Source of the DNA: Jiangella ureilytica
Lineage (GTDB): Bacteria > Actinomycetota > Actinomycetes > Jiangellales > Jiangellaceae
DNA length: 46,709 nt
Reading direction: 5' to 3'
Assembly (NCBI RefSeq): GCF_004348545.1
Contig: NZ_SMKL01000047.1
Coordinates: 1-46,709, forward strand
The notes under the pieces were generated by a model. It saw nothing but the letters and a program-made list of their open reading frames with translations. It did no database searches and was not told the DNA's origin. A program made the position numbers and the translations under genes. Positions 1 to 46,709 of the stretch are shown one piece after another (the stretch's first letter is position 1; every line of letters starts with the position of its first letter).

Positions 1-2
1 CC

Positions 3-491
3 CCGACGCTGCCACCGGGCATGCGCCAGCCCGAACCCGTCACCGTCCCCGACCCCGCCACGGTCGACGGCGGCGACCCGACCGCCGTCGCCGTCGCGGC
101 GCTGACCGCGGCCTACAGCTTCGACACCGCGCACGACGCGTCGTCGGCCGACGCCATGGACCGGGCGCAGACCTGGCTCGCTGCGCCGTACGACTCCTCC
201 GCCTACGACCTCGACGGCCTGCGCCAAGACGTCGAGCGCGACTGGGAGCGCTGGTCCCAGCACCAGGCGTTCGCCTCGATCAACGGCATCGAGCCGCACA
301 CCACCGACGTCGACACCCCCGACACCGCCACGCGCGCCGAGCGCCGGTTCTACGTCCGCATGACGCCCATCGGCCGCGACGCGTGGAACGGCCCGCTCGT
401 CGAGCACCAGTGGTTCGCGTTCCTCGAGCGCGCGTCGGCCGGCGACCCGTGGCGCGTCGTCGGGCTGCAGACGCCGCTGGCGCATCGCTGA
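3..491 (+). CDS. 3' part of a conjugation-like (TcpC/VirB8-type) protein, 5' end outside window
   Basis: The reading frame is open from the first complete codon at base 3 to a TGA at 489-491, so the gene almost certainly begins upstream of the window; the first internal ATG is at base 21. About 163 residues are visible. They begin with a Pro/Val/Asp-rich stretch and end in an alpha+beta domain rich in Trp and Arg (AERRFYVRM, HQWFAFLER, WRVVGLQTPL). That pattern recalls the extracytoplasmic NTF2-like domains of TcpC/VirB8 proteins of conjugation machines, which sit behind one membrane anchor. An FtsK-type ATPase follows 81 bases later on the same strand, which fits a conjugation-like cluster. 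The assignment is inferred from fold-like sequence features only; no catalytic residue is expected. Confidence 0.6.
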   Translation, partial: PTLPPGMRQPEPVTVPDPATVDGGDPTAVAVAALTAAYSFDTAHDASSADAMDRAQTWLAAPYDSSAYDLDGLRQDVERDWERWSQHQAFASINGIEPHTTDVDTPDTATRAERRFYVRMTPIGRDAWNGPLVEHQWFAFLERASAGDPWRVVGLQTPLAHR

Positions 492-572
492 GCCGTCCCC
501 TTGTCACAACACCCCCGCAAGACGCACCTTCGAAGACGAGGACACGAACGCACCGAACGAGAGGCAGCCGGC

Positions 573-2450
573 GTGGCGCGACATGACCCGGTCGAGTCCT
601 TCACCACCGGCTCCGGACCCCCGGAGCCTGAGGCGAAGGACGACAGGTTCGCGTCGGCGCGCCCGGCCGGGCCCACCATCAAGGGCTTCACGCCCGCGCA
701 GCTCACGGCCACCGCCATCGGCACGGTCCTCCTGGCCGTCAGCCTGTGGGCCATCCTCGCCAGCCTCGACCAGGCGGTCATCGGCGTGCTGTTCCTGCTG
801 CCGACACTGGCCTGCGCCTGCGCGTTCTACGCGGTGGGCGTGCGCCGGCGCATGCGCCAGGGGGTCATCGACGAGCTGGCCGAGGTGCTGGCCCGGCACA
901 TCGGCGTGCCCGACGCGACCTACCTCGACATCGACGCGCGGCAGTGGCAGGGTCGCGGCTGGGTCGGCGTGCCGCACGTGCTGAACATCCAGTACCCCAC
1001 CGAGGTCGACGACTCCGCACCCGACTGGGCCTCCGGCGTCGCCGAGGCCGTGCATGCGCAGCTGGACGAGCAGTACACCGTCGGGCGGCACAACGTCCGC
1101 GGCCACCGGCTCACCCTGCGCGACCCCACCCGCACCGGCGGTACCCTGACGCCCGAACCGGCCGCCCGGGCCGACCGCGCCCGCGACGCCGTCCGCCGGG
1201 CACTGCCCGAGACGGTGGCCCGGCCGGTTCCCACACAGGCCGACCTCACGTCGTGGCTGGTCCCCCTGGGCGTCGACGGCGCCGGCACCCGGGTCGGCTG
1301 GAACCTGGCCGCGCCGCAGGGTCACCTGCTGGTGCTCGGCCGGTCCGGCGCCGGCAAGCGCGTGCTGCTCACCGGCATCGTCGTCGAGGCGGCGGCGCGC
1401 GGCTGGCCGGTGTGGATCATCGACCACCGCCGGGTCGACCTGCTGGGCGTGCGCGACTGGCCGAACGTGCAGATCGTCGCGTCCACGCTCGACGACCAGA
1501 TCGTCGTGCTCAACCAGGCCTGGCGCGAGATGGAGGGCCGGGTCGCGCTCATCGAGTCCGGGTCCAGCCGCACCGAGCTCGAGCCGCTGGTCGTCGTCGT
1601 CCACCACTTCCGCGAGTTCGCGTCCGCCGTGGCCGACGCCGCCAACCGCGCCGGCCAGGGCCCCGCCGCCGCGTCGCTCGCCCTCGACCGCGTCAACGAC
1701 CTGCTGCGCCACGGCCGGCAGGTCAACGTCTACGTCGTCCTGAGCATCCAGCGCGCCGACGACCCCTTGCTGCGCGAGGAGAACCGCGACGAGGTCGGCA
1801 CCGTCGTCGCGCTCGGCCGGCTCGACAACCGCGCCGCGTCCACCCTGTGGAGCGGCAACGTGCCCGCGGAGCAGGCCGAACCGGTGCCCGGCCGGGCCAC
1901 CGTGCAGGCCGGCGACGGCACGCCGGTGCTCATCCAGTGCTTCTGGACGCCCGACCCGCGCGAGGCCCGCCGCGTCAACGACGAACAGGACCTCTACCTG
2001 CTCGACGCCCTGCGGCCCAACGTCGTCACGCACCCGGTGCTGCATGTGCAGCGGTCGCGGGCGCTGACCGACAGTCCCGAGGCGTCGTGGCGGGTCAACC
2101 TCAACGCCGATCTCGCCGAGGGCTACGGCTCCAGCACGTCCAGCCTGGCCGACTGGAGTCGCGCCCGCACCGGTGGCTCGTCCGGCGGCTCGGCGGGCGG
2201 TTCGGCCACCATCGCTCAGACCGAGGCGGCCGGCTGGTCCGAGATGGTCATGGTGTCGCAGCTGCAGGTGGGCAGCCTCGCCCGCCTCGACGACGACACC
2301 GGCTGGGTCATCATCGAGCAGGTCGAGCCGGTCCAGAACGACGGCACCAAGCTGCTGATCCGCTGGCGTGGCAACGACGGCGCCGGCTCCCAGATGGTGT
2401 CGCGAACCCGCGCGGTGCGCATCCGGCACCTCAACGACGGCATCTACTAG
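573..2450 (+). CDS. Membrane-anchored FtsK/SpoIIIE-type ATPase with degenerate Walker B
   Basis: This encodes 625 residues from GTG 573, which has GAGAGG 7-12 bases upstream; a TTG at 501 in the same frame would add 24 residues but has no ribosome site. Two hydrophobic segments near residues 42-62 and 67-87 anchor it. The motor domain has a Walker A motif (GRSGAGKR, 256-263). A later strand, YVVLSIQRADD, matches the sensor strand of FtsK motors with its conserved Gln. The Walker B strand reads LVVVVHHFREF: the acidic pair is replaced by His344-His345, so ATP hydrolysis may be lost or altered. A Gly/Ser linker near 533-546 leads to a small beta-rich C-terminal domain. FtsK/TcpA relatives pump DNA or drive secretion at the membrane. 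The downstream membrane gene starts 17 bases later, suggesting an operon. Confidence 0.85.
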   Translation: MARHDPVESFTTGSGPPEPEAKDDRFASARPAGPTIKGFTPAQLTATAIGTVLLAVSLWAILASLDQAVIGVLFLLPTLACACAFYAVGVRRRMRQGVIDELAEVLARHIGVPDATYLDIDARQWQGRGWVGVPHVLNIQYPTEVDDSAPDWASGVAEAVHAQLDEQYTVGRHNVRGHRLTLRDPTRTGGTLTPEPAARADRARDAVRRALPETVARPVPTQADLTSWLVPLGVDGAGTRVGWNLAAPQGHLLVLGRSGAGKRVLLTGIVVEAAARGWPVWIIDHRRVDLLGVRDWPNVQIVASTLDDQIVVLNQAWREMEGRVALIESGSSRTELEPLVVVVHHFREFASAVADAANRAGQGPAAASLALDRVNDLLRHGRQVNVYVVLSIQRADDPLLREENRDEVGTVVALGRLDNRAASTLWSGNVPAEQAEPVPGRATVQAGDGTPVLIQCFWTPDPREARRVNDEQDLYLLDALRPNVVTHPVLHVQRSRALTDSPEASWRVNLNADLAEGYGSSTSSLADWSRARTGGSSGGSAGGSATIAQTEAAGWSEMVMVSQLQVGSLARLDDDTGWVIIEQVEPVQNDGTKLLIRWRGNDGAGSQMVSRTRAVRIRHLNDGIY

Positions 2451-2467
2451 GGGCAGGGACGCCGACC

Positions 2468-2776
2468 ATGGCCGACAACGTCTCCGACAACGACCTCTTC
2501 GTGATGTTCCTGGCCGCGCCGCTGGCGCTGCCGGTTGCCGCGCCGCTGGTGTTCAGCTCGTGGGAGGAAGGCCGCGAGTGGATGATCGAACGCGGCTTCA
2601 TCGCCTCGCCCGAGGACGCCGTGTGGGAGGTGCCCGGCTGGGAGGGCGCCGGCGTCAGCGGCGCCCACGTCGTCCTGGGCGTCTGCCTCATCGTGCTGGT
2701 CCTCGCCCTCGGCTCGGTCGTCTCGCGGCGCAACAGGAGCAGGAGGATCGACACCGAGGGCTGGGGCCAGGGCTGA
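2468..2776 (+). CDS. Small two-TM membrane protein
   Basis: This 102-residue protein begins at ATG 2468, 17 bases after the FtsK-like gene, with a purine-rich GGGCAGGG ribosome site just after that gene's stop. It has a hydrophobic segment near residues 10-29 and another near 66-86, joined by an acidic, Trp-containing loop (WMIERGF, WEVPGWEG). A basic RRNRSRR stretch follows the second segment, so that end probably faces the cytoplasm. I do not recognise the family. Its position as the last gene of a cluster with an FtsK-type ATPase and a TcpC-like protein suggests it is an accessory membrane subunit of the same machine. It ends 14 bases from the end of the convergent acetyltransferase gene. 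Confidence 0.7.
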   Translation: MADNVSDNDLFVMFLAAPLALPVAAPLVFSSWEEGREWMIERGFIASPEDAVWEVPGWEGAGVSGAHVVLGVCLIVLVLALGSVVSRRNRSRRIDTEGWGQG

Positions 2777-2790
2777 CGCTCGGGCCTGCC

Positions 2791-4023
2791 TCAGAAGATC
2801 TCCACGGTCACCGGTGCGCGGTGCCAGCCGAACGCGGTCGCGGTGCGCGCCACTGCGCCCGGGGTCCGCTCGGTGACCAGGCCGCCGGCCGCTAGCGTGG
2901 CCGCCGAGACGCCGCCCAGGTAGAGCGAGCCGAGCGCGCGGACGTCCAGCGCCAGGTCGGCCTCGGCGTCGGTACGTGTGACCTCGGCCGACTCGACGGA
3001 CCCGGCCAGCCGCCACCGGCCCGCGTTGCCGGGGAAGGCGTCGTCGGCGACCTCGAGCACGACGTCGACGGGTGCGGCGTAGCGGCGAGCGGCCAGCGCG
3101 CCGGCGACGTCGAGGATGCGGACCCACAGCGAGCCGTCGGCCGACCCGACCAGGCCGTCGGGGTTGGTGACCAGGTGCGGCAGCGGGTCGTCGACGGGCC
3201 CGTGCGTGTACTTGACCGTGCGCACGAGGTCGATGGTCGTGAGGAACCGCCAGAGCGCGGCGTGCGCCTCGGGCGTCTCGGCCAGCAGCTCGGTGATGCG
3301 CACCTCGCCGTCGGGACCGGTGTCGCCCCAGCCGGCCTTGGTGCGGTAGCGCGCATAGCCGCGGACGCCGCCGTCGTCCTCGAACAGGACGGTGCGCTCC
3401 GCGGTCATGCCGCGCCGCCAGGCCTTGGGGTCGGCGGTGAGGTACTCCCACCACTTGCCCGGCCGGCTGGACAGCCCGGGCCGCGCGGCGCGGATGCGGT
3501 CGTAGACGGGCACGATGACGTCGAGGACGTCGCGGGTGACGGCACGCCGCAGCCGGGCGCCGTCGGGCAGGGCGCCGACCACCGAGGTGTCGCGGACGGA
3601 GATCTCGTACGACACCCGCGACGACGCGAGCCCGTAGCCGTACCGTCCGTAGATGGCGCCCTCGCTGGCCCACAGCACCGCGAAAGGCTCGGTGCCGCGG
3701 CCGTGCGCCTCGGTGAGCATGGCGTTCATGAGCGCCGTCAGCACGCCGCGCCGCCGGTGGGTCGCCGCCACCCCGACGCCGGTGACGTGCGCGGCCGGGA
3801 CGACCGCGCCCGGGACGCTCATGTCGCGCGTGATGACCAGTCCCGAGCCCACGATGCTGCCCGCGTCGGTCATCAGCTGCGTCCGGTCGGGCTCGAACAC
3901 CAGCCGGTTCAGGTCGGCGGTGTCGTCGTCGACGTCGTCGAGGAAGGCGCCGTGGATGTGCGCCTCGAGCTCCGTGTAGTCGTCGTCGGTGGCGGTTCGG
4001 AGTACCAGCTGGTCGTTCGTCAC
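2791..4023 (-). CDS. Eis-type GNAT N-acetyltransferase
   Basis: This 410-residue protein has the length and layout of the Eis family: an N-terminal GNAT domain, a second degenerate GNAT-like domain, and a C-terminal sterol-carrier-like domain. The acetyl-CoA loop is visible near residues 83-96 (VGVAATHRRRGVL). The tyrosine-rich IYGRYGYG motif at 124-131 matches the region that holds the catalytic Tyr in Eis. The chain ends in Phe410; in mycobacterial Eis the C-terminal carboxylate is a catalytic base, and Eis also ends in Phe. Family members acetylate amines such as lysine side chains or aminoglycosides; the substrate here is unknown. Translation starts at GTG 4023 with AAGGA a few bases upstream. 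It faces the plus-strand ATPase cluster and lies downstream of the coiled-coil genes on the minus strand. Confidence 0.88.
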   Translation of the reverse strand: MTNDQLVLRTATDDDYTELEAHIHGAFLDDVDDDTADLNRLVFEPDRTQLMTDAGSIVGSGLVITRDMSVPGAVVPAAHVTGVGVAATHRRRGVLTALMNAMLTEAHGRGTEPFAVLWASEGAIYGRYGYGLASSRVSYEISVRDTSVVGALPDGARLRRAVTRDVLDVIVPVYDRIRAARPGLSSRPGKWWEYLTADPKAWRRGMTAERTVLFEDDGGVRGYARYRTKAGWGDTGPDGEVRITELLAETPEAHAALWRFLTTIDLVRTVKYTHGPVDDPLPHLVTNPDGLVGSADGSLWVRILDVAGALAARRYAAPVDVVLEVADDAFPGNAGRWRLAGSVESAEVTRTDAEADLALDVRALGSLYLGGVSAATLAAGGLVTERTPGAVARTATAFGWHRAPVTVEIF

Positions 4024-4081
4024 CGTCCTTGTCTAGCGCATGGCCCTTGGCCGGACCAGAGGTTTTCCGGGGCTTCGAGGT

Positions 4082-4480
4082 TCAGCCGGCCGCGAGCCGC
4101 TCGCGCTGCCGCTGCCGCTCGATCTCGTCGAGCGCCCGCCCGTGCGCGCGCCGCTTCGCCGTCAGCTCGCCGTCGACCTTCTGGCAGGCGGTCTTGAGCA
4201 GCTCGACGATCTGGTTCCAGCGCTCGGCGAGGGCCGTGCGGGCGGCGGCGAACGCGGAGTCGATGGCGGTGTCGAGCCGGCCGCGGATGGCGGCGTCGTC
4301 GGGGAGCGCCTCGGCGGTCTTCGCGGCGAGCCGCTGCCGCACGTGGGCGAGGTCGGCCTCGGTGTCGTCGCGGGCGCCGGCGGCCTGCGCGATGGCCGCC
4401 CGCAGCGCCGCGAGCGACTTCTCGAGCGCCCGGATCTCGCCCTCGAGCTGATCGGCGACCTTCATGGACGGCAGGTACAC
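4082..4480 (-). CDS. Small coiled-coil protein, last gene of FtsK-like cluster
   Basis: This 132-residue protein (GTG 4480), or 127 residues from ATG 4465, is almost entirely helical, rich in Ala, Glu, Arg and Leu. Long heptad-like stretches (LEGEIRALEKSLAALRAAIA and the Arg-rich end) predict a coiled coil. There is no signal peptide, membrane segment or enzyme motif. Its start lies 2 bases after the stop of the upstream coiled-coil gene, so the two are probably co-translated. I do not recognise the family. Neither start has a strong ribosome site, which favours coupling to the upstream gene. It is probably a structural or adaptor subunit that works with the upstream coiled-coil protein. Confidence 0.7.
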   Translation of the reverse strand: MYLPSMKVADQLEGEIRALEKSLAALRAAIAQAAGARDDTEADLAHVRQRLAAKTAEALPDDAAIRGRLDTAIDSAFAAARTALAERWNQIVELLKTACQKVDGELTAKRRAHGRALDEIERQRQRERLAAG

Positions 4481-4482
4481 CG

Positions 4483-5088
4483 CTACCGCCGGGCGACGTG
4501 GACGGCCTCGTGGCCGCGGTCGCGGATGGCCCTGGCAGCCGCCGGGATGACCTGGCCGAGCCGCTTCTTGACCTGCGCGAGGTTGGTGGTGACCTGGCCG
4601 GCGCCCTTGGTGATCTGCTCGCCGCTGTCGAGGATCTGGTCGGTGCTGCGGCCGATCTGCTGGGCACCGTCGGCGATGCCGTCGACCGCGCGCTCGAGCT
4701 GGTCGGCGCTCTGGCGCAGGCTGTCGGTGAACCGGGTGACCTGTGCGGCGATGGGGCGGATCTGCGGCTCGAAGACGGCGGCGAGGTCGGTGTCGCCGCG
4801 CTGGAGGTCGTCGCAGGCCGCCTGGAGCAGCCGGGCGCCGTCCTCGGTGACGGCCGCGGCGCGTTCGAGCTCCTCGAACTTGGCCCGCGCGTTCTCGGCC
4901 CGGGCCCGCAGCCGCGCGGTGGCCGCCTTCGCCTCTTCGGCGGGCGCCCTGAGGTCGCGCAGCGCCTCGATGGCAGCATTGGCCTTCTGCTCCAGCTCGG
5001 TGAGCCCGCGCGAGGTCTCTTCGCCGCCGCGGGTGAGCCCCGCGGAGACGTCGATGAGGATCTCGCCGGATTCCTTGATGCTCGGCAT
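4483..5088 (-). CDS. Long coiled-coil protein of the FtsK-like cluster
   Basis: From ATG 5088 this encodes 201 residues. An ATG at 5121 would add 11, but 5088 has GAAGGG 9 bases upstream. The sequence is nearly all heptad-like helix: an N-terminal part with IKESGEILIDVSAGL, a central Ala/Arg/Glu coiled coil, and a C-terminal stretch of polar repeats (DGAQQIGRSTDQILDSGEQI) like the helical hairpins of SMC-like or methyl-accepting proteins. No membrane segment or signal peptide is seen. It lies 125 bases downstream of the two-TM repeat protein and almost abuts the next coiled-coil gene. A cytoplasmic scaffold or length-determining role is inference; the family is unknown to me. Confidence 0.72.
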   Translation of the reverse strand: MPSIKESGEILIDVSAGLTRGGEETSRGLTELEQKANAAIEALRDLRAPAEEAKAATARLRARAENARAKFEELERAAAVTEDGARLLQAACDDLQRGDTDLAAVFEPQIRPIAAQVTRFTDSLRQSADQLERAVDGIADGAQQIGRSTDQILDSGEQITKGAGQVTTNLAQVKKRLGQVIPAAARAIRDRGHEAVHVARR

Positions 5089-5143
5089 CGGACGCCGCCC
5101 TTCTGGGTCTGTGGCCCGCATCCGCCGGGATCGGTCGGGCCGT

Positions 5144-5155
5144 CTACATCTGTAG
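5144..5155. promoter_or_regulatory. Perfect 12-bp palindrome upstream of coiled-coil genes
   Basis: CTACA-TC-TGTAG is a perfect palindrome in the 125-base gap between the two-TM repeat protein and the coiled-coil gene that starts at 5088. Its position suggests an operator or a small hairpin separating two transcription units of the cluster. No binding protein can be named. Confidence 0.3.
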
Positions 5156-5213
5156 GTGGTTTCCGGACCGCGAATGTGACGCGTTGCGGCAATTCAGTGC
5201 GGGCCAGTGCGTC

Positions 5214-6512
5214 TCAGAGCGCGCCGGCGCCGATGTTCGCCGCCGCCAAGGCGAGCAGGGCCGGGCCGCCGATCTGGGCCGCATACCGCGCCAGCCCCAG
5301 CGGGTGCGGCCGGCGTGCGAGGCCGGCGCCGCGGCACACCCGCGGCGACCGGCGGGCGGCCGCCACCCCCACGCCGACGGCGACGACGACGAGCGTGCAG
5401 GCGGCGAGCAGCGCGAGCGACACGGCGGCCGACGTCCGCGTGCCGGCGACGACCATGACGGCGGCACCGGCCAGCCCGGCTCCGACCGCCGCGCCCAGGG
5501 AGACGCGCCTGGTCTGCTCGTCGCGGGCCGCCAGCCAGCCGGCGAACTCCTCTTCGGCCAGCCGCAGCGCGTCGCGACGGCGGCCGAGCGACGTCAGCGC
5601 TACACCGAGATCGGCGCCGCCACCCGAGCGGCGCAGCCGGTCGAGCCCGCCCGGGCCGGCGGTTCCCGAGCGGGGAACGCGGCCGTTGCCGGCGTGGGCG
5701 GTGCGGCCGCTGTCGTCAGCAGGCTCGGTGTCATGGCCGAGTGGGCGCGCCCGGCCGGGCTCACCCGTGCGGGGGGTGTGGCCGTTGCCGGGGTGGGCGG
5801 TGCGGCCGCTGTCGTCAGCAGGCTCGGTGTCATGGCCGAGTGGGCGCGCCCGGCCGGGCTCACCCGTGCGGGGGTTGTAACCGTTGCCGGCCTGGGCGGA
5901 CGGGACGCTGTGGTCGTCGGGTTCGGTGCCGTGGCCGGGCGGGCGCAACCGGGCGAGTCCGGCCGGGCTGACGGTCGCTGGGCGGGGACCGCGGCCGGTG
6001 CCGGAGCCGGCGGGGTGGCGGCCGTCGTCAGCAGGCTCGGTGTCGTGGCCGCGTAGGCGTGCCCGGCCGGGCTCACCCGGCCCGGGACCGCGGGCGTCGA
6101 GGTCGTCGTCGGCCGGATCGGGGAGGGCGAGGTCGGCCTCGGTCCCCCAGGTGGCCGGTGGGAGGGGGAGTCCGTGCGCGGCCCGGACGGCGGCGCAGTG
6201 GTCGAGGCCGTCGTCGGCGGCGAGGGCGGCGCGGTCGATGCCCCTCAGCCGGGACGTGGCCGTCAGCTCCCGCTGCTCGGTGTCCTCACGGGTGCCGGCG
6301 TCGTCGTTGCGCAGCAGCTGCTCGGTGCTCTGCACGGACGACGTGAACCGGGCCAGGGTGGCGCAGTAGGCCCGCATGGCCGGGCTGCGCGCCGGCTGCC
6401 CGGCCGGCCCGGCCGCCCTTCCGGCACCGCCCTGCCCTGCGGGAGCACCCTGCCCGGTCCGCGCCGCGGTGCCGTGGTCGCCGACCGCGCCGAACTCGAG
6501 GTCGGCGGTCAT
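5214..6512 (-). CDS. Two-TM protein with internal 33-residue repeats, coupled to EccC-like ATPase
   Basis: The ATG at 6512 overlaps the TGA of the large ATPase gene (ATGA), so the two are translationally coupled. The 432-residue product has a helical N-terminal third (MRAYCATLARFTSSV and following). A disordered Gly/Pro/Arg/Asp middle follows, with four copies of a roughly 33-residue unit (EPGRARPLGHDTEPADD and variants); the last two copies, near residues 212-277, are almost identical. A helix (LRLAEEEFAGWLAARDEQ) then leads into two membrane segments near 340-385, with a hydrophobic C terminus. No family is recognised. The layout suggests a membrane anchor with a long cytoplasmic tether for the soluble ATPase encoded just upstream. 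Confidence 0.75.
   Translation of the reverse strand: MTADLEFGAVGDHGTAARTGQGAPAGQGGAGRAAGPAGQPARSPAMRAYCATLARFTSSVQSTEQLLRNDDAGTREDTEQRELTATSRLRGIDRAALAADDGLDHCAAVRAAHGLPLPPATWGTEADLALPDPADDDLDARGPGPGEPGRARLRGHDTEPADDGRHPAGSGTGRGPRPATVSPAGLARLRPPGHGTEPDDHSVPSAQAGNGYNPRTGEPGRARPLGHDTEPADDSGRTAHPGNGHTPRTGEPGRARPLGHDTEPADDSGRTAHAGNGRVPRSGTAGPGGLDRLRRSGGGADLGVALTSLGRRRDALRLAEEEFAGWLAARDEQTRRVSLGAAVGAGLAGAAVMVVAGTRTSAAVSLALLAACTLVVVAVGVGVAAARRSPRVCRGAGLARRPHPLGLARYAAQIGGPALLALAAANIGAGAL
5681..5878. repeat. Tandem 99-bp direct repeat inside the two-TM protein gene
   Basis: Two adjacent 99-base units, 5681-5779 and 5780-5878, are identical over about the first 93 bases except for one C/G difference at the thirteenth base. 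They encode successive 33-residue units of the linker. Two more diverged copies lie at higher coordinates. The near identity indicates a recent duplication, or homogenisation that would allow the tether length to vary. Confidence 0.9.
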
Positions 6513-9307
6513 GGGAGTGCCCCGGACCCGGGCGACGGCGACACGGCGGCCGACACCACCGGACGCGGCTCGGGCAGGACCGAGCCGACCTGAAGGGGAT
6601 CGAGCAGGACGGGGTCGGCGTCGCCGGCGAGGTCGTGGAACCAGAGCCGGCCGCGCGTGGCGGGGAACGGCGGCCGGACGCCGAGGAAGGAGGTGGTGTC
6701 GATGAGGTCGCCGCCGGCGTCGGCGCGCAGCTGCAGCCGCTCGCCGTGCTGGCCCAGCTTGCGCCGGCGGTCGGGGGTGTCGAGCCAGATGAGGGGGAAC
6801 ACCGACTGCGCCGGCCCGGCGCCGCACAGCCAGCCGAACGGGTGCGGCTCGTCGGTGTACATGGGGGCCTCGGCCGAGCTGTACTGCAACCCCAGCACCG
6901 CGACGAACACCGGGCCGGGCAGCCCGCCCGCGACCGACGGCAGCTCGTCGAGCGCGTTCTCGCCCAGCACCACGGCGCGGTCGCCGAGCCAGTCGACCAC
7001 CTGGTCGAGCGAACGCCGTCCGGGAATGCGCTCGGGCAGCAGGTCGACGACGACGACACCGGCGTCGTCGCAGCCGGGCTGCAGCGCGAGACCGGCCAGG
7101 ACACCGCTCACCGCACTGACGGCATGGGCCTCGTCGCGGCCGGCGAGCAGCAGGCCGCGGCCGTCGCCGGCCCGAGCCGGCACGCCCACCAGCGGAGGCG
7201 ACACCCCGACCGGCGCCCCCACGTACATCGTCGGCAGCGGCGCCGACGACAGCACGGGCGCGACGTCGGCCACGTCGACCCCGCCGGTGCCGCGGCTGAC
7301 CCGGATGCGCGGGTCGGTGCCGTCGCGGGCGACGACGGTGTCGCGGATGCGGCGGCGGTCGTCGGCGTCGAGCAGGCCACCCTGGAACAGCTGGTCGGCG
7401 TCTTTGTCGCCACGGGCCTGGTTGAGGACGCCGGACCCGCGGCGGCCGGTGTCGAGGCGGTCGCGCACGGTGCGGTCGAACAGGATGCTCAGCTCGTCGG
7501 GCTTGCAGCGCAGCCCGACCCGCAGCTCGAGCTGGTCGAACACCGACGCCTTCTGCGCGGCCCGGCCGGAGCCGACGGAGTTGAGGCTCTGGGTGGCCAG
7601 CAGCACGTGGATGCCCTGGCTGCGGCCCTGCTTGACCAGGACGTCGAGGGTGTTCCAGGCGGCGTCCTCGGTGGGGCCGGCGAGCATGAGCTGGAACTCG
7701 TCGGCCACGAACAGCACGCGCGGCAGGACCCGCCCGGTGACCTCGCGGTACTGGGCGATGTTCTTGATCTCGCGGCCGGAGTCGGCGGAGGCCTGCTTGA
7801 ACAGCTGCTTGCGCTCGGCGTCGACGGCGGCGAGGTGGCGCAGCACCCCCAGTGCGAACGTGGCGTCGGCCTCGATGCCGACGGCGCGCACGTGCGGCAG
7901 CGCCGGCCGGCCGGGCCGGGGCGCGTACTCGGCGAACTCGACACCGGCCTTCATGTCGAGCAGGTAGAGCTCGAGCTCTTCGGGCGGGTAGCGGCGGACC
8001 AGGGCGTGGATGAACGCGTGCAGCAGAGTCGTCTTGCCCGACCCGGACGGCCCGACCACGATGCCGCCGATGGCCACGCCTTCGTCGTCGCCGACGGTCA
8101 GCTCGATGGGGGAGCCGTCGGCCGCCTGGCCCACGACGGCGCCGATGCGCGCCGCCGTCGTCCCCGTGGCCGCGGGTTCGGCGGCCAGCAGCTCGGACAG
8201 CACGACCGGACGGTTGACGCCGCTGCGGACCGCCGGCGCGAGGACCGTGGTGAGGAACCGGTGCTGGGCGGAGCCGGGCGGGTTGGGGCAGCGGAGCCGG
8301 GCGTTGTGCAGCAGCGCCGGCGGCGAGGACTCCCAGGTGGCGCCGCCCTCGTGGTCGACGTGGATGTGCTCGGCGTTCTCGAGGAGGTCGGCGATGGCCA
8401 CCCCTTGCGGCAGCTCTCGCCCGGCGTCGACGACGGCCACCACCGCGATGCCGCACCGGTTGCCCGTGCGCGCCAGCGACCAGAGCTGCTGGGCGTCGTC
8501 GGCGGTGAGGTGCGGGCCGAGCCCGGCCGCCAGCACGAGCGCGCACGGGATGCCCTGGGCGGTGCCCTCGTGCCAGCGGGTGACCAGCGAGTCGTCGTCG
8601 CCGAGCAGCACCTGGCTGTTGAGGCGGTGGACGTGCTCGCGCAGCGCCCGCAGCTCGGCCGAGACCTCGTCGTGCGTGGCGCGGACGCCGCCGGCCACCA
8701 GCGGCTCGGGCAGCCGGCTGAGGATGCCGAGGTTCTGTCCCAGGCCGCCGGGGTCGAGCAGGTGCAGCCGCAGCGAGCCGGGGAGTGCCGACGCGAGGGC
8801 GCGGGTGGCGAATGCCTGGGCGAGGTTGTGCGCAGGCGCCCGGCCGCCGGGCGCGTGGGTGATGACGACGTTGCCGCCCAGCGCGGGCAGGACGAAGGGC
8901 AGCTCGACGATGCTGCTGGGGGAGGCGAGCCCGAGCGTGGCCGCCCGCACCACCTGGGTGACGTCGACGGGCTGGTCGTAGGGCTCGGCCCAGAGCGCGG
9001 ACTCCCAGCCCTCGTGGGCGTAGCCGGGGCCGCGCGCGAGCAGTTCGGTGATGTCGAGGCGGACGCGGTCGGCCGCGGCGAGCAGAGAGGCGTGTGACCG
9101 GGCCTGACGGCGGCGGGACTCGCGGGCGATGGACTGCTGGTCCTCGGTGAGCCGGTGGCGTTCGCGCCGCGCGGCGGTGTCGGCGAGCGCTCGCAGGTGG
9201 AGCGCCGCGTCCTCGGTCGCCCGGACGGCGCCGGCCAGAGCGGCGGGGCCGTCGTCGTCGGGGTCCGGGCCACGGAGGAGACCGGGACGGAGGGCGGTGA
9301 CGCGCAT
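6509..9307 (-). CDS. EccC-like soluble ATPase with three tandem FtsK/SpoIIIE modules
   Basis: The 932-residue product starts at ATG 9307 with AGGAAGGG 8 bases upstream. Residues 1-100 are charged helix. Three FtsK-like modules follow. Module 1 keeps the fold signatures (LHLLDPGG, then ALREHVHRLNSQ, then a strand before GIAVVAVVDAG) but has no P-loop. Module 2 is canonical: Walker A GPSGSGKT around Lys425, Walker B LFVADEFQLML with Asp536-Glu537, and sensor strand IHVLLATQSLNS. Module 3 has a broken P-loop (LLLAGRDEAHA) and a strand VVVVDLLPE without a clear catalytic acid. Three tandem ATPase domains with only one intact is the plan of EccC/YukBA motors in type VII secretion, but the N-terminal TM region of EccC is missing. 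The two-TM protein encoded next may supply the anchor. DNA translocation or protein export are both possible. Confidence 0.85.
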   Translation of the reverse strand: MRVTALRPGLLRGPDPDDDGPAALAGAVRATEDAALHLRALADTAARRERHRLTEDQQSIARESRRRQARSHASLLAAADRVRLDITELLARGPGYAHEGWESALWAEPYDQPVDVTQVVRAATLGLASPSSIVELPFVLPALGGNVVITHAPGGRAPAHNLAQAFATRALASALPGSLRLHLLDPGGLGQNLGILSRLPEPLVAGGVRATHDEVSAELRALREHVHRLNSQVLLGDDDSLVTRWHEGTAQGIPCALVLAAGLGPHLTADDAQQLWSLARTGNRCGIAVVAVVDAGRELPQGVAIADLLENAEHIHVDHEGGATWESSPPALLHNARLRCPNPPGSAQHRFLTTVLAPAVRSGVNRPVVLSELLAAEPAATGTTAARIGAVVGQAADGSPIELTVGDDEGVAIGGIVVGPSGSGKTTLLHAFIHALVRRYPPEELELYLLDMKAGVEFAEYAPRPGRPALPHVRAVGIEADATFALGVLRHLAAVDAERKQLFKQASADSGREIKNIAQYREVTGRVLPRVLFVADEFQLMLAGPTEDAAWNTLDVLVKQGRSQGIHVLLATQSLNSVGSGRAAQKASVFDQLELRVGLRCKPDELSILFDRTVRDRLDTGRRGSGVLNQARGDKDADQLFQGGLLDADDRRRIRDTVVARDGTDPRIRVSRGTGGVDVADVAPVLSSAPLPTMYVGAPVGVSPPLVGVPARAGDGRGLLLAGRDEAHAVSAVSGVLAGLALQPGCDDAGVVVVDLLPERIPGRRSLDQVVDWLGDRAVVLGENALDELPSVAGGLPGPVFVAVLGLQYSSAEAPMYTDEPHPFGWLCGAGPAQSVFPLIWLDTPDRRRKLGQHGERLQLRADAGGDLIDTTSFLGVRPPFPATRGRLWFHDLAGDADPVLLDPLQVGSVLPEPRPVVSAAVSPSPGSGALP

Positions 9308-9450
9308 GCCTGCCCTTCCTGTCGAGGTGCCTGTCCCCTACGAAAGTGCGCGGGATGGCCGCTTTGTGACGGGAAGGAGCGGAGCTTCTGCGGAGGGCGT
9401 TCAGGGTCCGGCGACGACGGCGTCAGGGTCGAGGGCTCGGGCATGACGCG

Positions 9451-9478
9451 GCCGGCCGACTCCGGGGTGTCGGCCGGC
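9451..9478 (-). terminator. Hairpin terminator after the four-TM protein gene
   Basis: GCCGGCCGAC, an 8-base loop, then GTCGGCCGGC form a perfect 10-bp stem. It lies 34-61 bases beyond the stop of the minus-strand gene at 9512-10000 and before the start region of the EccC-like operon. There is no T-run, as is usual for actinobacterial intrinsic terminators. The other 140 or so bases of this gap show no gene. Confidence 0.6.
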
Positions 9479-9511
9479 GAGGGTGCTCCGGGTCATACGA
9501 ACGGGCGAGGA

Positions 9512-10000
9512 TCAGAGATGGTCGTCGTCGCCGTCATCGGGAACTCGGACGAATCGTTCGAGCATTTCCGCTTCGGTTTCCCATTCGGGATACTTGACCA
9601 AGATCGAACTGGTGACCATTCCGATGCCGAGGCCCACTCCGAACACCCAGAGGTCCGCTGAGAACCATCCGAGCAGAGCAATGGCGCCGGCGCCCGTCAG
9701 GGCACCCTGACCGACCACCGTCGCCCACCCCGCGACGTAGTCGTTGTCCCGGCGCCGGGCGATGAAGTCGACCCCGCCGCAGGCGAGGCCGATGACCGCG
9801 ACGGGAATGAAGGCCGCATGCAGGTCGGCGACGCCCGCCAGGTCGGCGAGCGTGGCCAGCGCGGCCAGGATGATCGCCACGATCGAGGCGATCATCGTGC
9901 CGATGCCGAGCAGCAACAGCTTGGTCTGCCGCACCGCCATCGAGGTGTAGGCCTCGACCGCGGCATTCTCGGCGTTCACCAAATCGTCTCTGTATTCCAT
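9512..10000 (-). CDS. Four-TM membrane protein of unknown function
   Basis: ATG 10000 has GAGAGGT 5 bases upstream and gives 162 residues; a GTG at 10006 in frame lacks a usable ribosome site. The N-terminal 25 residues are polar and helical (MEYRDDLVNAENAAVEAY), followed by four hydrophobic segments: near 28-47, 58-73, 89-107 and 111-130. The C-terminal tail is acidic (VPDDGDDDHL). A central RRRDNDY loop probably faces the cytoplasm. No family or enzyme motif is recognised. It sits alone between two terminator-like hairpins, so it appears to be a monocistronic unit between the ATPase cluster and the trx genes. Confidence 0.7.
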   Translation of the reverse strand: MEYRDDLVNAENAAVEAYTSMAVRQTKLLLLGIGTMIASIVAIILAALATLADLAGVADLHAAFIPVAVIGLACGGVDFIARRRDNDYVAGWATVVGQGALTGAGAIALLGWFSADLWVFGVGLGIGMVTSSILVKYPEWETEAEMLERFVRVPDDGDDDHL

Positions 10001-10130
10001 GTACACCTCTCGCCTGACGTCCCAGAGCCCCGGTCACTGACACGGTAGGTGTCCTAGCAAGGACTTCCGTGACGAGATGATCCGGGAGAACTGAGGACTC
10101 GGCAAACGGAGCGGCTCGTTTCTGCGGATA

Positions 10131-10145
10131 CGACATTCAATGTCG
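10131..10145. promoter_or_regulatory. 15-bp palindrome in the trxA / four-TM gene gap
   Basis: CGACATT-C-AATGTCG has perfect 7-base arms around one base, the shape of a dimeric repressor site. It lies 131-145 bases upstream of the four-TM gene start, in a locally AT-richer stretch. A second palindrome, CGTCCG-GT-CGGACG, is at 10240-10253. The 370-base gap 10007-10376 holds these, the trxA terminator and no convincing gene. Confidence 0.35.
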
Positions 10146-10290
10146 GTTTCGGTCTCCGGGGCAAGAGGTCCGGAGCAAACTAGTACGCGCTACAACGTCT
10201 TTTTACGGCGATTGTGACGGTTATGTCCGAATGATTTTTCGTCCGGTCGGACGATGGTGGCCGCCGATCGGCCGATGGGTGCACAGACGA

Positions 10291-10333
10291 CGGCGCCCGC
10301 CGGGCGGACACTGGAGTCCGCCGGCGGGCGCCG
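10291..10333 (-). terminator. trxA: Strong GC hairpin terminator after trxA
   Basis: An arm starting CGGCGCCCGCCGG pairs with its complement across a 6-base loop, giving about 18 paired bases with one bulged G. It begins 44 bases past the trxA stop. It marks the end of the NUDIX-to-trxA gene series. There is no uridine tract, as is common in actinobacteria. Confidence 0.75.
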
Positions 10334-10376
10334 GTGTGCGGTGCGTTGCGCGGGCCGTCTGGTCGCCGCGAAGGCG

Positions 10377-10700
10377 TCAGCCCACGTAGTCGGCGAGGTC
10401 GTTGAGGAGCGCGGCCTTCGGCTTGGCGCCGACGATCTGCTTCACGACCTGACCGCCCGAGTAGACGTTGAGGGCGGGGATCGAGGTGATGCGGTAGCTG
10501 GCGGCGATCTCGGGGTTCTCGTCGACGTTCAGCTTGACGATCTCGAGATTGTCCTGCGACTTGGCGATCTCCTCGAGCACCGGGGCGATCATGCGGCACG
10601 GCCCGCACCACTCGGCCCAGAAGTCGACGAGGACGGGCTTGTCGCTCTGGAGCACCTTCTCGTCGAAGTCGGCGCTGGTGACGTGCTGGATGTTGCCCAT
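10377..10700 (-). CDS. trxA: Thioredoxin
   Basis: This 107-residue thioredoxin has the active site WCGPC at residues 31-35, preceded by VLVDFWAE, and the conserved cis-Pro loop (ITSIPALNVY). It reduces protein disulfides in the cytoplasm and is itself reduced by the thioredoxin reductase encoded 49 bases upstream. The start ATG 10700 has AAGGAG 6 bases upstream. The size and motifs are fully typical. Its place behind sigM-rsmA-trxB matches the block in Streptomyces and mycobacteria. In M. tuberculosis sigM and the following genes respond to stress, but no SigM-type promoter was identified here. Confidence 0.97.
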   Translation of the reverse strand: MGNIQHVTSADFDEKVLQSDKPVLVDFWAEWCGPCRMIAPVLEEIAKSQDNLEIVKLNVDENPEIAASYRITSIPALNVYSGGQVVKQIVGAKPKAALLNDLADYVG

Positions 10701-10749
10701 GGAGGACTCCTTGATGGTGGGCGCTTCTGTGGTGACGGAGCTGGGGTCG

Positions 10750-11718
10750 TCAGGAGACGACGAGCTCGGGCTTGGTGGCGCGGGCGTCGTCGAGGTCGGC
10801 GAGGTACCGCTCGGCGTCGAGCGCGGCCTGGCAGCCGGTGCCGGCGGCCGTGACGGCCTGCCGGTAGGTGTGGTCGACGACGTCGCCGGCGGCGAACACG
10901 CCGGCGATCTCGGTGCGGGTGGACGGGGCGTCGACGAGGACGTAGCCCTCTTCGTCGAGGCGGACCTGGCCCTTGAACAGCTCGGAACGGGGGTCGTGGC
11001 CGATGGCGATGAACAGCCCGGTGACGGGCAGCTCACTCTCGGCGCCGGTGACGGTGTCGCGCAGCCGCAGCCCGCTGACCTTCTCGTCGCCCTGGACGTC
11101 GAGCACCTCGGTGTTCCACAGGAACTCGATCTTCTCGTTCGCGAACGCCCGCTCCTGCATGACCTTGGAGGCCCGGAGGGAGTCGCGGCGGTGGATGACG
11201 TAGACCTTGCGCGCGAACCGGGTGAGGAACGTGGCCTCCTCCATGGCGGAGTCGCCACCGCCCACCACGGCGATGTCCTGATCGCGGAAGAAGAACCCGT
11301 CGCAGGTGGCACACCACGACACACCGTGCCCGGACAGCCGCTTCTCGTTCGTCAGGCCGAGCTCGCGGTAGCCCGAGCCGGTGGCGATGATGACGGCGCG
11401 GGAGCGGTGGACGGTTCCCTCGCTGTCGGTGACGGACTTCACGTCGCCGGTGAGGTCGACCGCGATGGCGTCGCGGGTGAGGATCTCGGCGCCGAACCGC
11501 TCGGCCTGCGCGCGCATCTCGTCCATCAGTGCCGGGCCGATGATGCCGTCGCGGAAGCCGGGGTAGTTCTCGACCTCGGTGGTGTTCATGAGGGCACCAC
11601 CCCAGCTGACCTCGCCCTCGAGGAGCAGCGGCTCGAGCCGCGCCCGGGCAGCGTACACAGCGGCCGTGTACCCGGCCGGCCCGGAACCGATGATGATCAG
11701 GTCACGGATCTCTGTCAC
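10750..11718 (-). CDS. trxB: Thioredoxin-disulfide reductase
   Basis: This 322-residue flavoprotein transfers electrons from NADPH through FAD and a redox-active cysteine pair to thioredoxin. The FAD-binding [10 protein letters not shown] motif is at residues 11-20, the active-site CATC at 136-139, and the NADPH-binding [10 protein letters not shown] just after it. The later GVFAAGDV motif is the second FAD contact. The length is normal for bacterial low-Mr reductases. Translation starts at GTG 11718 with AGGAAGG 7 bases upstream. trxA lies 49 bases downstream, so the pair is probably one transcript. The anti-sigma gene ends 88 bases upstream. Confidence 0.97.
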
Positions 11719-11806
11719 GCCTGTACCTTCCTAGCGTCTGACGTTGGTTCATCTGCCCCAACGGATCCTAGGCGGTCGGCATTCCCGGCGGGGGTGTTGT
11801 GGCCCT

Positions 11807-12643
11807 TCACTCCGCCTTCGGGACCTGGACCTGCGGCTCGAGCGTGGCGGTCGAGTACGAGTGGCAGGTGTCGAGCAGCCATCCGTCGTAGGTGTCGGCG
11901 CCCTCGAGGACGATCAGCACACCGGCCTCGAACGTCTCGGCGCCGACGACGGGCTGCCCCAGCTCTTCGGACAGCTCCTCGCCGCAGCCAGGCCCGCCGG
12001 TGGGGCGCTCGCTGACGATGCTCGCGACCGCGGCCTGCAGCTCGGCTTCGTCGACGCCAGGCGGCGTGGCGAAATCGTCGCCGCCGCTGTACGTGGGCAC
12101 ATCATCGTCGTGGCCGTCCCCAGCGGTCACCGTCGGATCAGGCGCCCCACGCAGCGGGCCGACGCTGGTGGGCTCGTCAGACAGCGCGGAGCCGGCGGCG
12201 ACCTCGGCGCTGTCGCCGGCGCTACCGCTGTCGTCTCCGCCGCCGGTGCCGCCGCTGACGACGACGTAACCGGCCAGGCCGACGACGGCGACACTGGCGG
12301 CCGCCGCGAGGCCCTGGGGGAGCCGGCGCCGGAACCAGGCGACGGTGCCGCCCTCGGACCCGGACGCCCCCGCCGCGGCGGACGCGGCCGTCGCCGCACC
12401 GCCCGACGACCGCTCGGCGGCCAGCGCGTGCGAGATGCGGGCGGCGACGAACTCGGGGACGGGCAGCTCGGCCGGCAGGGCGCCCAGCGCGACCGTGACC
12501 TGGGCCAGCTCGTCGATGGCGGCCTGGCAGGTGAGGCACTGATCGACGTGGGCGCGGGCCTCGCGCGCCTGGGCGCCGTCGAGCACGCCTTCGGCCAGTT
12601 CGGCCAGTACGTGGGTAGGCGGATGGGCCTCGGTACCGCTCAC
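11807..12643 (-). CDS. rsmA: Zinc-binding anti-sigma factor of SigM
   Basis: The GTG start at 12643 overlaps the sigM stop (GTGA), the usual coupling of an ECF sigma gene to its regulator. The 278-residue product has an N-terminal ZAS-type anti-sigma domain with the HxxxCxxC motif (HVDQCLTC: His32, Cys36, Cys39). A linker and a single membrane segment near residues 112-132 follow (ASVAVVGLAGYVVVSG). An extracytoplasmic acidic domain ends with Cys-containing stretches (GGPGCGEEL, LLDTCHSYS). It should hold SigM at the membrane until a signal releases it. The outer domain is longer than in minimal anti-sigma factors and may sense the signal. The gene symbol follows the M. tuberculosis neighbour order. 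Confidence 0.9.
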   Translation of the reverse strand: MSGTEAHPPTHVLAELAEGVLDGAQAREARAHVDQCLTCQAAIDELAQVTVALGALPAELPVPEFVAARISHALAAERSSGGAATAASAAAGASGSEGGTVAWFRRRLPQGLAAAASVAVVGLAGYVVVSGGTGGGDDSGSAGDSAEVAAGSALSDEPTSVGPLRGAPDPTVTAGDGHDDDVPTYSGGDDFATPPGVDEAELQAAVASIVSERPTGGPGCGEELSEELGQPVVGAETFEAGVLIVLEGADTYDGWLLDTCHSYSTATLEPQVQVPKAE

Positions 12644-13305
12644 CGATGCTCACCTCCCGTTCCACGCGATGTCCCAAATGGGACGTCGCCACCGGGTGCT
12701 TGGTTCCCCGTGGCGTTGCCCGTGGTGCTCAGCCGGCCGGGGGCCAGCAGCGGGACCAGCTTGGCCCGGGCCCGTGCGCACCGGCTCTTGACGGTGCCGA
12801 CCGGGAGCCCCAGCATCTCGGCCGCCTCGGCGACCGGGTAGCCCTCGACGTCGACCAGGACCAGCGGGAGCCGCTGCTCGGCGGGGAGCGACGCGAGCGC
12901 CTGCTCGAGGTCGACGCGCAGGGCGGTGCGCTCGGCGGGGTCGGCGGACGGCTCGGTGGCCGGCGCGACGCCCGGGATCTCGGTGCCGTCGAAGGCGACC
13001 GGGTCGGCCGGGCGGGCCGCGGCGTGCCGGACGCGGTCGAGGCAGGCGTTGACGACGATGCGGTGCAGCCAGGTGGTGACGGCCGACTCGGACCGGAACG
13101 ACGCCGCCCGGCGGAACGCGTTGATCATGGCGTCCTGCAGGGCGTCGGCGGCGTCGTGGGGGTCGCCGAGGGTGCGCAGCGCGACCGCCCACATGCGGTC
13201 CTGATGCCGTGTGACCAGCTCGCCGAAGGCCTCGGGATCGCCGTCGACGTGCCGGCGCAGGAGCTCCTCGTCAGGCACCCGGGGACCGGGCGAGGGCTGC
13301 GTCAC
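12640..13305 (-). CDS. sigM: ECF RNA polymerase sigma factor SigM
   Basis: This is a 221-residue extracytoplasmic-function sigma factor. Region 2 spans roughly residues 12-85, with the DNA-melting helix around AMINAFRRAASFRSESAV. Region 4 is near 145-190, with the helix-turn-helix AEAAEMLGLPVGTVKSR. The start is GTG 13305, not the longer ORF start, because GGAGGT lies 8 bases upstream and the GTG overlaps the murJ stop (GTGA). The gene is coupled to rsmA downstream. In mycobacteria SigM controls late or surface-related genes; its regulon here is unknown. The Pro/Gly/Thr-rich C-terminal tail after region 4 is probably disordered. Confidence 0.93.
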   Translation of the reverse strand: MTQPSPGPRVPDEELLRRHVDGDPEAFGELVTRHQDRMWAVALRTLGDPHDAADALQDAMINAFRRAASFRSESAVTTWLHRIVVNACLDRVRHAAARPADPVAFDGTEIPGVAPATEPSADPAERTALRVDLEQALASLPAEQRLPLVLVDVEGYPVAEAAEMLGLPVGTVKSRCARARAKLVPLLAPGRLSTTGNATGNQAPGGDVPFGTSRGTGGEHR

Positions 13306-16300
13306 CCCAGTACCTCCGCTTCGGCTATACCGCCTCGGTAGTTGCCGTCGTCCAATCGCGGCAACTGAGTGAACCACACGAGGAGGTACCGCGTGCTCAC
13401 GGGCTCGTCGAGCGTGCGGGTGACATTCTGCTCGGCGTCCTGGACGGTGTCGACGGCGGTCCAGTCGTCGAGATCGCCGGGCGCCTGGGTGGCGTCCTCG
13501 GGGGCGACCCGCAGCTCGAACGTCACGCCCGCGTCTATCAGCGCCAGCCGGACCTCGCGCACGGCCACGACCTGCCCGAGGTCGAGGTAGACGCCGACGC
13601 CGTCCTTCTGGTCCTCGAGCGGGTCGAAGTAGTTGACGGTGTCCCAGACGGTCTCAGGGTCGCCGTCGATGATGTTCTCGGCGTCGCTCGGGTTCTCTTC
13701 GCCGTTGCCGAGGGGGTCGAAGTCGGTGACGCCGGCCAGCGCGACGGGGCTCGGCTCGGTCGCCGGGGTCTCCTCGGCCGGCGTGGTGCCGGTGGTGCCC
13801 GGCGCCGAGGTGGACGGGGTCTCGTCGTCGCCGGCGTCGTCGATGGCGCCGAGCAGCAGTTGCAGGCCCACCAGCGTGGCGCCGACCAGTAGCAGCATGG
13901 CGGCCATGACGCCCAGCAGCCGGGCCGTGCGGCCGGACTTGCGCCGCTCGCGCAGCTGCTCGACCCGGCTGGACGGCGGCGGGGTGCCGGGCTCGTCGAG
14001 CAGGGCCGGTGGCGCCGCGACCACCGCTTCGTCGGCCACCACCGCGCGGTGGTGGTTGCGCGAGCCGTTGGCCAGCTCCGTGGCGACCGCCAGCGGGGTG
14101 ACCAGCGGGGTCGCGTGGTGCCGGCGGGCGTGGCCGATGCTGCGGTCGGTGACGGCGTCGAGCAGCCTCGGCACGCCGGGCCGGACCTGCCGCGGCGACG
14201 CCAGCCGGCCGTCGATGAGCGGCGCCGGTGCCAGGCCGCCGGGCGTGCCGATGGGCCAGCGCGCCGTCAGCGCGGCGTAGAGGACGCAGCCGATGCCGAT
14301 GGCGTCGAGCTCGGCCGGGCTCGGGTGGGACGGGTCCGTCGGGGCGCACGGCGTTTGAGCCGCGCCGCGCAGCGCGTACTCGGTCTCGAGCCCGGCGATC
14401 TTTACCGAGCCATCGGCCGTGACGAAGACCAGCGTGGGGTCGAGGTGCCGGTGCGCCAGGCCCTGTGCGTGCGCCGTGGAGAGCGCCTCGGCGACCTCGC
14501 GTCCGACGGCGGCCGCCTGCTCCGGGTGGAACGCGCCGCCCGCCAGCAGCGCCGCCAGGCTCTGCCCGGGAGTCCACTCGCGCACGACGTAGGAGACCTC
14601 GTCGGTGCCGACGTCGAGGATGCGCAGGAAGCGGGGGTCGGAGACCGTGGACGAGACCCGGGCGGCCGTGGCGAAGCCGGGCGCGCGCGGGTCGTCGAGA
14701 GCGACCGCCTGCACGAACACGGCGCGCCGCAGGACGTCGTCGACCGCCTGCCAGGACTGTACGCCGTCGACGTCCTCGAGCAGCCGCTCGAACCGGTACC
14801 GCCCCGCCACCGTGCGCCGCTGCCCCCCGACGGGACCGCGGGGGGCGAACGGCCCCTCGGCCGTGGCGCCCGGCCGGGTGCCGGGCAGTGGCTGGACCAC
14901 GCGCGCGCCGTCGCGCCCGGCGTCGAGGCCGACGGCGGCGGCGCCGCCGACACCCGCGCGGTCGCGATACCCGCCGGCGTGGGTGTCGAAGAAGCTCGGC
15001 ACGCCGGGCAGGGTCTCGTCGAGGAAGAACTCCGACGTCATGTCGGGGTCGACCGGACGGCGGAAGATGCTGAGGGTGCCGGTCTCGACCGGGATGAGGT
15101 ACTCGGCGGTGTCCTCGAGCAGGTCACCGGGGTCGACGGCGGTGCCCGGCCGGCTGCCGCCGCGCAGGCGCGCCAGCACCATGGCGACGGCGCTGCGCAC
15201 CTCGTCCACGCGGAAGGCGTAGGCGAGGCCGACGAACGTGACGACGCCCACGGTCCCGCCGATGACCAGCTCGAGCATGCGCGCCAGCAGAGACGGCAGG
15301 GCGTCGCTGATGCCCAGTCCGGTCCAGCCCCGCCACACCAGCCAGGCCAGCGCGGCGGCGATGGCCGAGTGGATCAGCAGCCGGATGACGTGCTGGACGA
15401 GCCGGCCTCCGCCGAGCGTGCCGATGCGCTGCTGCAGGCGGACGGCGCCGACGGTGGCACCGACGAGGTAGGCGAGGCTGTAGCCGCCGGCCAGCGCCAT
15501 GGTGACGTACTGGTCGCCCGGCGCCGCGACGGCGACGGCGACCGCGCCGATCATGATGACGGCCGAGACCCAGATCTGCGTGTAGAACGGCGTCTTGGTG
15601 TCCTGCATGGCGTAGAAGCCGCGCAGCACCAGGTAGTGGACGGTGAACGCGACCAGCCCCGGCATCAGCACGATCAGCGTCAGCGCCAGCCGCCCGGTCT
15701 GCCCGCCGGCGGACCCGTAGTCGAAGATCATGGCGGTCAGCGGGAACGCCAGCGCCGCCATCAGGGCACCCAGCGGGATGATGATCGCCAGGCACATGCG
15801 CAGCGCCGAGACCAGCTTCTCGCGGACCTCCTCGAGGTGGCCGTCGGAGGCGAGGTCGGACAACCGTGGCAGCAGCGCCGTGGCCAGCGAGACCGTGATG
15901 ATGGAGTGCGGCACCATCATGATCAGCATGGCGTTGGCGTACACCGAATAGCCGGCGCCGGCGTCGCCCGCGTCGACGCTGCTGGCGCCCGATGCGACCT
16001 TCACCACGACCAGGTACGCGAGCTGGTTGACCACGACGAACGCGACGGTCCACAGGCCCAGCCGCACCGACTCGCCGAGCCCCTGGCCGCGCCAGTCGGT
16101 GCGGAACCGCAGCGAGAAGCCGGTCTTGCGCAGCACCGGGATGAGGATGACCGCCTGCGCCAGCACGCCGACCGTGGACCCGAGGCCCAGGAGCAGAGTC
16201 TGCGTGGTGGTGAACGGCTCGAACCCCTGGGTGCCGTAGGCGAAGAGGAAGACGCCGAACACCGCGATGGCGACGACGTTGTTGAGGATCGGCGACCACA

Positions 16301-16820
16301 TCATGGGGCCGAACCGGCCCTTGGCGTTGAGCATCTGGCCGATGAGCACGTACAGCCCGTAGAAGAAGATCTGCGGCAGGCAGAACCGGGCGAACATGAC
16401 CATGTTGTCGAAGTACGGCCGCATCTGCGGCTCGAGGTACTTGTCGTCGACGATCAGCTGCATCAGCAGCGGCGCGGCCAGCACCGCCAGCACCGTCGCC
16501 AGCCCCAGCACCGCCACGGACAGGCTGAACAGCCGCTGCGAGAACGCCTGGCCGCCGTCGGCGTCGTTCTTGATGGCGCGGACCAGCACCGGGACCAGGA
16601 CGGAGTTGAGGACGCCGCCGCCGACCAGGATGTAGATCATGTTCGGCAGCACGTTCGGCACGTTGAACACGTCGGCCGTGGCCGCCGTCAGGCCGATGGC
16701 CGCCGCGATGACGGCGGCACGGGCGAAGCCGGTGAGCCGCGAGACCACGGTCCCGGCGGCCATGATGGCGCTGGAGCCCAGCAGCCCGGAGCTGCGAGGC
16801 GGCTCTTGCGTCGCGGTCAC
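13302..16820 (-). CDS. murJ: MurJ/MviN lipid II flippase fused to pseudokinase and discoidin-like domain
   Basis: This 1,172-residue protein has three parts. Residues 1 to about 540 are the 14-TM MurJ flippase, which moves lipid II across the membrane for peptidoglycan synthesis. A cytoplasmic kinase-like domain follows near 640-900, then one TM helix (LLGVMAAMLLLVGATLVG) and an outer F5/8-type (discoidin-like) domain at the C terminus. The kinase is dead: the HRD motif reads HRH (790-792) and DFG reads AGL (809-811). The same fusion exists in M. tuberculosis MviN (Rv3910), where the phosphorylated pseudokinase recruits the FHA protein FhaA. The GTG start at 16820 has AGGAGG 7 bases upstream and overlaps the stop of the DUF6049 gene. 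It is coupled to sigM. Confidence 0.95.
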   Translation of the reverse strand: MTATQEPPRSSGLLGSSAIMAAGTVVSRLTGFARAAVIAAAIGLTAATADVFNVPNVLPNMIYILVGGGVLNSVLVPVLVRAIKNDADGGQAFSQRLFSLSVAVLGLATVLAVLAAPLLMQLIVDDKYLEPQMRPYFDNMVMFARFCLPQIFFYGLYVLIGQMLNAKGRFGPMMWSPILNNVVAIAVFGVFLFAYGTQGFEPFTTTQTLLLGLGSTVGVLAQAVILIPVLRKTGFSLRFRTDWRGQGLGESVRLGLWTVAFVVVNQLAYLVVVKVASGASSVDAGDAGAGYSVYANAMLIMMVPHSIITVSLATALLPRLSDLASDGHLEEVREKLVSALRMCLAIIIPLGALMAALAFPLTAMIFDYGSAGGQTGRLALTLIVLMPGLVAFTVHYLVLRGFYAMQDTKTPFYTQIWVSAVIMIGAVAVAVAAPGDQYVTMALAGGYSLAYLVGATVGAVRLQQRIGTLGGGRLVQHVIRLLIHSAIAAALAWLVWRGWTGLGISDALPSLLARMLELVIGGTVGVVTFVGLAYAFRVDEVRSAVAMVLARLRGGSRPGTAVDPGDLLEDTAEYLIPVETGTLSIFRRPVDPDMTSEFFLDETLPGVPSFFDTHAGGYRDRAGVGGAAAVGLDAGRDGARVVQPLPGTRPGATAEGPFAPRGPVGGQRRTVAGRYRFERLLEDVDGVQSWQAVDDVLRRAVFVQAVALDDPRAPGFATAARVSSTVSDPRFLRILDVGTDEVSYVVREWTPGQSLAALLAGGAFHPEQAAAVGREVAEALSTAHAQGLAHRHLDPTLVFVTADGSVKIAGLETEYALRGAAQTPCAPTDPSHPSPAELDAIGIGCVLYAALTARWPIGTPGGLAPAPLIDGRLASPRQVRPGVPRLLDAVTDRSIGHARRHHATPLVTPLAVATELANGSRNHHRAVVADEAVVAAPPALLDEPGTPPPSSRVEQLRERRKSGRTARLLGVMAAMLLLVGATLVGLQLLLGAIDDAGDDETPSTSAPGTTGTTPAEETPATEPSPVALAGVTDFDPLGNGEENPSDAENIIDGDPETVWDTVNYFDPLEDQKDGVGVYLDLGQVVAVREVRLALIDAGVTFELRVAPEDATQAPGDLDDWTAVDTVQDAEQNVTRTLDEPVSTRYLLVWFTQLPRLDDGNYRGGIAEAEVLG

Positions 16821-19015
16821 CGCGCGGCCTCCTGGGTCGGCCTCGCCTCCGTGGGCAGGTCGGGGAGGACGGTCTGGGGCGGAAGGCCGGACGGGTCGTC
16901 CGGGCCGTCGCCGCGGCGCCGGCCGCGCCCTTGCCGCCGGCTGCGCAGCGTGCGCCTGCCGATGGCGGCCGCGAACAGGGCACCCGCGACACCGACGATG
17001 ATCCAGCCGATGGTGCCGTACTCGGTGGCGTTGACGACGGTGGGCACGGCGGGGCCGATGGGCCGGCCGTCGTCGGTGGTCAGTTGCACCTCGATGGGCA
17101 CCCGGCCGTTGGCCGCGGCCTCGGCGGTGATCTCGACCAGCCGCTGCTCGCCGGGGAGCATCTCCTGGGTGGGCACCTCGGTGATGCGCAGGCGGTCGGG
17201 GTTGTCGGACTGGACCTCGAGACGCACGTTGACGGGGCTGTCGAGCTCGTTGGTGACGGTGAGCGGGAACGAGCCGGCCCGGCTGGAGAGCGTGACCGAC
17301 TCGGGCACGTTGACGCTGACGCGCAGGAACCGCCCGGTGAGCTCCTCGGTGATGGCCCGGGCGTAGGAGACGCTGGTGTCGGGGTTGGCACGCCAGCCCG
17401 TGGACGCCGAGCGCAGGGTGGCCTGGATGAGCGCGGGGGTCACGTCCTCGGGTTCGGCCAGCAGCGTGCTGTACTGCGTGGCGTCGTCGCGCAGCTGGGC
17501 CGTGGCGGCAACGCTGGCTTCTGGCAGGAAGGTCGTGCCCTCGGTGGGGGCCGGCGAAACCTCCGGCGCCTGCTCGGCACCGGCGGCCTCGGCGAGGTCG
17601 ACCGGCTCGATCCACGGCGTCGAGGTCCAGGTGTCGACGATGCTCTGCAGCACACGCTCGTCCGGGCGCCAGCGCACCGGCGGCGCCGCCACCAGCAACT
17701 CGGGCTCGGCGTCGTCGCGGGCGGCGGCCAGCGCGACCATGGCGGTCTCGGCGACCCAGCGCTGCTGGAGGTCGACGGCCCCGCCCGCGGAGTCGTCGGC
17801 GGCATCGGCGTCGGCCACGGCGCTGCTCAGCCCGGTGTCGGCGGCCACGGTGCGCAGGTCGGCGCCGCCCGCGGAGACGTCGCCGAGCGCGCCCGGGCCC
17901 TCGGACTCGAGGGCGTCGCCCGGCACCACGACCGTCCCGGCGCCGGCCTCGCCGAGCGTGGAGAGCACATCCTCGGTGACCGATCCGCCGTCGAGCCAGG
18001 CGATGCCCGGCGTGGCGCGGGACAGCTCCTGGCCGGCGGCGTCGGAAGCGGCCAGGGACTGCCGGGCCAGCTCGGCGGCCAGGGGAGGGTCGTGCTGCTC
18101 GAACGCGCCGAGGTCGGGCAGGGCGTACGGCAGCATCCAGACGTCGCGGTCCTGGGTGGTGAGGTCGAACAGCTCGAGCCACTGGCGCGCGGCGTCGCTA
18201 CCGGCCTGCGGACCGTCGACCGGCCCGGACGGCGACGCGACCCGGTAGCCGTCGGACATCTGCCCGATGGTGTCGAGGAGGTCGGGGTCGACCGCCCAGG
18301 TGACCGGGGCGCCGCCGGTGGCCAGCAGCAGGTCCGACAGCGAGCCGTCGGGCGCCAGCTGCTCGGCCAGCGTGTCGTCGGTGAGCGTGCCGTCGGGCGT
18401 CATGCTGGGCCGGGCGGCGAGCGGCCAGAGCACGCCCACCGGCACGGCCGGCAGGTCCTCGGGGCTGACGTACGGCACGACGGTGCGGGTGGTGACGACG
18501 GTGACGCGGGTGTCGTCGTCCGGGCGCCCGGCCCGGACGTCGACGCCGACCGCGTAGACGCCGGCCTGGTCGAAGGCGAGCAGCTCGGCGGGGATCTCGA
18601 GGCTGTACGTGCGCGTCTCGCCGGGCTCGAGCACGTCGGTGACCTCGGCGAAGGTGTCGGTGAAGCGCCGGCCGGCGCGCACCTCGGGGTCGGCGGCCAC
18701 CTGCCGGACGTCGGAGCGCTGCTCGAGCGGCACCCGGCTGAAGCGCGGCAGCACCTGGACGTCGAGGAGCGGCACCTCGCCGGTGTTGCGCAGGGTGCCG
18801 CTCAGCGTGAGGGTGTCGTCCTGAGGGGTCAGCGCACTGGGGCTGACCCCGGTGAACACGTTCGCGGCGCTCATGCCCTCACTCGGCGCCGGCTCGGTCT
18901 CGGCCGGGAGCGGCCCGGGCGCAGCGGCCGCGACACCGGGTGCCAGCAGCATCGCGGCGGCGACGGCGGCGGGTGCGGTGATCGCGGCGAGTGGGCGGAG
19001 GCCGGGCAGCCTCAT
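16817..19015 (-). CDS. DUF6049 family secreted/membrane protein (Rv3909-like)
   Basis: The 732-residue product has an N-terminal signal peptide (AAAMLLAPGVAAAAPG), a very long extracytoplasmic region, and one C-terminal membrane helix near 685-710 followed by a basic tail. The outer part begins with a beta-sandwich-like domain (LTLSGTLRNTGEVPLLDVQV). A second beta domain comes before the membrane (FPLTVTNELDSPVNVRLEV). Between them is a region resembling polysaccharide-deacetylase-like folds (VTWAVDPDLLDTI). ATG 19015 overlaps the NUDIX stop and its own stop overlaps murJ, so it is tightly coupled to the flippase. The M. tuberculosis neighbour is Rv3909. The function is unknown; a role in envelope assembly with MurJ is inferred from conserved linkage. 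Confidence 0.88.
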   Translation of the reverse strand: MRLPGLRPLAAITAPAAVAAAMLLAPGVAAAAPGPLPAETEPAPSEGMSAANVFTGVSPSALTPQDDTLTLSGTLRNTGEVPLLDVQVLPRFSRVPLEQRSDVRQVAADPEVRAGRRFTDTFAEVTDVLEPGETRTYSLEIPAELLAFDQAGVYAVGVDVRAGRPDDDTRVTVVTTRTVVPYVSPEDLPAVPVGVLWPLAARPSMTPDGTLTDDTLAEQLAPDGSLSDLLLATGGAPVTWAVDPDLLDTIGQMSDGYRVASPSGPVDGPQAGSDAARQWLELFDLTTQDRDVWMLPYALPDLGAFEQHDPPLAAELARQSLAASDAAGQELSRATPGIAWLDGGSVTEDVLSTLGEAGAGTVVVPGDALESEGPGALGDVSAGGADLRTVAADTGLSSAVADADAADDSAGGAVDLQQRWVAETAMVALAAARDDAEPELLVAAPPVRWRPDERVLQSIVDTWTSTPWIEPVDLAEAAGAEQAPEVSPAPTEGTTFLPEASVAATAQLRDDATQYSTLLAEPEDVTPALIQATLRSASTGWRANPDTSVSYARAITEELTGRFLRVSVNVPESVTLSSRAGSFPLTVTNELDSPVNVRLEVQSDNPDRLRITEVPTQEMLPGEQRLVEITAEAAANGRVPIEVQLTTDDGRPIGPAVPTVVNATEYGTIGWIIVGVAGALFAAAIGRRTLRSRRQGRGRRRGDGPDDPSGLPPQTVLPDLPTEARPTQEAAR

Positions 19016-19602
19016 GGCACGTCCTTCGGGGCGGCGCGGCCGGAGTGGGGGACGGCGCTCGCGGACTCCTCGCCGGGGCCGGGCACGGACGGCAGCAGCT
19101 CGCGCAGCCGCCGGGCCAGCCGGCGCTCGGACGCATAGCGCATGCGGCCCGCCAGTTCGTCCAGTGGCACCCACGCCACTTCGCTCACCTCCACGTCGTC
19201 GGTGCTCAGACTCCCACCGGTGGCCTCGAGGAGAAAGTGGTGCACCGTCTTGTGGATCCTCCGATTGTCCGCCACGAACCAGTAGTCGATGTCGCCCACC
19301 GGGGTGACGACCCTCGACTGCAGACCAGTTTCCTCCGATACCTCTCGCACCGCAGCTTCCTCGGGCGTTTCACCTGCCTCGACGTGTCCTTTGGGCAGCA
19401 CCCACTCGAGCCGCCCGCGCCGGTCGATGCGGCCGATGAGGGCGACGCTCGACGGATGTTCGTACCGGTCGACCACGAGCCCGCCCGCTGAGGTCTCTCG
19501 GACGGTGCGCAGCCGCGGCCGGCTCGCCTTGCGCCGTCGCCTCGCCCCCCGACGTCGCCGATGATGCGGACCGTCGGCTGGCGAGGACGGCGAGCCGGGC
19601 AT
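19012..19602 (-). CDS. NUDIX hydrolase (MutT4/Rv3908-like)
   Basis: From ATG 19602 this encodes 196 residues. The Nudix box spans residues 72-94, with the catalytic core REVSEE and flanking glycines intact, so it should bind divalent metal and cleave nucleoside-diphosphate-linked substrates. The first 30 residues are a basic, disordered extension (HHRRRRGARRRRK). The in-frame GTG at 19632 has no ribosome site; ATG 19602 sits 6 bases after a TACTCT -10 box and is probably leaderless. The gene overlaps the DUF6049 gene by 4 bases. In M. tuberculosis the same position holds Rv3908 (mutT4). The substrate cannot be told from the sequence. Confidence 0.9.
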   Translation of the reverse strand: MPGSPSSPADGPHHRRRRGARRRRKASRPRLRTVRETSAGGLVVDRYEHPSSVALIGRIDRRGRLEWVLPKGHVEAGETPEEAAVREVSEETGLQSRVVTPVGDIDYWFVADNRRIHKTVHHFLLEATGGSLSTDDVEVSEVAWVPLDELAGRMRYASERRLARRLRELLPSVPGPGEESASAVPHSGRAAPKDVP

Positions 19603-19608
19603 ACGTCC

Positions 19609-19614
19609 AGAGTA
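19609..19614 (-). promoter_or_regulatory. -10 box of leaderless NUDIX-to-sigM transcript
   Basis: TACTCT on the minus strand lies 6 bases before ATG 19602, the spacing expected if transcription starts at or next to the start codon. It would drive the coupled NUDIX-DUF6049-murJ-sigM-rsmA series. Confidence 0.45.
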
Positions 19615-19699
19615 GCCGGGATGTGGCCGCACGCTGCGCAGGTGCGGATACGCTGGTCGCCGACCGCGTAGGTCTGACGCCGGTCACACAGATATGTGG

Positions 19700-19730
19700 T
19701 TGGGAAGCGCGGCCCTTCGACCCGTAGGCT
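19700..19730 (+). promoter_or_regulatory. pcnA: Promoter for leaderless pcnA mRNA
   Basis: TTGGGA (19700-19705), 19 bases, then TAGGCT (19725-19730) precede GTG 19739 by 8 bases. The same TAGGCT-N8-start arrangement occurs at two other genes in this window, which is why GTG 19739 is preferred as the pcnA start. Confidence 0.55.
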
Positions 19731-19738
19731 GGTCCGTC

Positions 19739-21205
19739 GTGATCGGAACGAAGGAAGCGGCGACCCACGTGCTCTCGAAGGCCCAGCGGCAGGCGGTGCG
19801 GCAGCTCCTGCGCATCGCCCCCGTGGCCGACGAGCTCGGGGCCCGGTTCCAGGCCGCCGGGCACGAGCTGGCACTCGTCGGCGGCTCCGTCCGCGACGCC
19901 CTGCTCGACCGGCTGGGCCAGGACCTCGACTTCACCACGTCCGCCCGTCCCGAGGAGACGAAGCGGCTGCTGGCGGGTTGGACCGACAACCTCTGGGACG
20001 TCGGTCAGAGGTTCGGCACCATCGGCGGTACCAAGGACGGCTTCCTGATCGAGGTCACCACGTACCGCGCCGACAGCTATGACGCGTCCAGCCGCAAGCC
20101 TGCGGTCGCCTACGGCGCCTCCATCACCGACGACCTCGTGCGCCGCGACTTCACGGTCAACGCCATGGCGGTGCTGCTGCCCGGCCGAGAGTTCGTCGAT
20201 CCGCACGGCGGGCTGGCCGACCTCGGCCGCAAGCTCATCCGCACGCCGGGCACGCCCGAGCAGTCGTTCTCCGACGACCCCCTGCGCATGATGCGGGCCG
20301 CCCGGTTCGCCTCGCAGCTCGGCTTCGAGGTGGCGCCCGAGGTGGTCGCCGCCATGACCGACATGGCCGGGCGCATCGAGATCGTGTCGGCCGAGCGGGT
20401 CCGCGACGAGCTGACGAAGCTGCTCCTCTCGCCCACGCCGCGCACCGGGCTGACCCTGCTGGTCGACACCGGCATCGCCGAGCACGTGCTGCCCGAGCTG
20501 CCCGCGCTGCGCCTCGAGATCGACGAGCACCACCGGCACAAGGACGTCTACGAGCACTCGCTGACGGTGCTCGAGCAGGCCATCGAGCTGGAGCGGCGGC
20601 TGCCCGGCGGCGGCCCCGACCTCGTCACCCGGCTGGCCGCGTTGCTGCACGACATCGGCAAGCCCCGCACGCGCAAGTTCGAGCCCGGCGGCGGCGTGAG
20701 CTTCCACCACCACGACGTCGTCGGCGCGAAGATGGCGCGCAAGCGGCTCACGGCGCTGCGCTACCCGACCGCCGTCATCGACGACGTCGCCGCCCTCATC
20801 CAGCTGCACCTGCGCTTCCACGGCTACCGCGGCGGCGAGTGGACCGACTCCGCGGTGCGCCGCTACGTCCGCGACGCCGGCGCCGAGCTGGAGCGGCTGC
20901 ACGTCCTGACCCGCGCCGACTCCACGACCCGCAACCGGCGCAAGGCACTGGCCTTGCAGCAGTCGTACGACAGCCTCGAGGAGCGCATCGCCCGCCTGGC
21001 CGAGGAGGAGGAACTGGCCGCCATCCGGCCCGACCTCGACGGCAACCAGATCATGCAGATCCTGGGCATCCGCCCGGGGCCGCTAGTCGGCCGGGCGTAC
21101 AACCACCTGCTCGAGATCAGGCTCGACCGCGGCGTGCTCTCCGAGGACGACGCTCGCGCGGAGCTGCTGCGGTGGTGGTCCGAGCAGCCCGAGAGCTCCT
21201 CGTGA
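19739..21205 (+). CDS. pcnA: CCA tRNA nucleotidyltransferase (PcnA)
   Basis: This 488-residue class II nucleotidyltransferase adds or repairs the 3' CCA end of tRNAs. The catalytic head has LVGGSVRDALL and the metal-binding DLDF pair (Asp62, Asp64). RRDFTVNAMA and DDPLRMMRAARFA are the usual nucleotide and template motifs. An HD domain follows (LLHDIGKPRTRK), as in actinobacterial PcnA. GTG 19739 is chosen because a TAGGCT -10 box lies 8 bases upstream. GTG 19769, with AAGGAAG 11 bases upstream, is the alternative, and ATG 19694 lies upstream of the promoter. The gene is divergent from the NUDIX gene, as in mycobacteria and Streptomyces. It overlaps the DUF3054 gene by 4 bases. Confidence 0.95.
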   Translation: MIGTKEAATHVLSKAQRQAVRQLLRIAPVADELGARFQAAGHELALVGGSVRDALLDRLGQDLDFTTSARPEETKRLLAGWTDNLWDVGQRFGTIGGTKDGFLIEVTTYRADSYDASSRKPAVAYGASITDDLVRRDFTVNAMAVLLPGREFVDPHGGLADLGRKLIRTPGTPEQSFSDDPLRMMRAARFASQLGFEVAPEVVAAMTDMAGRIEIVSAERVRDELTKLLLSPTPRTGLTLLVDTGIAEHVLPELPALRLEIDEHHRHKDVYEHSLTVLEQAIELERRLPGGGPDLVTRLAALLHDIGKPRTRKFEPGGGVSFHHHDVVGAKMARKRLTALRYPTAVIDDVAALIQLHLRFHGYRGGEWTDSAVRRYVRDAGAELERLHVLTRADSTTRNRRKALALQQSYDSLEERIARLAEEEELAAIRPDLDGNQIMQILGIRPGPLVGRAYNHLLEIRLDRGVLSEDDARAELLRWWSEQPESSS

Positions 21206-21567
21206 GAGCCCGGCCCGCGCTGCTCCTCGACGTCGCGCTCGTGCTGTTGTTCGTGCTGATCGGCCGGCGCACGCACGACGACCCGCTGTCGCTGGTGGGG
21301 TTGGCGCGCACCGCGTGGCCGTTCGCGGCCGGGGTGGCCGCCGGGTGGGTGGTGGCGGTGCTGCGGCGCCGGCCACCGGCGGCGCTGGTCACCGGCGTGA
21401 CGGTGTGGGTGGCGACGGTCGCCGTGGGGATGCTGCTGCGCGCGGCCTCCGGGCAGGGGACGGCGGTGTCCTTCGTCGTGGTCGCGACCGTGGTACTCGG
21501 CGCGTTCCTGGTCGGCTGGCGCGGCTTGGCCGCTCGCCTCCCCGCCGACCCCGCACAGCCCCGTTGA
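21202..21567 (+). CDS. DUF3054-type four-TM membrane protein
   Basis: GTG 21202 overlaps the pcnA stop (GTGA), so it is translationally coupled. The 121-residue product has four membrane segments with short loops: LLLDVALVLLFVLIGRR, then PFAAGVAAGWVVAVLRR, ALVTGVTVWVATVAVGM and FVVVATVVLGAFLVGW. A conserved R-T-H-D stretch follows the first segment. This length and layout match the DUF3054 family of unknown function. The last codons and the TGA stop lie inside the palindromic repeat at 21560-21636, so the original C terminus may have been altered by that element. Confidence 0.85.
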   Translation: MRARPALLLDVALVLLFVLIGRRTHDDPLSLVGLARTAWPFAAGVAAGWVVAVLRRRPPAALVTGVTVWVATVAVGMLLRAASGQGTAVSFVVVATVVLGAFLVGWRGLAARLPADPAQPR

Positions 21568-21636
21568 TCTTGGAGTTGTTCGCCCATCTGCCGGATATTT
21601 CACCCACGATTGCCGAAGAACTCCAAGATCAACGGG
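21560..21636. repeat. 77-bp palindromic intergenic element
   Basis: A 22-base arm, CCCGTTGATCTTGGAGTTGT and two more bases (21560-21581), pairs with 21615-21636 with a single mismatch around a 33-base AT-richer loop. The core TTGATCTTGGAGTT resembles dispersed palindromes I recall from other actinobacterial genomes (memory only). It lies between convergent genes and could end transcription in both directions. It contains the DUF3054 stop codon. Confidence 0.85.
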
Positions 21637-21676
21637 AGTCGGGCGCGGGCCGGGCCGGCGCGGCCCGCCTGAGCCG

Positions 21677-22714
21677 TCAGGGCAGCGTCGCCAGCAGGTC
21701 GTCCTCCGCCGCGTAGTCGTCCATGGCCTCGCCGTAGTACTGCGCCAGCAGGGGAAAGGCCTCACGCCAGGGCTGGTGGGCGAGTCGCTCGCGCAGCCAG
21801 GCCGACGTGTCGACGACGGCATCGGCGTAGCTCGTGACCGGGGTGTAGCCCAGCTCGGCCGCGGCCGCCGTCGTGTCGACCAGGAACGGCCGCGGCACCG
21901 ACCACGGCGTGCGGCCCACCTTCGACTCCGGCACGGTGCCGCCCAGCGGCACCAGCTCCGGGTCGTGCCCGACGGTGGCGCAGACGGCCCGGACGATCTC
22001 GGCGACGGACGGCGGCTCCGGGTCGCCGGCGTTGAGGACGCGGCTGCCGGGCCGGGTGGCCGCGAGGCGGACCAGCTCGGCGAGATTGGGTGCACTGGTG
22101 GTGTGGAACCGGCTCTCGCCGCGGTACGCCAGCGGGATGCGCGGGCGGCCGGCCACCGCCCGCAGCAGCGGCCACACCTCGCGGGGGCTGCTGCTGCCCG
22201 GCCCGTGGATCGCGCACGGCCGCAGGACCGTGACCGGCAGCCGGCCGTCGTCGAGCAGGGTGGACTCGAGCAGCACCTTCCTCGTCGAGTAGGTGGCCGG
22301 ACCGGGCGCGACGGTGGCCTGCGTCTCCGGCACGGGCCCGGCGAAGCGCGGGAAGTCGTCCGGCCCGGTCGCCTCGTCGAGGGTGCGGCCGTCGTCGTCG
22401 GCGTACACCGAGGCGCTGGACACGACGACCAGCGAGCCGACGTCGCCGGCCAGGCCGAGCAGCAGCCGCGCGTCGGCGTCGTCGTAGGCGACGGTGTCGA
22501 CCAGCACGTCGGCGCCGCCGGACTCCGCCACCACGGTGGCCAGGTCGGCGCGGTCGGCCCGCCGCTCGACGACGCCGCGCCCGGCCCAGCCGGACGGCGG
22601 CGGTGTGCTGCCGCGCTGCACGGCGGTGACGGTCCAGCCGTCGTCGAGCAGGGACTCCACGGTGGCGCGGCCGATCTGGCCGGTGCCGCCGACGACGATC
22701 GCGTGACCGCTCAT
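21677..22714 (-). CDS. NAD(P)-dependent epimerase/reductase (extended SDR)
   Basis: The 345-residue protein has an N-terminal Rossmann fold with GGTGQIG (residues 9-15). The catalytic YxxxK is present as YSTRK, with a preceding serine strand (LVVVSSASVYADD). The C-terminal half has the substrate-domain pattern of nucleotide-sugar epimerases and related reductases (SRVLNAGDPEPPSVAEIV, ELGYTPVTSY). It should act on an NAD(P)-linked substrate in the cytoplasm; the substrate is not predictable. ATG 22714 lies 8 bases after a TAGCGT -10 box, so the mRNA is probably leaderless. It stands alone, convergent with the pcnA-DUF3054 pair. A sugar-epimerase or isoflavone-reductase-like role are both possible. 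Confidence 0.85.
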   Translation of the reverse strand: MSGHAIVVGGTGQIGRATVESLLDDGWTVTAVQRGSTPPPSGWAGRGVVERRADRADLATVVAESGGADVLVDTVAYDDADARLLLGLAGDVGSLVVVSSASVYADDDGRTLDEATGPDDFPRFAGPVPETQATVAPGPATYSTRKVLLESTLLDDGRLPVTVLRPCAIHGPGSSSPREVWPLLRAVAGRPRIPLAYRGESRFHTTSAPNLAELVRLAATRPGSRVLNAGDPEPPSVAEIVRAVCATVGHDPELVPLGGTVPESKVGRTPWSVPRPFLVDTTAAAAELGYTPVTSYADAVVDTSAWLRERLAHQPWREAFPLLAQYYGEAMDDYAAEDDLLATLP

Positions 22715-22722
22715 GGCGCCCG

Positions 22723-22728
22723 ACGCTA
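22723..22728 (-). promoter_or_regulatory. -10 box, leaderless SDR gene
   Basis: TAGCGT on the minus strand is separated by 8 bases from ATG 22714, the same geometry as pcnA. No ribosome-binding site is present, which supports leaderless translation. Confidence 0.45.
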
Positions 22729-22775
22729 GCCAGCCGGCCGGGCGCCCGTCACGGTTCCTTCGCTGACGGCAGAGG

Positions 22776-23618
22776 TCACTCGGCCGGCCGCAGGGCGGCG
22801 CTCACCCGGACGACGCCGGGCCCGTACTGCTGGTCCAGCTGTTCCTGCAGGCCATCGTCGACGAACACGTCGAGGAGGACCACGTTGGCGGTGGCTTCGG
22901 GGCCGACGCTCGTCAGATGCGGGACGGAGCCGACCAGTTCCTCCTGGATCGCGGTCAGTTCCCGCATGCTGCGTTCTGCCGCGCTGACGCACAGCGGGCC
23001 GCCCCACATGCTGCGCAGCTCGGCCTCGTGCCGCTCGAGGTCGCCGGTGAACCGGACGTTGAGGACGGCGGGTTCGACGGAGGTGTCGATCCAGGTGCCG
23101 GCCCAGTCGGCCTGCGCTCCCGTGTAGGCGCCGATCGACGCCTGGCCGGCGTCGGTGGCCGTGGCGGGATCGACCACGGCCCAGCCGCCCGGCGGTGGCT
23201 CACACGGAGTCGTGAAGTCGGGCAGTGCGTCGTCGGGGACCATGGGCGAGGTGGCGGCACCGGCCAGCGGCGGCTCGGTGAGGGTCAGCGTGGTGCCGTC
23301 CCAGGTGCCGGTGACGGAGTAGAACCCCCAGGTGACACCGTCGACCGTCTCGGCGTCGGGCGCCTCGTCCCAGTTCCAGCCGGCGACATCGGGACCGCCA
23401 CACTGCGGCGGCAGCGATGACGCCACGGCGGTGCACAGCTGCGGGCCGTGCTCGGCGTTCTCGAGGACGGTGAAGATCCCGGTGTAGAGCCGACCGGAGT
23501 CGTCTGACGACGGCGCGTCCGACGGCGAGGCGCTGACCGGCGCCTCCTCGTCGCCGCAAGCGGCGAGCAGCAGGGCCGCGACCGGCGCGGCGACGACGAT
23601 CCACCCGAAGTGACGCAT
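22776..23618 (-). CDS. Lipoprotein with one copy of a four-Cys repeat domain
   Basis: The 280-residue product has a lipoprotein signal peptide with lipobox LLAAC, so it should be anchored to the outer face of the membrane after cleavage before the Cys. The mature part is a single domain of about 240 residues. Its landmarks are YTGIFTVLENAEHGPQLC, PPQCGG, WNWDEAP, a beta strand TGTWDGTTLTL, TTPCEPPPGGW, RFTGDLERHEAELR, WGGPLCV and a C-terminal VDDGLQEQLD with YGPGVVRV. Four cysteines outside the lipobox are shared with both domains of the next lipoprotein, suggesting two disulfides. No known family is recognised. The gene lies 42 bases downstream of its paralogue on the same strand. Confidence 0.82.
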   Translation of the reverse strand: MRHFGWIVVAAPVAALLLAACGDEEAPVSASPSDAPSSDDSGRLYTGIFTVLENAEHGPQLCTAVASSLPPQCGGPDVAGWNWDEAPDAETVDGVTWGFYSVTGTWDGTTLTLTEPPLAGAATSPMVPDDALPDFTTPCEPPPGGWAVVDPATATDAGQASIGAYTGAQADWAGTWIDTSVEPAVLNVRFTGDLERHEAELRSMWGGPLCVSAAERSMRELTAIQEELVGSVPHLTSVGPEATANVVLLDVFVDDGLQEQLDQQYGPGVVRVSAALRPAE

Positions 23619-23660
23619 GCCACTTGGACGTCGGCCGAGGCCGGCGCGTTCCGGCCGGCA

Positions 23661-25265
23661 TCAGTCCGCCGGCTCCAGCAGCGCCTCGACCCGTACGACG
23701 CCGGGCCCGTACTGCTCGTCGAGCCGCTCCTGCAGGCCGTCGTCGACGATCACCTGGATCCACGCCGCGTTGGCCGGCGACTCGACCGTCCAGGCGAGGG
23801 CACCGTGGTCGGCCGCGATCTCGGCGGCGATGGCCTCCATCTCCTGCTCGCTGCGCTCGGCCGGGCTGACGCAGATGGCGCCGCCGTACAGGCTCCGGAG
23901 CGCGGCCTCGTGGGTGGCGAGATCGCCGGTGAACCGCACGTTCACGACCACTTCGGCCGGCGCCGTCGCCGACCGGTCCTCCGGCGGCACGTCCTGGTCC
24001 AGCCAGGAGTCGACGTAGCCGGGTTCGGCCAGGGCGTAGGCGTAGGCGCGGTCGAAGTCGGCGGCGTGCGTCAGGGCGCCGTCGACGATGGCCCAGCCGC
24101 CGGGCGGGGTGGGGCAGGACGTGTCGAAGCGCTGGCTCAGGTCTTCCGGCGGGCCGGGCGGAGGCGGCGGTTCGGGCGGCGCGGTCAGCGTCAGCGCGGT
24201 GCCGTCCCAGGTTCCCCTGATGCGGTACTCGCCCCAGGTCACGCCGCGGGAGGATTCCTCGCCCTCGACGTCGTCCCACGACCAGCCGCGCAGCTCGAAG
24301 CCCCCGCCGCACCCGGGCGGGTAGGACTGCATGACCATCGAGCAGGCATGGGGCACGCCGCGCGGCGACTCGATGACGGTGAAGGTGCCCGTGTAGATCG
24401 TCGGCGCGTCGTCGGGCGGCACCGGCCGCAGTGCGGCGGTCACCCGGACCGTGCCGGGGCCGTAGGTGTCGTCGAGCCGCTCCTGCAGGCCGTCGTCGAC
24501 CAGCGCCTCGACCTCGACGAGGTTCTCGGGCTCGGAGATGCCGGCCGAGAAGATGCCGAACTCGCCGCCCAGCTCCGCCTGGATCTCCTCCAGCCGGCTG
24601 TGCGGGTGCCGGGCCGGCGTGACGCAGAGCGCGCCGCCCCAGACCTCGCGCAGGTCCGCCTCGCTCGCCGCGAGGTCGCCGGTGAAGGCGACGTTGAGGA
24701 TGGCCGCCGCCGCGGCCGCCGACGGCGGGGCGCCCGGCGGCTGCTCCACGGAGCGGTCGACCCACAGCCCGCCGTAGCCGGGGAGGGTCTCGGCGTACCG
24801 GACGACGGCGTCGAGTGCCTCGGTGCTCGCGGTGGGGGCATCGAGGAGCACCCAGCCGCCACTGGGTGCCGGGCAGGGGGTGTCGAGCAGGACGTCGAGA
24901 TCCGGCCGCTCGTCGCCCGGGCCGGGCGGTGCCGGCGGGCCGGCCGGCTCGGTCAGCGTGAACGCGGTGCCGTCGAACGTCCCGGTGAGGGTGTAGTCGC
25001 CCCAGCTGACGCCGCGGGCCGTCTCGTGGTCGACGTCGTCCCAGTTCCAGTTGACGATGTCGGGCCCGCCGCACTGCGGCGGCAGGCTCGAAAGGGCGCC
25101 GCCGGGACAGAGCTGCGGGCCGTGCTCGGCGTTCTCGAGCACGGTGAACGTGCCGGTGTAGCGCTGCTCCCCCGCGGGCGAGGCCGCATCGCCGGGATCG
25201 GCGTCCGCGGCCGTGCACGCCGTCAGGGTGGCGACGAGACCGGCCAGCCACTCCCTGTGACGCAT
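23661..25265 (-). CDS. Lipoprotein with two tandem copies of the four-Cys domain
   Basis: The 534-residue product has a short signal peptide with lipobox LTAC. Two homologous domains follow, near residues 36-287 and 292-534. Each has the Y-TGTFTV opening, the CGG turn, a W-x-WDD strand, a C-P-x-P-x-GGW motif, FTGDLA...EA-LR, GG-x-ICV or GGALCV, and a VDDGLQERLD...YGPG ending. Domain 1 keeps HGPQLC as in the single-domain paralogue; domain 2 has HACS. The 14 bases up to and including the ATG (GTCCTAGTGACATG) match those of the neighbour (GTCCAAGTGGCATG) at 12 positions, so the gene duplication included the start region. The function is unknown; an external binding or sensing role is inference. 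Confidence 0.82.
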   Translation of the reverse strand: MRHREWLAGLVATLTACTAADADPGDAASPAGEQRYTGTFTVLENAEHGPQLCPGGALSSLPPQCGGPDIVNWNWDDVDHETARGVSWGDYTLTGTFDGTAFTLTEPAGPPAPPGPGDERPDLDVLLDTPCPAPSGGWVLLDAPTASTEALDAVVRYAETLPGYGGLWVDRSVEQPPGAPPSAAAAAAILNVAFTGDLAASEADLREVWGGALCVTPARHPHSRLEEIQAELGGEFGIFSAGISEPENLVEVEALVDDGLQERLDDTYGPGTVRVTAALRPVPPDDAPTIYTGTFTVIESPRGVPHACSMVMQSYPPGCGGGFELRGWSWDDVEGEESSRGVTWGEYRIRGTWDGTALTLTAPPEPPPPPGPPEDLSQRFDTSCPTPPGGWAIVDGALTHAADFDRAYAYALAEPGYVDSWLDQDVPPEDRSATAPAEVVVNVRFTGDLATHEAALRSLYGGAICVSPAERSEQEMEAIAAEIAADHGALAWTVESPANAAWIQVIVDDGLQERLDEQYGPGVVRVEALLEPAD

Positions 25266-25311
25266 GTCACTAGGACGGACGTCGCGCGCGGGAAGTTCCC
25301 GGCGAACCGTC

Positions 25312-25908
25312 TCAGGTCTGCTGGATCAGGGACATGGCGTGCTCGACGAGCGTGACGAGCACGGCCTTGACCGACTCGCGCTCGCGGGCGTCGGTGACGA
25401 CGAACGGAACCTCGGGACCGACCTGGAGTGCATCGCGGACGTCCTCGACGTCGTGCTCCTGGATGCCGTTGAAGGCATTGAGGGCGACGACGAACGGGAT
25501 GCCCCGCTGTTCGACGTAGTCGATGGCGCCGAAGCAGTCGGCCAGCCGGCGCGTGTCGACGAGCACCACGGCGCCGATGGCCCCTCGGGTGATGTCGTCC
25601 CACATGAACCAGAAGCGGTTCTGGCCCGGCGTGCCGAACAGGTAGAGCACGAGGTCGTCGGCCAGCGTGATGCGGCCGAAGTCCATGGCGACCGTCGTGG
25701 TGCGCTTCTCGGGCAGCATGGAGAGGTCGTCGACGCTGGTCGATGCCTCGGTCATGAGTGCCTCGGTGCGCAGCGGCTCGATCTCGCTCACCGCGCCCAC
25801 GAAGGTCGTCTTGCCCACGCCGAAGCCGCCGGCCACGACGATCTTGACCGACAGCGCGTCTTGGTCGGCCTGTGTGCCGCCAGACACCTCAGAGTCGACG
25901 AAGGCCAT
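25312..25908 (-). CDS. Conservon Ras-like GTPase (CvnD type)
   Basis: This 198-residue small GTPase has a G1 motif GGFGVGKTT at residues 27-35 and a switch-region LFGTPGQ. A VVALNAFNG strand stands in for the usual NKxD, so base recognition is degenerate as in other conservon GTPases. In Streptomyces, Cvn proteins form a membrane-associated signalling set with a kinase-like sensor, a roadblock protein and a DUF742 protein; the GTPase is the switch. The ATG at 25908 lies 20 bases inside the end of the DUF742 gene, with AAAGGG upstream, so the two are translationally coupled. Conservons influence development and metabolism in Streptomyces; the target here is unknown. Confidence 0.93.
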   Translation of the reverse strand: MAFVDSEVSGGTQADQDALSVKIVVAGGFGVGKTTFVGAVSEIEPLRTEALMTEASTSVDDLSMLPEKRTTTVAMDFGRITLADDLVLYLFGTPGQNRFWFMWDDITRGAIGAVVLVDTRRLADCFGAIDYVEQRGIPFVVALNAFNGIQEHDVEDVRDALQVGPEVPFVVTDARERESVKAVLVTLVEHAMSLIQQT

Positions 25909-26251
25909 CCCTCACCCTTTCCAGCACGCTCAAGTTCCGTGCCGGCTCCGCGGAGCCGGCGAAAGCCGCGTGCGGGTCAGCGACCCGCACGAGTCCCTCG
26001 GTCTCGAGATCCGCGACGAGCACTCTGGCCACGCCGAGCGGCATCGAGACGATGGCAGCCACCTCTGCCACGGACCGTGGCGAGTGGCACAGCCGGAGGA
26101 TGCGTTCCCGCTCCGGCTCCGGGTCGGCACCGTGGGTGCGGCCGTCCTTGGTGGTCGAGACGAGAGCCTCGATGGCGATGTCCTGTACCGGACGCGTGCG
26201 CCCACGCGTGGCCAGGTACGGCCGTACCCGCCGGCCGTCAGGTGCCGCCAT
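25889..26251 (-). CDS. Conservon DUF742 protein (CvnC type)
   Basis: This 120-residue winged-helix-like DUF742 protein has the family pattern: an N-terminal VRPYLATRGRTRP, then a helix with ERERILRLCHSPRSVAEVAA and the wing VARVLVADLETEGLVRV. GGAGGT sits 5 bases before ATG 26251. It is the third member of the conservon and overlaps the GTPase gene by 20 bases. DUF742 proteins are thought to mediate contacts in the kinase-roadblock-GTPase complex rather than bind DNA; this is from the family, not from this sequence. Eighty-six bases separate it from the roadblock gene. Confidence 0.92.
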   Translation of the reverse strand: MAAPDGRRVRPYLATRGRTRPVQDIAIEALVSTTKDGRTHGADPEPERERILRLCHSPRSVAEVAAIVSMPLGVARVLVADLETEGLVRVADPHAAFAGSAEPARNLSVLERVRDGLRRL

Positions 26252-26337
26252 CGTTACCTCCAGACCATCCAGGGACCATGGATCGTGGTCGTGCTGACCC
26301 GATCCCTACCACATCCGGCGCACGTGCACGGTGTTTC

Positions 26338-26733
26338 TCACCCCACCCGCGTGGCCGGGTTGAGCACGGCACCGACGCGCTCGACGAGCAGTGCCATCTC
26401 GTAGCCGACCTGACCGAGGTCGGCGGTGGACGCCGCGAGCACCGCAAGGTGCGCGCCGTCGCCGACGGCCATGACGAGCAGGAAGCCGTTGGACATCTCG
26501 ACCAGGGTCTGCTGGACCTCGCCGGCGCCCAGGATCAGCGAGGCGCCGACCGTGAGACTGGCCAGTCCGGACACCACCGCCGCGAGCTGCTCGCCGCGCT
26601 CGCGCGGCATGCCCGTGGAGCCGGCCAGGTGCAGACCGTCGGCGGACACCACCACCGCGTGCGCGGCTCCTGTGGTGCGGTCGACGAATCGGTCGAGCAG
26701 CCAGCCGAGCTCGTCGCTGGAGGCGTTGGTCAC
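26338..26733 (-). CDS. Conservon roadblock/LC7 protein (CvnB type)
   Basis: This 131-residue roadblock/LC7 fold protein has the typical start (LGWLLDRFVDRTTGAAHAV), the VSADGLHLAGS strand pair, and the MSNGFLLVMAVGDGAHLAVL core sheet. Roadblock proteins act as regulators or scaffolds for small GTPases. GTG 26733 overlaps the stop of the sensor-kinase gene (GTGA), so the two are co-translated. It is followed by the DUF742 and GTPase genes, completing a four-gene conservon. No cytochrome P450 gene follows, unlike some conservons. Confidence 0.93.
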   Translation of the reverse strand: MTNASSDELGWLLDRFVDRTTGAAHAVVVSADGLHLAGSTGMPRERGEQLAAVVSGLASLTVGASLILGAGEVQQTLVEMSNGFLLVMAVGDGAHLAVLAASTADLGQVGYEMALLVERVGAVLNPATRVG

Positions 26734-29700
26734 GAATCGCTCCTCTCGGGGTCGCTGGGTCGCTTGGGCACCCAGCCACCGGTTTCCTCCCGGCCGCGCC
26801 CGACACCTCGCTGCAGGCTGGCCAGTGTCGAGGCCACGTTACTCGCGTCCTTCGCCGCGGCCGCGGGCCTCCGGGTCCGTTCCGTCTCGTTCAGCTCACC
26901 GATGGAGCCGGGCACCAGCGAGGCGCCGCGCCGGCGCAGCGGCAGGCCGGACGCGCTGAGCGCGGGCTCGACCTCGACCGGCTCGGGCGCCGGGGCCGGA
27001 GCCGGAGCCTCGCGACCCGCGGCCCAGCCGGAGCCGATCTGCGGAGACGTGGAGATCGGCTCGGTGTCGCGCTGACCCGCACGGGCGCTGGCGGCCTCTT
27101 CGGCCGACTTCAGCGCCTCGGCGGCACGCCGCCAGCCCTCGTCGGCCGGGCTGGACCAGTCGGTGGACGGGCTGCTGGACCGGCTGAACCAGGCCGAGGC
27201 GACGGAGTCGTAGATGGGCGAGTCGCTGTCGGGCAGGACCGGCTCGGGCGCCCGCAGCGAGGCCCGGCCGGCGGGCGCCGCGGCCGGGGCCGGCGGGACG
27301 ACGGGAGCGGGCGGCTGCGGTGCCGGCGGGCGGACCTCGGGACGCGGCTCGCGGGTCGGCAGCGCCGATCCGTTGGTCCCGTTGGTCAGCGGTGCGCGCC
27401 AGGACTCGTCGGACCGGGTGCCGTGGTCGGTGGAGAACCGCCGCTCACCGGTGTCGCTCAGCCGCCGCTCGCCGGTGTCGCCGAGGCGACGCTCGGCGGT
27501 GTCACCGAGCCGGTGCTCGCCGGTGTCGGACGGCTGGAAGCGGGTCTCGGCCGTGATGGGCGGGACCCGGTGCTCGCCGGTGTCGGCACGCAGGCGCGAC
27601 TCCTCGGGGCTCGGCCAGGTGGGCCGGCCGGCGTCCATGGCGGGCGCGGGGTCGGCCGGGGCCGGCTCGTCGAACCGGCCGTTGACCTCGACCGGGAAGC
27701 GGACCTCGTCGGGCCGCTCCTCGGAGCGCCGCGGCAGGCCGGTGGTCGACGGCAGCGGGAGCGACGGCGAGGAGTCGTCGCGGCGGTACGGCGACGAGCC
27801 GCTGTCGAGGCTCCACGCGTCGAGGCCGGACGACTTCGGGCCCGGGGTGTCGGCCGTCACCGGGCTGAGGACGCCCTCACTGGTGTCGAGCGGGGAGAGG
27901 ATGAGATGCGCGGGGAGGTCGACCTGCGCGGCCGTGCCGCCCTCGGGGACCGCCTCGAGACGCACCTGGATGCCGTGCTTGGCCGCCAGGCGGGCGACCA
28001 CGTAGAGACCCAGGGTCCGCGAGGCCGCGACGTCGATGTCGCCGACGTTGCGCAGACGGTCGTTGAGCTCGTCGAGCTGCCCGGCCGGGATGCCCAGGCC
28101 GGAGTCGGTGACCTGCAGGCGCAGGCCGCCGCCCAGCAGCGGCTGGCTGGTCACCCGGACCGGCGTGGCCGGGGCGGAGAACTCGGTGGCGTTGTCGATC
28201 AGCTCGGCCAGCAGATGGGCGATGTCGTCGACGGCGCTGGCGGTGATGAGGTCGGTCGGCATGACGCCGAACTTCACCCGCGGGTACTGCTCGACCTCGC
28301 CGACCGCGGTGCGGACGACATCGAGGACGCCGGCCGCGCTGGTGTGCTTGCGCATCTCCTCGACGCCCGCGAGGACCAGGAGGCTCTCGGCGTGGCGGCG
28401 GACGCGGGTGGCCATGTGGTCGATGCGGAACAGTGTGCTCAGCTGGTCGGGGTCGCGCTCGCGCTGCTCGAGACCCTCGATCTCGCCGAGCTGGCGGTCG
28501 ATCAGCGACTGCGTGCGGCGGGAGAGGTTGACGACGATGGTGTCGAGGTTCTGCCGCAGCATGGCCTGCTCGGCGGCGACCCGGACGGCCGTGGAGTGGA
28601 CGTCGTTGAACGCCGTGGCGACCTGGCCGATCTCGTCGCGTCCTTCGGCCTCGACGGCGTCGGGCAGGTTGCGGGCGGCCGCCGGGCCGTCCTTGTGCAC
28701 GCGGTCGACCAGCGCCGGCAGCTGCGTCTGCGCGGTCTCGAGCGCCGAGGCGCGCAGGCGGCGCAGCGGGCCGATGATGGACCGCGCCACGACGATGGCG
28801 AGGTAGACGGTGAGGCCGAGGACCGCGAGTACGGCCAGGGCGCTGAGCAGTGCCGTCACCCGGGCGCCGTCGGTGCGGTCGGCCGCCAGGGTGAGTACCG
28901 TGTTGCCGGTGTCGTCCTGGACCTCGCGCAGCGCGTCGAGCCGCTCGGTGGAGGCCTGGTACCACTGCTCCTTGGTCGCGCGTGGTACGGCGCCGGCCTG
29001 GATGTCGGCGCGGGTCTCGCCGACCAGGCGGTTGCCCTCGGTGATCTGGTTGGAGAACAGGCGGGCCTGCTCGGTGAACCCGAGGCCGCGGAGGAACCGC
29101 CCCTCGAGCAGCAGGTCCTGTTCACCCTGCAGGACGACGACCTGGTCACGCTGGGCGGTGGTCAGGGCGGCATCGCCGCCGACGAAGTAGGACACCAGGC
29201 CGCGCTCCATGGACGCGGACTCGACCGCCTGGGCGATGTCGGCCAGCGCGGAGATCTGGCGGGAGAGTGTGGAGTCCTCGGTGCCCGCGGCGGACGAGAT
29301 GGCCAGCCGCTGCAGCGTCTGGGCGAACCGCTGGTAGCCGTTGGTGCCGGCGTCGTAGAGCGGGTCGTTCTCGTCGCGCTGGCCGCGGTAGCCGCCGAGC
29401 CGGCCCATCTCGCGGTCGAACGCGAGGACGGAGGCCTCGAAGGCGCTGCCGAGGTCGTCGCCGCGGCGTTGGTCGACCTCGTCGGCGAGCGAGGCCAGGG
29501 CGGCGTCGGTGGCGGCCCGCGCGTCAGCGACCGCGCCGGCGCCGGCGACCGGGGCCTCGCCGTTGGGGCCCGTGGTGGCGAGTCCGGTGACGTCGCGCTC
29601 GTCCTGCAGGGTCTCGAGCGCCTGCAGGGACACCATGCCCAGCTCGGCCAGGCTCTCGGTGCGGGAGGCGGACGACGCCTCGTCGAGGGCGCTCTTGAAG

Positions 29701-29942
29701 AAGAGGGTGCCGAGCACGAGCGTGCCCAGCAGCGGGAGGAGGACCAGCGCGGCGACGCGCGAGCGGACGCTGCGGTCGTGCAGGAAGGAGTGCCAGAACG
29801 ACTGCGAGCGCTCCCCGTCGGCTCCGCCCTCCTTCGCACGACCGGACTTCACGGATGGGCGCAGGTCGGCTGGGCGCAGGTTCGCGCGCGCCCGCTTCGT
29901 GGCGCCGTCGTTGCTACGGCGTCCTCGGGCGGTCCGCGTCAT
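26730..29942 (-). CDS. Conservon sensor histidine kinase-like protein (NIT-HAMP-HATPase, CvnA type)
   Basis: From ATG 29942 (AGGAAGG 8 bases upstream) this encodes 1,070 residues; an in-frame start at 30032 has no ribosome site. A membrane helix near 58-80 precedes an extracytoplasmic nitrate/nitrite-sensing-like domain. A second helix near 360-385 and a HAMP-like segment follow. The dimerisation helices contain RRTQSLIDRQLGEIEGL and HMATRVRRHAESLLVLAG. The HATPase_c domain has NATEFS and DSGLGIP near 584 and after. The last 380 residues are Pro/Ser/Arg/Glu-rich and disordered, with an octapeptide repeat. CvnA proteins sense a signal and act through the roadblock, DUF742 and GTPase proteins rather than a classic response regulator. 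Confidence 0.92.
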   Translation of the reverse strand: MTRTARGRRSNDGATKRARANLRPADLRPSVKSGRAKEGGADGERSQSFWHSFLHDRSVRSRVAALVLLPLLGTLVLGTLFFKSALDEASSASRTESLAELGMVSLQALETLQDERDVTGLATTGPNGEAPVAGAGAVADARAATDAALASLADEVDQRRGDDLGSAFEASVLAFDREMGRLGGYRGQRDENDPLYDAGTNGYQRFAQTLQRLAISSAAGTEDSTLSRQISALADIAQAVESASMERGLVSYFVGGDAALTTAQRDQVVVLQGEQDLLLEGRFLRGLGFTEQARLFSNQITEGNRLVGETRADIQAGAVPRATKEQWYQASTERLDALREVQDDTGNTVLTLAADRTDGARVTALLSALAVLAVLGLTVYLAIVVARSIIGPLRRLRASALETAQTQLPALVDRVHKDGPAAARNLPDAVEAEGRDEIGQVATAFNDVHSTAVRVAAEQAMLRQNLDTIVVNLSRRTQSLIDRQLGEIEGLEQRERDPDQLSTLFRIDHMATRVRRHAESLLVLAGVEEMRKHTSAAGVLDVVRTAVGEVEQYPRVKFGVMPTDLITASAVDDIAHLLAELIDNATEFSAPATPVRVTSQPLLGGGLRLQVTDSGLGIPAGQLDELNDRLRNVGDIDVAASRTLGLYVVARLAAKHGIQVRLEAVPEGGTAAQVDLPAHLILSPLDTSEGVLSPVTADTPGPKSSGLDAWSLDSGSSPYRRDDSSPSLPLPSTTGLPRRSEERPDEVRFPVEVNGRFDEPAPADPAPAMDAGRPTWPSPEESRLRADTGEHRVPPITAETRFQPSDTGEHRLGDTAERRLGDTGERRLSDTGERRFSTDHGTRSDESWRAPLTNGTNGSALPTREPRPEVRPPAPQPPAPVVPPAPAAAPAGRASLRAPEPVLPDSDSPIYDSVASAWFSRSSSPSTDWSSPADEGWRRAAEALKSAEEAASARAGQRDTEPISTSPQIGSGWAAGREAPAPAPAPEPVEVEPALSASGLPLRRRGASLVPGSIGELNETERTRRPAAAAKDASNVASTLASLQRGVGRGREETGGWVPKRPSDPERSDS
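27443..27522. repeat. 24-bp tandem repeat in kinase C-terminal tail
   Basis: Three full 24-base units begin at 27443, 27467 and 27491, with a partial one at 27515. They encode the octapeptide DTGERRLS and variants (DTAERRLG, DTGEHRLG) in the disordered tail of the conservon kinase. More diverged copies (SDTGEHRV type) lie further upstream in the protein. Confidence 0.85.
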
Positions 29943-30236
29943 CGATGATCCTTCCTCTGTCGTCCCCCATGGCCGCTCGCCGGTGAGCGTCACAGGCTCC
30001 TCGTGGCCGCCGTCGTGCTCCGGGACGCACACGCGCCGCTAGACGACGCTTGCTGCCCGGCAGCGTTCTGTCAATAGGCGACCGGTGGGTGAAACACCTC
30101 AATCTGGCACACGTTCCCAGCGGAGCATGACGGAAATGGTAGACGAGCCACGTCAAACCGCCGCACCGACGACGGGAATCTCATGCCCGTTCGGCCGACC
30201 AGGGCATCGTCCCAACGCCCGGTTCGCCGAGCGAAA
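29943..30236 (-). promoter_or_regulatory. Upstream region of the conservon
   Basis: This stretch of about 290 bases has no credible gene. On the minus strand a consensus-like TTGACA lies at 30069-30074, but no good -10 box is found at the usual distance. A palindrome GCTGCC-C-GGCAGC (30052-30064) lies just downstream of it and could be an operator. These are weak assignments. Confidence 0.35.
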
Positions 30237-30266
30237 GGAGCCGGCACCCCCGAGGGTACCGGCTCC
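30237..30266 (-). terminator. ino1: Hairpin terminator after ino1
   Basis: GGAGCCGG and CCGGCTCC pair around a centre that itself pairs partly (ACCC/GGGT). The hairpin starts 20 bases past the ino1 stop and is followed on the minus strand by TTT. It separates ino1 from the conservon. Confidence 0.75.
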
Positions 30267-30285
30267 CGTCGCGATTCGTGGTGCG

Positions 30286-31365
30286 TCAGCGCTCGATCTC
30301 GCCGCGGATGAACTGCTCGACCTTCTCGCGGCACACGTCGTCGGAGTACTGCTCCGGCGGCGACTTCATGAAATAGGACGACGCCGACAGGATCGGGCCG
30401 CCGATGCCGCGGTCCATGGCGATCTTGGCGGCGCGCAGCGCGTCGATGACGATGCCGGCCGAGTTCGGGGAGTCCCAGACCTCGAGCTTGTACTCCAGGT
30501 TCAGCGGGACGTCGCCGAAGTTGCGGCCCTCGAGCCGGATGAACGCCCACTTGCGGTCGTCGAGCCACTGGACGTAGTCGGACGGGCCGATGTGCACGTT
30601 GCGCGGCTCGAGGCCGTCGACCAGCTGCGAGGTGACGGACTGCGTCTTGGAGATCTTCTTGGACTCCAGCCGCTCGCGCTCGAGCATGTTCTTGAAGTCC
30701 ATGTTGCCGCCGACGTTGAGCTGGTAGGTGCGGTCGACGGTGACGCCGCGGTCCTCGAACAGCTTGGCCAGCACGCGGTGCGTGATGGTGGCGCCGATCT
30801 GGGACTTGATGTCGTCGCCCACGATCGGGACGCCCGCGGCGGTGAACTTGTCCGCCCACTCCGGGGTGCCGGCGATGAAGACCGGCAGGCAGTTGACGAA
30901 CCCGACGCCGGCGTCGATGGCGGCCTGCGCGTAGAACTTGGCGGCCTCCTCCGAGCCGACCGGCAGGTAGCAGACCAGCACGTCGACCTTGGCGGCCTTG
31001 AGCGCGGCGACGACGTCGACCGGCTCGCTCTCGTCCTCGACGATGGTCTCGCGGTAGTACTTGCCCAGGCCGTCGAGCGTGTGTCCACGCTGCACGACGA
31101 CACCCGTGGGCGGCACGTCGCAGATCTTGATGGTGTTGTTCTCGCTGGCGCCGATCGCGTCGGCGAGGTCCTGCCCGACCTTCTTGGCGTCGACGTCGAA
31201 CGCGGCGACGAACTCGACGTCACGGACGTGGTAGTCGCCGAACTGGACGTGCATCAGGCCGGGGACCTTCGTCGCCGGGTCGGCGTCGCGGTAGTAGTGG
31301 ACGCCTTGCACGAGCGAGGCGGCGCAGTTGCCCACGCCGACGATGCCAACACGTACCGAGCTCAT
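30286..31365 (-). CDS. ino1: myo-Inositol-1-phosphate synthase
   Basis: This 359-residue enzyme converts glucose 6-phosphate to inositol 1-phosphate with bound NAD, feeding inositol lipids and mycothiol in actinobacteria. The NAD-binding [12 protein letters not shown] is near residues 8-19. Catalytic-region motifs include [28 protein letters not shown] and the [12 protein letters not shown] loop. The length matches the short actinobacterial form. ATG 31365 overlaps the padR stop (ATGA), with AGGAGAG 8 bases upstream. The padR-ino1 pair is the same as Rv0047c-Rv0046c in M. tuberculosis. Regulation by the PadR protein is likely from this coupling and the operator upstream. Confidence 0.97.
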
Positions 31366-32009
31366 CGGCCGTTCTCTCCTTCGTTTCCGGTGACGGGTGC
31401 CGGTGGCTGACCGGCCCCAGGGGTGGGCGTGGCGCCCGGTGACGGGTCCATCGAGCGCTGTTCCGCGCTGATCAGGCCGTCGAGCCACTTGACCTCGCGC
31501 TCGACCGACTCGAGGCCGTGGCGCTGGAGCTCCACCGTGTAGGCGTCGAGCCGCTCGCGGGTCCGCGACAGCGACGTGCGGAACTGATCGAGCTTCTCCT
31601 GCAGCCGGCTGCGCCGGCCGATGAGGATTCGCAGGCGGGTATCGGCGTCGGCCCGCCCGAAGAAGGCGAAGTGCACGCCGAAGTGCTCGTCGTCCCAGGC
31701 CGACGGTCCGGTCTGGGTGAGCAGCTCGGCGAAGCGCTCCTTGCCCTCCGGGGTGAGCCGGTAGGCGATGCGGCCACGGCGGCCGCTGCGGTGGGAGGCC
31801 GGCGGCACCATGGTGTCGACGGGCTCGTCCTCCGCCAGGTAGTTCAGCCGCACCATCGCCTTGAGGGTCGGATACAAGGTGCCGTACGAGAACGCTCGCC
31901 CCCACCCCAGCAGCGAGTTCACCCTCTTGCGCAGCTCGTAGCCGTGCAGCGGCGCGTCGTGCAGCAGGCCCAGGACGGCCAGCTCCAGCGCCTCCGCGCG
32001 TTTGCCCAC
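31362..32009 (-). CDS. PadR family transcriptional regulator
   Basis: This 215-residue regulator has an N-terminal winged helix ([19 protein letters not shown] and [13 protein letters not shown]) and a C-terminal coiled-coil dimerisation region ([20 protein letters not shown]). GTG 32009 is preferred to the longer ORF start (32063) because AAGGGAG lies 8 bases upstream and the longer start would fall inside the operator. A perfect inverted repeat 32 bases upstream is the expected autoregulatory site. The last 25 residues are Pro/Gly-rich and disordered. Phenolic-acid and lipid signals are known for PadR proteins, but the ligand here is unknown. It overlaps ino1 by 4 bases. Confidence 0.93.
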
Positions 32010-32040
32010 GAGGTACGCTCCCTTGCATCGTTGACGAATC

Positions 32041-32061
32041 GATGTATCGAACCGATACATC
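32041..32061. promoter_or_regulatory. PadR operator (perfect inverted repeat)
   Basis: GATGTATCG-AAC-CGATACATC has perfect 9-base arms. The outer ATGT...ACAT is the PadR-family operator pattern. It lies 32 bases upstream of the padR start and 153 bases before the first -10 box of the divergent PBP gene, so autoregulation of padR-ino1 is the simplest reading. Confidence 0.7.
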
Positions 32062-32188
32062 ATGTCGATAGCTCAGGACGATAGAACGTCCCGGCCGCGA
32101 ACTGCAAGTGACCCGTCGGCCATCGCGTGACGGGTGGGACGGCTGTGCCGTCACGAGCGGGTGTGAACAGCCGGGTGGAGAGCAGGAT

Positions 32189-32219
32189 TGAGGCGATCGA
32201 CCGTGGAGCGTCGTAGGCT
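32189..32219 (+). promoter_or_regulatory. ponA: Promoter of the class A PBP gene
   Basis: TTGAGG (32189-32194), 19 bases, then TAGGCT (32214-32219) form a -35/-10 pair with the same spacing as pcnA. A leader of about 60 bases to GTG 32289 follows, with only a weak GAGA ribosome site. Confidence 0.45.
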
Positions 32220-32288
32220 CTGCTTGGATCCGGGGCGCCTCATCGCGCGCTCCGGGCGGCCGATGTCCACCAACCGACCGAGAACTCT

Positions 32289-34730
32289 GTGACGAACCAT
32301 GGGCGACGCCGCGCGGGTGGCCGCGCGCGCACTGCCGCGTCCGGCGACGCGGCGTCGAGGACTGCCGTGTCCGCGGGCGCGGTCCCTTCGGCGACCCCTG
32401 GAAGCGGCGGCAACGGGGGGAACGGCGGCAGGCGCTATGCCGCCGGCCGCAACGGGAAGAAGGTCGCCAGGGGCAAGCGCAAGGGCTGGCGCCGGTTCGT
32501 CTCCTGGAAGGCCTTCGGTCTCTACGCGCTCGGCATGATGCTCCTCGGCGTGGCCGGGGTCGGCATCGCCTACGCCATGACCGACATCCCCGAGGCCAAC
32601 GCGTTCGCCCGGTCCGAGGCGACGATCGTCTACTGGGCCGACGGCGAGACCGAGCTGGGCCGGTTCAGCGCCGAGAACCGCGAGACGGTCGACATCTCCG
32701 AGATCCCGCAGGCCTGCCAGGACGCCGTCGTGGCCGCCGAGGACCGCTCGTTCTACGAGAACAACGGCTTCGACCCGGTCGGCATCATGCGCGCGGGCAT
32801 CGGCTACGTCCAGAACAACGGATCGACGGCGGCCGGTGGCGGCTCGACCATCACGCAGCAGTACGTCAAGAACTACTACCTGACACAGGAGCAGACCCTC
32901 ACCCGCAAGGTGCAGGAGCTGTTCATCGCGGTCAAGATCGACCAGCAGCTCGACAAGGACGACATCCTGGCGTCCTACCTCAACACCATCTGGTTCGGCC
33001 GCGGCGTCTACGGCATCCAGACCGCCTCGCGCTCCTACTTCGACAAGCCGGTGTCCGAGCTCGACGCCTCGCAGTGCGCGGCGCTGGCCGGCATCCTGCG
33101 CTCGCCGACGCGCTACGACCCCACGCTGGGTCCCGAGAACACCGAGCGGTACGAGCGCCGGTTCCAGTACGTCGTCGACGGCATGGTCGACATCGGCAAG
33201 CTCGACTCCGCGACGGCCGAGACCCTGGCGCCGCCCGCGGTCGTGCCCGAGCAGAACACCAACCTCTACGGCGGCCCCAACGGCTACCTGCTCGCGCAGG
33301 TGCGCGAGGAGCTGCTCGACAACGGCTTCACCGAGAACGAGATCGACACCGGCGGCCTGCGCGTCGTCACCACCTTCGACGCCAAGGCGCAGTCGGCGGC
33401 CATCCAGGCGGTCGACGCCGAGCGGCCCAAGGAGCACGCCGACGGCGTCCGCGTCGGCCTCGCGGCGGTCATCCCGGGCGACGGCGCCGTCGTCGCCATG
33501 TACGGCGGGCCCGACGCCGTCGCGCAGCCGTTCAACGACGCCATCGACGCCTCCATCCAAGGCGGGTCGGCGGTGAAGCCGTTCACGCTGGCCGCGGCGC
33601 TGAGCCAGGGCATCTCACTCGAGAGCCGGTACTCCGGCAACACGCTCACCGACCCGGTCCTCGGGCCGCCGTTGCACAACCAGGGCGACAGGGACTACGG
33701 CGAGGCCATCGACCTGGTCACGGCCACCGAGCAGTCGATGAACACCGCGTACGTCGACCTCGCGTTGGACATCGGTGCCGACACCATCGTCGACACCCAG
33801 CTGGCCAGTGGCCTGTCCTACGCGGCCGACGAGGAGTCGGACCTGCGCCTGGACCCCCGCGTCACCATCGGCATCGGGCACGTCCGGCCCATCGACATGG
33901 CCGAGGCCTACGCCACGCTCGCCGCGGGCGGCCGGCACGCCGACTGGTACACCGTCCGCTCGGTCACCGAGCCCGGCGGCAACGTCCCGTACCGTGTCGA
34001 GCCCGCGCCCGAGACCGTCCTCGACCCCGGCGTGGTCGCCGACACCACCTTCGCCCTCAACCGGGTGGTCGAGAACGGCAGCGGCCGCGAGGCGCAGAAC
34101 CTCAACCGGCCGGCCGCCGGCAAGACCGGCACCCACGAGGACCTCACCGCGTGGTTCTCCGGCTACGTGCCGCAGCTGTCGGCCAGCGTCGCGATCTTCC
34201 GTGGCGACGGCGAGACCGCCGGCACCGTCTCCCTCGACGGCGTCGACGGCATGGACACCTTCACCGGCGGCGCGTTCCCGGCCCGCATCTGGACCGCGTT
34301 CATGGCCGGCGCGCTCGACGGCATCGAGATCCAGGAGTTTCCCGAGCCGGCCGAGGTCGGCGAGGCGGTCAACCCGACGCCCACCCCCACACCCACGCCC
34401 ACCGACGAGCCGGGCGACGAGGACGACAACGGCGACAACGGTGACGGCGACGACAACGGCGACAACGGCAACAACGGCGGTGGCAACGGTGGCGGCGAGT
34501 CCGGCTCGGACGAGTCCGGCGACGGCGGCACCGACTCCGGCGACGGGGGCACCGACTCCGGTGACGGCGGTGACGAGTCCGGGAACGAGTGGGCCGGCAC
34601 CGAGGGCGGAACCGACGGTGGCACGGACCCACCGCCCGACGAGCCCACCGACGAACCGACGGGCGACCAGAACGGCGGTGGCAACGCCAACGGCGGCGCC
34701 TGGGGCGACGCCGGGGGCGCGGACCGCTGA
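32289..34730 (+). CDS. ponA: Class A penicillin-binding protein (bifunctional)
   Basis: This 813-residue protein polymerises glycan strands and cross-links peptides outside the membrane. A basic, Gly-rich cytoplasmic tail leads to one membrane helix near 71-95. The GT51 glycosyltransferase domain has catalytic Glu151 (AAEDRSFY) and [12 protein letters not shown]. The transpeptidase domain has SAVK with nucleophile Ser427, SMN at 483-485 and KTG at 612-614, all intact. The last 115 or so residues are a Pro-Thr run followed by an Asp/Gly/Asn/Glu/Ser-rich acidic tail, unusually long. GTG 32289 starts the frame; the ATG at 32299 is out of frame. Two glycosyltransferase genes follow, as around ponA1 in M. 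tuberculosis. Confidence 0.96.
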
Positions 34731-34763
34731 CGACCGTGCGCCGGTAGCGCGATGCTGCTCGTC

Positions 34764-34769
34764 TAGGCT
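34764..34769 (+). promoter_or_regulatory. -10 box, leaderless GT87 gene
   Basis: TAGGCT lies exactly 8 bases before GTG 34778, the same as pcnA and the 41633 gene. No ribosome site is present, so the transcript is probably leaderless even though ponA ends only 33 bases upstream. Confidence 0.5.
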
Positions 34770-34777
34770 GTCGCTTC

Positions 34778-36217
34778 GTGTCCGTGACGCCGCAGCGCCG
34801 CGAGGGTTCCGCCGCGCCGAGTCGTGAGGATCCCGTCGTCGCGGCGATGAGCGAGGTGGTGGGCGGTTCGTTCGGCCGCCGGGCCGCGCTGCCACGGCGC
34901 TGGTGGGGTCCGCTGCGCGTCGCGCTGGCGGTCGCCGTCGTCATGCTGGCCCTGGGGTTCCTGGCCGACCAGCCGTGCCGCGCCGGCGGCTGGGCCGACC
35001 GCGCCGACCGGTCGATGTGGACCTCGCTCTGCTACAGCGACGTCGCGTTCCTGTACCGCGAGCGCGGGTTCGCCGACGCCCTGCTGGCCTACCGCGAGAG
35101 CCTGCTCGAGTACCCGGTGCTGACCGGCGCCGTCATGCAGGTGACGGCACCGGTGGCGGCCGCGCTGACCGACTGGTACGGCGGCGCGGTCGGGGTGACG
35201 GCCGGGCTCGCCCCCGACGTCGCCGAGAGCGTGACGTTCTTCGACCTCACCGCGGTGCTCATGGCGGTGTGCGCCCTCGGCGTCGTGGCGGTGACCGCGC
35301 GCACGGAGCGGCGCCGGCCGTGGGACGCGGTGCTCGTGGCGGCGTCGCCGGTGCTGCTGCTCAGCGCCAACGTCAACTGGGACCTGCTGGCGGTGCTGCT
35401 GACCTCGCTGGCACTGCTGGCGTGGAGCCGGCAGCGGCCGGTGCTCGCCGGCGTGCTGATCGGGCTGGGCGCGGCGGCGAAGCTCTACCCGGCGCTGCTG
35501 CTGGGCGTCCTGGTGCTGGTGGCGCTGCGGGCGCCGGAGCGGCGGGCCGCCCTGCGCGACGCCGGCGTGGCCATCGCGGGCGCCGTCGTCGCCTGGTGCG
35601 CGGTGAACCTGCCGGTGGCGTGGTGGGCACCCACGGGCTGGCGGGAGTTCTTCGCGTTCAATGCCGACCGCGCGGCCGACTTCGGCTCGACCTGGTACGC
35701 GCTGGACCTGCTCTCGCCGGACCTGCTGCCCGAGCGGGTGGACGATCTCGTCGTGGTGGCCGCGGCGGCGCTGCTGGTGCTCATCGCCGCGCTCGCGCTG
35801 ACGGCGCCCGTCCCGCCGCGCGTCGCCCAGCTGGCCTTCCTCGCGGTGGCCGCCTTCCTGCTGGTGAACAAGGTGTGGTCGCCGCAGTACTCGCTCTGGC
35901 TGCTGCCGCTCGCCGTCCTGGCCCGGCCCCGGGTGCGCGATCTGGCGATCTGGCAGGTGGCCGAGGTGGTGTACTTCGTCTGCGTGTGGCGCTACCTGGG
36001 CACGCTGTTCGACCCGAGCGCGCCACTGATCAGCAACGACCAGTACGCTCTGGCGATCGTGCTGCGGATCGCGGGGCTGCTCTGGCTCGTTGTGATGGTC
36101 GTGCGTGACATCCGGCATCCCGAAGACGATCCCGTCCGGCGGTTCGTGTCGCCGTCGCCGTCAGTGACGGCGTCCGGGCCCGCGCGGCACCGGCGCGGGC
36201 GGGCGGTGCGGGCATGA
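34778..36217 (+). CDS. GT87-type (DUF2029) polyprenyl-phosphate mannosyltransferase, Rv0051-like
   Basis: The 479-residue integral membrane protein has about 10-12 hydrophobic helices and the pattern of GT-C glycosyltransferases of the GT87/DUF2029 family. There is an acidic first loop (CYSDVAFLYRERGF), LSANVNWDLLAVLLTSLALL, AAAKLYPALLLGVLVL and NKVWSPQYSLWLLPLAVL. Such enzymes transfer mannose or arabinose from polyprenyl-phosphate donors to glycolipids or proteins on the outer face. The position after ponA matches Rv0051 in M. tuberculosis. GTG 34778 is supported by a -10 box 8 bases upstream. Its stop overlaps the next gene's ATG. The exact sugar and acceptor are unknown. Confidence 0.88.
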   Translation: MSVTPQRREGSAAPSREDPVVAAMSEVVGGSFGRRAALPRRWWGPLRVALAVAVVMLALGFLADQPCRAGGWADRADRSMWTSLCYSDVAFLYRERGFADALLAYRESLLEYPVLTGAVMQVTAPVAAALTDWYGGAVGVTAGLAPDVAESVTFFDLTAVLMAVCALGVVAVTARTERRRPWDAVLVAASPVLLLSANVNWDLLAVLLTSLALLAWSRQRPVLAGVLIGLGAAAKLYPALLLGVLVLVALRAPERRAALRDAGVAIAGAVVAWCAVNLPVAWWAPTGWREFFAFNADRAADFGSTWYALDLLSPDLLPERVDDLVVVAAAALLVLIAALALTAPVPPRVAQLAFLAVAAFLLVNKVWSPQYSLWLLPLAVLARPRVRDLAIWQVAEVVYFVCVWRYLGTLFDPSAPLISNDQYALAIVLRIAGLLWLVVMVVRDIRHPEDDPVRRFVSPSPSVTASGPARHRRGRAVRA

Positions 36218-37356
36218 CGGCGCGCGGCCTGGCCGACCGCGCCCGTGCCGTCGACGCCGACTCGCTGGCCGTCTGGGTGGCGAGCCGGGTCTCGATGTGG
36301 GTCATCGCCGGCGCCACCGGCTGGATGTTCGTCGCGCCGGGCCAGGACGTCGTTCCCGCGCTGGATCGGTGGCAGCAGTGGGACTTCTGGCACTACGCCG
36401 GCATCGCCGTCCACGGGTACGGCGGCGAGCCCACCGGCGTGCCCAACGAGGCGTTCTTCCCCGGCTTCCCCGCGCTGCTCTGGCTCGGCGGCGAGGCCGG
36501 CCTGCAGCACGTGTTCACCGGACTGCTGGTGTCGCTGCTGGCCGGCGCCGTGGCGGCACTCGCCCTCGGCCGCATCGGCGAGCTCGAGGGCGGCCAGCGC
36601 ATCGGGCGGCTCACCGTGCTGGTCTGGGTGACGTCGCCGTCCGCGGTGTTCCTGGCCGCCCCGTACACGGAGTCGCTGTTCCTGGCCTGCGCGCTGCCCG
36701 CCTGGCTCGCGGCGCGGCGGCAGCACTGGCTCGCGGCCGGCGTGCTGACGGCGCTGTCGTGCACCATCCGCGTGAGCGGCGTGTTCCTCGCGGTGGCCAT
36801 CGCCGTCCAGTGGCTGACCACCCGGCGCGAGGCCGTGGCGCAGACCGGTCGGCCGTGGTGGTCGGGTCTGGGCTGGCTGTTCCTGCCGGCGCTGCCGCTG
36901 CTGGCGTGGTCGGCGTACCTCGACTCCGAGTCCGGCGACCGGCTGGCCTGGCTGCACGCCCAGGCCGAGGGCTGGGACCGGCACTTCACCTGGCCGTGGA
37001 CGGCGTTCGACACGACCTGGCAGGCGGCCTTCGGCGGCACGCAGACACCCGGGTTCGCCTGGATGTTCCGGGCCGAGATCGTGGCCATGCTGATCGGCGT
37101 CGTGCTGACGGCGGCCCTGCTCTGGTGGCGCCGCTGGGGCGAGGCGACCTGGGTCGGCCTGCAGGTCGTCGCGTTCGGCACGTCGACCTGGTTCTTCTCG
37201 GTGCCGCGGGCCACCCTGCTCTGGTGGCCGCTGTGGGTGACCATCGCCCTGCTCGCGGTGAAGCGCCGCTGGGTCCTGTGGGCCTACCTGGCCGTCTCGG
37301 TGCCGCTGATGTCGGTCTGGGCGGCCGCCTACCTGACCGGGCGCTGGGCGGGCTAG
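36214..37356 (+). CDS. PIG-V-like mannosyltransferase
   Basis: This 380-residue protein has about nine hydrophobic helices. Its early loop WQQWDFWHYAGIAVHGYG and the NEAFFPGFPALLWL stretch match the PIG-V (GT76-like) family, whose W-D-x-x-H-Y and FFPxxP motifs bind the polyprenyl-linked donor. ATSPSAVFLAAPYTESLFL-like sequence (here WVTSPSAVFLAAPYTESL) is also typical. It overlaps the GT87 gene by 4 bases (ATGA), so the pair is coupled and may act in the same glycan pathway, probably lipoglycan or protein mannosylation. Its TAG stop overlaps the stop of the convergent racemase-like gene through a shared CTAG. Confidence 0.85.
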   Translation: MTARGLADRARAVDADSLAVWVASRVSMWVIAGATGWMFVAPGQDVVPALDRWQQWDFWHYAGIAVHGYGGEPTGVPNEAFFPGFPALLWLGGEAGLQHVFTGLLVSLLAGAVAALALGRIGELEGGQRIGRLTVLVWVTSPSAVFLAAPYTESLFLACALPAWLAARRQHWLAAGVLTALSCTIRVSGVFLAVAIAVQWLTTRREAVAQTGRPWWSGLGWLFLPALPLLAWSAYLDSESGDRLAWLHAQAEGWDRHFTWPWTAFDTTWQAAFGGTQTPGFAWMFRAEIVAMLIGVVLTAALLWWRRWGEATWVGLQVVAFGTSTWFFSVPRATLLWWPLWVTIALLAVKRRWVLWAYLAVSVPLMSVWAAAYLTGRWAG

Positions 37357-38393
37357 CCCCAGACGAGGGTGTCGAAGGCGGTCGTGGTGAAGCGGACCTC
37401 GACGTCGACCTCGTCGCCCACGACGGGCGGGGTGACGCCGTCGGGGAGCCAGATCATGGAGCACTGCATGTGCGGCGGCTCGGCGAACCAGCGCTGCCGG
37501 CCGGCCACCCGGAACGGCGAGAGGGCACGGCCGCCGGCCTCGAGGCCGCCGCGGGCCAGCGCCGTGGCCCGCTGCCGCAGGGTGCTCGCCGCCGTCGGCG
37601 CCTGCATGGCGATGCCGTGCGCCGTGCCGCCGGCGACCACCAGCAGGGTGCCGTCGCGGCGGCAGCGGCGCTGGCGGTAGCCGTAGGTCTCGCCGCGGCG
37701 CACCCGGTGCACGTCGAGCACCGTCGCCTTGGGCGCCAGGCCCGCGCGGTCGCCGAGCCAGAGCGCCGTCGCGACCCGGAGCCGGATCTCGGCGCCGGTG
37801 TCGCGGCCGACGGTGGCGGCATGGGCGGGCGTGAGGTGGCTGACCCAGACGGTGCGTGCGGCGCCCGGCGCGGCCGCGAACGCCTGCCGGGCCAGCGCGG
37901 TGGCCTCGGCGGTGTGGTCGCCGGTCAGTGGCAGGTGCAGCGCGAAACCCTCGAACCGCACGGCGTCGATCAGCTTGGCCACCTCGTCCAGCTCGCCGGG
38001 GGCGACACCGTGCCGGCGCATGCTGGTGAGGACCTCGACGACGACCCGTGGCCGGGTGTCGCCGGCCGCGAGCCCGCGCAGGTCCTCGAGCCGCGAGACG
38101 GTGTGCACGACGCGCTCGTCGCCGGGCGTGGCCGGCCCGGGCCGCCACGGCGTCAGCACGAGGACGTCGCCGCCGAACGCCGCCGCGACGGCCGGGACCT
38201 CCTCATAGGTCCCGGCGGCGATCGTGGCCACCCCGAGCCGGGCCGACTCCGCCGCCAGGACGGCGTTGCCGAACCCGTAGCCGTTGCCCTTGGCGACGGG
38301 GACGACGGTGACGCCCGCCGCGGCCGCGTTCTCGGTGTAGCGGCGGACCCGCCCGCGCCACTGCTCGGCGGCGATGTGCAACGTGACGGACAC
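37353..38393 (-). CDS. Alanine racemase-like PLP enzyme
   Basis: This 346-residue protein has an N-terminal PLP TIM-barrel with Lys35 in VPVAKGNGYGFG, where PLP should form a Schiff base. The VEVLTSMRRHGV stretch corresponds to the substrate-site M-x-R motif. GETYGYRQRR carries the Tyr of the C-terminal domain, as in alanine racemases. The second half ends in a beta domain (VVGDEVDVEVRF). It is shorter and more divergent than housekeeping Alr. It lies 3 bases after the femX gene on the same strand, so it may supply a D-amino acid or a racemised substrate for peptide cross-bridges; that link is inferred. The conserved pairing with FemX is, from memory, also seen in Streptomyces. Confidence 0.85.
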   Translation of the reverse strand: MSVTLHIAAEQWRGRVRRYTENAAAAGVTVVPVAKGNGYGFGNAVLAAESARLGVATIAAGTYEEVPAVAAAFGGDVLVLTPWRPGPATPGDERVVHTVSRLEDLRGLAAGDTRPRVVVEVLTSMRRHGVAPGELDEVAKLIDAVRFEGFALHLPLTGDHTAEATALARQAFAAAPGAARTVWVSHLTPAHAATVGRDTGAEIRLRVATALWLGDRAGLAPKATVLDVHRVRRGETYGYRQRRCRRDGTLLVVAGGTAHGIAMQAPTAASTLRQRATALARGGLEAGGRALSPFRVAGRQRWFAEPPHMQCSMIWLPDGVTPPVVGDEVDVEVRFTTTAFDTLVWG

Positions 38394-38396
38394 GGG

Positions 38397-39536
38397 TCAG
38401 CTCCGGCGCTTCATGTAGAGGTCGAACGCAGAGTAGAGGACGCGCGAGAGCGGGAGGTCCCACTCGCCGAGGTACTCGACGGCGTGCCCGCCGGTGCCCA
38501 GCTTGAACCGGATGAGGCCGGCGTGGGAGTCGTCCTCGGACAGGGTGTCGGTGATGCCGCGCAGGTCGTAGACGGCGCAGCCCTCGGCCAGTGCGTCTTG
38601 CATCATGCGCCACTGGACGGCGTTGGAGCCGCGGACGTCGCGCTTGGCCGTCGTCGAGGCGCCGTAGGAGTACCAGGCGTGCGTGCCGACGCGGGTCATG
38701 GTGGTGGCGGCGACGAGGTCGCCGTCGTGGTGCGCGAGGTAGAGCCGCAGCCGCTCCGGCGCCTCTCCGGTCATGGCGGCCCACATGCCCTGGAAGTAGG
38801 AGAGCGGGCGCGGGGTGAAGCCGTCGCGCTGCGCGGTCTCGGCGTAGATCTCGTGGAACGCGGGGAGGTCGGCCGCGGTGCCGGTGGAGACGACGACCCC
38901 GGACTTGTCCGCCTTCTTGATGTTGCGCCGCCACAGCTGGTTGAAGCCCTTGAGGACGTCGTCGGGCGTGCGGCCCTCGAGCGGCAGCTGGAACACGTGC
39001 CGCGGCTGGCCGGCGGCGAACCCGCCGGTATCGGCCGGCGGGCGCCAGCCCAGTGCCGTCAGCTGCTCGGCCAGCGCGGTGCCGGCGGCCGTGGTCTCGT
39101 CGGCCGGCACGTCGCGCAGCCGGGTGACGCCGGGGTCGGCCAGGGCCTCCTTGAGGGTGGCGTTGGACCACCGGCGCGTGACCACCATGGGGCCCATGCG
39201 CAGGCCGAACGCGCCCTGCGACTTCACGTGCTCGGCCAGCGGAGCCAGCCAGCGCTGCAGGTCGCCGCCGGTGGCCGCCGCCTCCCAGTCGATGCTCGGC
39301 CCCTCGGGGACATACGCGAGGTAGCGGCGGACCCGCGGCGCCTGGCGGTACAGCACCAGCGCCACGCCGACCAGCTTGTCGCCGTCGAACCAGCCGACGG
39401 ACCGCGACCGCCAGTCGCGCTTGACCACACCCCACGCCGGAGTCTGCAGGAAGCTGACCGAGGGCCGCTCGGCGATCGCGGCGAGATGCTGGTCGCTCGC
39501 GATCTCTCGGACGGCGAGGGCGGGGCTGCGAGTCAC
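38397..39536 (-). CDS. femX: FemX/FemAB peptidoglycan bridge aminoacyltransferase
   Basis: This 379-residue FemAB-family protein transfers an amino acid from aminoacyl-tRNA to the third residue of the lipid II stem peptide. It has two GNAT-like folds, an early SFLQTPAWGVVKRDW, then the linking LWRRNIKKADKSGVVV, and AWYSYGASTTAKRDVRGSN in the second half, followed by YDLRGITDTLSEDD. All are typical of Streptomyces FemX. The start is GTG 39536, 6 bases after a TAACCT -10 box, so it is probably leaderless. The racemase-like gene follows by 3 bases. The first-residue specificity (probably Gly or Ala) cannot be read from the sequence. Confidence 0.93.
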   Translation of the reverse strand: MTRSPALAVREIASDQHLAAIAERPSVSFLQTPAWGVVKRDWRSRSVGWFDGDKLVGVALVLYRQAPRVRRYLAYVPEGPSIDWEAAATGGDLQRWLAPLAEHVKSQGAFGLRMGPMVVTRRWSNATLKEALADPGVTRLRDVPADETTAAGTALAEQLTALGWRPPADTGGFAAGQPRHVFQLPLEGRTPDDVLKGFNQLWRRNIKKADKSGVVVSTGTAADLPAFHEIYAETAQRDGFTPRPLSYFQGMWAAMTGEAPERLRLYLAHHDGDLVAATTMTRVGTHAWYSYGASTTAKRDVRGSNAVQWRMMQDALAEGCAVYDLRGITDTLSEDDSHAGLIRFKLGTGGHAVEYLGEWDLPLSRVLYSAFDLYMKRRS

Positions 39537-39542
39537 GGGCCG

Positions 39543-39548
39543 AGGTTA
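39543..39548 (-). promoter_or_regulatory. femX: -10 box, leaderless femX gene
   Basis: TAACCT on the minus strand lies 6 bases before GTG 39536 and no ribosome site is present. It would start a short transcript for femX and the racemase-like gene. Confidence 0.45.
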
Positions 39549-39576
39549 CCCGCTCCGGGTGCGGACCCGAGAACGA

Positions 39577-40185
39577 TCACGAACGTCCGGGAGTGTCCGG
39601 TTGTGCCGGCCGGATGAACTCGGCGTCGATCTCGAGGACGACCTTCCGGCCGATGAGGACGCCGCCGGTCTCGAGCGCCCGGTTCCAGGTGAGCCCCCAC
39701 CGCTCGCGGTCGATCTCGGTGCGCGCGGACAGGCCCACGACCTGCGCTCCCCACGGGTCGAAGCCGACGCCGTCGAAACTGGCCCGGAAGTCGACCGGCC
39801 GCGTGGTGCCGCGGATGGTGAGGTCGCCGGCCAGCACGAACTCGTTGCCCTGGACGTGCGCGATGCGCGTGGAGCGGAACGTCAGCTCCGGGTGGTGGGC
39901 GACGTCGAAGAAGTCCGCGGAGCGCAGCCGCTCGTCGCGGTCGTCCTCGCCGGTGGCCAGGCTCGCCGTGCCGACGACGACCTCGACGTGCGACGCGGTG
40001 GGGTCCTCGCCGATTGTCAGCGTGGCCCGGACGTCGCCGAACCGGCCACTGATGCGCGTGACCATGAGGTAGCGCACGGCGAACGTGACGTCGGCGTGCG
40101 CGGGGTCGAGCGTGAAGACGCCGGCCGCCGGCACGGTGAGGCCGTTCCACGGGTGCAGGTTGCGGGCGGCGTGTGCCTCGGCCAT
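39577..40185 (-). CDS. YceI-family lipocalin-like protein
   Basis: ATG 40185 (AAAGGG 8 bases upstream) gives 202 residues; the ORF start at 40224 has no ribosome site. The domain is the YceI beta-barrel: FTLDPAHADVTFAVRYLMVT, RSADFFDVAHHPELTFRS, GDLTIRGTTRPVDFRASFDG and a late MxxVLIGRKVVLEIDAEF-like strand. YceI proteins bind isoprenoids in a hydrophobic pocket; there is no signal peptide here, so it is cytoplasmic. It is divergent from the MarR gene with 76 bases between start codons, so regulation by that protein is likely. Confidence 0.92.
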   Translation of the reverse strand: MAEAHAARNLHPWNGLTVPAAGVFTLDPAHADVTFAVRYLMVTRISGRFGDVRATLTIGEDPTASHVEVVVGTASLATGEDDRDERLRSADFFDVAHHPELTFRSTRIAHVQGNEFVLAGDLTIRGTTRPVDFRASFDGVGFDPWGAQVVGLSARTEIDRERWGLTWNRALETGGVLIGRKVVLEIDAEFIRPAQPDTPGRS

Positions 40186-40247
40186 CGAGTGCCCTTTCTC
40201 TGGTCTCCACGGTTCAACGTTCAATATTTTGCGCCGTCAACCATTGT

Positions 40248-40253
40248 TAGCAT
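40248..40253 (+). promoter_or_regulatory. -10 box, leaderless marR gene
   Basis: TAGCAT lies exactly 8 bases before ATG 40262, again the leaderless geometry. Upstream, TTCAACGTTCAA (40213-40224) is a partly palindromic, AT-rich stretch in the shared region and may be the MarR site. Confidence 0.45.
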
Positions 40254-40261
40254 CAGCATCT

Positions 40262-40768
40262 ATGGCGACCACGCGAATCATCGACGACGACCGGCTCACC
40301 GCCGTCGGGCTGCTCGTCGAGGTGCACCGGGGGCTGACCAACAAGTTCGCCGCCCGCCTGGCCCAGCACGGCCTGTCCGAGAACGAGCTCGAGATCCTGC
40401 TCCGGCTCGGGCGCACCCCCAACTGCCAGCTGCGCATGAGCGATCTCGCAGCACAGACCAGCCTGACCACCAGCGGCGTCACCCGCGTGGTCGACCGGCT
40501 GGAACGCGCCGGCCTGGTGGCCCGGGCCAGCTGCGACACCGACCGCCGCGGAACGTGGGCGGTGCTCACCGACACCGGCCTCGAGCGCGTGACCGCCGCC
40601 GTGGCCGACCACATCGAGGACGTCGACCGCTGGTACACCGGCCTGCTCACGCCGGAGCAGCTGACCGGGCTGACCGACGCGCTGCGGATCGTGCGCGACA
40701 CCGTCCGGCCCGAGGCCGTGGCGGGCATCGCCGAGGCCGCCCGGGCCAGGACCCACGTGGGCGTCTGA
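40262..40768 (+). CDS. MarR family transcriptional regulator
   Basis: This 168-residue regulator has a central winged helix (LSENELEILLRLGRTPNCQL, then MSDLAAQTSLTTSGVTRVVD and the RASCDTDRRGTWAVLT wing) between dimerisation helices. These are the standard MarR features. ATG 40262 is chosen because TAGCAT lies 8 bases upstream and no ribosome site exists. It is divergent from the YceI gene and convergent with endonuclease IV, 16 bases away. The likely target is the shared promoter region; the ligand is unknown. Confidence 0.93.
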   Translation: MATTRIIDDDRLTAVGLLVEVHRGLTNKFAARLAQHGLSENELEILLRLGRTPNCQLRMSDLAAQTSLTTSGVTRVVDRLERAGLVARASCDTDRRGTWAVLTDTGLERVTAAVADHIEDVDRWYTGLLTPEQLTGLTDALRIVRDTVRPEAVAGIAEAARARTHVGV

Positions 40769-40784
40769 CCGTCCGGCGGCACCG

Positions 40785-41573
40785 CTAACCGGCCTTGACG
40801 TGGTCCAGCAGGTAGGCGACGTCGTCGTCCTGGCCCTCGAAGGGGGTCTCGACGATGGCGTCGGTGCCGGCGGCCTCGATGACGGCGACGATGGCCTCGC
40901 CGCCGATGCTGCCGGTGCCGATGGTGGCGTGGCGGTCGGCTCCGGAGTCGAACGGGTCGCGGCTGTCGTTGGCGTGCACGAGGTCGATGCGCCCGGTGAT
41001 GGCCCGCGTCTTGTCGACCATGTCCTCGGGCGCGATGCCGGCCGAGAACGCGTGGCAGGTGTCGAGGCAGAAGCCGAACCCGAACTCGCCGACGGCGTCC
41101 CAGAGCGCGGCCAGCCGGTCCAGCTTGCGGGCCATGGCGTAGTCGCCGCCCGCGGTGTTCTCGATGAGCACCGGCACCTTGGCGTCGAGCCGCTCGGCCG
41201 CCTTGCGCCAGTTGTCGACGCCCGCCTGGGGGTCGTCGCCCTTGAGCACGTGCCCGCCGTGGACCACGAGGCCCGCCGCGCCCACCTGGGCCGCGAGGTC
41301 GACGTGCTGCTGCAGGATCTTGCGGCTGGGGATGCGAATGCGGTTGTTCGTCGTGGCGACGTTCACCACGTACGGCGCGTGCACGTACACCGTGAGCCCC
41401 GCGCCCGCGGCGTCGGACTTCAGCGCCTCGGCACCACCGGGGTAGGCCAGCTTGGGCGCCTTCCAGTCCTGGGGGTCGCCGAGGAAGATCTGCACCGCCC
41501 CGGCACCGGTGGCCTTCGACGTCGCTATGGGGTCGCCCTGCTTCACGTGGGCACCGATGCGCTGCACAGCCAT
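40785..41573 (-). CDS. nfo: Endonuclease IV (AP endonuclease)
   Basis: This 262-residue TIM-barrel AP endonuclease cleaves DNA 5' to abasic sites in base-excision repair. The metal-ligand motifs are all present: HAPYVVN, VVHGGH, IENTAGG, CLDTCHAFSAG and HANDSRDPFDSGADRH followed by IGTGSIGG. ATG 41573 follows TAGCGT by 7 bases and is probably leaderless; the longer ORF start at 41627 lies upstream of that box. The gene is divergent from a small hypothetical gene. The family has a typical length near 260-290 residues. Confidence 0.95.
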   Translation of the reverse strand: MAVQRIGAHVKQGDPIATSKATGAGAVQIFLGDPQDWKAPKLAYPGGAEALKSDAAGAGLTVYVHAPYVVNVATTNNRIRIPSRKILQQHVDLAAQVGAAGLVVHGGHVLKGDDPQAGVDNWRKAAERLDAKVPVLIENTAGGDYAMARKLDRLAALWDAVGEFGFGFCLDTCHAFSAGIAPEDMVDKTRAITGRIDLVHANDSRDPFDSGADRHATIGTGSIGGEAIVAVIEAAGTDAIVETPFEGQDDDVAYLLDHVKAG

Positions 41574-41580
41574 GGCCCAG

Positions 41581-41586
41581 ACGCTA
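41581..41586 (-). promoter_or_regulatory. nfo: -10 box, leaderless nfo gene
   Basis: TAGCGT on the minus strand lies 7 bases before ATG 41573, with no ribosome site. It is identical to the box of the SDR gene. Confidence 0.45.
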
Positions 41587-41618
41587 CCGCGCCACTCCGA
41601 CACCCCGACCGGTCCCCG

Positions 41619-41624
41619 TAGGCT
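41619..41624 (+). promoter_or_regulatory. -10 box, leaderless 41633 gene
   Basis: TAGGCT lies exactly 8 bases before ATG 41633, identical to the pcnA and GT87 arrangement. It is divergent from the nfo promoter; the two -10 boxes lie 32 bases apart. Confidence 0.5.
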
Positions 41625-41632
41625 CACGATCG

Positions 41633-42058
41633 ATGTCCGATGAAGCCAGGTGGCGCGAGCAGCGGCGCGAGGCGATCCAGGCCCATGCCGACGCGCTGGC
41701 GCGCAAGCAGGCCGCCGAGACGCAGCGGGCGCGGGCCCTCGTCGCCGAGTTCGTCGCCGCCATGAGGTCCGCCGGCATCGAGCCCGGGCCGCTGCGAGCG
41801 CGCGCCGGCGAGGGCGCCGTCACCTATCGCACTGGGCTGCGCGGCTGGTACGTACGTCGCAACCGGGCCATGGCGGTCGGCGAGGACGGCGCGTTCTACC
41901 TCCTCGATGTGCCGCGATCGGCCGCCGCCCGGCTCGCCGGCGTGCGGGTGGCACCGTCGGACCCGCCGCTGCAGGTGGGGGTCGGTGCGCGCGACGGCGA
42001 GTCGATGCCGCTGGAGCGGCTGCTGCGGCAGCGGCTCGAAGCCGGGTCCGATTTCTGA
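41633..42058 (+). CDS. Conserved hypothetical protein
   Basis: This 141-residue cytoplasmic protein starts with an Ala/Arg/Gln-rich helix (WREQRREAIQAHADALARKQ) and ends with a compact beta-rich part (WYVRRNRAMAVGEDGAFYLL). There is no signal peptide, membrane segment or enzyme motif. I do not recognise a family with confidence. The start is ATG 41633, supported by the TAGGCT box 8 bases upstream and absence of a ribosome site. It lies between nfo and the rpsF operon. The codon usage is typical of the neighbourhood, so it is probably a real gene. Confidence 0.8.
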   Translation: MSDEARWREQRREAIQAHADALARKQAAETQRARALVAEFVAAMRSAGIEPGPLRARAGEGAVTYRTGLRGWYVRRNRAMAVGEDGAFYLLDVPRSAAARLAGVRVAPSDPPLQVGVGARDGESMPLERLLRQRLEAGSDF

Positions 42059-42132
42059 CGGTTTCCCGCGCGCAGAAGAAGCGCAGGTCAAGGCCTGTGG
42101 ACAACCGAATCGGCGTTTCGGCGCATCGCTGG

Positions 42133-42138
42133 TAACCT
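42133..42138 (+). promoter_or_regulatory. rpsF: -10 box of the rpsF operon
   Basis: TAACCT 42133-42138 would start transcription near 42145, giving a leader of about 105 bases before rpsF. No clear -35 is seen. The rest of the 191-base gap from 42059 shows no gene. Confidence 0.45.
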
Positions 42139-42197
42139 TGCCTGCGGCCTGGTCATGCACGACCTGTGTGCATCCGACCGGGCCATCGACGTTCAGC

Positions 42198-42240
42198 CCT
42201 CCTGCCACGGAGAGACCGTGGCCGCGAAGACCACAGGAGG
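42198..42240 (+). promoter_or_regulatory. rpsF: rpsF leader that pairs anti-SD with SD
   Basis: CCTCCTG (42198-42204) is the exact complement of CAGGAGG (42234-42240), the rpsF ribosome site 9 bases before the ATG. Inside is a second perfect stem CCACGG/CCGTGG (42205-42210 with 42216-42221). GTGG (42218-42221) can instead pair with CCAC (42231-42234). Such leaders in rpsF operons are known targets of the S6:S18 complex, which suggests feedback control here. Confidence 0.6.
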
Positions 42241-42249
42241 TGATCCGGC

Positions 42250-42540
42250 ATGCGTCGCTATGAGGTCATGGTGATCCTGGACCCCGAGTCCGAGGAGCGC
42301 ACCGTGCAACCCAGCCTCGAGCAGTACCTCGGGGTCGTGCGTGAGTCCGGTGGCTCGGTCGAGAAAGTCGACATCTGGGGCCGCCGCAAGCTCTCGTACG
42401 AGATCGGCAAGAAGAGCGAGGGCATCTACGCGGTGCTCGACGTCACGTGCGAGGCCGACACCGTGGCTGAGCTCGACCGCCAGCTCGGGCTCTCCGAGTC
42501 GGTGCTGCGTACCAAGGTCGTTCGGCCAGAAGCCCACTGA
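42250..42540 (+). CDS. rpsF: 30S ribosomal protein S6
   Basis: This 96-residue S6 has the usual [10 protein letters not shown] start, the [14 protein letters not shown] core and [10 protein letters not shown]. It binds S18 and 16S rRNA in the platform of the 30S subunit. AGGAGG sits 9 bases before ATG 42250. It is the first gene of the rpsF-ssb-rpsR-rplI cluster, an order conserved in most bacteria. The leader upstream has a structure that can hide the ribosome site. Confidence 0.98.
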
Positions 42541-42553
42541 GAGGGATTCGTTC

Positions 42554-43075
42554 ATGGCAGGCGAGACCGTCATCACGGTCGTCGGTAATCTCACCGACGA
42601 CCCTGAGCTGCGTTTCACGCCCAACGGTGCGGCGGTCGCGAACTTCACCATCGCGTCCACGCCGCGCACGTTCAATCGGCAGACCAGCACCTGGGAGGAC
42701 GGCGACGCGCTGTTCCTGAGGTGCTCGGTGTGGCGGCAGGCGGCCGAGAGCGTCGCCGAGTCGCTGCAGCGCGGCATGCGCGTCATCGCCCAGGGCCGGC
42801 TCCGCCAGCGCTCGTTCGAGACGCGCGAGGGCGAGAAGCGCACGGTCATCGAGATGGAGGTCGACGAGATCGGCCCGAGTCTCCGGTTCGCCACGGCCAA
42901 GGTCACCCGGACCCAGCGGTCCGGTGGTGGCGGCGGCGGTGGCGGCTACGGCGGTGCGCCTGCCGGCAACGACCCGTGGGCCACTCCGCCCGGCGGCGGT
43001 GCGCCGCAGCAGGGCGGCGGCAACGACCCCTGGAGCGCCCCGTCCGGCCCGCCGGCCGACGAGCCCCCGTTCTGA
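42554..43075 (+). CDS. ssb: Single-stranded DNA-binding protein
   Basis: This 173-residue SSB has an N-terminal OB fold ([55 protein letters not shown]). A Gly/Pro/Gln-rich linker follows, and the acidic tip DEPPF that recruits replication and repair proteins. It protects single-stranded DNA in replication and repair as a tetramer. ATG 42554 has GAGAGGG upstream, and it is 13 bases after rpsF. The linker is Gly-rich with a run of eight glycines, normal for actinobacterial SSB. Confidence 0.98.
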
Positions 43076-43096
43076 TCACCAGGTAACAGCGTTCCC

Positions 43097-43117
43097 GAGC
43101 GGCTCTGGAGGCCGCTC
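43097..43117 (+). other. Hairpin in the ssb-rpsR gap
   Basis: GAGCGGC and GCCGCTC pair around a 7-base loop in the 123-base gap between ssb and rpsR. It may tune readthrough or mRNA processing inside the cluster. The gap has no gene. Confidence 0.35.
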
Positions 43118-43198
43118 AGCACGGGAGCGCGCCCGACAACCCATCCCGGTCAGCCGCGTCAGCGAGGCGACCGGGCTCCCCGAAGGAGGAGCACCACG

Positions 43199-43435
43199 AT
43201 GGCTAAGCCCCCGCTGCGCAAGCCGAAGAAGAAGGTTTGCGCCTTCTGCAAGGACAAGGTCGACTACGTCGACTACAAGGACACCTCGCTGCTGCGCAAG
43301 TACATCTCCGACCGCGGCAAGATCCGGGCCCGTCGCGTCACCGGCAACTGCACCCGCCACCAGCGCGACGTCGCCACGGCCATCAAGAACGCGCGCGAGA
43401 TGGCGCTGCTGCCGTACACCTCGACGGCTCGCTGA
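43199..43435 (+). CDS. rpsR: 30S ribosomal protein S18 (zinc-binding form)
   Basis: This 78-residue S18 carries a zinc-ribbon motif, CAFCKDK near the start and NCTRHQRD later, so it is the four-ligand C+ form. It binds S6 in the 30S platform. ATG 43199 has AAGGAGGAG 9 bases upstream. Actinobacteria often have a second, zinc-free S18 elsewhere for zinc limitation, but it is not in this window. rplI follows 17 bases later. Confidence 0.98.
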
Positions 43436-43452
43436 GAAGGGGAGAGGACGCC

Positions 43453-43899
43453 ATGAAGCTGATTCTCACCCAGGAAGTGCCGGGTCTCGGCGCGGCCGGC
43501 GACGTCGTCGAGGTCAAGGACGGCTACGGCCGCAACTACCTCGTGCCGCGCGGGTTCGCGATCGCGTGGTCCAAGGGCGGGCAGAAGGAGATCGACTCCA
43601 TCCGCCGCGCCCGGCAGGCCCGCGACTTCGCCGACCTCGACTCCGCTCGTGCGGTCAAGGCGCAGCTCGAGGGCACGTCGGTCCAGCTCGTCGCCAAGGC
43701 CGGCGACACCGGCCGGCTGTTCGGCGCCGTCACGTCGGCCGACATCGCGACCGCGGTCTCCGCGTCCGGTGGCCCGGCCATCGACAAGCGGCGCATCGAG
43801 GTGGGCAGCCCGATCAAGACGGTCGGCTCGCACCGCGTCACCGTCCGGCTCCACCCGGACGTCGCGGCGAACGTGACCCTCGAGGTCGTCCCCGCCTGA
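43453..43899 (+). CDS. rplI: 50S ribosomal protein L9
   Basis: This 148-residue L9 has the N-terminal domain [20 protein letters not shown] with [11 protein letters not shown], the long central helix ([19 protein letters not shown]), and the C-terminal rRNA-binding domain ([17 protein letters not shown]). It sits at the base of the L1 stalk. ATG 43453 has GGAGAGG 6 bases upstream. It closes the rpsF cluster and is followed by a terminator hairpin. Confidence 0.98.
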
Positions 43900-43912
43900 G
43901 GTCTCACCCACC

Positions 43913-43944
43913 ACGGGCCCGCGGCTTCCTGGCTGCGGGCCCGT
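43913..43944 (+). terminator. rplI: Terminator after rplI
   Basis: ACGGGCCCGC and GCGGGCCCGT form a perfect 10-bp stem, extended inward by G-C and C-G pairs to a 6-base loop. It begins 14 bases past the rplI stop and ends the ribosomal operon. Confidence 0.8.
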
Positions 43945-43972
43945 CGTGCTGTGGCACCCGGCCCGATCCGGG

Positions 43973-43978
43973 TACGTT
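43973..43978 (+). promoter_or_regulatory. Putative -10 box of the TetR gene
   Basis: TACGTT lies 41-46 bases upstream of ATG 44019, after the rplI terminator, and would leave a leader of about 35 bases with CCGGAGC as a weak ribosome site. No clear -35 is seen. Confidence 0.3.
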
Positions 43979-44018
43979 CTGGACGTCGACCCGAACGCCC
44001 CCACCGGAGCACGCCCGC

Positions 44019-44600
44019 ATGCAGGACAGTCAGCTCGGCAGCACCAGAGCACGCATCCAGCGCGTGGCCCTGGAGCTGTTCGCCGAGCGGGGCTACGACA
44101 AGACGTCGCTGCGCGAGCTGGCCGAGCGACTGGGGATGACGAAGGCGTCGCTCTACTACTACTTCAAGAGCAAGGACGACATCGTCCGGAGCCTGGTCGA
44201 CGACCTGCTGGCCGCCGTCGACGAGGTCGTCGACTGGTCCCGCGAGCGCGAGCCGTCGCCGCAGAACCGGCGTGAGCTCATCGAGCGCTACGGCGAGGCG
44301 GTCCGCGGGCGGGGCACGCTGCTGCGGTTCCTCATGGAGAACCAGCCGGCACTGCGCTCGCTCGAGGCCGGCGACGCGATGCGGGAGCGCATGCGCACGC
44401 TGGTCGACTTCGTCGTCGATCCCGCCGACCCGCTGCCGGTGCAGCTGTGCGGGCGCATGGCGTTCTACGCGCTGCACGGCGGGCCGGCCATCATGAGCGA
44501 CGTCGACGCCACCTCCGAGGACATCTTCGACGCCGCCTGCGTCGTGGCGCTGTCGATGCTGCCCGACGGCGACGGCGACGGGCCGCGCCCGCCGGCCTGA
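44019..44600 (+). CDS. TetR family transcriptional regulator
   Basis: This 193-residue regulator has the N-terminal TetR helix-turn-helix (RVALELFAERGYDKTSLREL, then LGMTKASLYYYFKSKDDIV). A helical ligand domain follows without a recognised subfamily. ATG 44019 has GGAGC 10 or so bases upstream. The gene is alone: a terminator stands before it, and a folded intergenic segment separates it from the two-component genes. No palindromic operator was found immediately upstream. The ligand and targets are unknown. Confidence 0.92.
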   Translation: MQDSQLGSTRARIQRVALELFAERGYDKTSLRELAERLGMTKASLYYYFKSKDDIVRSLVDDLLAAVDEVVDWSREREPSPQNRRELIERYGEAVRGRGTLLRFLMENQPALRSLEAGDAMRERMRTLVDFVVDPADPLPVQLCGRMAFYALHGGPAIMSDVDATSEDIFDAACVVALSMLPDGDGDGPRPPA

Positions 44601-44608
44601 GGAGGGCC

Positions 44609-44687
44609 GGTGCGCAGCGCCGAGCCATGGTGAGCATGGCTGGGGCCATGCCCGGCCCGACGATGGTCGGATGGCCCTGAGCGCACC
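44609..44687 (+). other. Folded intergenic segment between TetR and histidine kinase genes
   Basis: An outer stem GGTGCGC/GCGCACC (44609-44615 with 44681-44687) encloses two hairpins. One is AGCCAT/ATGGCT (44623-44628 with 44636-44641). The other is GGGCCAT/ATGGCCC (44643-44649 with 44671-44677), with CCGAC/GTCGG nested inside. It may be a terminator for the TetR gene or a small RNA. No ORF accounts for it. Confidence 0.4.
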
Positions 44688-44690
44688 TGC

Positions 44691-44696
44691 CACAAT
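44691..44696 (+). promoter_or_regulatory. -10 box, possible leaderless histidine kinase gene
   Basis: CACAAT lies 6 bases before GTG 44703, and no ribosome site is present. It is a weaker match to TANNNT than the other leaderless boxes in the window. Confidence 0.35.
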
Positions 44697-44702
44697 CGGG
44701 GC

Positions 44703-45950
44703 GTGGGAGCGCTCAGGACGATCGTCGCGCCGCTGGCCGGGCGTCGTCTCTTCCGCCGCGGCGTCCACCTGCTCCTCGGCGGCGTCATCCTGCTCCCGTA
44801 CGTCCTGCTGATCGTCATGTTCGTCCAGCTGTTCACCGAGCCGGGGACGCCGTACGTGCCGGCCGGGGTGCTGGCGGCGGTGACGTTCGTCATCGGGACG
44901 GTGCCGCCGTTCCTGCCGGCCATGCGGGCGCTCGAGATCACCGCGACGCGCAGCCTGCTCGACGTCGACCTGCCCGACCCGGTGGCCGACCCGCCGTGGG
45001 AGACGCGGCTGTTCGGTGCCGGGTGGTACGTGCTGCACCTGCTCTGCGGCGGGGTGGCGGTCTCGGCGATCCTCGTCGCCTCACCCACGGCGGTGCTGCT
45101 GGTGGCGCGCGGACTCGGCTTCGACGACGGCCGCGGCATCGTCGGCCTGCCGGTGCTCGACGGCGTCGGCGGGGTGTGGGCGGTCCTGCTGGGGCTGGGC
45201 GTGGTCGTCGCGACGGCGTATCTGGTGGCCGGCATCGGCGCGCTGCTGGCGTGGTTCGCCCCGCTGCTGCTGGGACCGTCGCCGGCCGAGCTGCGGCTGG
45301 CCATGGAGATCCAGGCGCAGGAGTTCGCCGAGCGCAACCGGCTGGCCCGCGAGCTGCACGACTCCGTCGGCCACGCGCTGACGGTCACGACGCTGCAGGC
45401 GGCGGCCGCGCGCCGGGTCCTCGACTCCGACCCCGAGTTCGCCCGCCGCGCGCTGGTCGCCGTCGAGGAGGCCGGCCGCACCGCCATGGAGGACCTCGAC
45501 CACGTGCTGGGTGTGCTGCGCGCCGGCACCGATGCGGAGCTGTCGCCGCAGCGCACGCTGTCCGACCTGGACCGGCTCGTCGACGACACCCGGACCACGG
45601 GCATGGACCTCGAGGCCACCGTCGACGGCGACCTCGCGGCCGTCCCTGCGGTGCTCTCGCGCGAGGCCTACCGGATCGTGCAGGAGGGCCTGACCAACGC
45701 GGCCCGGCACGCGGCGCACGTCCCGGTCCGGCTGCACGTCGCGGCGACCGAGACCGGCGTCGACATCGAGGTGACCAACCCGCTGCCGGAGGATGCGCCG
45801 GCGCGGCGGCCGCGGGCGAACGGCGGCCGCGGCCTGCGCGGCATGCGCGAACGGGTGCGGCTGCTGCGCGGCGAGCTGTCCGCGCGGGCCGCCGACGGGG
45901 TGTGGCGGGTGCGTGTGCACCTGCCGGCCCGGACGGGAGACGGCCGGTGA
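44703..45950 (+). CDS. NarL-family sensor histidine kinase
   Basis: This 415-residue kinase has four to five membrane segments in its first 190 residues and almost no outer domain, so it probably senses within the membrane. The HisKA_3 phosphoacceptor is His219 in RELHDSVGHALT. The HATPase domain shows NAARHA as its N box and GRGLRGMRERV as its G box. It autophosphorylates and passes phosphate to the response regulator encoded next; GTG 45947 overlaps its stop, so the pair is coupled. The start is GTG 44703 with a -10-like box 6 bases upstream. The signal is unknown; cell-envelope stress is common for such intramembrane kinases. Confidence 0.94.
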   Translation: MGALRTIVAPLAGRRLFRRGVHLLLGGVILLPYVLLIVMFVQLFTEPGTPYVPAGVLAAVTFVIGTVPPFLPAMRALEITATRSLLDVDLPDPVADPPWETRLFGAGWYVLHLLCGGVAVSAILVASPTAVLLVARGLGFDDGRGIVGLPVLDGVGGVWAVLLGLGVVVATAYLVAGIGALLAWFAPLLLGPSPAELRLAMEIQAQEFAERNRLARELHDSVGHALTVTTLQAAAARRVLDSDPEFARRALVAVEEAGRTAMEDLDHVLGVLRAGTDAELSPQRTLSDLDRLVDDTRTTGMDLEATVDGDLAAVPAVLSREAYRIVQEGLTNAARHAAHVPVRLHVAATETGVDIEVTNPLPEDAPARRPRANGGRGLRGMRERVRLLRGELSARAADGVWRVRVHLPARTGDGR

Positions 45951-46657
45951 CGGACGAGCCCCAGCTCCACGGCCGACCACGAGGTCCCATGCGGCCGCGA
46001 GTCCCCCAGGGGACGACCATCACCGTGCTGCTGGTCGACGACGAGCCGCTCGTCCGGGCCGGGCTGCGCGCGATCATCGACGCCGAGCCGGACCTGCGCG
46101 TCGTCGACGAGGCCGGCGACGGCGCCGAGGTGGGGCCGCTGGTGGCGCGGTGGCGGCCCGAGGTGGTGCTGATGGACGTGCGGATGCCCGCGGTCGACGG
46201 CATCCAGGCGACCCGGCTGCTCAGCCGCCGCGACGACCCGCCGCGCATCCTCGTCGTCACGACCTTCGAGAACGACGACTACGTCTACGAGGCGCTGCGG
46301 GCCGGCGCCCACGGCTTCCTGCTCAAGCGGGCCCGGCCCGAAGAGATCGTGCAGGCGGTGCGGCTGGTCGCCCGGGGCGACTCGCTGCTGTTCCCCGCCG
46401 CCATCCGCCGGCTGGCGGCGGCGCACGGCGGACCCGGTGGCGGCGCGCTGGCCGACGCCGGGCTGAGCGAGCGCGAGGCCGAGGTGCTGCGGCTGGTCGC
46501 GGCCGGTCTGTCCAACGCCGAGATCGCCGCGGAGCTGGTCGTCGGCACCGAGACGGTCAAGACGCACGTCGGCAACGTGCTCACCAAGCTGGGCGTCCGC
46601 GACCGCACGCAGGCCGTCATCGCCGCCTACGAGTCCGGGTTCATCAGCCCCCGCTGA
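45947..46657 (+). CDS. NarL/LuxR-family response regulator
   Basis: From GTG 45947 this encodes 236 residues; ATG 45989 is a possible alternative start that would remove 14. The receiver domain has the acidic pair in VLLVDDEPLVRAGL, the phosphoacceptor Asp in VVLMDVRMPAVDG, and TTFENDDYV and FLLKRARPEE for the switch Thr and Lys. The C-terminal LuxR HTH is SEREAEVLRLVAAGLSNAEI and TVKTHVGNVLTKLGVRDR. It should bind promoters after phosphorylation by the kinase encoded upstream, with which it overlaps by 4 bases. The regulon is unknown. Confidence 0.95.
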   Translation: MTDEPQLHGRPRGPMRPRVPQGTTITVLLVDDEPLVRAGLRAIIDAEPDLRVVDEAGDGAEVGPLVARWRPEVVLMDVRMPAVDGIQATRLLSRRDDPPRILVVTTFENDDYVYEALRAGAHGFLLKRARPEEIVQAVRLVARGDSLLFPAAIRRLAAAHGGPGGGALADAGLSEREAEVLRLVAAGLSNAEIAAELVVGTETVKTHVGNVLTKLGVRDRTQAVIAAYESGFISPR

Positions 46658-46665
46658 CGTCCACC

Positions 46666-46683
46666 CCGAGTCGACCGACTCGG
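46666..46683 (+). terminator. Palindromic hairpin after response regulator
   Basis: CCGAGTCG-AC-CGACTCGG is a perfect 18-base palindrome 9 bases past the stop codon. It fits a short intrinsic terminator of the two-component operon. The remaining bases to 46709 show nothing. Confidence 0.6.
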
Positions 46684-46709
46684 TGGAGGGCGGGGAACGG
46701 TCCCTCGGG

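Follow-up and report, generated by a model that had tools for sequence, protein, structure and literature searches.

A soluble EccC-like motor and a separate membrane-protein gene in Jiangella: a possible pared-down relative of type VII secretion

The EssC homologs encoded in CoCoNuT operons are the closest described relatives of the motor considered here. In the available part of a 2024 study (PMC11090510) these proteins have three ATPase domains, of which the central one alone is predicted to be active, and an N-terminal coiled coil that can exceed 200 residues but no transmembrane (TM) domain. Their genes adjoin those for two WXG100 proteins and a coiled-coil-nuclease, and the cassette also occurs on its own; for such stand-alone WXG100/FtsK operons the study cites an earlier note (Anantharaman et al. 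2012). Since these motors lack TM domains, the same text states that "a different mechanism appears likely". The type VII secretion systems (T7SSa/b and T7SSc-j) themselves are described in two phyla in the portion at hand of Garrett, Higginson and Palmer 2024 (PMC11217815).

We have analyzed a related locus in Jiangella, where the window, a stretch of 46,709 nucleotides, is an entire contig (C110) of a 6.35 Mb genome. On the minus strand the genes run in the order motor, anchor, CC1 and CC2, and encode a soluble tri-module FtsK/EccC-like ATPase of 932 residues (6509-9307), a 432-residue TM protein that we call the anchor for its presumed role (5214-6512), CC1, a 201-residue protein predicted to form a single helical hairpin (4483-5088), and CC2, a coiled-coil-type protein of 132 residues (4082-4480). 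The coordinates, strands and lengths of these genes were confirmed on re-examination, and both coiled-coil proteins that the original prediction placed after the anchor are indeed there. The motor shares with the soluble EssC homologs of PMC11090510, as far as the available text describes them, the three modules with only the center predicted active, the N-terminal coiled coil, the lack of TM helices and the small helical partners. It differs in that its N-terminal helix spans about 70 residues and in that its operon, which has a fixed chromosomal place, encodes the TM anchor in a gene of its own and two coiled-coil proteins specific to the lineage, with no recognizable WXG100 protein. Because the motor fits that description, the motor family and its link to WXG100 are already known, and the suggestion that this is a new kind of machine does not hold. 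What looks new is the layout: the TM anchor has a separate gene here, whereas planctomycete motors carry their TM stretches in a fused extension, and Jiangella also has a double-length helical hairpin instead of a recognizable WXG100 protein. Neither the separate anchor gene nor the Jiangella coiled-coil pair is described in the available parts of PMC11090510 and PMC11217815. Our preferred reading, with a probability of roughly 0.55, is that the locus encodes a split, pared-down relative of type VII (EccC/EssC-WXG100) systems that lacks a recognizable WXG100 protein and presumably works as a membrane-tethered export engine.

The motor and its coupled membrane protein

An AlphaFold2 model of the motor (mean pLDDT 88.6, pTM 0.77) contains three FtsK-like alpha/beta modules at residues ~119-374, ~387-645 and ~693-906, preceded by a long helix at residues 20-91 that probably forms an N-terminal coiled coil. 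In the model each module is an ATPase fold, in agreement with the earlier proposal of three modules and not of a single one. Module 2 has Walker A (GPSGSGKT from residue 419), the stretch DMKAG (451-455) and Walker B (..VADEFQ, to residue 539), and modules 1 and 3 have no Walker motif. This restriction of Walker motifs to the middle module was noticed originally for the one protein; across the family, the Walker A motif GxxxxGK[ST] occurs exactly once in each of the 110 motors examined, this one included, a count that leaves out four duplicate loci and contains some motors cut by contig ends. The motor was also rightly called soluble without an N-terminal TM region, for no TM helix is predicted in it, and a single weakly hydrophobic segment, at 789, belongs to module 3.

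The proposed EccC-like plan agrees with structure, as EccC is the top Foldseek match of the motor and the order of the three modules is that of EccC. What sets the motor apart from type VII EccC/EssC is that the ATPase is soluble, has three modules and leaves the TM helices to the next gene. Two observations count against the type VII reading: curated NCBIfam EccC/EssC models score the motor far below their cut-offs (83.4 vs 509.15, 64.1 vs 346.55 and 55.0 vs 778.4), and the window holds no recognizable WXG100 protein. The fold and Walker motifs of module 2 are also like those of FtsK/SpoIIIE, from which the motor differs in lacking a TM domain and a gamma-domain match and in having two further modules that are degenerate. 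Conjugation coupling proteins of the TcpA type (6o1x), which have a single ATPase domain with its own TM helices, differ from it also in their conjugative context. One could nevertheless imagine a DNA-handling device, that is, an FtsK-type pump that is held at the membrane and works close to the origin in chromosome organization or DNA transfer, with CC1 and CC2 as SMC-like coiled-coil adaptors. In one genome (G011) trxA and parB flank the block, which is near dnaA, an arrangement seen in that genome alone, parB not having been located in the others. We regard a DNA pump as quite unlikely, given that no FtsK_gamma domain appears among the motor's matches up to E 1, that the module order is EccC's and that related motors adjoin WXG100-type proteins, which are not known to accompany DNA pumps.

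The start of the anchor gene overlaps the motor stop codon as ATGA, and in all 14 Jiangella-clade loci the overlap is either ATGA or GTGA. The anchor is built from a conserved N-terminal part, a tandem-repeat linker rich in Pro, Gly and Asp, and C-terminal TM helices at residues 337-355 and ~361-382, with a 99-bp unit present in 2.7 copies (5681-5946) filling part of the linker. The original description of an ATGA-coupled, repeat-bearing two-TM protein is thereby confirmed, with the qualification that there may be a third TM helix at the C-terminus, above threshold at 12/14 loci but below it here. Anchors of relatives range from 242 to 609 residues. A gene with a TM stretch directly follows the motor gene at 14/14 Jiangella-clade loci and at 15/21 other actinobacterial loci. 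In Planctomycetota-type motors (1250-1345 residues) there is instead an N-terminal extension before module 1, which contains at least two TM stretches in 38 of 47 cases and at least one in 42 of 47. This layout suggests that the anchor and the planctomycete extension share one function, encoded separately in the former and fused in the latter. Since a profile comparison of the two gave no sequence homology above background (E 0.0011 over 20 columns, with a reversed control at 0.007), the case for a fused counterpart is an argument from layout. For the puzzle of motors without TM helices, the actinobacterial loci suggest a simple and testable answer in the form of a separate coupled anchor gene, and the planctomycete motor carries a coiled-coil/TM extension. 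As a tentative and rather doubtful generalization, these motors may constitute a "split-EccC" class, in which motor and TM anchor have coupled genes of their own in Actinomycetota and form one protein in the diderm Planctomycetota, and in which CC1 of Jiangella replaces WXG100 so that export proceeds without WXG100 or EccB.

Relatives of the motor and their small neighbors

Within the order the motor is present in 14 of 22 genomes, comprising 12/12 Jiangella and 2/2 of a second genus (g2, Haloactinopolyspora); it was found in 0/5 of a further genus (g5) and in 0/3 others, two of which are incomplete. At the 1e-40 level, motor matches occur in 55 of 393 genomes of the class. The order trxA, 3-TM gene, motor, anchor, CC1, CC2 is constant in the window and in the 13 relatives fetched, so that the four genes are conserved together in every one of the 14 genomes with a motor. 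In a quick maximum likelihood tree of 50 motors, rooted at the midpoint and with SH-aLRT supports in parentheses, the Jiangella/Haloactinopolyspora group (100) joins a locus from Acidothermales, L039 (100), and then L040 (99). L039 has the closest motor (50% identity), with a ParA/MinD-type ATPase gene preceding those of anchor and motor.

A scan of contigs for motor relatives yielded at least 468 relatives among at least 597 pattern matches, of which 80, many from Planctomycetota, were kept; genes were called in 119 sequences, of which 114 contain a motor, and the neighbors were inspected. Proteins of 60-95 residues are frequent next to motor relatives from Actinomycetota, Planctomycetota and other phyla, and the usual planctomycete-type order is a 90-residue protein, a coiled-coil protein of ~200 residues, a 75-residue protein and a motor of ~1300 residues. 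In a set of 86-94-residue neighbors, all 28 match the Pfam WXG100 model at E<=0.1 (best 1.8e-11), and the first member, at 29.1 bits, is above its cut-off. By a motif test alone, 105 of the 477 genes up to four places from the motor encode 60-110-residue proteins with W-x-[D/G], as against 0 of 395 farther away; at least one such protein is near the motor at 59/74 loci. Models A2, A4 and A7, partly built from the same genes that they detect, find a small protein near the motor at 62 of the 76 loci L039-L115, and at 43/47 of those with full flanks.

The Jiangella clade stands apart in this respect. The three models find a small protein at 20 of 21 other actinobacterial loci and at 1 of 14 in the clade, the one match being CC2 of L033 (by A7); that the other 13 loci have none speaks against a split type VII system, as does the fetched stretch of L039, which contains no A2/A4/A7-type small protein. 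At L040 an 85-residue protein adjoins the anchor and is also found by A2, a WXG100-type model. The simplest reading is that the small partner was lost or replaced in the Jiangella branch. The 85-87-residue proteins of actinobacterial loci have no Trp, and as few of them match PF06013 (2 of 12 touch it, and 3 match DUF6244), they are called WXG100-like for their size, apparent helix pattern and place. Taken across the family, the description of the locus as being "without type VII partners" does not survive, as the usual neighbors of motor relatives outside the clade are proteins of WXG100 type or of similarly small size. Together with the published motor type, these neighbors place the system in a known family, as a divergent branch, and not in an orphan class. 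WXG100-flanked tri-module motors thus extend outside the two phyla for which the part of PMC11217815 at hand describes T7SS, most of all to Planctomycetota.

We also searched the rest of the genome for type VII components. EccB (PF05108) was not found in this genome, in a search whose control genomes were without EccB, and in a sample of 79 genomes of the class, 20 of which were positive, it was absent from the four others of the same family. PF08817, which we take to be of the YukD or EccD N-terminal type, was likewise not found in this genome, with B. subtilis as a positive control. Both results distinguish the system from type VII secretion. No WXG100 protein (PF06013) scores above cut-off in the genome, window included. 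The earlier statement that WXG100, EccB and EccD are missing thus stands for EccB, for PF08817 and, at the curated cut-off, for WXG100 in the window; it is weakened by the WXG100 neighbors of motor relatives and by CC1, which ranks second against PF06013 among all proteins of the genome (17.8-18.7 bits, cut-off 27.3). The best match (23.2 bits) lies just upstream of another EssC-like gene, on contig C102, which encodes 1575 residues, scores 349.8 bits with TIGR03925 (cut-off 346.55) and, below the respective cut-offs, 615 with TIGR03928 and 405.2 with TIGR03924, and is adjoined by Tad-like genes. Given this weak match beside a second EssC-like gene, a borrowed WXG100 partner for the motor is possible.

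The coiled-coil proteins and a possible export function

The AlphaFold2 model of CC1 (mean pLDDT 87.9, pTM 0.57) has two helices, 4-98 and 100-200, in a hairpin about twice the length of a WXG100 protein. An alternative upstream start at 5121 would give 212 residues; the gene caller picked the 201-residue form in 14/14 genomes, and CC1 is 62-95% identical to that of the window. It was not found in the eight motor-less genomes among the 22 of the order, and was found in 15 of 393 class genomes, in one of them as a weak and partial match (26.8 bits) that lies away from a motor. Its fixed length and high conservation suggest that CC1 is a machine part or obligate partner and not a variable effector. 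CC2 has kept its place in 14/14 genomes at 28-73% identity to the window's CC2; that of L032 is below the tblastn threshold, yet it is in place and clusters with the other CC2 proteins. Neither sequence nor fold comparison establishes CC1 as kin of WXG100, and other coiled-coil models score CC1 equally well or better (TPR_MLP1_2 and DUF948 18.4 bits, MCE 26.4, SMC 22.5, ZorA 21.4). Values that are not significant for coiled coils were obtained with hhalign for CC1 against the WXG100 set (E 0.0033, probability 9.7) and in profile comparisons of CC1 with the actinobacterial small proteins (E 0.0038, probability 8.7) and of the latter with the WXG100 set (E 0.05).

In our export model, the 932-residue motor would form a ring at the cytoplasmic face of the membrane, in which modules 1 and 3 may be non-catalytic and serve in docking or clamping while module 2 would burn ATP. 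The anchor would tether the ring by a short TM hairpin on its flexible repeat linker, in the role of the N-terminal TM helices of EccC, and six such hairpins could line a passage through which a protein cargo would leave the cell. CC1 may take the place of WXG100-type proteins and, in the role of obligate partner or carrier, be fed to the motor or open it, and CC2 could be a faster-evolving co-partner or cargo. The four-gene system offers a way to ask what minimal set of parts EccC-type transport needs.

An intracellular role has been proposed for CoCoNuT/TerY-P-linked relatives, and by analogy the motor and coiled coils could act inside the cell as a defense or stress device that the anchor merely positions at the membrane. 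In favor of this, at an Aeromonas bestiarum locus (L101) a WXG100-type protein, a coiled-coil protein with a long C-terminal part and the motor are followed by Card1-like, VWA-like, PP2C and kinase genes, which looks like the CoCoNuT extension in PMC11090510, VWA-like being our own reading. PADLOC likewise matches the motor to SspH (2.1e-14) and mad8 (9e-12) and CC1 to ZorA (1.9e-5), and these matches probably stem from the shared ATPase fold and coiled coil. We consider a defense device unlikely, as the block is chromosomal and kept in 14/14 genomes instead of being a scattered island, and as the neighbors searched between 2468 and 19015, listed in the next section, gave PADLOC matches for the kinase-like part of the MurJ protein alone.

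The gene neighborhood

Upstream of the motor are genes for a 3-TM protein, thioredoxin, thioredoxin reductase, an ECF sigma factor and a MurJ-kinase-like fusion. The neighbors searched between 2468 and 19015 comprise, apart from these, DUF6049, GNAT and membrane proteins without a family, and the kinase-like part of the MurJ protein is the sole one with PADLOC matches. No coiled-coil-nuclease or TerY-P/VWA gene occurs among the neighbors from 21 to 19015 searched against Pfam. The fixed place beside housekeeping genes including murJ, the constant length of CC1 and the lack of a recognized variable cargo gene would suit an envelope-assembly motor for polar growth or sporulation that has no diffusible substrate and uses CC1 and CC2 as a membrane-side scaffold. 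However, the family link to WXG100-flanked motors argues against it, and since the motor was not found in 5/5 genomes of another genus of the same family (g5), it is not generally needed; we hold an envelope-assembly role to be very unlikely.

Downstream of CC2, a GNAT/SCP2-domain acetyltransferase gene on the minus strand (2791-4023; Acetyltransf_9, Acetyltransf_17, SCP2_2) is present in 12/12 Jiangella but was not found at the two Haloactinopolyspora loci, and its product is probably not a core part of the system. The 3-TM protein (9512-10000, minus strand; 162 residues, or 155 according to the gene caller), which gave no match in a Pfam search, is tied to the motor by position, its gene being directly 5' of the motor in 14/14 genomes. 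Its gene has a conserved and apparently non-coding leader on the same strand (9990-10170), in which ACCTCT is predicted to pair with the AGAGGT Shine-Dalgarno stretch, and the 14 genomes that have this leader are those that have the motor.

Leader of the three-TM gene

Upstream of the three-TM gene that precedes the 932-residue motor lies an apparently non-coding leader (window 9990-10170, minus strand), which we regard as a candidate regulatory RNA. Among 296 genomes of the class that were searched, the leader occurs in 14, which are exactly those that carry the motor, with one further 33-base match beyond these in another family. A conserved ACCTCT in the leader is predicted to be capable of pairing with the AGAGGT ribosome-binding stretch in all six aligned loci. 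Covariation in the leader is thin, with changes on both sides in 1 of 42 pairs (covariation term +1.61), and an Rfam search of the leader up to E 1 gave no match.

Additional FtsK- and EssC-like loci

Second, distant copies of the motor are present in two genomes (L128 on G010 C1 and L035 on G001 C18), and both are accompanied by a small TM-bearing gene and an 86-residue protein. The frame of the G010 copy is divided into two called ORFs.

A second FtsK-like protein is encoded together with a small protein at window 21-2450 (plus strand); it is 625-649 residues long and has two N-terminal TM segments. In relatives (loci L136-L140) this pair flanks a chromosomal T4SS-like cluster and Tad-pilus-like genes. 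The cluster contains a VirB4-like ATPase (67.2 bits against the TcpF model, far under its cut-off of 1100), a polytopic membrane protein and a CHAP-domain protein. In one relative (G011) this region sits between parB and the conserved gene run around the motor.

Genome contig C102 encodes a 1575-residue EssC-like ATPase (L145 7843-12570, minus strand) with a small WXG100-like frame immediately upstream and adjoining Tad-like genes. This locus resembles T7SSg/h, for which PMC11217815 gives a position beside Tad loci.

Variation among planctomycete motor loci

The approximately 200-residue coiled-coil partner of the planctomycete motors is fused in some loci to a Pfam Imm33-like domain (L048 7144-8208, 54.2 bits; L073 1191-2225, 41.6 bits), an arrangement that may represent a cargo architecture. 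The C-terminal regions of other long coiled-coil partners (L041, L062 and L101) have no such Imm33-like Pfam match. Some planctomycete motors are longer, with the L055 and L084 genes encoding 1634 and 1667 residues, respectively. Read by eye, the L084 N-terminus preceding the coiled-coil/TM part looks like a putative Ser/Thr protein kinase.
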